From an uncultured Bacteroidota bacterium (GTDB lineage: Bacteria; Bacteroidota; Bacteroidia; UKL13-3), in contig CAIYNF010000079.1 in assembly GCA_903927505.1 (NCBI GenBank), forward strand, positions 1 through 39,750: a stretch of 39,750 nt of DNA, read 5' to 3'. Positions 1 through 39,750 of this stretch are shown one piece after another. Made by a program: the position numbers and the translations under genes. Position 1 is the stretch's first letter; each line of letters opens with the position of its first letter. The notes beneath the pieces were generated by a model that was not told where the DNA came from, searched no databases, and saw only the letters and a program-made list of their open reading frames with translations.

Positions 1-539
1 TCAATAAGCATGGCACCCCAAGCTGGATTGCATTGCTTAAGCGGAATAGAAAGCAATGGATAACCAATTGCCCAGCCCAATGAACTGAGTAAGGCCCATT
101 CAATTCCTTTTTTGTTTTTTGGTAAACCGCCGTGGATGGCCAAACCAATAATGGAAATACCAAAACTTAGGAGTAATTTATTGCTGGGGTTTTCATGCAA
201 AAGGAGCGCTGCAATCAATTGTTGTAAAACTATTCCAATGATGTTGATGGACAAAATATTTGAAAAGGCCAAATGCTTGTTGGCCTCAATAAAGCCAATA
301 ATTCCAAGGGAGGTAACCAATGATGCACCAATGATTTGTATGACAATACTTGGGTTCGGCACAAATTGGTATGCACCAGAAACTATTATCCAAAGACTAC
401 TAAAAAAAAGGGTGAGTGTGGTTCTGTAAAAAACAAAATGAATGCTATTGGTATGCACACTTTTTTGGCGCACAAAAACATCTGTTATAAAAAACAAGAT
501 GTAAATAATGCTGCTGGTAAAGTATAATTGGATGGGCAT
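1..539 (-). CDS. DMT/EamA-like membrane transporter, truncated by window edge
   Basis: Reverse-strand reading frame from the ATG at 539 running off the left edge, giving 179 codons with no stop. The protein is very hydrophobic: I see about five membrane segments separated by short polar loops (for example FVRQKSVHTN, EANKHLAFSN, GGLPKNKKGIEW). The GFIEANKHLAFSNILSIN stretch and the periodic short helices look like the EamA half-domain of drug/metabolite transporters, and a second half would lie beyond the window. The substrate cannot be inferred. It is divergent from ruvX, with an 86-bp intergenic region that carries a TATATTTG -7 element on this strand. The family call is inference from hydropathy pattern and loop motifs; a different polytopic family of similar size is possible. 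Confidence 0.6.
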   Translation of the reverse strand, partial: MPIQLYFTSSIIYILFFITDVFVRQKSVHTNSIHFVFYRTTLTLFFSSLWIIVSGAYQFVPNPSIVIQIIGASLVTSLGIIGFIEANKHLAFSNILSINIIGIVLQQLIAALLLHENPSNKLLLSFGISIIGLAIHGGLPKNKKGIEWALLSSLGWAIGYPLLSIPLKQCNPAWGAMLI

Positions 540-553
540 AAAATAGGGGTATT

Positions 554-561
554 CAAATATA
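554..561 (-). promoter_or_regulatory. Bacteroidota -7 element for the DMT-like gene
   Basis: TATATTTG on the minus strand matches the phylum's TAnnTTTG -7 consensus exactly and lies 14 bp upstream of the ATG at 539. I do not see a good TTTG -33 box at the usual 19-bp spacing. Confidence 0.45.
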
Positions 562-601
562 AACTAGTTTTGGCAAGTTTTAGGCTTCGCTTAAAAAGAC
601 C

Positions 602-609
602 TACCTTTG
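602..609 (+). promoter_or_regulatory. Bacteroidota -7 element for ruvX-def
   Basis: TACCTTTG matches TAnnTTTG and lies 16 bp before the ruvX ATG. A weak -33 candidate (GTTTTA, 577-582) sits 19 bp upstream. The expected transcript would have a very short leader. Confidence 0.5.
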
Positions 610-625
610 CAGGCGTAGAAATAGT

Positions 626-1039
626 ATGGCAAGAATATTAGCAGTAGATTATGGCACCAAACGGGTGGGATTGGCAGTTACCGACCCTTTGCAAATTATT
701 GCCAATACTTTGGCTACGGTTAGGGCCCATGATATTATGGTTTACCTCAAAGAATATATTGCACGTGAACCGCTTGAATGTATTGTGGTGGGGAAGCCCC
801 TGCAAATGGATGGCAGCGATTCTGAATCGGCCAAACATGTAGAAAAATTTATATCTTTGTTGGCTAAAAATTTTCCAGATTTACCCATTAAAAGAATAGA
901 TGAACGACTCACTTCTAGAATGGCCAAAGCCAGTATGCTAGAAATGGGGCTCAAGAAAAAAGACAGGCAAAAGAAAGAAACCGTTGATCAAATTAGTGCG
1001 GTGCTTATTTTGCAAACCTACCTCGAAAATAAATTTTAA
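626..1039 (+). CDS. ruvX: RuvX/YqgF family putative pre-16S rRNA nuclease
   Basis: Protein of 137 residues, normal for the family. It has an RNase H-like fold with the diagnostic N-terminal motif DYGTKRVGLAVTD at residues 8-20 (acidic residue D8), VVGKPLQMDGS at 54-64, IDERLTS at 91-97 and the C-terminal DQISA at 121-125, whose aspartate completes the acidic site. YqgF proteins act in the cytoplasm and are linked to 5'-end maturation of 16S rRNA; the older Holliday-junction resolvase name is less well supported. The ATG lies 16 bp after a TACCTTTG promoter element. Only 31 bp separate it from def, so the two are probably co-transcribed. Confidence 0.95.
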   Translation: MARILAVDYGTKRVGLAVTDPLQIIANTLATVRAHDIMVYLKEYIAREPLECIVVGKPLQMDGSDSESAKHVEKFISLLAKNFPDLPIKRIDERLTSRMAKASMLEMGLKKKDRQKKETVDQISAVLILQTYLENKF

Positions 1040-1070
1040 GTTTAACCCAAAAGAAAGCAAATAGAGATTC

Positions 1071-1625
1071 ATGATTTTTCCCATTGTAGCATACGGAGAT
1101 CCCGTTTTAAGAAAAGTTGGTGCCAATATTGATGCCAATTACAAAGACCTCGCAAAACTCATAGAAAACATGTGGGAAACCATGTACCATGCCAATGGCG
1201 TAGGTTTGGCAGCTCCTCAAGTGGGAAAAGCCATCAATTTATTTATTGCAGATACAGGTGCCTTCAATGAGGAAGTGGAAGAAGAAATGAAAATGGTTTT
1301 TATCAATGCAGAAATTGTGGAAGAGTGGGGCGATAAATGGGAATATGAAGAAGGCTGTTTAAGCATTCCGCATATCAGAGAAAACGTAAGCCGTTATCCC
1401 AATTTGCGTTTGCGCTACATGGACGAAAACTTTGTACAACACGAAGAAGAATTTTCTGGAATGGCTGCACGCGTTATTCAACATGAGTACGACCATTGCA
1501 AAGGAAAATTGTTTGTTGATTACGTTTCTGAATTGAAGCGTCGTTTGTTAAAAAACAAATTGATCAATATCTCCAAAGGTGGTGCCCGTGTAGATTATAA
1601 AATGAGGCTCCCAACAGGTCGTTAA
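1071..1625 (+). CDS. def: peptide deformylase
   Basis: Protein of 184 residues with all three deformylase motifs in order: GVGLAAPQ at 43-50, EGCLSIP at 94-100 (metal ligand C96) and QHEYDH at 137-142 (metal ligands H138 and H142, catalytic E139). It removes the formyl group from the N-terminal methionine of nascent proteins at the ribosome. The GDPVLRK segment near the N-terminus is also typical. It follows ruvX by 31 bp with no visible promoter, so it is most likely the second gene of a two-gene transcript that ends at the hairpin at 1655-1675. Confidence 0.97.
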   Translation: MIFPIVAYGDPVLRKVGANIDANYKDLAKLIENMWETMYHANGVGLAAPQVGKAINLFIADTGAFNEEVEEEMKMVFINAEIVEEWGDKWEYEEGCLSIPHIRENVSRYPNLRLRYMDENFVQHEEEFSGMAARVIQHEYDHCKGKLFVDYVSELKRRLLKNKLINISKGGARVDYKMRLPTGR

Positions 1626-1654
1626 GGGGCCAATTTTTAGCACTTTTTTCTTGG

Positions 1655-1680
1655 GATTTGCAAAAAATGCAAATCTTTCT
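1655..1680 (+). terminator. probable terminator after def
   Basis: Perfect 8-bp inverted repeat GATTTGCA / TGCAAATC with a five-A loop (1655-1675), followed by a T-rich stretch. It lies 30 bp after the def stop. The stem is AT-rich, so efficiency is uncertain. Confidence 0.55.
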
Positions 1681-1751
1681 TTCACTTTTAGGTCTTTCCA
1701 TTTGAAGCCTATTGAATATTTGGCTTTATTCGCATAACTAATGTGTGAAAC

Positions 1752-3650
1752 ATGGAGCCAAAATTTAAACTAGATTATTCTTTTCCTTCGCTACATCCTT
1801 ATCTTAAACATGCTGCTACTCAGCTAAAATCGCCAGATAGCATTTACCTGCTTGAGAAAAAGAAGGACAGTTACCGCGGTATTACTTACCAGCAAGTATT
1901 GGATGATGCCAATGCCATATCGGCTTATTTCCACCATTTGGGTTTTGAAAAACAACAAATGGTTGCGCTTATTATTGAAAATTGTCCGGAGTATATTCAG
2001 TTCGACCAAGGTTTGATGCAATTGGGTTTGGTAAATGTTTCTATATACCCAACCTTATCAGAATCTGAAGTTGAATACATCTTAAATGATTCTGGTGCCC
2101 GCGCTATTTTGGTAGGAACGCCATTTCTTTTGCGCAAAATCAATAAAATAAAACACAATTGTCCGAAGCTAGAGAAAATAATTATTGCTTTTGATACGGA
2201 TAAAAAAGAAGAAAGCATTACTACTTATGCCGAAATGATAGCAGAAGGTAAAGCACTTTATGCCAACAGCAAAAATGAGATCGATGCCATTTGTAACAGC
2301 GTAACACGTGATGATTTATCGTGCTTGTTATATACCTCTGGAACCACAGGTAAACCAAAAGGTGCCATGCTTACGCACGACAATTTCCTTAGCGATATTG
2401 AAATGGCTGTTGAGTTGATGTATATCGTAAACAAAAATTACCGTTTCCTTTCTTTCTTGCCTTTATGCCATGTTTACGAGCGCACTGCCACGTATTACAT
2501 GAGTACTGTAATTGGTTCGGAAATAGCCTTTGCACAAAGTTTAGAAGCACTCTCCAATAATATTATTGAAATAAAACCAACAGCCATTTTAACTGTGCCG
2601 CGTTTGTTGGAACGCATTGAAGAACGTGTTAGAAAAAATATTACCTCACAAGGTGGTGCCAAACTTAAAATATTTGAGTGGGCCATTAAAGTGGGCGAAA
2701 AACGTCGTCATTTGCGTGAGAACAACCAAACACCAGGACCAATTTTACAATTGCAAATTGCCTTGGCAGAGAAATTGGTTTATTCAAAAATTAAAGAACG
2801 TTTGGGTGGTAGCATGAAATTAATGATTTCGGGTGGTGGTGCCATGCCGCAGCATGTGGGCGAGTTTTTTGGCAATATTGGTGTTACCGTTTGCGAAGGA
2901 TACGGCTTAACGGAAACTTCGCCATTGGTTACGGTAAACGAACCACACCGCCAAGTATTTGGTGCTGTAGGTAGGGTAGGTAGCTTAAATGAAGTGGCCA
3001 TACAAAATCCAGATACCAAAGAAATAATTACCATTCAAACTTTTGATTCTTTTAACCCAGCTTTTGAGTGTGCCGAAGGTGAAATTTTGGTGCGCGGTAG
3101 AAATGTAATGAAAGGTTATTGGAACTTGCCAGAGGCTACTGCAGAAGCCATAGACACTGATGGATGGTTGCATACCGGAGATGTTGGAAAATTCTATAAA
3201 GGCTATTTAAAAATTACCGATCGTATTAAAAATATTTTAGTGAATTCGTTTGGCAAAAACATTTATCCAACACCAATTGAAAGCACTTATTTGAAATCAA
3301 ATAAAATTGAGCAAATCTTTTTAATAGGCGATAAGCAAGAATATTTAACTGCTATTATTGTGCCGTCAAAAGAAGAAATGAAAGAGGTATTTGGTTACAA
3401 AGAAGAATACTTTAATGAGGCAGATGATTTTATTCGCGAGGAGGAAATTAAGAAATGGGTGGAAGTGGATTTGCATAAATATGCCACCGAATTGGGCAAG
3501 TTTGAACGCGTAAAACACTTTGTACTTAAACGCCGTCCTTTCTCTGTAGAATTAGGTGAAATGACCCCAACCTTAAAAGTAAAGAGGAAGGTAGTAGAGC
3601 ATAAATATGAAAAAGAAATTAAAGGAATGTATGTGGCAATAGTGGAGTAG
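1752..3650 (+). CDS. long-chain acyl-CoA synthetase (AMP-forming)
   Basis: Protein of 632 residues, an ANL-superfamily adenylate-forming enzyme. The P-loop-like motif YTSGTTGKPKG is at 194-204, GYGLTETSP begins at 383, and GWLHTGD is at 471-477. The hinge/C-terminal segment continues as KITDRIKNILVNSFGKNIYP with the catalytic-lysine region. The long ILVNSFGKNIYPTPIE stretch and overall length fit FadD15/FAA-type long-chain fatty-acid CoA ligases rather than acetyl-CoA synthetase. It would activate free fatty acids with ATP and CoA at the inner membrane for beta-oxidation or lipid synthesis. It has its own 126-bp upstream gap with a terminator, so it is probably transcribed independently. Its stop is 2 bp from the stop of the convergent GNAT gene. 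Confidence 0.93.
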   Translation: MEPKFKLDYSFPSLHPYLKHAATQLKSPDSIYLLEKKKDSYRGITYQQVLDDANAISAYFHHLGFEKQQMVALIIENCPEYIQFDQGLMQLGLVNVSIYPTLSESEVEYILNDSGARAILVGTPFLLRKINKIKHNCPKLEKIIIAFDTDKKEESITTYAEMIAEGKALYANSKNEIDAICNSVTRDDLSCLLYTSGTTGKPKGAMLTHDNFLSDIEMAVELMYIVNKNYRFLSFLPLCHVYERTATYYMSTVIGSEIAFAQSLEALSNNIIEIKPTAILTVPRLLERIEERVRKNITSQGGAKLKIFEWAIKVGEKRRHLRENNQTPGPILQLQIALAEKLVYSKIKERLGGSMKLMISGGGAMPQHVGEFFGNIGVTVCEGYGLTETSPLVTVNEPHRQVFGAVGRVGSLNEVAIQNPDTKEIITIQTFDSFNPAFECAEGEILVRGRNVMKGYWNLPEATAEAIDTDGWLHTGDVGKFYKGYLKITDRIKNILVNSFGKNIYPTPIESTYLKSNKIEQIFLIGDKQEYLTAIIVPSKEEMKEVFGYKEEYFNEADDFIREEEIKKWVEVDLHKYATELGKFERVKHFVLKRRPFSVELGEMTPTLKVKRKVVEHKYEKEIKGMYVAIVE

Positions 3651-3652
3651 GC

Positions 3653-4075
3653 CTAGGCCTTCACCATTTTCACATGCTCAATATCGGCTTCCCAAAAATT
3701 TTCTCCTTTTGGTTCGAACCCAAACTTGGCATACAAAGGCGCAGCAGTAAGTTGGGCATGTAGGTAAAGGGTTTGGTTCGAACCAACTAATTCTTCACCT
3801 AATAAATGCGTTAAGAGTGCGGCAGCAACTCCTTGCATGCGCGCTTCTTCTAAAACCGCAAATCTTTCTAATTTAATTCCTTTTTCTGTTTGGCGCCAAC
3901 GGGCTGTTCCAACCGGCTTTTCGTTTAAAAATGCCAAAAAATGGGTTGATTCTTCTTCGTATTCCCATTCTAGTTCGGGAGGGCAGTTTTGGCCTACTAC
4001 AAATACTTCGGTTCTAATGGCCCAAGCCTGCTCTAAATCAATTTGGTTTGAAATTTTTATTACGTCTATTTTCAT
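3653..4075 (-). CDS. GNAT family N-acetyltransferase (ElaA-like)
   Basis: Protein of 140 residues. The opening IRTEVFVVGQNCPPELEWE resembles ElaA-type GNAT proteins, the central beta strands include THFLAFLNEKPVGTARWR, and the acetyl-CoA pyrophosphate-binding loop is RMQGVAAALL. The C-terminal half LYLHAQLTAAPLYAKFGFEP is the usual GNAT strand-helix-strand ending. The substrate is unknown. The gene is unusual in DNA content: this 423-bp frame holds two exact copies of GGTTCGAACC (3711, 3775) and one TTGGCGCCAA (3890). It is convergent with the acyl-CoA synthetase and divergent from the aldolase gene. Confidence 0.88.
   Translation of the reverse strand: MKIDVIKISNQIDLEQAWAIRTEVFVVGQNCPPELEWEYEEESTHFLAFLNEKPVGTARWRQTEKGIKLERFAVLEEARMQGVAAALLTHLLGEELVGSNQTLYLHAQLTAAPLYAKFGFEPKGENFWEADIEHVKMVKA
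3711..3720. repeat. iterated palindrome GGTTCGAACC, copy 1
   Basis: Exact 10-bp palindrome inside the GNAT gene, encoding part of GFEP in the frame GG TTC GAA CC. Confidence 0.7.
3775..3784. repeat. iterated palindrome GGTTCGAACC, copy 2
   Basis: Exact copy inside the GNAT gene in the frame GGT TCG AAC C (Gly-Ser-Asn). The palindrome extends to 14 bp, TTGGTTCGAACCAA, at 3773-3786. Confidence 0.7.
3890..3899. repeat. second palindrome TTGGCGCCAA, copy 1
   Basis: Exact 10-bp palindrome in the GNAT gene, covering the Trp-Arg-Gln codons. Confidence 0.6.
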
Positions 4076-4079
4076 TTTT

Positions 4080-4110
4080 TTTGTGGTTCTTTTCTAATAA
4101 TGTATGTTTG
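4080..4110 (+). promoter_or_regulatory. promoter of the aldolase gene
   Basis: TTTG (4080-4083), a 19-bp spacer and TATGTTTG (4103-4110) give the textbook Bacteroidota -33/-7 pair with optimal spacing. The start codon is at 4134, so a short leader of roughly 15-20 bases is expected. Confidence 0.75.
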
Positions 4111-4133
4111 TTGCAGCAATTTAATCTTAAATT

Positions 4134-5186
4134 ATGACAAAAGTAGCCGAATTATTAGGCGATAGCGCAGAGTCGTTATTGAACCATGAGTGTAAAACAA
4201 TTTCTAAAAGCCAATTGCATTTACCCGGAGGCGATTTTCTAGATCGCGTTTTTGTGCAAGGCAACCGCAACCCACAAGTATTAAGAAGCTTGGGCGCCAT
4301 TTATAATTCTGGCCGATTGGCAGGTTCTGGCTATGTATCAATTCTTCCAGTAGATCAAGGTATAGAGCACAGTGCAGGTGCATCCTTTGCGCCGAACCCA
4401 GCTTTTTTTGATCCAGAAAATATTATTAAATTAGCTATTGAAGGCGGTTGTAATGCTGTAGCTTCAACATATGGTGTTTTGGCTGCTTGTTCAAGAAAGT
4501 ATGCACATAAAATACCTTTTATTGTAAAAATTAACCACAACGAATTTTTAAGCTACCCAAATAAATTCGACCAAATTATGTTTGGTTCGGTAGAAGAAGC
4601 TTGGAACTTAGGTGCTACAGCAGTAGGTGCAACCATCTATTTTGGATCAGACGAAAGTGGTCGCCAAATACAAGAAGTAGCTGCAGCTTTTGAACGTGCA
4701 CATGAATTAGGAATGGCTACTATTTTATGGTGCTATACCCGCAACAATGCCTTCAAAAAAGACGGTGTAGATTACCATACTTCTGCAGATTTAACTGGTC
4801 AAGCCAACCATTTGGGTGTAACTATCCAAGCAGATATTATCAAACAAAAATTACCTACCAACAATGGTGGTTATACTGCTTTAAATTTTGGTAAAACCCA
4901 TAACAAGGTTTATACAGAATTGTCATCAAGCCATCCAATTGATTTGGCGCGTTACCAAGTAGCCAATTGCTATATGGGACGCCAAGGTTTAATTAACTCA
5001 GGTGGAGAAAGCAAAGGTGCAACAGATTTAGCCGAAGCAGTAACAACAGCCGTAATTAACAAACGTGCAGGTGGCCAAGGATTAATTTCTGGTCGTAAAG
5101 CTTTCCAAAAACCAATGAATGAAGGTATTGCCTTATTGAATGCCATTCAGGATGTGTATTTGGATAATAGCGTAACAATCGCATAA
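4134..5186 (+). CDS. fbaB: class I fructose-bisphosphate aldolase, DhnA/FbaB type
   Basis: Protein of 350 residues, typical of the DhnA-type class I aldolases of bacteria and archaea, which are metal-independent. Recognisable segments are [11 protein letters not shown] (near residue 70), [11 protein letters not shown] (near 129), [11 protein letters not shown] (195-205) and [13 protein letters not shown] (228-240). K237 is the probable Schiff-base lysine by position in the family pattern. The phosphate-binding region is NSGGESKG followed by GLISGRKAF. It interconverts fructose-1,6-bisphosphate with glyceraldehyde-3-phosphate and DHAP in glycolysis and gluconeogenesis. The gene is a stand-alone unit, with a strong promoter upstream and a clear terminator 20 bp after the stop. 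Confidence 0.92.
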
Positions 5187-5205
5187 TTATTTAATAAGCA
5201 CAGGT

Positions 5206-5246
5206 AAAGCCAGAACTATCTTTTAAAGGTAGTTCTGGCTTTTTTA
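5206..5246 (+). terminator. Rho-independent terminator after the aldolase gene
   Basis: AAAGCCAGAACTA and TAGTTCTGGCTTT form a long stem (with an inner T-G wobble it extends further), closely followed by six T. It is one of the two clearest terminators in the window. Confidence 0.9.
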
Positions 5247-5251
5247 TTTAA

Positions 5252-5261
5252 CTGGCGCCAA
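5252..5261. repeat. palindrome variant CTGGCGCCAA
   Basis: One mismatch from TTGGCGCCAA, located between the aldolase terminator and the secreted-protein cluster. A perfect copy lies just after the far end of the same cluster at 12370. Confidence 0.45.
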
Positions 5262-5359
5262 TTATTGCCTTATTTTTCTAATTAAAATAAATATACCCCC
5301 AGTAATCATAATTATTTTTAGCTTACATAGAATTAATTATTTTTTGGTTCTAACCTAGT

Positions 5360-5367
5360 TATATTTG
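5360..5367 (+). promoter_or_regulatory. -7 element of the secreted-protein operon
   Basis: TATATTTG matches TAnnTTTG exactly, 6 bp before the ATG at 5374. It rules against the TTG at 5365 as start codon because that codon lies inside the element. The transcript may be nearly leaderless. No convincing -33 box at 19-bp spacing. Confidence 0.55.
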
Positions 5368-5373
5368 CTTAAG

Positions 5374-7878
5374 ATGTTAAGCGATACCCCAAAGAAAAAA
5401 CCAAGCCTACTGCAGCAAATTTCTCTATTGAATAGGGAGAGAACAGCTTTAGTAGGCAATGGTAAAATCATCTCAAATTGGGCATCAACAAAGGCTAAAA
5501 GCGTTTTGCTGCTCTCGTTTTTTCTGTTACAAATTTTGGGTTTAGAACAAAATGTACTTGCTCAAACTGGCAAGGGCATAAGTATGCAAATGGTTGTAAG
5601 GGATAACAATCAGAACTTGTTAATAGAAAAAAATGTTGCTTTAAGATTGAGCATTCATAAAGATGTGGCAAATGGTCCAATTATATTTCAAGAATTACAA
5701 ACCATTAAAAGCAATTTACAAGGATTAATAAAATTAGAAATTGGCTCGGGCGTATTTGGCTTTGGTGATTTAGACAGTATAAATTGGGGCAGTGCTATTT
5801 ATTACCTGCAAACAGAAGTAGATCCACTTGGAGGAAATAAATGGAGCATCAATTCAAGCGTTCCTATACATGCTGTTCCCTATGCCATGCATGCGGCGAA
5901 CGGTGTTCCTGCAGGTGCAAAAAACGGACAAGTTTTAAGTTTGTGTGATGGTGTGGCTACTTGGGAGTCATGTAAGGCAAGGATACCCCTTGTTCAAACC
6001 AATGTAGCCTCAGAGGTAACAGATAGAAGTGCAAGTATTGGTGGCAGCATTCTTGAATCGGGAGGTTCAAAGGTTATTGCGAGGGGTATTTGTTATGCCA
6101 AAACACCAAATCCTACCTTGTGGGACAAGCGCAGTGAAATAGCGTTGGCCAATACAAACTTTACAAGTAGTTTTACGAATTTAGATACCAATACACTTTA
6201 TTATGCAAGGGCATATGCCAGTAATTCTGTTGGCACAGGCTATGGACAGCAAATTACTTTTAAAACCTTGGCACCTAAAATTGATACACTTCTAAAAATA
6301 GGAATGTATTACCAAGGTGGCATAATTGCGTATTTATTAAAGGAAGGAGATTTGGGATATAATCCAAAAATCCAACAAGGATTTATTGTAGCAGATACAG
6401 ATTTTGTAAAAGGGTCTTTCAATACTTTTGCTTGGCGCAAGGAGAAGGATACCATAACGGGTGGCAATGCAACTGAAATAGGAAGAGGTTTATTTAATAC
6501 GGGTAAAATTATTCAAGTTCAAGAAGGAGATTCTAATAGCACTTACGCAGCATTAAATTGTTATGGTTTAAATAGAAATGGTTTTGAGGATTGGTATTTA
6601 CCAAGTAGAGATGAACTTAATCAAATTTATCAAAATAAAGACCTAATAGGTCATATGAGCGCTGCCAATTATTGGTCGTCTACCGAAGTAAATGAACACA
6701 GTGCTTTTATACAAAATTTTGGAACAGGCGTGCAGGATATTTGTTTTAAAGATGCCTTGTGCAGGGTAAGACCTATAAGAGCAATTAGGGTGTATCCAGA
6801 TTTTTCTTATATAGTAAATGCACAAGGCGAAAAAATTTACAACGACAGCAATGTTCAAATGGTTTATGTAAACCTTGGCATAATGGGCGATTTAGTGGCT
6901 GAATCTCATATTAAATCGGCTTTGGAATACACCAATATTTGCCAAAATATTAATACACCTCCTCAACAGGTAGAAGAGAGTTTGGTTCTAAAAGAAATTA
7001 TAGGAATGTTTTCTACCTGTTTTGAAATTGGCGTCTTGGTTTTTGCTCCAGAAGCCAAAGCTTTGCATATGGCTGCAAGGATTATTAGTGGTGTTTCAGA
7101 AATGATTTTTAAGGAGAAAAAAGAGAACCTGCCAGAAAATATTCAAGGTGAAATAAACAATGTTTGGGATGGTTTAAATACCACTTTTGATTTGGTGAAA
7201 TTTAGGTTAGACTCCTACAGAGACAGTCTTCCTAAATATTGGTTTACCCAATTTAGGTCTGTGTATTCTGGCGAGGTGGTTTCTTTTGGCGATTTATATA
7301 AAAACGGGTATTTACCTGCAAAGAACCAAACTGATTTTGATTCTGCGAAATATTATATAGCCAAGGTAGCCAAATACGAAATGACCAAAGAATTATTGCA
7401 TTTGCGCTGGAATATTCGGTCGTATGCAATTATAGGTGACCAAAATGCCAGTTATAATAAATGGCAAACTACTGTTAGAACACGCTGGAATGAAAATTCG
7501 CTTTGGTCTGATGACTATCCCGTTGATAAATACCAAAACATTTATTATTTCCAGGATAGAACGCTGAATGGTGCATTAGACAAGGCAGCTCAACATTCCT
7601 CTGAACCAAATGGGAAAGCCCTTTATTATTGGACCGAACCGTATACCGATCCTGAAATAAAAAATTGGCTGACAAATAATATTCAATATTCTGGCTTAAA
7701 GGTTTATCTCTGGGAATTGGCGCCAAGTATTAATTACCCTTCTGCTATAGCCCCTGAGTCACTGATAAATTGGTTGTTCAAAGACGATATGAAAGGCTTT
7801 TTAGTAAGACCTTCTGCGGTTACCACGCGTAAAGATGTTTTTAAAAATTGGGGTTTAAATGTTTATATGGGTTATTAG
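5374..7878 (+). CDS. secreted multidomain protein with DUF1566-like domain and unique C-terminal extension (paralog 1)
   Basis: Protein of 834 residues from ATG 5374. About 38 polar residues precede a hydrophobic export segment (SVLLLSFFLLQILGL) ending in NVLAQ. Next is the Bacteroidota N-terminal beta domain (GISMQMVVRDN to VPYAMHAANG, about 68-175), then a NGQVLSLCDGVATWE linker. An FN3-like domain follows (about 200-297, with ARGICYAKTPNPT and YYARAYASNSVGTGYG), then a DUF1566/Lcl-type domain (about 303-475, with GFEDWYLPSRDEL and NYWSSTE). Residues 476-834 have no counterpart in the three downstream paralogs and match nothing I recognise. They are helix-rich, with a hydrophobic stretch near 540-580 (IIGMFSTCFEIGVLVF). 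No type IX sorting signal is visible at the C-terminus. First gene of a tightly spaced five-gene run. A surface-exposed or structural role is inference. Confidence 0.82.
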   Translation: MLSDTPKKKPSLLQQISLLNRERTALVGNGKIISNWASTKAKSVLLLSFFLLQILGLEQNVLAQTGKGISMQMVVRDNNQNLLIEKNVALRLSIHKDVANGPIIFQELQTIKSNLQGLIKLEIGSGVFGFGDLDSINWGSAIYYLQTEVDPLGGNKWSINSSVPIHAVPYAMHAANGVPAGAKNGQVLSLCDGVATWESCKARIPLVQTNVASEVTDRSASIGGSILESGGSKVIARGICYAKTPNPTLWDKRSEIALANTNFTSSFTNLDTNTLYYARAYASNSVGTGYGQQITFKTLAPKIDTLLKIGMYYQGGIIAYLLKEGDLGYNPKIQQGFIVADTDFVKGSFNTFAWRKEKDTITGGNATEIGRGLFNTGKIIQVQEGDSNSTYAALNCYGLNRNGFEDWYLPSRDELNQIYQNKDLIGHMSAANYWSSTEVNEHSAFIQNFGTGVQDICFKDALCRVRPIRAIRVYPDFSYIVNAQGEKIYNDSNVQMVYVNLGIMGDLVAESHIKSALEYTNICQNINTPPQQVEESLVLKEIIGMFSTCFEIGVLVFAPEAKALHMAARIISGVSEMIFKEKKENLPENIQGEINNVWDGLNTTFDLVKFRLDSYRDSLPKYWFTQFRSVYSGEVVSFGDLYKNGYLPAKNQTDFDSAKYYIAKVAKYEMTKELLHLRWNIRSYAIIGDQNASYNKWQTTVRTRWNENSLWSDDYPVDKYQNIYYFQDRTLNGALDKAAQHSSEPNGKALYYWTEPYTDPEIKNWLTNNIQYSGLKVYLWELAPSINYPSAIAPESLINWLFKDDMKGFLVRPSAVTTRKDVFKNWGLNVYMGY
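7717..7726. repeat. second palindrome TTGGCGCCAA, copy 2
   Basis: Exact copy near the end of paralog 1, in the frame TTG GCG CCA (Leu-Ala-Pro), a different frame from the copy in the GNAT gene. Confidence 0.55.
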
Positions 7879-7883
7879 AAATA

Positions 7884-9179
7884 ATGAAAATTATGCAACA
7901 AAAATTTGTTTTCTATTTCATGCTTTGTGTAATGGTTTTTGGTTCGAACCGAAGCCAAGCGCAAGTGCCTGATAAGTTTAGCTACCAAGCAATTTTGCGC
8001 AACCAAACAAATACACTTGTTAGGAATAAACCTATAGGTGCGCGTGCTGTAATTTATAGAGACAACAGCTCAAAAGAAATTTTATTTTCTGAAATGCATC
8101 AGGCGCAAACAGATTCTAATGCCTTGTTAGATTTAGTAATTGGCAATGGACTAAAATTGTCTGGAAGCATTGAAAATATTGATTGGGCAAATGGTCCTTT
8201 TGGCATTAGAATTTTAATTGATTTCAATGGAGGAACAAATTATACCCTTATTCAAGAAACGCCATTTTTAAATGTGCCTGTAGCAAATTATACAAAAAAC
8301 ATGGTACCCAAAGGAGGAAAGCATGGCCAGGTATTGCATTTCTGCAATGGCCAAGCAAGCTGGGAGCCTTGTCCTGTTATTTTGCCTAATGTGCTTACCA
8401 ATGCTGTTATTAGTATTTCAATGGACAAGGGCCTTGCCAATTTAAGTGGTACGGTAGAAAATGATGGTGGTTCATCTATTACAGCGCGCGGTTTTTGTTG
8501 GGGCACATCTGCTAATCCAAGCACCAGTGGTGCTAAAATAATTTGTTCTAGCGGAGCAGGAAGTTTTGCGGGTGAAATAAATGGCTTAAAGGAAAAAACC
8601 ATTTATTATATACGTGCATATGCCAGCAATAGTGCAGGAACTTCTTATGGCAATGAAATAAGCTTGCTTACGCCAGATGCGCCAGCATTAGCTGTAGGAA
8701 AGAGTTACCAAGGCGGCATTATTGCTTATATGCTGGTGCCTGGAGATTCTGGTTACAATGCCAATGTGCCGCATGGTTTAATTTTGGCTACCCAAGATAT
8801 GCCTGGTACACCCAAATGGTGTTATAATCAGGCTTCTGCTACAGCTATTGGAAATACCTTTACAAGAGTTGGTTCCGGTTATTACAATACCGCTGCCATT
8901 TCACTTATTCAAGGCAATAATTTTGATGGTGCTTATGCCGCAAAAGTTTGTTACGATTTAATTTTAAATGGCTACGACGATTGGTTTTTACCCAGTAAAG
9001 ATGAATGGAGAAGGATTGCTTTAAACCGCAACCTTATCAATGGTTTGGGAACAGATTGGTATTGGTCGTCTAGCGAATCTGAAACCACCAAGGCTTGGAT
9101 GGTAGAAATGGGAACAGGCGATACCAATACTTACCAAAAATGGTATCCGCAAAAAGTTAGGGCAGCTCGTAATTTTTAA
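7884..9179 (+). CDS. secreted DUF1566-like domain protein (paralog 2)
   Basis: Protein of 431 residues from ATG 7884, 5 bp after the previous stop; an upstream in-frame TTG at 7848 would overlap paralog 1 and is less likely. The signal peptide ends near GSNRSQAQ. The domains follow the order of paralog 1. The N-terminal beta domain runs from FSYQAILRNQ to FLNVPVANYT, the linker is GGKHGQVLHFCNGQASWEPC, and the FN3-like domain contains ARGFCWGTSANPS and YIRAYASNSAGTSYGNE. The C-terminal DUF1566/Lcl-like domain contains GYDDWFLPSKDEW, YWYWSSSE and KVRAARNF at the very end. It ends exactly where that domain ends and has no sorting tail. Function unknown; the conserved W and R motifs belong to a C-type-lectin-like fold family, so ligand binding is possible. 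Confidence 0.85.
   Translation: MKIMQQKFVFYFMLCVMVFGSNRSQAQVPDKFSYQAILRNQTNTLVRNKPIGARAVIYRDNSSKEILFSEMHQAQTDSNALLDLVIGNGLKLSGSIENIDWANGPFGIRILIDFNGGTNYTLIQETPFLNVPVANYTKNMVPKGGKHGQVLHFCNGQASWEPCPVILPNVLTNAVISISMDKGLANLSGTVENDGGSSITARGFCWGTSANPSTSGAKIICSSGAGSFAGEINGLKEKTIYYIRAYASNSAGTSYGNEISLLTPDAPALAVGKSYQGGIIAYMLVPGDSGYNANVPHGLILATQDMPGTPKWCYNQASATAIGNTFTRVGSGYYNTAAISLIQGNNFDGAYAAKVCYDLILNGYDDWFLPSKDEWRRIALNRNLINGLGTDWYWSSSESETTKAWMVEMGTGDTNTYQKWYPQKVRAARNF
7941..7950. repeat. iterated palindrome GGTTCGAACC, copy 3
   Basis: Exact copy in the signal-peptide region of paralog 2, in the frame GGT TCG AAC C. Confidence 0.7.
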
Positions 9180-9183
9180 TAGG

Positions 9184-10509
9184 ATGAGGCATAAAAATTT
9201 ATACCAAAAGCAAAGTCAACTCCTGCTAAAAATTATTTTATTCTTAGTGGTGTTTACTTGCTTTTCTAATTTGCAGCTTAGCGCGCAAAAAAATGGCTTC
9301 AGCATGCAATTGCTTATACGAAATAGTAAGCAAAATTTATTGCTTGATAAAATGGTGGGCGTGCAGTTTAGTATTTTAAAAGGTGCTGCAAATGGTCCTG
9401 TTGTATACCGTGAGGCGCAATTGGTTCGAACCAACTCACAAGGCATGGCCAATTTAGTAATTGGAAATGGAACGCTTAGTTTAGGTAAATTTGACAGCAT
9501 TGACTGGGGGCGTGAAACTTATTTTATTAAAACAGAAATTGACCCAGCAGGGGCAGCTAATTATACCATTAGTTCTAGCAATAGTATTTACCAAGTACCT
9601 TATGCTATGTATGCTGGAAACGGCCTTCCAGCAGGCGCAAAGCAAGGCAATGTATTGAGTTTTTGTAATGGGATGGCTTCTTGGGAACCGTGTACGCCCA
9701 AATTGCCTAGCCTGCTTACTTTGCAGTTAACAAATATTACTGCCTATGGGGTAAGCAGTGGTGGAAGCCTTATGGAAACAGGCGGAGCAGAAATTATTGC
9801 CCGTGGTATTTGTTATGGTAAAAACACCAATCCTACCTTGATCGACAGCGTGCAGTTAGCACCCAATGGTGGTAATTTATTTTACAACGCACTTAGCAAT
9901 TTAGATACCAATACTACTTATTATGTGCGTGCCTTTGCCACCAATAGTGTAGGTACTGCTTATGGAAATCAGTTTACTTTTAAAACATTAAGTGTTGTTT
10001 CAGATACCAGTTTAAAAATTGGCATGAGCTATCAAGGTGGCGTTATTGCTTACCTATTTAAAGAGGGAGATCCAGGCTACAATAGCCAGATAAGGCATGG
10101 CATAATTGCTCAAACAAGTGATTTACATGTTGCGGCAAAAACAAATTTTAAGTGGAATATTTTTCTCGATTCTTTTACTTATGCCAATCAAATTAGTATA
10201 GGTGGCGCTTTGGCAAATACGCTTCAAATTATTGCCAAACAGCCTTTAGATTCTGCAGCTGATTACGCTGCTAGACTTTGTAATTTAGACAGTACAGGTG
10301 GCTTTAAAGATTGGTTTTTGCCAACAAGAAATGAATTGCAATTAATGTTTGTTGGTAAAAATAAAATAAACGGATTTTCAACTGAAGCCTATTGGAGCAG
10401 CAGTGAGGCGGGTTATTATACTGCCTACGGACTAGATTTTAGAACAGGTAATTGTGATGTGTATTTCAAGAAGTCGAATTTAAAAATTAGAGCAATCAGG
10501 TATTTTTAA
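9184..10509 (+). CDS. secreted DUF1566-like domain protein (paralog 3)
   Basis: Protein of 441 residues starting 4 bp after paralog 2. The signal peptide has a hydrophobic core (IILFLVVFTCF) and a cleavage-like LSAQ. The N-terminal beta domain (GFSMQLLIRNSK to YQVPYAMYAGNG) is closest to that of paralog 1, and the linker GNVLSFCNGMASWEPC follows. The FN3-like domain has ARGICYGKNTNPT and YYVRAFATNSVGTAYGN. The C-terminal DUF1566/Lcl-like domain has GFKDWFLPTRNEL, AYWSSSE and KIRAIRYF. The shared ICYGK/KTPNPT and YQGG(V/I)IAYL(F/L)KEGD signatures suggest that paralogs 1 and 3 are sisters by duplication. No sorting tail. Function unknown. Confidence 0.85.
   Translation: MRHKNLYQKQSQLLLKIILFLVVFTCFSNLQLSAQKNGFSMQLLIRNSKQNLLLDKMVGVQFSILKGAANGPVVYREAQLVRTNSQGMANLVIGNGTLSLGKFDSIDWGRETYFIKTEIDPAGAANYTISSSNSIYQVPYAMYAGNGLPAGAKQGNVLSFCNGMASWEPCTPKLPSLLTLQLTNITAYGVSSGGSLMETGGAEIIARGICYGKNTNPTLIDSVQLAPNGGNLFYNALSNLDTNTTYYVRAFATNSVGTAYGNQFTFKTLSVVSDTSLKIGMSYQGGVIAYLFKEGDPGYNSQIRHGIIAQTSDLHVAAKTNFKWNIFLDSFTYANQISIGGALANTLQIIAKQPLDSAADYAARLCNLDSTGGFKDWFLPTRNELQLMFVGKNKINGFSTEAYWSSSEAGYYTAYGLDFRTGNCDVYFKKSNLKIRAIRYF
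9423..9432. repeat. iterated palindrome GGTTCGAACC, copy 4
   Basis: Exact copy in paralog 3, in the frame G GTT CGA ACC (Val-Arg-Thr), the third possible frame. The palindrome extends to 14 bp, TTGGTTCGAACCAA, at 9421-9434, identical to copy 2. Confidence 0.7.
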
Positions 10510-10527
10510 CTCTTTATAAAAGTAAAA

Positions 10528-11835
10528 ATGAACAATACTATAAAAAGCATTTGTGTAGGGCATAATTGTAAAAAAGCAGGAGCGTTTTTTCTGCTATTTT
10601 TCTTGCTACAGGTAGCAAACTTGTTTGCCCAATCTGGCAATAATTTTGGCTACCAAAGTATGGTGCGCAGGGCAGATGGAACGGCCCTTGAAAAAAACAT
10701 TACAGTAAAAATTAGTTTGTTATTTGGTTCAGAAAATGGAACTGTGCTGTATGCAGAAAAGCACCAAACAGTTACCAATATCAATGGTTCCTATATGATT
10801 GAAGTGGGCTCGGGAATTAAATTGGCTGGGTCTATAGAAGCAATCAATTGGCAATCGTCTAGTATTTTTTTAAGTGCAGAAATTGATACCATTGGCAATG
10901 GAACTTATTCTTTGCTTGAAAGGCACCAAATACTAAGTGTTCCCTACGCAAGCTTTACGCCAAACGGCCTTCCCAATACACCGGGTAAGCATGGAGATGT
11001 TTTAACCGTATGTAATGGAGTTCCACAATGGGGCCCCTGTGCCATTGGTACAGCTGTTCTTGGCACTATTGGCGTTGCTGATGTTGGAAGCACTTTTGCA
11101 AAAGCCGATGGCGAAGTAAGCAGCGATGGCGATGGCTTTGTAATTGAAAGAGGTTTTTGCTGGGACACAGTTCCTGCTCCTACCACTTCAAAATTTAAAT
11201 CGAGTAATGGTGGTGGAGAGGGTAAATTTAATTCTAATATATCTAGCTTGTTGCCAGAAACACGTTATTATTTGCGGGCTTATGCAATAAATGAAACGGG
11301 TACTTCTTATAGCAATGAAATTGTTTTTACTACTAAGGGAGCACCACAAAGAATTGCAGGTGAAAATTACCTTGGTGGTGTAATTGTTTATATGCTAAAA
11401 GCAGGCGACCCTGGATTTGAAGCCAATACACCTCATGGAATTATTGCAGCCAGCAGCGATCAAAGTAGTTCATCAGCATGGGCAGCGGCAAGTTTTAATA
11501 CCTATGTTCAAAACAATGAACTGGGAAAAGGTCGTCAAAATGCGGATCAATTGTTTGCCTTGTTAGGTGATAAAGCCACCGCTGTGGTATTGTGCAGAAA
11601 CTTACGCATCAATGGTTATGATGATTGGTTTTTACCCAATGCAACAGAATTTGAAAAGGTATTTCAATTTTCAAATGGAACGGGCCCAGGCAAGTTTTTA
11701 AATGATGGACCTTATTGGACCTCATGCGAAGACCAAGGCTCTGCGGGAGCTTTGGCTAAAGCTTTTGTTGGAGGACAAGCACAATCATATAATAAATTCC
11801 TTCCTTTTAGCGTGAGGGCAATCCGTTATTTTTAA
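10528..11835 (+). CDS. secreted DUF1566-like domain protein (paralog 4)
   Basis: Protein of 435 residues, 18 bp after paralog 3. The signal peptide (core FFLLFFLLQVANLF) ends at AQ. The N-terminal beta domain runs from FGYQSMVRRADG to LSVPYASFTPNG, and the linker is GKHGDVLTVCNGVPQWGPC. The FN3-like domain has ERGFCWDTVPAPT and YYLRAYAINETGTSYSNE. The DUF1566/Lcl-like domain has GYDDWFLPNATEF, PYWTSCE and SVRAIRYF at the C-terminus. It resembles paralog 2 more than 1 or 3 (ARGFCW/ERGFCW, GKHG linker). It is the most diverged copy: the WSSSE motif has become WTSCE. No sorting tail. Function unknown. Confidence 0.85.
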   Translation: MNNTIKSICVGHNCKKAGAFFLLFFLLQVANLFAQSGNNFGYQSMVRRADGTALEKNITVKISLLFGSENGTVLYAEKHQTVTNINGSYMIEVGSGIKLAGSIEAINWQSSSIFLSAEIDTIGNGTYSLLERHQILSVPYASFTPNGLPNTPGKHGDVLTVCNGVPQWGPCAIGTAVLGTIGVADVGSTFAKADGEVSSDGDGFVIERGFCWDTVPAPTTSKFKSSNGGGEGKFNSNISSLLPETRYYLRAYAINETGTSYSNEIVFTTKGAPQRIAGENYLGGVIVYMLKAGDPGFEANTPHGIIAASSDQSSSSAWAAASFNTYVQNNELGKGRQNADQLFALLGDKATAVVLCRNLRINGYDDWFLPNATEFEKVFQFSNGTGPGKFLNDGPYWTSCEDQGSAGALAKAFVGGQAQSYNKFLPFSVRAIRYF

Positions 11836-11854
11836 TTTTAATAAAACGAAAATT

Positions 11855-12343
11855 ATGAAATCATATACAAGTTTAAAATTGGTAGTATTCTTTTTATTAA
11901 GCATGCCGTTTGCCTTTTTGCAAGCACAACATGCAGTAGTTGCTAGCGGTGGAGATGGAATGGGTGCAGGTGGTAGCTTTACTTTTAGCGTGGGTCAAGT
12001 TTTTTATACTACAGCTACACATGCTACAGGTTCTGTTAGTGCAGGTGTTCAACAAGCCTACGAAGTTTACCTATTAAAAACCAACGAAATTCCAATGCCT
12101 GAGGTTTGGGTGAATGTTTTTCCAAACCCTACCAGTAATTTTATTAGTATTGAATCCATAGAAAATATGGCGGGCAAGCTTAGCTTTACCCTAATAGACA
12201 TGCAAGGCAAGGAGCTGTTAAGCGCCGAACCAATTGGAAAAAGTATTCAAATACAAATGGAGGCTTATGCCGCAGGCACCTATATGCTTAACCTAAGGCA
12301 TCAAAATGGCGCTATAAAAAGCTACAAAATTGTAAAAAGATAG
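11855..12343 (+). CDS. small secreted protein with type IX (type A) C-terminal sorting domain
   Basis: Protein of 162 residues. A signal peptide (VVFFLLSMPFAFLQAQ) is followed by a short glycine-rich segment GGDGMGAGGSFTFSVGQVFY and GSVSAGVQQAYEV, a pattern common in Bacteroidota secreted proteins. Residues from about 85 onward form a type A sorting domain: VNVFPNPTSNFISIE, a central SFTLIDMQGKEL and the terminal GTYMLNLRHQNGAIKSYKIVKR with its basic end. Such domains direct export through the SprA-type channel and attachment or release at the cell surface. It lies 19 bp after paralog 4 and closes the five-gene run, the only member with a sorting tail. That makes it a candidate partner or carrier of the paralogs, which is inference only. 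Confidence 0.88.
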   Translation: MKSYTSLKLVVFFLLSMPFAFLQAQHAVVASGGDGMGAGGSFTFSVGQVFYTTATHATGSVSAGVQQAYEVYLLKTNEIPMPEVWVNVFPNPTSNFISIESIENMAGKLSFTLIDMQGKELLSAEPIGKSIQIQMEAYAAGTYMLNLRHQNGAIKSYKIVKR

Positions 12344-12369
12344 GCTATTAATCTTTAAAATTACTGCTT

Positions 12370-12379
12370 TTGGCGCCAA
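12370..12379. repeat. second palindrome TTGGCGCCAA, copy 3
   Basis: Exact 10-bp palindrome in the intergenic region after the secreted cluster. Confidence 0.55.
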
Positions 12380-12431
12380 CTAGCCCTATGGTAGTTTCCT
12401 TATAATCTGCACTTTAAGTTATTTTTCTTGG

Positions 12432-12439
12432 TATATTTG
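12432..12439 (+). promoter_or_regulatory. -7 element for accD
   Basis: TATATTTG matches TAnnTTTG exactly, 39 bp upstream of the accD ATG. A -33 box is not clear. Confidence 0.55.
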
Positions 12440-12478
12440 TCGGCATGCTTTTATTTCGAACCCCATTATTGAATTGAA

Positions 12479-13342
12479 ATGAGTTGGTATAAACGTGTAA
12501 AAGAAGGAATTACTACCCTTACTTCTGAAAAGAAATCGGTGCCTGATGGTTTGTGGCACAAGTGTAGTAGGTGTAAAAAAACCTTCTTGAATGAAGACCT
12601 ACAAAAGAATTGCTATGTGTGCCCTAATTGCAATTACCATGATAAGGTAGGATCCGACGAATATTTTGAAATTTTATTTGGGTATCAATTTGAAGAATTG
12701 TTTGCGGGTATTATGCCAAGCGATCCACTTCAATTTAAAGATACCAAAGAATACGCCAAACGTTTAAAAGAATCGCAAGAGAAGAGTGGTATGACAGATG
12801 CCATGCGTGTTGCAGTTGGCGAGATTGCTCCTGAAATGAAATTGGTGGTAGCTTGTATGGATTTTGGTTTTATTGGTGGAAGTATGGGTAGTGTGGTTGG
12901 AGAAAAAATATCGCGCGCTATTGATTATGCCAGAGAGAACAGAATTCCATTAATGATTATCTCAAAATCGGGTGGTGCGCGTATGATGGAAGCAGCATTT
13001 TCATTGATGCAAATGGCTAAAACCTCAGCAAAATTAGCCCTTTTGGGTCAGGCCGGCGTGCCTTATATTTCTTTATTAACCGATCCAACTACAGGTGGTG
13101 TTACCGCAAGTTTTGCCATGTTGGGCGATGTAAATATTGCCGAACCAGAAGCATTGATTGGCTTTGCTGGCCCGCGTGTAATTAGAGAAACCATTGGTAA
13201 AGATTTGCCAAAAGGATTCCAAAGTTCTGAGTTTGTTTTGGAGCACGGCTTCCTAGATTTTATTGTAAATAGAAATGATTTAAAAGCCAAATTGAGCGAT
13301 TTACTTCATCTCATGACCAATAAACCAATCGTAAAAAATTAG
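12479..13342 (+). CDS. accD: acetyl-CoA carboxylase carboxyltransferase subunit beta
   Basis: Protein of 287 residues, full length. An N-terminal four-cysteine zinc ribbon (C29, C32, C48, C51) is followed by the crotonase-like carboxyltransferase domain with FGFIGGSMGSVVGEKISRA, SGGARMMEAAFSLMQMAK and LTDPTTGGVTASFA. With AccA it moves the carboxyl group from carboxybiotin to acetyl-CoA, giving malonyl-CoA for fatty acid synthesis in the cytoplasm. It has its own promoter and a strong terminator directly after the stop, so it is probably a single-gene unit; accA is not in the window. Confidence 0.97.
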   Translation: MSWYKRVKEGITTLTSEKKSVPDGLWHKCSRCKKTFLNEDLQKNCYVCPNCNYHDKVGSDEYFEILFGYQFEELFAGIMPSDPLQFKDTKEYAKRLKESQEKSGMTDAMRVAVGEIAPEMKLVVACMDFGFIGGSMGSVVGEKISRAIDYARENRIPLMIISKSGGARMMEAAFSLMQMAKTSAKLALLGQAGVPYISLLTDPTTGGVTASFAMLGDVNIAEPEALIGFAGPRVIRETIGKDLPKGFQSSEFVLEHGFLDFIVNRNDLKAKLSDLLHLMTNKPIVKN

Positions 13343-13361
13343 TAATCTAAAATAGATTTTC

Positions 13362-13400
13362 AAAAAGCTGTTTTGAACCATTTTCAAAACAGCTTTTTTT
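13362..13400 (+). terminator. Rho-independent terminator after accD
   Basis: Perfect 16-bp inverted repeat from AAAAAGCTGTTTTGAA (13362-13377) to its complement at 13383-13398, with a 5-base loop and a run of seven T. It ends where the next gene's upstream region begins, so a GTG start at 13401 for the LUD gene would abut the terminator. Confidence 0.92.
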
Positions 13401-13430
13401 GTGTCGGTCATTTTCCTAAATTGCGTTGGA

Positions 13431-14105
13431 TTGGAACAGCAAACTACATCTAAAGAAAAAATCCTAAAAAAAGTTAGGCAGGCTTTAAATTATAAGTCGA
13501 AAAGCAGCTTTCAGAACATAGATCTGGAAAGCCCAATATTTGTGCGCCCGGAGGGCGAGACCCTCTCTGAAATGTTTGTCAAAAAATTTGTAGATGTATC
13601 TGGTCAGTTTGTGTATTGCGATAACCAATTTGATTGCGTAGACAAATTATTGGATTTGATAGAGCAGCGTAAATGGAAATATATTTTTAGTTGGGAAGAC
13701 CAAATTCAAAATATTTTAGATGATTCTGGCATTTCTTATTACGACAAAAAAGAGCATTTAGATAAAATTCAAGCTTCTATTACAGGTTGCGAAGCGCTTT
13801 TGGCAAGCACTGGAAGTATTTTGGTAAGCAGCTCTCAAAATGCCAGAGCAATGAGTATTTGGCCTCCCGTGCATATAGTTATTGCCAGGCGTTCACAAAT
13901 TGTATTAGACATGAAAGAATCTTTTCAAATCATGCGCAACCGCTATGGCAGAAACATGCCTTCCATGCTTAGTTTTGTTACTGGTCCGAGCCGAACCGCT
14001 GATTTACCTGCTACCGAAATTTCTGAAATACCAGAAACCATTATTGGCGCGCATGGTCCAATGGAATTGATCTTATTTTTAATAGACGACCGTAAACAAG
14101 ATTGA
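13431..14105 (+). CDS. LUD-domain protein (LutC/YkgG family)
   Basis: Protein of about 224 residues if it starts at TTG 13431 (EQQTTSKEKILKKVRQAL). An in-frame GTG at 13401 exists but abuts the terminator, and no ATG is available. LUD features: the N-terminal helix SKEKILKKVRQAL, the central TGCEALLASTGSILVSS, the strand HIVIARRSQIV, and the typical C-terminus PSMLSFVTGPSRTADLP with GAHGPMELILFLI. Members of this family work with iron-sulfur proteins LutA/LutB in L-lactate oxidation, but those genes are absent here, so the role of this stand-alone copy is open. It is followed within 11 bp by the LpxH-type gene, so probably an operon with it. Confidence 0.85.
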   Translation: MEQQTTSKEKILKKVRQALNYKSKSSFQNIDLESPIFVRPEGETLSEMFVKKFVDVSGQFVYCDNQFDCVDKLLDLIEQRKWKYIFSWEDQIQNILDDSGISYYDKKEHLDKIQASITGCEALLASTGSILVSSSQNARAMSIWPPVHIVIARRSQIVLDMKESFQIMRNRYGRNMPSMLSFVTGPSRTADLPATEISEIPETIIGAHGPMELILFLIDDRKQD

Positions 14106-14116
14106 TCATTTAAGCT

Positions 14117-14863
14117 TTGAAAAAAATCTATTTTGCTTCCGATTTTCATTTGGGCATTCCAGATGCCGCTAGCAGTTTTGCACGTGAAAAACGATTGCTA
14201 AAATGGTTGGATCAAATACAGCCAGATTGTGCCGAATTATTTATTCTCGGAGATATTTTTGATTTTTGGTTCGAATACAAATTGGTAGTGCCAAAAGGCT
14301 TTGTGCGTTTGCAAGCAAAGTTTGCCAGCTTTACAGACGCTGGTATTCCTGTAAATTTCTTTCATGGCAACCACGACCTGTGGCAGTTTGGTTATTTTGA
14401 AAAAGAATTAGGGGTGCAAGTGCATGCCAAACCTATAATTAGGCAATTGGGTTCGACCCAATTTTATATTGGTCATGGCGATGGATTAGGTCCCGGACAA
14501 ACCAGGTTTAAATTGATTTTAGGCATATACCGCAATCCATTTTTTCAAAAGTTGTTTGCCTTCTTTCACCCAAGTATTGGTATGGGTTTGGCCAATTGGC
14601 TCAGCCATAGAAGTAAGTTAAAAACCTTTGATGGCAACTTCACTTTTTACGATGAAGGCGAGCACCTCATTCAACATTGCAGAACTTTAATTAAGGATGG
14701 CGATACTTCTTCCTATTATGTTTTTGGTCACCGCCATTTACCCATGGTATATGATTTAAATGCCAATCAAAAATACGTGAACCTGGGCGATTGGATTGGC
14801 TTTAATACCTATGCTGTTTTTGATGGAATAGATTTGAAATTAGAAAAATTTGAAAGCGAATAA
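14117..14863 (+). CDS. lpxH: UDP-2,3-diacylglucosamine diphosphatase (LpxH-like)
   Basis: Protein of 248 residues, a calcineurin-like metallophosphoesterase with every metal-binding block: SDFHLG (D9, H11), GDIFD (45-49), GNHD (84-87), GHGDG (119-123) and GHRH (204-207). Length and the FDFWFEY segment fit LpxH or LpxH2-type enzymes, which hydrolyse UDP-2,3-diacylglucosamine to lipid X at the membrane during lipid A synthesis. The start is TTG at 14117, since no ATG or GTG fits before the DFHLG motif. Other lpx genes are not nearby, so a different phosphoesterase substrate cannot be excluded. It overlaps the next gene by 14 bp. Confidence 0.85.
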   Translation: MKKIYFASDFHLGIPDAASSFAREKRLLKWLDQIQPDCAELFILGDIFDFWFEYKLVVPKGFVRLQAKFASFTDAGIPVNFFHGNHDLWQFGYFEKELGVQVHAKPIIRQLGSTQFYIGHGDGLGPGQTRFKLILGIYRNPFFQKLFAFFHPSIGMGLANWLSHRSKLKTFDGNFTFYDEGEHLIQHCRTLIKDGDTSSYYVFGHRHLPMVYDLNANQKYVNLGDWIGFNTYAVFDGIDLKLEKFESE

Positions 14864-15689
14864 GCACTTTGGTTTTTCTTTTATTGCGCATAGCCTAAAA
14901 ATATGCTTGGGCTTTCTTTTGTTTATTTCATTCACAAGCTTTCAGCCTTCTTGGAAACTTATTGCGCATATAGCTATGCAAGCAAAGGCCATACAAACCG
15001 ACCCAATGGGTAATTTGTATGTAATTAGCAATACCAATCAATTGTACAAATATGATTTGAATGGCAAATTAACTGGTACCTTAAATTATGCTTATTTGGG
15101 GAATATCAATTATGTAGATGCGGGCAATCCAATGGAACTTTATCTTTTTTATAAGGAGATGAATGCTTTGGTGTTTTTAGATAATAATTTGGCCTTTAGG
15201 GGTAAGCTTAATTTAAGTGATATTGGCATTGTACAGGCAACAGCTTTGGCCAGAAGTTATTCCAATGGTTTTTGGGTATTTGATTTGGGCGATTTACAAT
15301 TAAAGAAATACAACAAAGACGGCTCCTTGAGCACTGCAAGCGGCAATATTTTGCAGTTTAGTAAAAGTGAAAACTTTACGCCTAATTTAATTATTGATAA
15401 CGGTTCGCGAGTTTTTGTAAACGACAGTGCAGAGGGTGTTTTGGTGTTTGATGTGTTTGCCAATTATATTAAAACCATACCCATAAAAGGACAAAGTGCA
15501 GTGAAATTTTTAGGCAATGAAATGTATTATGCCCAAAAAAACACATTGCTGAGCTACCGCTTAAACACCATGGAAAAAGATACCATGCCCTTACCTGTAG
15601 GAGATTTTAAGAGTTTTAGCATAGAAAAGGAACGACTTTATCTTTTAAATGCTGAAGGAATCAATATTTACAGCTATTTGGGGCAATAG
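14850..15689 (+). CDS. secreted propeller-like hypothetical protein
   Basis: Protein of 279 residues from TTG 14850, which overlaps the end of the lpxH-like gene by 14 bp (translational coupling likely). A basic start and hydrophobic core (ICLGFLLFISFTSF) form a signal peptide. The mature part shows repeating four-strand blades: AIQTDPMGNLYVISNTNQLYKYDLNG, VFLDNNLAFRGKL, NGFWVFDLGDLQLKKYNKDG, GVLVFDVFANYIKTI and YLLNAEGINIYSYLG. This fits an incomplete or small beta-propeller of the NHL/SMP-30 style. I do not recognise a specific family. No catalytic motif and no type IX sorting tail. Periplasmic or outer-membrane-associated location is inferred. Confidence 0.75.
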   Translation: MKANKHFGFSFIAHSLKICLGFLLFISFTSFQPSWKLIAHIAMQAKAIQTDPMGNLYVISNTNQLYKYDLNGKLTGTLNYAYLGNINYVDAGNPMELYLFYKEMNALVFLDNNLAFRGKLNLSDIGIVQATALARSYSNGFWVFDLGDLQLKKYNKDGSLSTASGNILQFSKSENFTPNLIIDNGSRVFVNDSAEGVLVFDVFANYIKTIPIKGQSAVKFLGNEMYYAQKNTLLSYRLNTMEKDTMPLPVGDFKSFSIEKERLYLLNAEGINIYSYLGQ

Positions 15690-15703
15690 AAACTTAAGTA
15701 TTA

Positions 15704-15733
15704 TTGGAATTTCTTTCCGATGCCCTATCTTTG
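15704..15733 (+). promoter_or_regulatory. promoter of prfA
   Basis: TTG (15704-15706), a 19-bp spacer and TATCTTTG (15726-15733) match the -33/-7 consensus. It decides the prfA start: the longer in-frame ATG at 15704 lies in the promoter, so translation should begin at 15752. Confidence 0.7.
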
Positions 15734-15751
15734 CGCCCTCTCAAAAAGAAC

Positions 15752-16822
15752 ATGTTAGATAAACTCGAAGCCATTTACCAACGCTTTAAACAAGTGGAAG
15801 AACAATTAAGTCAGCCTGATGTATTGGCTGATATGAAACGTTTTACCCAAATGAACCGCGAATACAAAGGTTTGCAAGCCATTGTAGACAAGTATTTTGA
15901 ATACAAGAACTTGGTTGGAAATATTCAAAACGCAAGGGAAATGCTGAAGACGGAAAAAGACGATGAAATGCGTTCTATGGCAAAAATGGAGCTCGATGAA
16001 TTGGATCCAAAAGTTGCGCCATTGGAGGAAGAAGTGAGAATTCTATTAATTCCAAAAGACCCTGAAGATGCTAAGAATGCCTTATTGGAAATTCGTGGTG
16101 GAACAGGTGGCGATGAGGCAAGTATTTTTGCTGGTGATTTATACAGGATGTACATGTATTTCTGCGAAAAGCGTGGTTGGAAAACAGAGATAGTAGACTT
16201 TACAGATGGTACTGCCGGAGGTTATAAGGAAATTATTATTGAGGTAAACGGGGAAGATGTATACGGCATTTTAAAATATGAAAGTGGTGTTCACCGCGTG
16301 CAACGTGTGCCAGAAACAGAAACCCAAGGAAGGGTGCATACCTCTGCTGCAACAGTGGTGGTATTGCCAGAAGCCGAAGAGGTAGATGTGTATTTAAATC
16401 CTGCTGATATTGATATGCAAACAGCCCGTTCGGGTGGTGCGGGCGGACAGAATGTAAACAAGGTAGAAAGTAAGGTAATGTTAACGCATAGGCCTAGTGG
16501 AATTGTAGTTGTTTGTCAGGTAGAGCGTACACAAAATGGTAACCGCGAGCGCGCTATGCAAATGTTGCGTTCTAAGTTATATGAAATAGAATTAAGAAAA
16601 CACAACGAAGGTATTGCCAGCAGAAGAAAAACCATGGTTGCTACTGGAGATCGATCTGCAAAAATACGCACTTACAATTACCCGCAAAGCAGGGTTACCG
16701 ATCATAGAATTGGGTATACAGCTTATAACTTGCCTGAGGTAATGAATGGCAATATTCAAACCTTTATAGATCAATTACAGGTGGCAGAAAATGCCGAAAA
16801 AATGAAAGAAGGCGGAAACTAA
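15752..16822 (+). CDS. prfA: peptide chain release factor 1
   Basis: Protein of 356 residues from ATG 15752 ([12 protein letters not shown]), normal RF1 length. The GGQ motif for peptidyl-tRNA hydrolysis is in [15 protein letters not shown] (G231, G232, Q233). The stop-codon-reading tripeptide is P-E-T in [13 protein letters not shown], which fits the RF1 PxT pattern rather than the RF2 SPF pattern, so it should read UAA and UAG. There is no programmed frameshift, as expected for RF1. The stop is 7 bp from the stop of the convergent hypothetical gene. Upstream gene and promoter layout suggest a single-gene unit. Confidence 0.96.
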
Positions 16823-16829
16823 TTTCCCC

Positions 16830-17396
16830 TTATTCTAAGCGGTGTTGCATAATATTTTGCACTTCGCTGTAAAGTTGCATGGGGTTAAATTTACGCCAAT
16901 TAAAGGTATCTAATTCGCCACCAAAATTAAGGTAATAATCGAGGTTGGCTTTTCTAAATTCTTCCAAAACATGTTCCTGGAAATTAATGGCGGCAATCCA
17001 ACCGTCTTCTACATCTTGGAACCACTCTTCGTAGTAGCTGTCATCACTGCTGTGGTAGTTAAGCACGTTTTCGCCAATTAAGATAAACTTATCAATGCCG
17101 TTTAGGTTGAGTGGTTCAATTACTTCACGTTTTAAGAACATGATATCGTTGTGAATGGCATCGTTCCATTCGCCAATAAATTCTAATACGGCAAAGCCTT
17201 TGAGGTAATCTGCAAAAATAATTTTAACGTAAAGGGTGGGCGAACCAAACTCATCCCATTGCGGGTGTATGAGGTAGTTGTACACTTGGTTTGAAAATTC
17301 AAATTCGCTGTATTCGCGCTCATAAAAGGGAGAGGACGGATCTTCCTCACTTTGGTAAATATCTCTCCATCTAAAAAATGGCTCCAATTCTTGCAT
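16830..17396 (-). CDS. acidic hypothetical protein
   Basis: Protein of 188 residues from ATG 17396; an upstream in-frame TTG at 17402 adds only two residues. It is acidic and aromatic-rich, without signal peptide or membrane segments, and has paired-aromatic stretches (FFRWRDIYQSEED, YYEEWFQDVEDGW, FNWRKFNPMQLY). No family recognised. Codon use matches the neighbours and the frame is intact, so it is very likely a real gene, probably cytoplasmic. It is convergent with prfA and divergent from the SulP fusion gene. Confidence 0.75.
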   Translation of the reverse strand: MQELEPFFRWRDIYQSEEDPSSPFYEREYSEFEFSNQVYNYLIHPQWDEFGSPTLYVKIIFADYLKGFAVLEFIGEWNDAIHNDIMFLKREVIEPLNLNGIDKFILIGENVLNYHSSDDSYYEEWFQDVEDGWIAAINFQEHVLEEFRKANLDYYLNFGGELDTFNWRKFNPMQLYSEVQNIMQHRLE

Positions 17397-17539
17397 GACC
17401 AAATTTTTATAAAAAAACTGAATTTACCAATTAATACAGAATAAAAGGGGGAAGACCGCTGTCAATCAAGGCCAAAAAGCGCATTAAAAAGAATTAAAAA
17501 TGACCTTTTAGTTTAACAATATGAATGTATATTGCCTGC

Positions 17540-19762
17540 ATGAAAAGTTTTGCATTGCCTCCTTTGAAGCATTTAAAAACGGATATACCAGCAGCCTTGT
17601 CTTTGGTAATTGTTGCCATTCCTTTGTGTTTAGGAATTGCCCATGCCTCTGGTGCACCCATGATGGCGGGTTTAATTGCTGGCGTAATAGGCGGATTGGT
17701 AGTTGGTTTTTTTAGTGAATCCAATTTAAGTGTAAGTGGCCCAGCGGCAGGTTTAACTTCCATTTGTATGGTTTCAATTGCAGAACTTGGATCGTACCAA
17801 GGTTTGGTAACTGCAGTTTTTATTGCTGGTTTAATTCAACTCATCTTGGGTTTATTGCGCATGGGATTTTTCTCTAATTATATTCCAACAGCGGTTATAA
17901 AAGGCATGCTTTCTGCCATTGGATTGATGTTAATCTTAAAACAATTTCCGCATTTGGTGGGCTATGATGCAGAGGAAATTGGCGCAGAAGATTTTAGCAT
18001 TGGAAAAGAGGATGTTTTAGAGAATGTAGTGGAGGTAGTTCCTAATAACGACAATACCCTGAGCCATTTATTGGATACCTTTCAATACCTAAATTATTCG
18101 GTACTCATTATTGGTTTATTGAGTTTGGGCGTATTGGTGTTTTGGGATTATAAATTTGCAAAGCAATTTAAATTAATACCTGGTTCTTTGGTAGCCGTTT
18201 TGGTGGGCACTTTGGTAGCGTTTATTATACATAGCTTCATTGATCCAAACTATATTTCGCCAGAGCATTATGTGAGTTTGCCTTCTAATTTTTTAAATGA
18301 CGCATCGGCACATTTTACCTTCCCTGATTTTGCATTTATTAAGCAAGGAAATTTTTGGAAAATTGTTTTTACCCTTGCTATTGTGGCATCATTAGAGAGT
18401 TTGCTTTCTATTGAGGCAATTGAAAAACTGGATCCACACAAACAACGCGTAAATGGAAACAAGGAATTGGTGGCCCAAGGTATAGGAAATATGGTAAGCG
18501 CAAGCATTGGCGGTTTGCCTATAACTTCCGTAATTGTGCGTGGTTCGGTAAATATTGCCGCCGGCGCGCAAAGTAAATGGTCGGCTATGTTGCATGGCGC
18601 GTTTATCTTAATTGCCATCTTGTTTTTAGTTCCCATCATTAACCAAATACCATTGGCAGCATTGGCAGCAGTATTATGTTATACGGGTTTTAAACTTATA
18701 CATCCCGAAACCTTTAAAGAACAATTTAAGCGTGGTTGGTATCAATTTATCCCCTTTGTAGTAACCATTATTGCCATTGTATTTAGTGATTTATTAATTG
18801 GGGTAATTATAGGAATGGTAATTTCCTCTTTCTTTATTGTGCGTGAAAATTACCAAGCTCCTGTGATGCATTTGGATGATATGGGTCCGCGCATACGCAT
18901 TAAATTAGGTAACAATGTTAGCTTCCTGCACAAATACCAGATTGTACAAGCTTTGGAAGGCATTAGGCCCAATGTGGTTTTGGAAATAGATGGTTCTAAA
19001 ACAGAATTTATAGACCCAGATATAATAGATGTATTGCGAGATTTTAGAGAAAATTGTAAGGATAAAAATATTGAATTAATTATTGGAGGAATTAAAGGCA
19101 TGGATACCAAAAAAGAAGTGAACGAACAGATTGAAAAATCATATAAAAAGTTATTTGAAAATAACCGCAATTGGGTGGAGAAAAGAATAAAGGCCGACCC
19201 TGATTATTTTCAAAAATTAACCAATGGACAAAAGCCAGAGTACCTCTTTATTGGTTGCAGTGATAGCCGCGTGCCTGCCAATGAAATTACGGGCACAGAT
19301 CCAGGTGAAATGTTTGTGCATAGGAATATTGCCAATATGGTGGTAAATACAGACATCAATATGTTATCTGTATTACAATATTCGGTAGAGGTATTAAATG
19401 TAAAGCATGTTATAGTTTGTGGTCATTATGGCTGCGGAGGTGTTAAAGCAGCTTTAGGTGAAAATCCGCTTGGTTTAATAGACAAATGGTTAAGAAATAT
19501 AAAAGATGTTTACCGTTTGCACCAACACGAATTAGATGCCATTACCAACGAAGAAGACAAGCACCGCAAAATGGTGGAATTGAATGTGCGCGAGCAAGTA
19601 TTCAATTTAATGAAAACCTCGTACGTGCAGAAAAACCGCGAGTTATATGGCTTTCCGCAAGTGCATGGTTGGGTTTATGATATTGCCGAAGGCTATATTA
19701 AAGACCTAGAAGTGGATGTAGACAAAGATTTGAGTGAGAATCCGGTTTATAGGTTGAAATAG
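17540..19762 (+). CDS. SulP anion transporter fused to STAS-like and beta-carbonic anhydrase domains
   Basis: Protein of about 740 residues from ATG 17540; an in-frame ATG at 17525 adds five residues but lies before a TATATTGC promoter-like stretch. Residues 1 to about 425 form a SulP transporter: IPAALSLVIVAIPLCLGIAHASGAP, GLIAGVIGGLVVGFFS, VSGPAAG and a second half with SIGGLPITSVIVRGSVNIAAGAQS. Residues about 440-520 are STAS-like (VVLEIDGSKTEFID). From about 525 follows a complete beta-carbonic anhydrase with CSDSR (C573, D575, R577), HRNIAN and HYGCGG (H629, C632): all zinc ligands and the D-R dyad are present. Known SulP-CA fusions are thought to couple bicarbonate or anion transport to CO2 hydration. 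Transport of bicarbonate here is inference. Confidence 0.92.
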   Translation: MKSFALPPLKHLKTDIPAALSLVIVAIPLCLGIAHASGAPMMAGLIAGVIGGLVVGFFSESNLSVSGPAAGLTSICMVSIAELGSYQGLVTAVFIAGLIQLILGLLRMGFFSNYIPTAVIKGMLSAIGLMLILKQFPHLVGYDAEEIGAEDFSIGKEDVLENVVEVVPNNDNTLSHLLDTFQYLNYSVLIIGLLSLGVLVFWDYKFAKQFKLIPGSLVAVLVGTLVAFIIHSFIDPNYISPEHYVSLPSNFLNDASAHFTFPDFAFIKQGNFWKIVFTLAIVASLESLLSIEAIEKLDPHKQRVNGNKELVAQGIGNMVSASIGGLPITSVIVRGSVNIAAGAQSKWSAMLHGAFILIAILFLVPIINQIPLAALAAVLCYTGFKLIHPETFKEQFKRGWYQFIPFVVTIIAIVFSDLLIGVIIGMVISSFFIVRENYQAPVMHLDDMGPRIRIKLGNNVSFLHKYQIVQALEGIRPNVVLEIDGSKTEFIDPDIIDVLRDFRENCKDKNIELIIGGIKGMDTKKEVNEQIEKSYKKLFENNRNWVEKRIKADPDYFQKLTNGQKPEYLFIGCSDSRVPANEITGTDPGEMFVHRNIANMVVNTDINMLSVLQYSVEVLNVKHVIVCGHYGCGGVKAALGENPLGLIDKWLRNIKDVYRLHQHELDAITNEEDKHRKMVELNVREQVFNLMKTSYVQKNRELYGFPQVHGWVYDIAEGYIKDLEVDVDKDLSENPVYRLK

Positions 19763-19776
19763 GGGCTTCTGTGGTT

Positions 19777-19824
19777 CGGCAGGCTCACCATGACGTCCGT
19801 CCCGGCAGGCTCACCATGACGTCC
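19777..19824. repeat. two 22-bp direct repeats
   Basis: The same 22-bp unit, beginning CGGCAGGCTCACC and ending ATGACGTCC, occurs at 19777-19798 and 19803-19824, with 4 bp (GTCC) between copies. It lies 14 bp after the SulP fusion stop and is much more GC-rich than its surroundings. The following GTTCACTTTGGGGGGTC looks like a degenerate continuation. It resembles a dispersed intergenic repeat rather than a coding or CRISPR unit. Confidence 0.8.
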
Positions 19825-19916
19825 CAGCGGGTTCACTTTGGGGGGTCAAATCTCATTTCCTGTAAATATTTTTTAATGGCATTGCATTATTGCTTTTGTT
19901 TATTCATATTTGATTC

Positions 19917-20303
19917 GTGCAAATAGCTATTACAAACCAGGTAAAAATTACAGTAGAAACGTCTTATCAAGATGATAAGCGTGCTGCGGGTGATGTGAAG
20001 TTTATGTTTGCCTACCGCATTACTATTGAGAACCAAGGCGAGCATACCATTCAATTGATGCGCAGGCATTGGCATATCATAGATTTAATTGATGGCGAAA
20101 ATGAGGTAGAAGGTGAAGGCGTTGTAGGTATACAACCTATCCTAGAGCCAGGCGAAAAACACCAATATGTTTCGGGTTGCTTGTTGTGTTCACCCATTGG
20201 TAAAATGTATGGTACCTACCAAATGGAACGTCAGTTTGATGGCGAGAAGTTTATGGTAGAAATTCCAGAATTTGTATTAGCTGTTCCGTTTTTGAACAAC
20301 TAA
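19917..20303 (+). CDS. apaG: ApaG protein (DUF525)
   Basis: Protein of 128 residues, standard ApaG length, beginning at GTG 19917; no ATG is available before the conserved start QIAITNQVKITVETSY. Family features: FMFAYRITIENQGEHTIQLMRRHWHI, GEGVVGIQPILEPGEKHQYVSG and the C-terminal GTYQMERQFDGEKFMVEIPEFVL. It is a single FN3-like beta-sandwich domain. ApaG has been linked to cobalt/magnesium resistance, but its molecular role is not settled. CATATTTG at 19905-19912 resembles a -7 element and lies so close to the GTG that the transcript could be leaderless. It overlaps the convergent downstream gene by 4 bp. Confidence 0.93.
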   Translation: MQIAITNQVKITVETSYQDDKRAAGDVKFMFAYRITIENQGEHTIQLMRRHWHIIDLIDGENEVEGEGVVGIQPILEPGEKHQYVSGCLLCSPIGKMYGTYQMERQFDGEKFMVEIPEFVLAVPFLNN

Positions 20304-20644
20304 TTTTTGCAATTACATCCCTTGTAAATTATTTCTTCGCCTTTGGCATTTAAGCCTCTTATTTTTTGGTGCTTTTCATTGTATTCTATGCGCCATTGCA
20401 AATTCCCCTTGTGCCATTTTTCTTTATATAAAATCCAACCTGCAGGGTCGTAATAATACCACAAGCCTACTTTTTTATTTAGGAGGTAAGTGCCTTGCGT
20501 TTTAATCTTTCCATTGGGGAAAGTTTCCTTTATTTTTTCCTTGCTTTGGGCTTGCACATTTGAAAATGCAAAAAACAGCAAAAACATGCTAATCAATAGC
20601 TTACAAGAAAAAAAATGCTTTGTTTTGGCGTTTATAAAATGCAT
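20300..20644 (-). CDS. small secreted MORN-like repeat protein
   Basis: Protein of 114 residues from ATG 20644; longer in-frame starts to 20686 would put extra hydrophobic residues before the signal peptide and are less likely. The signal peptide (core LLISMFLLFFAF) ends at SNVQAQ. The mature part carries two or three copies of the toxin-antitoxin YwqK/MORN-2-type motif: FPNGKIKTQGTYLLNKKVGLW, YYDPAGWILYKEKWHKGNL and YNEKHQKIRGLNAKG. Such repeats are common in Bacteroidota secreted proteins of unknown function. It ends in a cysteine-containing tail CNCKN. It overlaps the apaG stop tail to tail by 4 bp. Confidence 0.78.
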   Translation of the reverse strand: MHFINAKTKHFFSCKLLISMFLLFFAFSNVQAQSKEKIKETFPNGKIKTQGTYLLNKKVGLWYYYDPAGWILYKEKWHKGNLQWRIEYNEKHQKIRGLNAKGEEIIYKGCNCKN

Positions 20645-20706
20645 AAATGGGAATACAAGCATAGGTACAAAGGAGCAATAATCCAATTTATCTCGCAGCC
20701 GGTTTT

Positions 20707-20716
20707 GGTTCGAACC
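20707..20716. repeat. iterated palindrome GGTTCGAACC, copy 5
   Basis: Exact copy in the intergenic region between the MORN-like gene and ruvA, about 100 bp before ruvA. The intergenic position shows that protein coding is not the reason for the motif. Confidence 0.7.
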
Positions 20717-20813
20717 GAAAGCCTGCTTGAATTTTTTTTAATATTGGCTTAACAAGGCGTTCACATAATTAAAAAGTTTTCTTATTTTGCGCACTCAGCT
20801 AATAGAAAATACA

Positions 20814-21398
20814 GTGATTGCGCATATTCAAGGAAAGGTTACCCATCGTTCGCCCACTTATGTGGTAATAGATTGTGGCGGGGTGGGTTATTACCTTCAA
20901 ATTTCATTAAATACCTATGGACAAATAGGCGACAGCGAAGCGCTAAAACTGCTTACTTACTTGTCTGTTAAGGAAGATAGCCATACGCTTTATGGTTTTG
21001 CGGAGGAAGAGGAACGTCAATTGTTTATGCAATTGATTTCTGTTAGTGGTGTTGGAACCAATACTGCCCGCATGATTTTATCGAGCTTAAAGCCGGCAGA
21101 AATTAAATTGGCCATTGTAAATGGCAATTGGAATTTACTCAAAACCATTAAAGGCATTGGCCCTAAAACGGCACAGCGCCTGGTAATTGATTTACAAGAT
21201 AAATTGAAAAAAGTAGAGTCGCCAGATATGTTGCAAGCGGCTCAATTTAGCTCTCCTGCCTACGAAGAAGCCTTATCGGCTTTGGTTATGCTTGGGTTTG
21301 GAAAGGTAGAGGCGGAAAAAGCTTTGAATAAAATTAAACAACAAAATCCTGAAAGCAGCGTTGAACAGCTGGTTAAACTCACCCTTAAATCTCTTTGA
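20814..21398 (+). CDS. ruvA: Holliday junction branch migration protein RuvA
   Basis: Protein of 194 residues from GTG 20814 (IAHIQGKVTHR), which matches the usual RuvA start; the in-frame TTG at 20787 falls in a TATTTTGC promoter-like stretch. Domain I (OB fold) covers residues 1-65 with YVVIDCGGVGYYL and TYLSVKEDSHTLYGF. Domain II has two helix-hairpin-helix motifs (VSGVGTNTARMIL and IKGIGPKTAQRLVIDL), and domain III ends in SALVMLGFGKVEAEKAL. RuvA binds Holliday junctions and loads RuvB for branch migration. It is 16 bp upstream of sprA and probably co-transcribed with it. Confidence 0.96.
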   Translation: MIAHIQGKVTHRSPTYVVIDCGGVGYYLQISLNTYGQIGDSEALKLLTYLSVKEDSHTLYGFAEEEERQLFMQLISVSGVGTNTARMILSSLKPAEIKLAIVNGNWNLLKTIKGIGPKTAQRLVIDLQDKLKKVESPDMLQAAQFSSPAYEEALSALVMLGFGKVEAEKALNKIKQQNPESSVEQLVKLTLKSL

Positions 21399-21414
21399 TG
21401 GATAAACTTCTACA

Positions 21415-24400
21415 TTGTACCGTAGCTCAAAACTAACATACTTGCGTTTTTTACTCCCGCTTACCTTTGTGCTTACACTGGTATGGGATGCAACACCCCG
21501 CTCGGAAATTAATAGAGCGCGGGACTTCTCGCTTGCACCCCCTGATAGCAGTGAGAAAACAAAACTTAAATATCCTATTCGCGATAAAAAAGCCTACGAA
21601 ACCCAAGGCAAAAAACATCCTTTGGACCTTTCCGAGCCTGCCATTATAAAAGAGAAATATACGCTCGACCAAGAGCAGCTGAAATACAATAAGACCTCTA
21701 AAATTGGTAGCCTGGATTATAAATTACCTGCCTCTACTTCTGTTTCCGATCAATTAAAAGCAAGCGGTGCGCAAAGCAATAAAGATTATTTCCGCCAACG
21801 CGCCCAAGCACAAAACTTCACCAAGGGCAATGGCCTTTTGCCCCAGTTAAACATTGGCAACAAAGTAGTAGATAAAATTTTTGGTAATGGCATTATTGAT
21901 ATTCGTCCAAGAGGAACGGCCGAGGTAATTTTTGCCGGCAATTTTAATACCGTGCGCAATCCCGCATTTAGTTTGAGGCAGCAGAAAACGGGTCAGTTTG
22001 ATTTCAAGCAAAAAATTCAATTAAACGTTACCGGACAAGTAGGAGATAAGCTTAAGGTAAATATGAATTATGATACCGAAGCCACCTTTGAGTTTGAGAA
22101 CCAAATGAAATTGGATTTTGGTGGTAAAGACGATGATATTATCAAGAAAATTGAATTGGGAAATGTGAGCTTGCCGCTCAACTCAAGCCTTATTCAAGGT
22201 AGTTCGAGTTTGTTTGGCGTAAAAACCACCATGCAGTTTGGCAAGTTAACGGTAACTGGGGTGGTAAGTCAGCAAAGAGGAAAAACACAAGAAACTGAAT
22301 TGGCCGGCGGAACCACCACTACCAAATTTGATATTCAATGTGACGCTTACGACATGAACCGCCATTATTTCTTGGCGCATTATTTTAGAGACAATTATGA
22401 GCTTTGGTTAAATAAGTTACCATTTATTGGTTCGCCCGTTGTTATTACACGTGTAGAAGCCTGGGTAACCAATAGAAGTGGTTCTTTTGAGCAATCGCGT
22501 GATGTAATTGGATTTGCAGATATGGGTGAAGGAAAGCACCGCGATAATAAATTTTGGACCGTAAATGGTGGTCCTGATTTAGGAAGTGGCGTTAATAATT
22601 TGTACGACCCAAGCAATTACCAAACCTATTTGAATGGTTACGGAAACCCTGCATTGGCCGCTAAGTTCAGGGCCAGCTACGAAATTGAAAACCAATTGAG
22701 CGCAGATTTAGCCACCACAGGCTTGCGTCCAATATCGCAATACCAAGCCATCAATTTTGCACGCCAATTAGGTCCTAACGAATTTAATTTTAATGCACGC
22801 TTGGGTTATATTTCACTTAACCAGGCACTCAACAACGATGATGTATTGTGCGTTGCTTACGAAGGAACCATTAATGGTATTCCTTTTAAAGTGGGGGATT
22901 TTAGCATGGACATTCCGCGCAATGTAGACAAGCCAGAAGTATTGTTTTTAAAGATGTTGAAAGGCCCAAGTTTAAGGCCAGACCTGCCTATTTGGGACTT
23001 GATGATGAAGAATGTGTATTCATTGGGTTCGTTTCAAGTGCAACCCAAAGACTTTAAATTAAATTTGGTTTATGCAGACGACCCGAGTGGTAGCGACTTG
23101 AGTTATTTGCCAGTTAAGAACGAGCCCTATTTAAGTAATTTACCTTTGCTCAATGTGTTCAATGTAGACAATATGAATACCATGCAAGAGCCTGTATCGG
23201 ATGGTTTGTTTGACTTTGTAGAAGGGGTTACGGTAAACTCACAAACGGGCAGGGTATTTTTACCAACAGTAGAACCTTTTGGAAAATATTTACAAGCAAA
23301 ATTTGTGAACGATCCAAACTTGGCATCCTACTATTGCTTCTTTGCTTTATATGATTCTACGCGTTTTTCTGCGGTGCAACAACCCCAATACAACAAGTTC
23401 TTTTTACGAGGTTCATACCAAGGTTCGAGTACCAATGAAATTTCATTGGGATCAACAAATGTGCCAAGAGGTTCTGTGCGCGTAACCTCAAATGGGGCGC
23501 CACTTACAGAGAATTCAGATTATATAGTAGATTACAATTTAGGCAGGGTGAAAATAGTAAATACAGCCCTGTTAAATTCGGGTGCTGTAATTAAAGTTTC
23601 CTCAGAAAGTAACAACCTGTTTCAAATTCAACAAAAGAGTTTAATGGGTGCTCGCTTCGATTATAAATACAGTCCTAATTTAGTTTTGGGATCAACCTTT
23701 ATGTATTTAAATGAACGCCCACTTACCCCAAAAGTAAATATTGGTGAGGAGCCCATTTCAAATATGATTGTGGGCGTAGATGGAACCTATACCACGCAAT
23801 CGCGTTTCTTAACCAAATTGGTAGATAAACTACCCTTTATTGAAACCAAAGAACTTTCTAATATTACCATTTCTGGTGAATATGCGCGTTTAATTCCGGG
23901 TATACAAAGTTCTTTGATTCAAAATGGAACGGCCTATTTAGACGATTTTGAGGGCGCAGAAACACCTTTTGATTTGCGCATGGGAAATACTTGGGCATTG
24001 GCAAGTACACCGCAAGGACAACCAGATAATTTTCCAGAAGGAAATTCATTGAACAAGTTAGAATATGGATTTAAACGTGCCAATCTTTCTTGGTATACCA
24101 TTGCCACTACTTTTTACAGAAATGATGCCTTTACACCTTTGCATTTAAAGAATGATCCTGCCTCTTTATCTATTCATGCTACGCGTGAAGTTTTGCAACA
24201 AGATGTGTTTAAGAACAAACAAATTCAACAAGGATTGCCAACTACTTTGCCAACTTTTGATTTGTCGTTTCATCCCAGTGAAAAAGGTCCTTATAATTTT
24301 AACGTAAATGATTTAAACGAAGATGGCACGCTTCGCAACCCGCGCAGCAATTGGGGTGGCGTAATGCGTAAGATAGATCAAAATGATTTTGAGCAAGCCA

Positions 24401-27400
24401 ATATAGATTATATTGAAATGTGGGTGATGGATCCATTTGCAGATAAGCCTGCCAGTGTTGACCGTGGTTATTTGTATATCAATTTAGGAAATATATCGGA
24501 AGATTTATTGCGCGATAACCGCCGTTCTGCAGAGAATGGCATGCCTAAAAATAATACGCCAGAACAAATTTCACAAATAGATACCACGGCATGGGGAAGG
24601 GTACCAAGAGCACCCGTAATTAATTATGCTTTTGATGCAGATCCCAATGTGCGCAAGAACCAAGATATTGGAATGGACGGACTTTCAGACGAAGGAGAGC
24701 GTACTTATTTTAATGATGTTTATGTGCAAAAAGTATTGGCAAAATATGGCCCAACTTCTACTGCTTATATTGCCGCCAATGATGATCCATCAAATGATAA
24801 TTACCATTATTATTTAGGAACTGATTACGATAACAAAAAGGTTGGTTTATTAGACAGGTATAAAAAATATAACCGCCACCAAGGCAACTCACCAACGGTA
24901 GATCAAAGTCCGGAAGCATACCCAACTGCGGCCACCAACGTGCCCGATAACGAAGATTTGAACCGCGATTATACCGTAAATGGGGTAGAAGAATATTTCC
25001 AATATAAAATTGAAGTAGCGCGTGATGCCTTTATTATTGGTAGAAATTTTGTTACAGATACCTTAACCACCAATGCCAAATTTATTAATGGCGATTATGC
25101 GGCAGAAAAGTGGTACCAATTAAAAGTTCCTGTGCGCGAATTTGAGCGCAAGGTGGGTGAGATCAACGATTTTAAATCTATCCGTTTTATCCGCATGTAC
25201 ATGCGTGGTTTTGCCGAACCTACCATTATGCGTTTTGCAACATTGCAATTGGTTCGAGCCGACTGGAGAAAATATTTGAGCAATTTAGAAGCGGGTGGAG
25301 AGCACAAGCCAATTGACCCAACCGACAATACACAATTTGTAGTTTCAACCGTAAATATTGAAAAGAACGGAAGGCGCGAACCTATTAAATACATTATGCC
25401 TCCGGGCATTCAGCGTGAGATAGATTTTAGCTCACCTACCAGCATTCAACAGAACGAACAATCTATTAGTTTACTTACTTGCAATTTAAAAGATGGCGAT
25501 GCCCGTGGGGTGTTTAAAAACTCAAATGTTGATTTACGCCAATATGGAAAGTTGCGTTTGTTTGTGCATGCAGAAGGAGAGAATTTAAAGAACGATGAGC
25601 TTACCGCATTTTTCCGTTTTGGTACCGATTTAACCAATAACTATTACGAGTTTGAAATTCCTTTGCAGGTGACGCCAAGCCAAGCCAGCGATGCCAGTGT
25701 AATTTGGCCAAGTGCCAATGAAATGACCATTTTGTTGGAGGAAATGATTAATACCAAAATTGCCCGAACCAATGCAGGATTTGCTTTTACAGCACCCTTT
25801 AGCAGGCAAATTGGAAATGCTACTTATACGGTGGTGGGTATGCCAGATTTTAGTCAGCTCAAGGTAATGATGATGGGGGTAAAAAATCCTAAACGCAGAC
25901 CTGGAAGTTCTACCGATGACGGTTTACCAAAATGTGCGGAGGTTTGGTTCAATGAGTTGCGCATGACAGATTTTAACACACGAGGTGGAGATGCTGCTAC
26001 GGGTAGGGTTTTGGCCAAGTTAGCAGATTTTGGAAGTGTGCAATTGAGTGGTTCTTATAAGAGTGTAGGTTGGGGTGGTATAGATAAAAAATTGGTTGAA
26101 CGTAACATGGCCGATAATTACATTTACGATTTACAAACCAATTTTGAATTGGGAAAATTCTTCCCAAAAACTTCCGGAATTTCATTGCCATTTTTCTTCT
26201 CTTATGGCAATACTTTGGTAAGGCCTTTTTATAATCCCTTGAATCCCGATACCAAATTACAAAAGGAAATTGCAGAAACCACCAATCCAGAACGCAGTGA
26301 TCAAATTAGCCGAGCGGCTGATGATTTAACCACACGAAAGAGCTTTAATTTTACCAATGTAAGAAAGAACAGGGTAGGAGCTAAAACGGCCTATCCATGG
26401 GATATTGAGAACTTTTCGTTTACCTATTCTTACAATGAAATTTTTAGAAGAAACCAAACCTTAGAATATAACCTCACGCAAAATTATAAGGGCATGGTTT
26501 CCTATACTTATAATTTTGTGAACAAGCCTTTTGAGCCATTTAAATCTATTAAAAATAAGAACCTAGAAATTATCAAGGACTTTAATTTTAATTACATGCC
26601 AGCCAGTTGGGGTATGCGTGCAGAGGCAGATAGAAGGTATGGTGAATTGCTAAACAGAAACAATGATAGCAGGGAAACAGTTTTACCTGTTTTATATGAT
26701 AAGATGTTTACCATGCGCAGGTATTATGAGTTACGGTACGATATTACCAAAAACGTAAAGCTCGATTACAATGCAAGCAATGATTCTAGGGTAGATGAAC
26801 CTTTTGGGAAAATAAGTGCTGCCACCCCAGAGAAACAAGACTCTATTCGCCAGAATTTTTGGAATGGCGGACGTACCACTAAGTTTGACCAAACCACCAG
26901 GCTCAATGTAAATATACCGGTAAACAAATTGCCGTATATGCAATGGGTAAGTCAGTTGAGTTATACATATAGTGCCAACTTTCAATGGTTGCAGGCACCT
27001 CCGGCCGCAGACAGTTTGGGTAATACCATTCAGAACTCCAAGCAAGAACAATGGAATTTGAATTTAATTTTTGTGCAGTTCTACAACAAGTTTGGTATTT
27101 ATAGAAAAGTAACCAATCCTAAACAAGCAGCGGCATCTAAACAAAAACCTAAAAACCTAGAAGTACAAACGGAAGGTGGTAAAGATGCCAAGGCAAAAGC
27201 GGCAAAAGAACAGAATACGCGCGATCATTACCCTATTTGGGTGGTTGCACCCATTAAACTTTTAACCATGGTTAAAAATGCTGGCGGAACTTATTCTACT
27301 ACCAATGGTACTGCTTTGCCAGGCTTCTATCCGAGGCCTCAGTTTTTTGGTCAGAATTTTAACAATGGCGGACCAGGTTTTGATTTTATTTTTGGCATGC

Positions 27401-28587
27401 AGGATCCTAACTTTAGGTTCAAGGCGGCCGAAAATGGTTGGATCAGCAAGGATCCCAGGATTGTAAGTCCTTATATACAAAATTACCAAGAGGCCATTAC
27501 TGCGCGTGCCTTAATTGAACCTATTGAAGATTTTAGAATTGAAATCAACGCATCAAAAAATTACTCTAAAAATTTAACCGCCTATTTTAGGTATGATCCG
27601 GATAGCAATGATGGTATGTACAGGGATTTTGGTAAGCCAGTAGAAATGGGCAGTTACAGCATTAGTTACAGTGTAATTAGAACAGCATTTTCTAAAGAAG
27701 ACAATAATGGTGTGAGCGAAGTGTTTAAACAATTTGAGGCCAATAGGCTTGATATTGCCAAACGTTTGGCTTTGCAAAGAGGGGTGGGTATTCCAACAGA
27801 TACTTTCCCAACAGGCTATGGTCCTTACCAACAAGATGTTTTGATTCCCGCATTTTTAGCTGCCTACAGAGGCGTTTCAACCAGTAGTATAGGCTTAACA
27901 CCTTTTCAAAATTTACCTATTCCAAATTGGAAAGTAACCTATAATGGCTTGAGCAAAATTGCAGCTATCAAAGAATTTGCATCCAATATAAATATTCAAT
28001 CGGGTTACCAGAGTACTTATAATGTTTCTGGCTTTCAAACCGTAATGGATACTACCAGAAACACCACTTTGAGTTCAGATTTTGCGCCAAGTTATGTGAT
28101 TCGTCAGATCTCCATTACAGAACGTTTTGGTCCGCTTATAGGAATAGATGTAACTTTGGTGAGTAACATTACCACCAGCTTTAAATACAACCGCGATAGA
28201 ACCATGAATTTGGCTTTAGGCAACAGGCAATTGAACGAACAAAAAGGTACAGAGTTTGTGTTTGGTATTGGTTATAGAACCAACAAATTGGTATTGCCAT
28301 TTATGATTGGTGGTAGGAAAAAAATGTTGAAGAACGATATCAATTTCCGATTTGATTTTACCATTCGTGAGAACCAAACCAAGGTGCGTAATTTAGATAG
28401 ACCAACCAATGAACCTTTATCTGGTCAAAATGTATTGAGCATTAAGCCTACCATTGATTACAGTATCAATGAGAAATTGATGTTGCGTATTTTCTACGAC
28501 CGCAGAAGAACCAATCCGTATACATCCAATTCATTCCCAACTATTATTACCAGCGGAGGATTTTCTATTCGCTATACCATTCAATAA
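21415..28587 (+). CDS. sprA: SprA/Sov, type IX secretion outer-membrane translocon
   Basis: Protein of 2390 residues, the length expected for SprA, which forms a giant single-chain beta-barrel that exports type IX substrates across the outer membrane. The start is TTG 21415, with an N-terminal hydrophobic segment (FLLPLTFVLTLVW); no ATG fits. Characteristic segments: DIRPRGTAEVIFAGNFNTVRNP, RQQKTGQFDFKQKIQLNV, GDKLKVNMNYDTEATFEFEN and IKKIELGNVSLPLNSSLIQG near the N-terminus. Further along come SSLFGVKTTMQFGKL, SGEYARLIPG with TAYLDDFEGAE, and a C-terminal strand-rich region ending GGFSIRYTI. A lysine/alanine-rich loop near 27120-27220 (about residues 1900-1935) is low-complexity and probably a flexible extracellular or periplasmic loop. 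Lies between ruvA and an O-methyltransferase, 2 bp from the latter. Confidence 0.97.
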   Translation: MYRSSKLTYLRFLLPLTFVLTLVWDATPRSEINRARDFSLAPPDSSEKTKLKYPIRDKKAYETQGKKHPLDLSEPAIIKEKYTLDQEQLKYNKTSKIGSLDYKLPASTSVSDQLKASGAQSNKDYFRQRAQAQNFTKGNGLLPQLNIGNKVVDKIFGNGIIDIRPRGTAEVIFAGNFNTVRNPAFSLRQQKTGQFDFKQKIQLNVTGQVGDKLKVNMNYDTEATFEFENQMKLDFGGKDDDIIKKIELGNVSLPLNSSLIQGSSSLFGVKTTMQFGKLTVTGVVSQQRGKTQETELAGGTTTTKFDIQCDAYDMNRHYFLAHYFRDNYELWLNKLPFIGSPVVITRVEAWVTNRSGSFEQSRDVIGFADMGEGKHRDNKFWTVNGGPDLGSGVNNLYDPSNYQTYLNGYGNPALAAKFRASYEIENQLSADLATTGLRPISQYQAINFARQLGPNEFNFNARLGYISLNQALNNDDVLCVAYEGTINGIPFKVGDFSMDIPRNVDKPEVLFLKMLKGPSLRPDLPIWDLMMKNVYSLGSFQVQPKDFKLNLVYADDPSGSDLSYLPVKNEPYLSNLPLLNVFNVDNMNTMQEPVSDGLFDFVEGVTVNSQTGRVFLPTVEPFGKYLQAKFVNDPNLASYYCFFALYDSTRFSAVQQPQYNKFFLRGSYQGSSTNEISLGSTNVPRGSVRVTSNGAPLTENSDYIVDYNLGRVKIVNTALLNSGAVIKVSSESNNLFQIQQKSLMGARFDYKYSPNLVLGSTFMYLNERPLTPKVNIGEEPISNMIVGVDGTYTTQSRFLTKLVDKLPFIETKELSNITISGEYARLIPGIQSSLIQNGTAYLDDFEGAETPFDLRMGNTWALASTPQGQPDNFPEGNSLNKLEYGFKRANLSWYTIATTFYRNDAFTPLHLKNDPASLSIHATREVLQQDVFKNKQIQQGLPTTLPTFDLSFHPSEKGPYNFNVNDLNEDGTLRNPRSNWGGVMRKIDQNDFEQANIDYIEMWVMDPFADKPASVDRGYLYINLGNISEDLLRDNRRSAENGMPKNNTPEQISQIDTTAWGRVPRAPVINYAFDADPNVRKNQDIGMDGLSDEGERTYFNDVYVQKVLAKYGPTSTAYIAANDDPSNDNYHYYLGTDYDNKKVGLLDRYKKYNRHQGNSPTVDQSPEAYPTAATNVPDNEDLNRDYTVNGVEEYFQYKIEVARDAFIIGRNFVTDTLTTNAKFINGDYAAEKWYQLKVPVREFERKVGEINDFKSIRFIRMYMRGFAEPTIMRFATLQLVRADWRKYLSNLEAGGEHKPIDPTDNTQFVVSTVNIEKNGRREPIKYIMPPGIQREIDFSSPTSIQQNEQSISLLTCNLKDGDARGVFKNSNVDLRQYGKLRLFVHAEGENLKNDELTAFFRFGTDLTNNYYEFEIPLQVTPSQASDASVIWPSANEMTILLEEMINTKIARTNAGFAFTAPFSRQIGNATYTVVGMPDFSQLKVMMMGVKNPKRRPGSSTDDGLPKCAEVWFNELRMTDFNTRGGDAATGRVLAKLADFGSVQLSGSYKSVGWGGIDKKLVERNMADNYIYDLQTNFELGKFFPKTSGISLPFFFSYGNTLVRPFYNPLNPDTKLQKEIAETTNPERSDQISRAADDLTTRKSFNFTNVRKNRVGAKTAYPWDIENFSFTYSYNEIFRRNQTLEYNLTQNYKGMVSYTYNFVNKPFEPFKSIKNKNLEIIKDFNFNYMPASWGMRAEADRRYGELLNRNNDSRETVLPVLYDKMFTMRRYYELRYDITKNVKLDYNASNDSRVDEPFGKISAATPEKQDSIRQNFWNGGRTTKFDQTTRLNVNIPVNKLPYMQWVSQLSYTYSANFQWLQAPPAADSLGNTIQNSKQEQWNLNLIFVQFYNKFGIYRKVTNPKQAAASKQKPKNLEVQTEGGKDAKAKAAKEQNTRDHYPIWVVAPIKLLTMVKNAGGTYSTTNGTALPGFYPRPQFFGQNFNNGGPGFDFIFGMQDPNFRFKAAENGWISKDPRIVSPYIQNYQEAITARALIEPIEDFRIEINASKNYSKNLTAYFRYDPDSNDGMYRDFGKPVEMGSYSISYSVIRTAFSKEDNNGVSEVFKQFEANRLDIAKRLALQRGVGIPTDTFPTGYGPYQQDVLIPAFLAAYRGVSTSSIGLTPFQNLPIPNWKVTYNGLSKIAAIKEFASNINIQSGYQSTYNVSGFQTVMDTTRNTTLSSDFAPSYVIRQISITERFGPLIGIDVTLVSNITTSFKYNRDRTMNLALGNRQLNEQKGTEFVFGIGYRTNKLVLPFMIGGRKKMLKNDINFRFDFTIRENQTKVRNLDRPTNEPLSGQNVLSIKPTIDYSINEKLMLRIFYDRRRTNPYTSNSFPTIITSGGFSIRYTIQ

Positions 28588-28589
28588 CA

Positions 28590-29234
28590 ATGGATTTTTT
28601 GTCTGATAATTTGCAAGCGTATTGTGAGGCACATAGTGCCGAGGAGCCTGCAGTATTAAAGAAACTCAATAGGCATACCCATGCCCAAGTATTGCAGCCA
28701 CGTATGCTCAGCGGGCATTTGCAAGGCCGTTTTTTAGCCCTATTAAGCAGTTTGGTTCGACCCAAATATATTTTAGAAATAGGCACTTATACGGGCTATT
28801 CTGCCTTGTGCCTTGCAGAAGGTTTAGCCGAGGGAGGAAAACTTATTACCATTGATGTAAACCCCGAATTAGAGGACATGGTAAATAGCTTTATAGCAGA
28901 AGCTGGAATGGCAGGAAAAATTCAGCATATTATTGGCGATGCTTACCAAGTAATTAGAACTTTGCCCCAAACATTTGATATGGTTTTTATAGATGCAGAT
29001 AAGAGCAGCTATGCCAAGTATTATGATTTGGTGATAGAGAAACTCAATCCTGGTGGAATTATTTTGGCCGATAATGTTTTGTGGAGCGGCAAAATAGTGG
29101 ATGAAAAAGCCATTGCCAAAGACCGGGACACCCAGTTATTGGATGCCTTTAACAAAAAGGTGAATGCCGACGAAAGAGTGACATGCATGCTGCTTCCCTT
29201 GCGCGATGGTATGATGATGATTAGAAAGAAGTAA
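28590..29234 (+). CDS. class I SAM-dependent O-methyltransferase
   Basis: Protein of 214 residues of the caffeoyl-CoA/catechol O-methyltransferase-like family. The SAM site is ILEIGTYTGYSALCLAEGL (motif I), LITIDVNPE follows, and the metal-dependent signature is DMVFIDADKSSYAKYYDLV. Post-motif LNPGGIILADNVLWSGKI is also diagnostic. The start HTHAQVLQPRMLSGHLQGRFLALL matches bacterial members such as YrrM-type tRNA methyltransferases. The substrate is unknown: both tRNA uridine modification and small-molecule catechols are possible. It begins 2 bp after sprA, so it is probably on the same transcript, and it is convergent with the inositol monophosphatase gene. Confidence 0.92.
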   Translation: MDFLSDNLQAYCEAHSAEEPAVLKKLNRHTHAQVLQPRMLSGHLQGRFLALLSSLVRPKYILEIGTYTGYSALCLAEGLAEGGKLITIDVNPELEDMVNSFIAEAGMAGKIQHIIGDAYQVIRTLPQTFDMVFIDADKSSYAKYYDLVIEKLNPGGIILADNVLWSGKIVDEKAIAKDRDTQLLDAFNKKVNADERVTCMLLPLRDGMMMIRKK

Positions 29235-29238
29235 GCAA

Positions 29239-30036
29239 TTATTTATTAAAATTTTCTTGGATTACTCCAGCAAAAGCTGGGTATAAGGCCTTAGACGAAG
29301 CAATGATAGATTTGCTAAATACGCAATCTGTAGCCCCTTCAAAGGTACTTACAAGGCCACCTGCTTCTTCAATTAAGCAAATGCCGCCGGCAATGTCCCA
29401 AGGGCTTAAGCCGTATTCAAAAAAACCATCAAAACGCCCACAGGCGGTATAGGCAAGATCTATGGCAGCACTGCCCATGCGGCGCATGCCTTGTGAGTTT
29501 TTCATGAAATACTTCAGTGTATTGAGGTATTGGTCCATGGCTTTAAAATCATAATACGGAAATCCTGTTGCCAATAATGATTTGTTTAAATCTGGGTTGT
29601 TTTTAACAGAGATGCGGTGCCCGTTTAACCAAGCGCCACCATTTTGCCAGGCATAAAACATTTCGTCTTTGTTTACTTCATATACCACACCCATTACCAC
29701 TTTGTTTTGGTGCATGAGCCCAATGCTTACGCTGTATACGGGCAAATCGTGAATAAAATTGGTGGTACCATCTAAAGGGTCTATGATCCACATCCATTCT
29801 TTTTGTTCGGTGGCAATGGTTTGTTCTTCTGTAATAAAGCCAGCATCTGGCAAAATTTTAGAGAGACCTTTTACCAATAATTCCTCTGCAGTTTTATCTA
29901 CATAGCTTACCAATTGGTTGAAACTTTTTATTTCAACTGCGCCCATAGAAAAGTTTTGACGTTCTGTTTTAATGAGCGTACCGGCCTCGCCAGCCACAAG
30001 GCAGGCATTTTGGCAAATGGTTTTTAGGTCTTGCAT
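29239..30036 (-). CDS. suhB: inositol monophosphatase family protein (SuhB-like)
   Basis: Protein of 265 residues. The metal/phosphate motifs are in order: acidic pair E70-E71 in ITEEQ, IDPLDGTTNFIHDLP (D86, D89) and the C-terminal LSPWDIAGGICLIEEAGG. Length and KSFNQLVSYVDKTAEELL near the N-terminus are normal for Mg2+-dependent inositol-1-monophosphatases, some of which hydrolyse other sugar or nucleotide phosphates. The GEE-type loop is ITEEQ. Substrate in this organism is not determined; many Bacteroidota have inositol lipids but nothing here links to that. It is convergent with the O-methyltransferase gene (4 bp between stops) and divergent from recR. Confidence 0.93.
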   Translation of the reverse strand: MQDLKTICQNACLVAGEAGTLIKTERQNFSMGAVEIKSFNQLVSYVDKTAEELLVKGLSKILPDAGFITEEQTIATEQKEWMWIIDPLDGTTNFIHDLPVYSVSIGLMHQNKVVMGVVYEVNKDEMFYAWQNGGAWLNGHRISVKNNPDLNKSLLATGFPYYDFKAMDQYLNTLKYFMKNSQGMRRMGSAAIDLAYTACGRFDGFFEYGLSPWDIAGGICLIEEAGGLVSTFEGATDCVFSKSIIASSKALYPAFAGVIQENFNK

Positions 30037-30084
30037 TGTTATTTATTTGGTGGGTAAAATTAAGTGAAAGGTTAAATATATTCA

Positions 30085-30107
30085 GCACAATTCTGCTAAT
30101 ATTGTGC
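30085..30107 (+). promoter_or_regulatory. dyad and -7-like element before recR
   Basis: GCACAAT (30085-30091) and ATTGTGC (30101-30107) form a perfect 7-bp inverted repeat with a 9-bp spacer. TAATATTG (30097-30104), one mismatch from TAnnTTTG, overlaps the right arm, 7 bp before the recR ATG. This is an operator-like arrangement, but no regulator is known. Confidence 0.4.
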
Positions 30108-30111
30108 ACGC

Positions 30112-30717
30112 ATGAATTATCCATCTTCCCTCATTGAAGAGGCAGTAAACGAATTGTCTAAGTTTCCCGGTATAGGTAAAAAATCTGCCTTGCGCATGGT
30201 ATTGTTTTTGTTGAAGCAAGAAGAGGCGGAAGTGGTAAAGATGGGAGATGCCATTATTAAGTTGCGCAAGGAAATTAAATTTTGCACGCGCTGCAACAAT
30301 GTGAGTGATGCCGAACTTTGCAATATTTGTGAAAATCCAAAACGCGATCAGCAGACCATTTGTGTGGTAGAAGATTTACGCGATGTAATGGCCATAGAAA
30401 ACACCAATCAGTTTCATGGCACTTACCATGTATTGGGTGGTTTAATTAATCCTATTCAAGGAATTGGTCCGGAGCAGCTTAAAATAGACAGTTTAATAAA
30501 ACGTGTAAAGGAAACAGATGCAAAAGAAATTATTATGGCCCTTAGTGCCAATATGGAGGGCGATACTACGGTATTTTATTTGAGCAGAAAATTGCAGACC
30601 CTACCGGTGAAAATTAGCACCATTTCTAGGGGTATAGCCGTTGGCGGCGAATTAGAATACGCCGATGAAATTACTTTGGGACGTTCTATTTTAGGTAGAA
30701 TTCCTTATTCGGTGTAA
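30112..30717 (+). CDS. recR: recombination protein RecR
   Basis: Protein of 201 residues with the three RecR modules: an N-terminal helix-hairpin-helix (KFPGIGKKSALRM), a four-cysteine zinc finger (C58, C61, C70, C73) and a Toprim domain (ICVVEDLRDVMAIE, then the conserved YHVLGGLINPIQGIGP). The C-terminal IAVGGELEYADEITLGRSI is the Walker B-like/Toprim end. It works with RecO to load RecA at gaps. It sits between a divergent inositol monophosphatase gene and a convergent toxin-antitoxin pair, so it is probably a single-gene unit. Confidence 0.97.
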   Translation: MNYPSSLIEEAVNELSKFPGIGKKSALRMVLFLLKQEEAEVVKMGDAIIKLRKEIKFCTRCNNVSDAELCNICENPKRDQQTICVVEDLRDVMAIENTNQFHGTYHVLGGLINPIQGIGPEQLKIDSLIKRVKETDAKEIIMALSANMEGDTTVFYLSRKLQTLPVKISTISRGIAVGGELEYADEITLGRSILGRIPYSV

Positions 30718-30779
30718 ATTGTCTAAAGGATTCCAATTACCTATATTACAAATAACTGAAAACGTATTTTTGTTTACTA

Positions 30780-31070
30780 TTATGGCCTTTTATTTGGATC
30801 TCTTTTGCCATGAAAGCAAGATAATATTCTTACTAAATTTTGCGTTTCGTCGATTACAAAAAACAATGAATATGGGAATTTATTTATTTTAAGGGAGCGA
30901 ACATTTCTATAACGCACACTAAAAAAAGGATTGTTTTCTAAATTATGATAAGCCTCTTGAAGGCTATTAATAAAGCTTTTTGGCGCGTTTGAACTGTATA
31001 ATGAATAATAATCAATAGCAATTTCAATTTCCATTTGCGCGCGTGGCGAAATGATAATTTTAAAGGCCAT
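30780..31070 (-). CDS. RelE/ParE-family toxin
   Basis: Protein of 96 residues from ATG 31070 (MAFKIIISPRAQ); an in-frame ATG at 31079 adds three residues. The ParE/RelE signature is visible: FKIIISPRAQMEIEIAIDYY, SFINSLQEAYHNLENNPFFSVRYRNVRSLKINKFPY and FFVIDETQNLVRILSCFHGKRDP. It lacks a typical antitoxin-binding tail of its own and is paired with the upstream gene, whose 3' end overlaps its start by 11 bp. ParE-like members poison gyrase and RelE-like members cut mRNA on the ribosome; I cannot tell which from sequence alone. It is convergent with recR. Confidence 0.87.
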   Translation of the reverse strand: MAFKIIISPRAQMEIEIAIDYYSLYSSNAPKSFINSLQEAYHNLENNPFFSVRYRNVRSLKINKFPYSLFFVIDETQNLVRILSCFHGKRDPNKRP

Positions 31071-31296
31071 ATTTTTCATTCAGCTGCTTAATGGATTCCT
31101 CTCCTGTGAGGTATGTGCTTTCGTCTTCTTGTAAACGCTCTTCCAGAATTGTTTTCATTTCTGCACTTAATTCAAAATCTACTTCTGTTTCTTCCACAAT
31201 TATGGTTATGGCCTTTGATTTGAAAGTGGCTTTAATTGCATCTAATATATCAGTGTTTACTTCTTGGGCAGATGTTAAATGATACGTTGTATACAT
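31060..31296 (-). CDS. antitoxin-like partner of the RelE/ParE toxin
   Basis: Protein of 78 residues (MYTTYHLTSAQEVNTDIL). The middle VNTDILDAIKATFKSKAITIIVEET and acidic C-terminal half (LEERLQEDESTYLTGEESIKQLNEKYGL) match the layout of small Bacteroidota addiction-module antitoxins: an N-terminal beta-helix part and a toxin-wrapping tail. I see no ribbon-helix-helix or Phd-type DNA-binding motif. It overlaps the toxin start and is first in the operon, as usual for such pairs. An imperfect dyad CTGT...ACAG at 31322-31335 upstream could be an operator. Confidence 0.75.
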   Translation of the reverse strand: MYTTYHLTSAQEVNTDILDAIKATFKSKAITIIVEETEVDFELSAEMKTILEERLQEDESTYLTGEESIKQLNEKYGL

Positions 31297-31606
31297 ATAG
31301 TTTTTAATTAAGTAGTTAGGTCTGTTAAATTACAGGCTGAAATTTACTATTATTTAAATTAAATTTAGTTATTTTATAAATTATGTGCAAGTATACCTTC
31401 CTGTCCATGAAATTCACTTCTTTCATTATATCTTTAATTAAACTAACTTTATTTATTTTTAGTTCAAAATTAAATTATTCAGTGTTTTCTTATTATAAAA
31501 CCCTCTTTGTCAAACATTTTACCGTAAACAATTGGCTCTATAAATATTTTATTGTAAAATTATGAATTAATTGGTTCGGCACAATAGAAAATCAAAGCTT
31601 TTAACG

Positions 31607-31624
31607 AAATGATAATTATCATTT
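31607..31624. promoter_or_regulatory. 18-bp perfect dyad, Fur-box-like
   Basis: AAATGATAATTATCATTT is a perfect 18-bp palindrome, 22 bp upstream of the nuo -7-like element, so it covers the -33 region. It contains the GATAAT/ATTATC hexamers of Fur-type operators, but with the arms overlapping rather than separated. Any Fur-family regulator (Fur, Zur or PerR) is possible; this is inference. Confidence 0.45.
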
Positions 31625-31645
31625 TAAAACAAAAGATTTTTAATG

Positions 31646-31653
31646 CATCTTTG
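31646..31653 (+). promoter_or_regulatory. -7-like element of the nuo operon
   Basis: CATCTTTG, one mismatch from TAnnTTTG, 35 bp before nuoA. A second weaker candidate, AATATTTG (31657-31664), is a little closer. Confidence 0.4.
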
Positions 31654-31688
31654 GGATACAACAATCAATATTTGTAAATAAAAACCAT

Positions 31689-32039
31689 ATGGGATCAGGT
31701 TCTTTAATTTCACTTATTCTTGCCGCAGTTGCTTTTTCTGCTGGCGGTTTAGCAGTAGCAAAATTTCTTACCAAAGGAAGTACCAATTCGCAAAAGGGTC
31801 AAACCTACGAATGTGGCGTTCCTACTAGTGGTTCGCCATGGAATCAATTTCATGTGGGCTACTATTTATTTGCCCTCATCTTTTTAATTTTTGATGTGGA
31901 ATTGGTATTTATGTACCCTTGGGCAGTAGTGGTAAAAAAAGTAGGGATGCCTGCTTTATTTGAAATACTTGTATTCGTATTTATTTTGTTCATGGGATTT
32001 TTATATGCCCATAAAAAAGGAGCTTTAAAATGGATGTAA
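31689..32039 (+). CDS. nuoA: NADH-quinone oxidoreductase subunit A
   Basis: Protein of 116 residues with three membrane helices. The loop between the first two holds the NuoA signature [24 protein letters not shown], with the conserved cysteine near the quinone site. Next is [22 protein letters not shown], including the acidic FDVE conserved in all complex I NuoA/ND3. It is the first gene of the operon and overlaps nuoB by 10 bp. Confidence 0.97.
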
Positions 32040-32581
32040 AAATTACCCAACCCTCTTTACCCTTTCCGGGTAGCATTCAAGACACCCCCGGAGGTGGCAT
32101 TGTATTAAGTAAATTAGATGATGTAATTAATTGGGCGCGCTCCAATTCTGTTTGGCCTTTAACCTTTGCCACCAGTTGCTGTGGTATTGAAATGATGAGC
32201 GCGGCTTCTGCCAAATATGATTTTAGCAGGTTTGGTTTTGAAGTTGCCCGCGCTACACCTAGGCAAGCCGATGTTATCATTATTGCCGGAACCATTGTAA
32301 ACAAAATGGCACCGGTTTTAAAACGTTTGTACGACCAAATGCCCGATCCAAAATATGTGATTGCCATGGGTGCTTGTGCCATTAGTGGTGGTCCGTTTTT
32401 TTACAATACCTATTCGGTGGTAAAAGGGGCAGATCATATTATTCCAGTGGATGTATACATTGCTGGTTGTCCGCCTCGGCCGGAAGCCTTGCTGCATGCC
32501 TTAATTACTTTACAAGAAAAAATTAGAAGTGGTTTAACGCGCGATCAAATTCGTGCTCAATTTTCTGAAGATGGGAAATGA
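32030..32581 (+). CDS. nuoB: NADH-quinone oxidoreductase subunit B (N2 cluster)
   Basis: Protein of 183 residues carrying the four cysteines of the terminal N2 [4Fe-4S] cluster: C50 and C51 in [10 protein letters not shown]116 in GACAISGG and C147 in [10 protein letters not shown]. It passes electrons to quinone at the interface with NuoD and NuoH. The start overlaps the nuoA end by 10 bp, and the C-terminus overlaps nuoC by 11 bp, indicating translational coupling. Confidence 0.98.
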
Positions 32582-33041
32582 TGAATTGTTAGAAAAGCTG
32601 AAGGAACTTTTTCCGGATGCCAGCATAGAACAAGGCAATGATTGGCCTGAGCTACTATTTGAACATGCACAAGTTGCAGATGGAAAGTTTTTAGAAGTAG
32701 TGCAAACACTAAAATCTACCAACGAATTTTTGTTTAACTATTTGTTCTGCGAAACCTGTGTGGATTGGAAAACACATTTCAATATGGTATACCATTTGGA
32801 ATCTACGCAATACAGACACAGCATGGTGTTGAAGGTTAAACTCAACCACGAGCAACCCAGCATTGATTCGCTTTCATTTGTATACCGCACGGCAGAAATG
32901 CACGAACGCGAAATCTTTGATTTGTTTGGCATTGTATTTACCGGTCATCCTAATTTAAAACGCATTATTCTTACCGAAGATTGGGTGGGCCATCCCTTGC
33001 GCAAAGATTATGACGACCCTATTAATATGATTAAGCTTTAA
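32571..33041 (+). CDS. nuoC: NADH-quinone oxidoreductase subunit C
   Basis: Protein of 156 residues from ATG 32571 ([12 protein letters not shown]), overlapping nuoB by 11 bp; the TTG at 32553 gives a longer but less plausible start. The 30 kDa-subunit signature is clear: [44 protein letters not shown]. It is a separate gene from nuoD, unlike the fused nuoCD of enterobacteria. The subunit lies in the peripheral arm and helps position NuoD. Confidence 0.96.
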
Positions 33042-33046
33042 GTGTT

Positions 33047-34162
33047 ATGATTGAAGAAATAACAACCGCTAAAGAGGGTGAAATGGTCATTAATATTGGT
33101 CCGCAACATCCATCTACCCATGGTGTATTACACCTTCTTATTACGCTTGATGGCGAAACCATTAAAAAGCTTGAACCCAACTTGGGTTATATTCACCGTT
33201 CTATAGAAAAAATGTGCGAGAGCTTGAGCTACCGCCAGTTTATTTATAGCACTTCGCGCATGGATTATTTATCTGCGCACATCAATAACCACGCTTGTGC
33301 TATGGCAGTTGAAAAAGCCATGGAAATAGAAGTACCAGAACGTGCAGAATATATCCGTGTAATATTGGATGAACTTACGCGAATTGCTTCGCATCAATTG
33401 TGGTGGGGTGCTATGGCCATGGATTTAGGCGCTTTGTCGCCTTTCTTTTATGCCTTCCGCGAGCGTGAAGTGATTACAGATATTATGGAAGAAACCTGCG
33501 GCGCACGACTTACCATGAACTATATGGTTCCGGGAGGTGTGATGACAGATATTCATCCAAATTTTGTGAAGCATGTAAAAGATTTTATTGTTCAATTTAA
33601 AAGTAAGATAGACGAGTACGATACCTTGGTAACGGATAATATTATTTTCCAAAATCGTATGAAGAATGTTGGCTTACTTTCTGCAGAAGATGCCATTAGC
33701 TATGGTACCAGCGGTCCTACGGCGCGTGGCAGTGGCGTAAGTTGCGATATTAGAAAAACACATCCGTATAGCCTTTACAGCAAACTTCAATTTGAAGAAG
33801 TTATAGAAACAGGTTGTGATTCTTTTTCGCGCTATTTGGTTCGTGTTAAAGAGATGAAACAATCTGTAAAAATTATTGAGCAATTAATAGACAATATTCC
33901 TGAAGGAGATTTTGTAGCTAAAACAAAAGCCGTTATAAAATTACCTAAAGGAGAGTTTTATTCTCGCGCAGAAACAGCGCGTGGCGAATTGGGTGTATAC
34001 ATTGTGAGCGAAGGTGGCACAACCCCTTACCGCATTAAATTCCGTTCGCCAGGTTTCTCTAATTTAAGTGCTTTGAACCACATGGTAAAAGGGTATAAAA
34101 TTGGAGATTTGGTTGCCATTATGGGAACACTTGATTTAGTAATTCCAGATATTGACAGATAA
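33047..34162 (+). CDS. nuoD: NADH-quinone oxidoreductase subunit D
   Basis: Protein of 371 residues, the 49 kDa subunit. GPQHPSTHG (18-26) contains the histidine at the quinone head-group site. NLGYIHRSIEKMCE, SRMDYLSAH and the C-terminal signature YRIKFRSPGFSNLSALNHMVKGYKIGDLVAIMGTLDLVIPDIDR, ending the protein with the usual aspartate-arginine, are all present. It begins 5 bp after nuoC. The gene downstream is nuoH and not nuoE, so nuoEFG are missing from this point of the operon. Confidence 0.98.
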   Translation: MIEEITTAKEGEMVINIGPQHPSTHGVLHLLITLDGETIKKLEPNLGYIHRSIEKMCESLSYRQFIYSTSRMDYLSAHINNHACAMAVEKAMEIEVPERAEYIRVILDELTRIASHQLWWGAMAMDLGALSPFFYAFREREVITDIMEETCGARLTMNYMVPGGVMTDIHPNFVKHVKDFIVQFKSKIDEYDTLVTDNIIFQNRMKNVGLLSAEDAISYGTSGPTARGSGVSCDIRKTHPYSLYSKLQFEEVIETGCDSFSRYLVRVKEMKQSVKIIEQLIDNIPEGDFVAKTKAVIKLPKGEFYSRAETARGELGVYIVSEGGTTPYRIKFRSPGFSNLSALNHMVKGYKIGDLVAIMGTLDLVIPDIDR

Positions 34163-34172
34163 TAAAACGCAG

Positions 34173-35249
34173 ATGTTAAGTTTTGAAAATATATCCCATG
34201 GCCTTCACAATTGGCTGAGCGCAATAATGAGCGAAACGCCTGTGGTGCTCATAGAATTAACGCTTGTTGCGCTTGCTGCCATTACCCTCTTTGCCGCATT
34301 GGGCCTCATATTGGTTTACATGGAAAGAAAAGTGGCAGCAGTTATTCAAATTCGCAAGGGTCCAAATAGGGTTGGCCCAATGGGTATCTTTCAAACAGCT
34401 GCAGATACCTTGAAGCTGGTAATGAAAGAAAACTTTATGCCAGATTCGGTAGATAAGTTTTTGTATAAACTGGCCCCTTTTGTGGTTATGATAACGGCCA
34501 TGTTAATTTTGGCTCCCATGCCATTTGCCCAAGGTTTTCAAATTTGGAATATCAATATTGGGGTGTTTTACGTAACGGCCATTTCCTCTATTTCTGTAAT
34601 TGGTGTATTAATGGCCGGATGGGCAAGTAACAATAAATATTCTTTGCTAGGCGCCATGCGCAGTGGGGCACAAATTGTTAGTTACGAATTGTCTGCAGGC
34701 TTTGCTATTCTTAGCATTGTGGCATTAACCGGCAGTTTAAATTTAAATGATATTATTCTTTCGCAGCAAGATGGTTGGTGGATTTTTAAAGGACATATTC
34801 CGGTATGGATTGCCTTTGTAATTTTTATGATTGCCGTTACGGCCGAAACCAACAGGGCGCCTTTTGATATGGCCGAAGCCGAATCTGAATTAACAGGTGG
34901 TTTTCATACAGAATATGGCGGGATGCGTTTTGCTTTGTTTTTCTTAGCGGAGTACATCAATATTTTTATTGTGTGTGGCATTGGTGCAACCTTGTTTTTT
35001 GGAGGTTGGATGCCCTTTCATATTGGCCATTGGGAAGGCTTTAACCATGTAATGGATTATATACCTTCTTCTATTTGGTTCTTTGGAAAAACCTTCTTTC
35101 TCATTTTTGTAATTATGTGGTTTAGGTGGACGTTCCCACGTTTGCGCATTGACCAATTATTAAATTTAGAGTGGAAATACCTCTTGCCAATTAGCTTGTT
35201 CAATTTGTTATTGATAACCGTAATAGCCATTAAGGGGTGGCATTTTTAA
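34173..35249 (+). CDS. nuoH: NADH-quinone oxidoreductase subunit H
   Basis: Protein of 358 residues from ATG 34173 (MLSFENISHGLH), 10 bp after nuoD; a TTG at 34152 would overlap nuoD. About eight membrane helices. Signature loops: ERKVAAVIQIRKGPNRVGPMG, SNNKYSLLGAMRSGAQ with SYE, and AETNRAPFDMAEAESELTGGFHTEYG with the conserved acidic residues of the quinone channel. The C-terminus has FRWTFPRLRIDQLL. NuoH joins the peripheral arm to the proton-pumping arm. Confidence 0.97.
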   Translation: MLSFENISHGLHNWLSAIMSETPVVLIELTLVALAAITLFAALGLILVYMERKVAAVIQIRKGPNRVGPMGIFQTAADTLKLVMKENFMPDSVDKFLYKLAPFVVMITAMLILAPMPFAQGFQIWNINIGVFYVTAISSISVIGVLMAGWASNNKYSLLGAMRSGAQIVSYELSAGFAILSIVALTGSLNLNDIILSQQDGWWIFKGHIPVWIAFVIFMIAVTAETNRAPFDMAEAESELTGGFHTEYGGMRFALFFLAEYINIFIVCGIGATLFFGGWMPFHIGHWEGFNHVMDYIPSSIWFFGKTFFLIFVIMWFRWTFPRLRIDQLLNLEWKYLLPISLFNLLLITVIAIKGWHF

Positions 35250-35253
35250 GCAG

Positions 35254-35736
35254 ATGATTCGTTTTTTAAAAAACTATTTTACCGAAGTTTTCCAAGCAGT
35301 GAAATCACTGTTTTTGGGCATGAAACTCACGGGATATTATTTCACACATCCCAAGGAAATAATTACACAGGAGTATCCAGAAAACAGGCTTACTTTAAAT
35401 TTATCGGAGCGTTTTAGGGGCGAAGTGGTAATGACACACGATGAACAAAACGAACATGCCTGCACGGGTTGTTCTGCTTGTGAGTTGGCTTGTCCAAATG
35501 GCACCATTAAAATTATTAATAAGTTTGAAATAAATGCAGAGGGTAAAAAGAAAAAGGCCATCGATGCTTTTGTTTACCATTTAGAATTATGCACCATGTG
35601 CAATTTGTGCATACAAGCTTGCCCAACAGATGCCATTAAAATGGCACAAACCTTTGAACACAGTGTGTTTAATAGAAATATGCTTACCAAGCAATTGAAT
35701 TTGGCAGGTTCTAAACTTAGGGAGGGAGTAGAATAA
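35254..35736 (+). CDS. nuoI: NADH-quinone oxidoreductase subunit I (two 4Fe-4S clusters)
   Basis: Protein of 160 residues, with both ferredoxin-type [4Fe-4S] motifs intact: C70, C73, C76, C80 and C113, C116, C119, C123. The N-terminal amphipathic helix FFTEVFQAVKS-like segment fits membrane contact, and the rest resembles standard NuoI. In complex I variants without NuoEFG it could be the entry point for a reduced ferredoxin. It starts 4 bp after nuoH, and its stop shares a base with the nuoJ start. Confidence 0.96.
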   Translation: MIRFLKNYFTEVFQAVKSLFLGMKLTGYYFTHPKEIITQEYPENRLTLNLSERFRGEVVMTHDEQNEHACTGCSACELACPNGTIKIINKFEINAEGKKKKAIDAFVYHLELCTMCNLCIQACPTDAIKMAQTFEHSVFNRNMLTKQLNLAGSKLREGVE

Positions 35737-36254
35737 TGGAAATACGTGAAATTATTTTTTACATCATTGCTGCCTTTGTTTTAGGTTCGGGCATTATGGC
35801 GGTAAGCACCAGAAAAATTTTCCGCTCGGCAATTTGGTTATTGTCTACCTTAATTGGGATAGCCGCTTTGTATTTTTGGATGGATTTAGAATTTATTGCT
35901 GCCGTACAAATTGTGGTGTATGTTGGAGGAATTGTGGTACTCATTATTTTCTCCATTTTTCTTACGCATAAATCGGGTGATGAAATGCCAAAAATTGCCA
36001 TTAAAAGAAAATTGCCTGCTGCATTTGCCGTGCTGTTTGCTTTTGCATTTACGGCCAATTTGCTTTTGCATAATTCGTTTGCTTTAAGCGCTACTAAAAG
36101 TTTTGATTTGTCTGTTGACCGAATAGGAACGCTGATGCTCACAACCGGCGATGGCGGATACATATTGCCATTTGAAGCAGTGAGTATGCTGTTATTAGCT
36201 GCCATGGTAGGCTGTATTGTAATTGCCATGAAAATTAAAAAGGAGGAGCAATAA
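35736..36254 (+). CDS. nuoJ: NADH-quinone oxidoreductase subunit J
   Basis: Protein of 172 residues with about five membrane helices. Conserved segments: AVSTRKIFRSAIWLLSTLIGIAALYFWMDLEFIAAVQIVVYVGGIVVLIIFSIFL, where the VQIVVYVGGI glutamine/tyrosine stretch is diagnostic of ND6/NuoJ. The start ATG shares one base with the nuoI stop, and the stop overlaps nuoK by one base. It contributes to the proton path at the hinge next to NuoK. Confidence 0.95.
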   Translation: MEIREIIFYIIAAFVLGSGIMAVSTRKIFRSAIWLLSTLIGIAALYFWMDLEFIAAVQIVVYVGGIVVLIIFSIFLTHKSGDEMPKIAIKRKLPAAFAVLFAFAFTANLLLHNSFALSATKSFDLSVDRIGTLMLTTGDGGYILPFEAVSMLLLAAMVGCIVIAMKIKKEEQ

Positions 36255-36568
36255 TGACACCCATTAGCATTACACATATATTATTGTTGAGCACCAGTTT
36301 GTTCTTTATTGGCATGTATGGTTTTTTTACCAGAAGAAACTTAATCACTTTGCTCATGTCTGTTGAGTTGATGTTAAACAGTGTAAACATCAATTTTGTG
36401 GCCTTTAACAAATACCTGTTTCCAGAAAAACTCGACGGGGTATTTTTTACCATTTTTGTTATCACTATTGCGGCTGCGGAAGCTGCTGTAGCCATTGCTA
36501 TTATTATTAACCTTTACCGTAGCCATCAATCTATTGATGTGGAAGATGCGGGAGAAATGAAATTTTAA
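36254..36568 (+). CDS. nuoK: NADH-quinone oxidoreductase subunit K
   Basis: Protein of 104 residues with three membrane helices, normal for NuoK/ND4L. MSVELMLNSVNINFVAF contains the conserved membrane glutamate of the first proton site; FFTIFVITIAAAEAAVAIAIIINLYR carries the second conserved glutamate. It starts with an overlap of one base at the nuoJ stop and is followed by nuoL after 2 bp. Confidence 0.96.
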   Translation: MTPISITHILLLSTSLFFIGMYGFFTRRNLITLLMSVELMLNSVNINFVAFNKYLFPEKLDGVFFTIFVITIAAAEAAVAIAIIINLYRSHQSIDVEDAGEMKF

Positions 36569-36570
36569 TT

Positions 36571-38520
36571 ATGTCGGCACAACTTATGATACTCCTTATT
36601 CCCGGCTTGCCATTGTTGGCATTTCTGCTCTTGGGTATTTTTGGAAACAGCAGTGAGCTACTTAAAAAATCTGCAGGAATTATTGGCACAAGCCTAATGG
36701 CCATCTCTTGTTTTTTTGCTACGCATGTTGCTTGGGGCTATTTCACCTTCAATAATATTACGCAGGCCAATTATGTTCCCAATATTGTTTTTAAATACAA
36801 CTGGTTAAATTTTGGTTCGGGCATTTCTATTGATATGGGTGCTTTTATTGATCCCATTTCATCTATGATGTTGGCGGTGGTTACCTTTATTTCTTTGATG
36901 GTGCACCTCTTTAGTTTAGGCTACATGAAAGGCGAGGAGCGCTTTGGCACCTATTACGCCTTTTTGGGATTGTTTACCTTTTCTATGTTGGGATTGGTAT
37001 TGAGTGCTAATATTTTTCAGATTTATATTTTTTGGGAATTGGTTGGGGTATCGTCGTTTTTATTAATTGGCTATTACTTTAATAAACCATCTGCAGTAGC
37101 TGCTTCTAAGAAAGCATTTATTGTAACCCGCTTTGCCGATTTAGGATTCTTAATTGGCATTTTGAGTTTAGGTTTTTACAGCGAAACTTTTGATTTTCAA
37201 GAATTGATTCAACGTTTAACCGACCACCAATCGCCGCAATTTATAGCTATTAGTGCTGCTTCTTTTGTGGGGGTAAGTGCCCTTACATGGGGATTGCTAT
37301 TGGTGTTTGTGGGTGGTGCAGGTAAATCTGCCATGTTCCCTTTGCATATTTGGTTACCAGATGCCATGGAAGGTCCAACCCCGGTTTCTGCCTTAATTCA
37401 TGCGGCAACCATGGTGGTAGCTGGCGTGTATTTGGTAGCGCGTTTGTTTCCCATCTTTGCATTGTCTGATCCAATTGCTTTGGATGTGGTGGCCTATACC
37501 GGAATTATTTCTGCTTTGTTTGCAGCCATTATTGCTTGCACGCAAACAGATATCAAACGTGTTTTGGCTTACTCAACCATGAGCCAAATTGGCTATATGA
37601 TGTTTGCTTTAGGAGTTTCTGGTTACGGTGGCGAAAACGGTGCTGGCTTTAGTGCTTCTTTGTTTCATTTATTTACCCATGCTTTCTTTAAATCACTTTT
37701 GTTTTTAGGAGCAGGTTCTATTATTCATTTTGTGCATAGCAATGAAATGGAAGACATGGGTGGCTTAAGAAAATTAATGCCCATTACGCATATCAGTTTT
37801 TTAATTGCGTGCTTGGCAATAGCAGGTATACCGCCCTTTGCGGGCTTCTTTAGCAAGGAGGCAATTTTGCATGCCGCTCATGCAGGCAGTCCAGTGATTT
37901 ATTATATTGCCTTGTTTACTTCCATGCTTACGGCTTTTTATATGTTCCGTTTGTACTTCAATATTTTTTGGAGCAAGGAGGCCACTCACAGCACGCATGA
38001 TGAACACGGACATGGCGAAGGTACCTGGAGCATGAAATTGCCTTTGTTGTTGTTAATGGTGGCTTCTATTGGCGTTGGCTTTGTGCCGTTCTCTCATTAT
38101 GTAAGTTCAGATGGGTTCTTATTAGAATCGCATGTAGATCTATTGTTCTCTATTGCACCGGTGAGTTTGGCAGTGCTAGGAATTGTATTTGCGGCCTATT
38201 TATACCGCGTTAAAAACAATAAGCCAGACAATATAGCCAATAGCTTAGGCGGCTTGTTTATGGCTGCTAAAAAGAAATTTTACATCGATGAAATTTATCT
38301 GTTCATCACCAAAAAAATTGTTTTCAATTTAATTGGCAGGCCTGCCGCTTGGGTAGATAAAAATATTGTGGATGGCTTTTATAGTATGAGTGCAGTGGTA
38401 ACTGAAGAATTTTCGAATACTATTAAAGGCTGGCAATCTGGTAATGTGCAAGGCTATGCACGCTACTTTTTAGGTGGAATTATGGGATTGGCCATCCTAC
38501 TTTTATATGTATTAAATTAA
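36571..38520 (+). CDS. nuoL: NADH-quinone oxidoreductase subunit L
   Basis: Protein of 649 residues, a large antiporter-like proton-pumping subunit with about 16 membrane helices. The conserved pumping residues are in the usual context: FWELVGVSSFLLIGYYF (membrane glutamate), FVGGAGKSAMFPLHIWLPDAMEGPTPVSALIHAATMVVAGVYL (lysine and histidines) and TDIKRVLAYSTMSQIGYM. A histidine-rich loop THSTHDEHGHGEG (from about residue 475) is a curious local insertion before the last helices and could bind metal, though without further support. It starts 2 bp after nuoK. Confidence 0.97.
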   Translation: MSAQLMILLIPGLPLLAFLLLGIFGNSSELLKKSAGIIGTSLMAISCFFATHVAWGYFTFNNITQANYVPNIVFKYNWLNFGSGISIDMGAFIDPISSMMLAVVTFISLMVHLFSLGYMKGEERFGTYYAFLGLFTFSMLGLVLSANIFQIYIFWELVGVSSFLLIGYYFNKPSAVAASKKAFIVTRFADLGFLIGILSLGFYSETFDFQELIQRLTDHQSPQFIAISAASFVGVSALTWGLLLVFVGGAGKSAMFPLHIWLPDAMEGPTPVSALIHAATMVVAGVYLVARLFPIFALSDPIALDVVAYTGIISALFAAIIACTQTDIKRVLAYSTMSQIGYMMFALGVSGYGGENGAGFSASLFHLFTHAFFKSLLFLGAGSIIHFVHSNEMEDMGGLRKLMPITHISFLIACLAIAGIPPFAGFFSKEAILHAAHAGSPVIYYIALFTSMLTAFYMFRLYFNIFWSKEATHSTHDEHGHGEGTWSMKLPLLLLMVASIGVGFVPFSHYVSSDGFLLESHVDLLFSIAPVSLAVLGIVFAAYLYRVKNNKPDNIANSLGGLFMAAKKKFYIDEIYLFITKKIVFNLIGRPAAWVDKNIVDGFYSMSAVVTEEFSNTIKGWQSGNVQGYARYFLGGIMGLAILLLYVLN

Positions 38521-38526
38521 GTAAAG

Positions 38527-39750
38527 ATGAATTTATTACTTCTTATATTTATTCCTTTCCTCACTGCGCTAGGCGTATTGGCGGCAAAGGGTTTGAAGCA
38601 GGTAAGAACAGTGGCATTTATTGGATCTTTGCTGCAGTTATTTCTTTCTTTTTATTTGCTGAACCAATACCAAAATGCAAAAATTTTGGGCGATACTTCC
38701 CTGATGTTGTTTGAGCAAAGCTATGCTTGGTTTCCAAGTATGGGGGTGAATTTTCATATTGGTGTAGATGGCATTTCTATTGCCATGATTTTGCTTACTT
38801 CCTTGGTGGTGGTAGCTGGGGTTTTGGTTTCGTACAATATGGAAACCTTGCACAAAGAATTCTTCTTCTTATTGGTATTACTAAGTTTGGGCGCGTATGG
38901 TTTCTTTATTTCGCTCGATATTTTCACTTTGTTTTTCTTCTTGGAAGTAGCGGTAATTCCTAAGTTTTTATTGATTGGTATTTGGGGCAGTGGTCCAAAA
39001 GAAAAGAGCGCCATGAAATTGGCCTTAATGCTAATGGGCGGTTCGGCCATGATTTTTATTGGCTTGAGTGGCGTTTATTTTTACTCGGGGGTAAATGGTC
39101 CAAACACATTTGATTTAATGCGCATTGCAAAAAATGGCATGCCCTTAAGTGCGCAGTTGTTCTTTTTTCCATTTGCCTTTGCAGGCTTTGGGGTATTTAC
39201 GGCCTTGTTTCCATTTCATACTTGGGTGCCAGACGGGCACTCTTCTGCACCTACCGCAGCCTCTATGTTTTTAGCTGGTATATCTATGAAATTAGGAGGC
39301 TATGGTTGTTTACGTGTGGCTACATTTTTAATGCCACAGGCAGCAGGGCATTACGCACCTGTAATTATTGCCTTGGCAACCATTGCCATTATTTATGGTG
39401 CCTTTGCTACTTTAATGCAAACAGATTTAAAATACATCAATGCGTATTCTTCTATTAGCCATTGCGGATTTGTATTGTTGGGTATAGGCATGCTTACCAA
39501 AACTTCTATAACAGGTGCTGTCATGCAAATGGTGAGTCATGGTTTAATGACAGCACTTTTCTTTGCTGCCATAGGCATGATGTACAACAGAACCCATACC
39601 AGATTGGTAGGCCAATTGGGCGGTTTGTTAAAGGTAATGCCATTTATTTCCAGCATTTTTATTATTGCCGGTTTGGTGTCTTTGGGCCTACCAGGCTTTA
39701 GTGGTTTTGTTTCTGAAATGACCGTCTTTGTTGGTTCGTGGCAAAACCCA
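38527..39750 (+). CDS. nuoM: NADH-quinone oxidoreductase subunit M, truncated by window edge
   Basis: The frame opens at ATG 38527, 6 bp after nuoL, and stays open for exactly 408 codons to the right edge. It encodes a polytopic membrane protein with NuoM features: IGVDGISIAMILLTSL, FFLEVAVIPKFLLIGIWG with the conserved membrane glutamate, FPFHTWVPDGHSSAPTAASMFLAGISMKLGGYG and MQTDLKYINAYSSISHCGFVLLG. About 100 C-terminal residues are missing. nuoN is expected next but lies outside. Other-strand frames and short out-of-frame frames in this stretch are not genes. Confidence 0.95.
   Translation, partial: MNLLLLIFIPFLTALGVLAAKGLKQVRTVAFIGSLLQLFLSFYLLNQYQNAKILGDTSLMLFEQSYAWFPSMGVNFHIGVDGISIAMILLTSLVVVAGVLVSYNMETLHKEFFFLLVLLSLGAYGFFISLDIFTLFFFLEVAVIPKFLLIGIWGSGPKEKSAMKLALMLMGGSAMIFIGLSGVYFYSGVNGPNTFDLMRIAKNGMPLSAQLFFFPFAFAGFGVFTALFPFHTWVPDGHSSAPTAASMFLAGISMKLGGYGCLRVATFLMPQAAGHYAPVIIALATIAIIYGAFATLMQTDLKYINAYSSISHCGFVLLGIGMLTKTSITGAVMQMVSHGLMTALFFAAIGMMYNRTHTRLVGQLGGLLKVMPFISSIFIIAGLVSLGLPGFSGFVSEMTVFVGSWQNP

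What the first reader, a model, noticed from the sequence alone, without database searches (positions are those of the whole stretch)
6799..7878. Unrecognised C-terminal region of about 359 residues in paralog 1
Seen: after the DUF1566-like domain ends at IRAIRVY, paralog 1 continues with a helix-rich region absent from its three paralogs. It has a hydrophobic hairpin-like stretch near residues 540-580, then charged helices and aromatic-rich segments (YYFQDRT, YYWTEPY, WLTNNIQYSG). It matches no family I know. Inference: an added effector-like or membrane-interacting module on a surface scaffold; a pore-forming role is only a guess.
Basis: partly seen in the sequence, partly recalled or inferred. 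Interest (0 to 1): 0.5.

Follow-up and report, generated by a model that had tools for sequence, protein, structure and literature searches.

The report
Orphan tip on a fibre-like protein
One of four neighbouring fibre-like proteins in a Bacteroidota genome carries an extra 359-residue end piece of unknown fold; it looks like an added tip on a common fibre scaffold whose tips vary, and nothing here shows that it is a toxin.

Summary
Paralog 1 (5365-7878, + strand) ends in 359 residues (6799-7875) that its three tandem paralogs lack. They match nothing above chance in Pfam, NCBIfam, PHROGs, PADLOC or PDB sequences. The region is real coding sequence: it is intact in a second genome (96% identity) with dN/dS about 0.18. 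In the searches made, these two genomes gave the only credible hits.

The scaffold could be identified. Its N-terminal ~137-residue domain is distantly related to that of Bdellovibrio mosaic adhesive trimer (MAT) fibres. The domain is widespread in this family (35 of 62 genomes) in front of very different modules: S74 chaperone, collagen, kelch, FISUMP, cytochrome-like, Lcl_C. Of 14 N-domain plus Lcl_C ORFs examined, 12 stop at Lcl_C; only paralog 1 and its ortholog continue.

Best reading: a lineage-restricted tip added behind the Lcl_C head of a MAT-like mosaic fibre, most likely for surface binding. The tail's fold and activity are undetermined. AlphaFold2 failed (pLDDT 36), the hydrophobic stretch is too polar for a membrane helix by itself, and there is no room for an immunity gene before paralog 2. 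A pore-forming or effector role is neither supported nor excluded.

The parts
5365..7878 (+). paralog 1 ORF (837 aa; ATG alternative start at 5374)
5365..5562 (+). long N-region and apparent Sec signal peptide, likely cleavage A|Q before residue 67 (the same A|Q is visible in all four paralogs); judged by eye, no predictor run
   Evidence: sequences; the Bacteroidetes Q-rule as stated in the abstract of PMC5837995, seen in the listing
5563..5973 (+). N-terminal ~137-residue domain, distant relative of Bdello_MAT_N (NF053851)
5992..6297 (+). Fn3-like domain (found through the N-terminal part of NF049889; named Fn3 by eye and from PF00041 in the relative L117)
6541..6780 (+). Lcl_C / DUF1566 domain (PF07603, 34.3 bits in the protein scan, cut-off 34.9)
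   Evidence: 38.7 bits, over the cut-off,
6799..7875 (+). orphan C-terminal tail, 359 residues, the finding
6982..7104 (+). hydrophobic/amphipathic stretch of the tail (tail residues 62-102), hairpin unverified
   Evidence: low-confidence helices
7396..7875 (+). aromatic-rich last part of the tail, possibly alternating strand and helix (unverified)
7308..7503 (+). patch of high divergence from the ortholog (25 substitutions; dS 0.31, dN 0.10 over 7306-7503)
7597..7764 (+). second divergent patch (14 substitutions; dS 0.33, dN 0.02)
7848..9179 (+). paralog 2, same scaffold, no tail (likely mature start at 7962)
9184..10509 (+). paralog 3, same scaffold, no tail
10528..11835 (+). paralog 4, same scaffold, no tail
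11855..12343 (+). 162-aa protein with a T9SS type A sorting domain, last gene of the cluster

Best explanation
The tail is a lineage-restricted extra tip module on a MAT-like mosaic surface fibre. Shown: paralog 1 has an N-terminal domain distantly related to that of Bdellovibrio MAT fibres, an Fn3-like domain and an Lcl_C (DUF1566) domain; in relatives this N-domain is followed by very different modules; and where N-domain and Lcl_C occur together, Lcl_C is otherwise the end of the protein. Inferred: export by a signal peptide, the N-domain at the cell surface, trimerisation of the Lcl_C heads as in Legionella Lcl, and three tails projecting beyond them. Inferred and weaker: the tail acts by contact, binding a glycan, polymer or cell-surface partner and adding a second specificity to that of the DUF1566 head. 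The aromatic-rich C-terminal half would be the likeliest contact surface and the N-terminal, perhaps helical, half the support. The tail appears to have exchanged DNA with diverged alleles, as expected of a surface module, although other genes nearby show similar patches.
For: Tail only in paralog 1 and its ortholog. 12 of 14 complete N-domain plus Lcl_C ORFs (4 from this cluster in the two genomes, 8 from other genomes) have zero residues after Lcl_C; the other 2 are this protein and its ortholog. The N-domain profile hits 35 of 62 family genomes, own included. Ten of the 42 N-domain ORFs listed were scanned: 10 of 10 hit Bdello_MAT_N at 24.7-37.7 bits, and 9 of 10 carry an S74, collagen, kelch, FISUMP, cytochrome-like or Lcl_C match. 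Lcl C-terminal domains form trimers and bind glycosaminoglycans (PMC11162425, abstract and passages); MAT fibres have a conserved ~130-aa N-domain and varied tips (PMC10769870, abstract and passages). Purifying selection on the tail, dN/dS 0.18. No match to the four paralogs or the tail lies downstream of the aldolase gene in 16 of 16 congeners read, three of them cut short by a contig end.
Against: The MAT_N matches are all below the curated 60-bit cut-off, and paralog 1 itself scores only 19.8 bits. No type IX sorting domain is found on paralogs 1-4, so surface location is inferred. The tail has no fold, no distant homolog and no biochemical clue; binding is a default guess from its context. 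Divergent patches are not special to the tail: 15 substitutions in 3801-3900 and 12 in 4701-4800.
Confidence: 0.5

Rival explanations
1. The tail is an effector: a helical domain with an amphipathic hairpin that inserts into a target membrane, plus an aromatic-rich receptor-binding part, displayed or released by the fibre.
For: Hydrophobic stretch among charged segments (low-confidence helices); display-type scaffold.
Against: No family match. The segment is too polar for a membrane helix by itself. No room for a protecting gene between paralog 1 and paralog 2. No usable structural model.
Confidence: 0.12
2. The tail is an enzyme domain (for example a glycan-acting or phosphodiesterase alpha/beta domain) tethered to the fibre.
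For: Apparent strand-helix alternation in the last ~110 residues (by eye and in low-confidence models); an end motif that resembles GDPD-type TIM barrels, by recall only.
Against: No GDPD or other enzyme family in Pfam scans of fragments up to E 10, apart from chance-level HMD. The PDB sequence hits of the last 119 residues (two beta-xylanases, E 0.4) align 45 residues at chance level.
Confidence: 0.2
3. The tail is a structural or secretion extension: it docks the fibre to a partner in the cluster or to outer-membrane machinery, with no external target.
For: Co-located paralogs and a T9SS-sorted small protein; paralogs 1-4 lack a T9SS sorting domain of their own (paralog 2 by Pfam only).
Against: The three paralogs, and the 8 N-domain plus Lcl_C ORFs from other genomes, have no such tail.
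Confidence: 0.15

Closest known systems
Bdellovibrio mosaic adhesive trimer (MAT) fibres (NCBIfam NF053851; PMC10769870)
   Same: Signal peptide, then a ~130-residue conserved N-domain, then diverse C-terminal tips, S74 chaperones among them; distant N-domain sequence match in 10 of 10 relatives scanned and in paralogs 1, 3 and 4.
   Different: Scores are below the family cut-off, so not a member by that test; Bacteroidota rather than Bdellovibrio; Fn3-like and DUF1566 domains here; whether any MAT tip resembles the orphan tail was not tested beyond the family libraries.
Legionella collagen-like adhesin Lcl, C-terminal domain (PF07603 / DUF1566, NF046116; PMC11162425)
   Same: Shares the DUF1566 domain (34.3 bits).
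   Different: In Lcl the DUF1566 domain is C-terminal and follows collagen repeats; here it follows an Fn3-like domain and is itself followed by the 359-residue tail.
DUF7872 (PF25278), recalled as a mainly fungal secreted family
   Same: The recalled order of motifs (hydrophobic hairpin, helices, a YYW-like strand) looked similar; recall only.
   Different: No HMM match: the tail and its fragments do not hit it in Pfam scans up to E 5-10, the own genome has none at E up to 10, and nothing was over the cut-off in 395 phylum genomes. The control genomes gave no positive. Not filed there.

Membership tests
MAT fibre (NF053851) | N-domain match above the curated 60 bits | tested here: not met
   paralogs 1, 3, 4: 19.8, 35.2, 33.3 bits (paralog 2 not given to that scan); ten relatives 24.7-37.7 bits
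MAT fibre (NF053851) | conserved N-domain after the signal peptide with variable downstream modules | tested here: met
   the signal peptide was judged by eye
MAT fibre (NF053851) | trimeric intertwined beta-prism fibre | not testable with these tools
   no oligomer modelling available
Lcl_C / DUF1566 domain | PF07603 match over its cut-off | tested here: inconclusive
   paralog 1: 34.3 bits against 34.9, E 3.2e-8; 38.7 bits, over the cut-off, in the genome search
Lcl adhesin | collagen-like repeats before DUF1566 (NF046116 cut-off 500) | tested here: not met
   44.4 bits, only positions 363-430 of the model
alpha pore-forming toxin | match to a known family | tested here: not met
   no family match
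alpha pore-forming toxin | helical bundle with an insertable hydrophobic hairpin | tested here: inconclusive
   hydrophobic stretch present but too polar for a membrane helix by itself; structure not obtained
polymorphic toxin with immunity gene | immunity ORF directly downstream | tested here: not met
   the ORF of paralog 2 overlaps the end of paralog 1
DUF7872 (PF25278) | profile match | tested here: not met
   Pfam scans of the tail and fragments and own genome; of genomes, only Bacteroidota could be searched, and the 14 control genomes gave no positive
T9SS cargo | C-terminal sorting domain | tested here: not met
   none on paralogs 1-4 in Pfam, nor on 1, 3 and 4 in NCBIfam; present on the 162-aa neighbour
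DGR target | variation limited to adenine positions of a template | tested here: not met
   differences from the ortholog are of all kinds and many are silent; the single RVT_1 hit of the genome lies on another contig

The most novel reading that the evidence does not exclude
The tail is a new fold: a helical, possibly membrane-active module with an aromatic-rich recognition part, carried beyond the trimeric lectin-like head of a Bacteroidota MAT-like fibre. That would make this a tip-delivered effector, in a fibre family that swaps tips between lineages and uses a base related to the one Bdellovibrio uses against prey.
Probability: 0.1. Interest if true: 0.65.

Novelty: new variant of a known kind. 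Interest (0 to 1): 0.35.

Why it matters
The tail alone is one of many orphan domains. The context is more useful. A domain related to the Bdellovibrio predatory-fibre base occurs in 35 of 62 genomes searched in this Bacteroidota family, followed by varied modules (chaperone, collagen, kelch, FISUMP, cytochrome-like, DUF1566, orphan). If those are real surface fibres, these Bacteroidota have a mosaic adhesin repertoire like the MAT one, and orphan tips such as this one are where new binding functions could be found.

Tried and rejected
GyrI-like relation: the weak hit in congener G002 (17.4 bits, E 0.0026 per genome; 17.0 bits, E 5e-5 against a small set of ORFs) lies in a 341-aa ORF that I read as an SRPBCC/GyrI-like protein (by eye and recall). 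With the two-row profile it is no longer listed at E <= 0.005, and Pfam finds no such domain in the tail. Rejected as chance, as are the G023, G044 and G035 hits at E 0.03-0.07 (two of them contain stops).

DUF7872: a lead recalled from memory, tested in the own genome and in 395 phylum genomes. Seven sub-cut-off hits appeared there. For five of the seven loci a long frame across the hit region was printed: by eye a RuvB-like ATPase, a TonB-dependent receptor, a transporter, a sensor kinase and an aminotransferase, so chance; the other two (L063, L065) were not read. I could not search other phyla.

GDPD-like end (recall), HMD and its NCBIfam relative, PVC baseplate protein, LolA, beta-xylanase, a phage-tail DUF and an unknown PHROG: all at chance-level scores.

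Diversity-generating retroelement: DUF1566 proteins are, as I recall, known DGR targets (PMC6642488 appears in the listing, not read), which made the clustered differences worth checking. They are not adenine-limited. The only RVT_1 hit in the genome I read by eye as a retron-like RT next to a GIY-YIG-like ORF, not a DGR.

Foreign composition: none seen; GC, GC3 and codon use of the tail are like its neighbours.

Structure: two AlphaFold2 jobs (whole tail; residues 201-359), both with mean pLDDT 36. No fold search was run on them, because matches to such models mean little.

Full report
WHAT IS THERE. The window is one contig (G000:C79) of a 2.82-Mb, 209-contig genome. Between a gene that I read by eye as a class I fructose-bisphosphate aldolase (4134-5186) and accD (12479 onwards; carboxyl transferase and ACC zinc ribbon) lie five same-strand genes: four paralogs (5365-7878, 7848-9179, 9184-10509, 10528-11835) and a 162-aa protein with a T9SS type A sorting domain. 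Paralog 1 continues for 359 residues (6799-7875) after the point where the other three stop.

IS THE TAIL REAL. Yes. The same frame is open in G011. The 26,079-base contig there has the same length and tail match as CANFHJ010000026.1, titled 'MAG: Bacteroidetes bacterium isolate Jr-11may16-3'. Identity over the tail is 96%. Nei-Gojobori estimates by script give dN/dS 0.18 for the tail (26 silent, 18 replacement changes), against 0.29 for the paralog-1 scaffold on few changes (6 and 6). The tail's differences cluster: 25 substitutions in the 200 bases from 7308, where 1000 uniform simulations with the same total (209 over 11,072 bases) averaged a maximum of 10.2 and never exceeded 15. Silent sites in two patches differ at dS about 0.3, against 0.00-0.09 in the other parts of the tail, so these patches probably came from a diverged allele by recombination. 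Against reading too much into this: 15 substitutions in 3801-3900 and 12 in 4701-4800, in other genes, are similar patches.

HOW WIDESPREAD. Beyond the own genome, one genome (G011) has a credible match. Whole-genome searches, own genome included in each count: 3 of 98 relatives at E <= 0.01 (own, G011 and one chance hit); 6 of 64 family genomes at E <= 0.1 (own, G011 and four chance hits); 1 of 395 class genomes (own); 1 of 395 phylum genomes with the two-row profile (own); 2 of 64 order genomes with the profile (own, G011). The order set is the same 64 genomes as the family set, and the other sets overlap. Class and phylum were sampled, not covered. The scan of the 84,980-species contig collection, which sees only relatives that keep one of six exact peptides, found 23 stretches, of which 1 was a relative, the G011 contig. 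Viral contigs: 31 stretches, none a relative. Phages: 1 record, at E 6, 35% identity over 54 residues. Plasmids: none at E up to 10.

WHAT THE TAIL IS NOT. No match in Pfam, NCBIfam, PHROGs, PADLOC or PDB sequences beyond chance, with the whole tail or with fragments. The best were PF03201 HMD at E 0.034, a related NCBIfam model at E 0.085, a PHROG of unknown function at E 0.12, and PDB hits at E 0.24 or worse. AlphaFold2 on the whole tail and on residues 201-359, each with two near-identical rows, gave mean pLDDT 36, so no structural statement rests on it. The hydrophobic stretch peaks at Kyte-Doolittle 1.61 and contains K and E; its summed residue free energies are about +6 kcal/mol, which argues against a membrane helix by itself. 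The tail is rich in Y (7.2%) and W (3.1%).

THE SCAFFOLD. All four paralogs show A|Q at the likely signal-peptide cleavage (by eye). That fits the Q-rule of Bacteroidetes SPI substrates (PMC5837995, abstract as listed only). Then follow a ~137-residue N-domain, an Fn3-like domain and Lcl_C. A profile of the four N-domains hits 35 of 62 family genomes and 10 of 14 genera at E <= 1e-8. From fetched loci I listed 42 N-domain ORFs, this cluster included, and scanned ten + strand ones. All ten match Bdello_MAT_N at 24.7-37.7 bits, below its 60-bit cut-off. Their further Pfam matches are S74 chaperone (2), collagen (3, one of them with a kelch propeller), Fib_succ_major/FISUMP (2, one just under its Pfam cut-off), multihaem-cytochrome-like (1, weak: best 26.0 bits against a 24.1 cut-off, no single stretch passing), Lcl_C (1, below the cut-off) and none (1). 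Two of the ten (L113, L094) were cut by the end of the fetched stretch, so their true C-ends were not seen. The MAT paper describes a conserved ~130-aa N-domain after the signal peptide, probably next to the predator surface, with varied tips; 13 of 21 members end in S74 (PMC10769870, passages). The Lcl C-terminal domain is a trimer that binds glycosaminoglycans (PMC11162425, abstract and passages). So the scaffold looks as if it works like a MAT fibre, but by the curated cut-off it is not a member of that family. The profile of the N-domain finds no solved structure (best E 0.42).

THE TAIL'S POSITION IS UNUSUAL. Among 54 distinct ORFs with a stop and an Lcl_C-end match, from the 121 loci held, 35 have at most 15 residues after it. 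Six have 16-60, which I read as the alignment ending early, because five of them still end in an R-x-F-like or R-Y-F terminus. Thirteen have more than 60: eleven belong to a different architecture (double Lcl_C, with sorting-like ends by eye, two of them with what I read as an FGE-sulfatase-like domain), and the remaining two are paralog 1 and its ortholog. Restricted to ORFs that also have the N-domain: 12 of 14 have zero residues after Lcl_C (4 from this cluster in the two genomes, 8 from other genomes, two of these nearly alike), and 2 (this pair) have 364. The loci were chosen by Lcl_C or N-domain hits, and ORFs cut at a locus end were dropped before the count, so this is a sample and not a census.

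WHERE THE CLUSTER SITS. The aldolase is in 18 of 19 genus genomes. I read the downstream side in the 16 other than G000 and G011, listing ORFs of at least 180 aa or with a match. accD follows with at most about 390 bases between in 5 (G003, G009, G002, G018, G015), follows after other genes in 5 (G013, G012, G006, G014, G004), and is not in the fetched stretch in 6 (G007, G001, G008 cut by the contig end; G017, G010, G005 with other genes). None of the 16 has a match to the four paralogs or the tail at E 1e-4; proteins in G013 and G010 match the T9SS-sorted 162-aa protein at E 6e-8 and 4e-7, in their last part. So the five-gene cluster sits in a spot whose content varies in this genus, most simply as a lineage-specific insertion.

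MECHANISM. Shown: module order, modularity of the scaffold, restriction of the tail to two genomes of one genus in these searches, purifying selection. Inferred from established families: display at the surface and trimerisation of the Lcl_C head. Inferred without direct support: that the tail is an extra tip that binds a surface partner (confidence 0.5 for the tip-and-binding reading as a whole). Enzyme (0.2), secretion or docking extension (0.15) and membrane-active effector (0.12) remain open. Against a producer-harming toxin: there is no room for an immunity gene between paralog 1 and paralog 2.

NOVELTY. A new variant of a known kind: MAT-like or DUF1566 display proteins are known kinds, while the tail after the DUF1566 head is an orphan. 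The paper library holds three papers with 'mosaic adhesive trimer' and Bdellovibrio, and the main MAT paper has no word beginning 'Bacteroid' in its main text. No paper holds 'DUF7872'. A search for four terms on orphan domains and pore formation in Bacteroidota found none holding all four, and of 277 papers with three of four terms around DUF1566 only 20 were listed. I make no wider claim of absence from print.

Noticed in passing
G-family loci, e.g. L091:1420-3105, L094:1441-3353, L104:1346-3220, L113:1405-3332: A MAT_N-like N-domain is widespread in this Bacteroidota family (35 of 62 genomes) in front of S74, collagen, kelch, FISUMP or cytochrome-like modules: a possible mosaic fibre repertoire outside Bdellovibrio.
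   Followed up: partly
L091:1420-3105 (similar C-ends in L097 and L099): The N-domain is followed by a weakly multihaem-cytochrome-like part (Cytochrom_C552 26.0 bits), which would be odd on an adhesive fibre.
   Followed up: no
window 5187-12478 and L068-L083: The interval between the aldolase gene and accD varies in the genus; different genes, or none of 180 aa or more, sit there in different species.
   Followed up: partly
window 3653-4075 and 4134-5186, against L004: Sharp divergence patches between two otherwise near-identical stretches (15 substitutions in 3801-3900, 12 in 4701-4800) suggest short-tract recombination.
   Followed up: partly
L008:1210-2274 (-), G000:C42: The only RVT_1 hit in the genome, read by eye as a retron-like reverse transcriptase, beside a GIY-YIG-like ORF.
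   Followed up: no
window 21415-28587: A 2390-aa protein with SprA_N (T9SS translocon) is encoded in the same contig, so the host probably has a type IX system.
   Followed up: no
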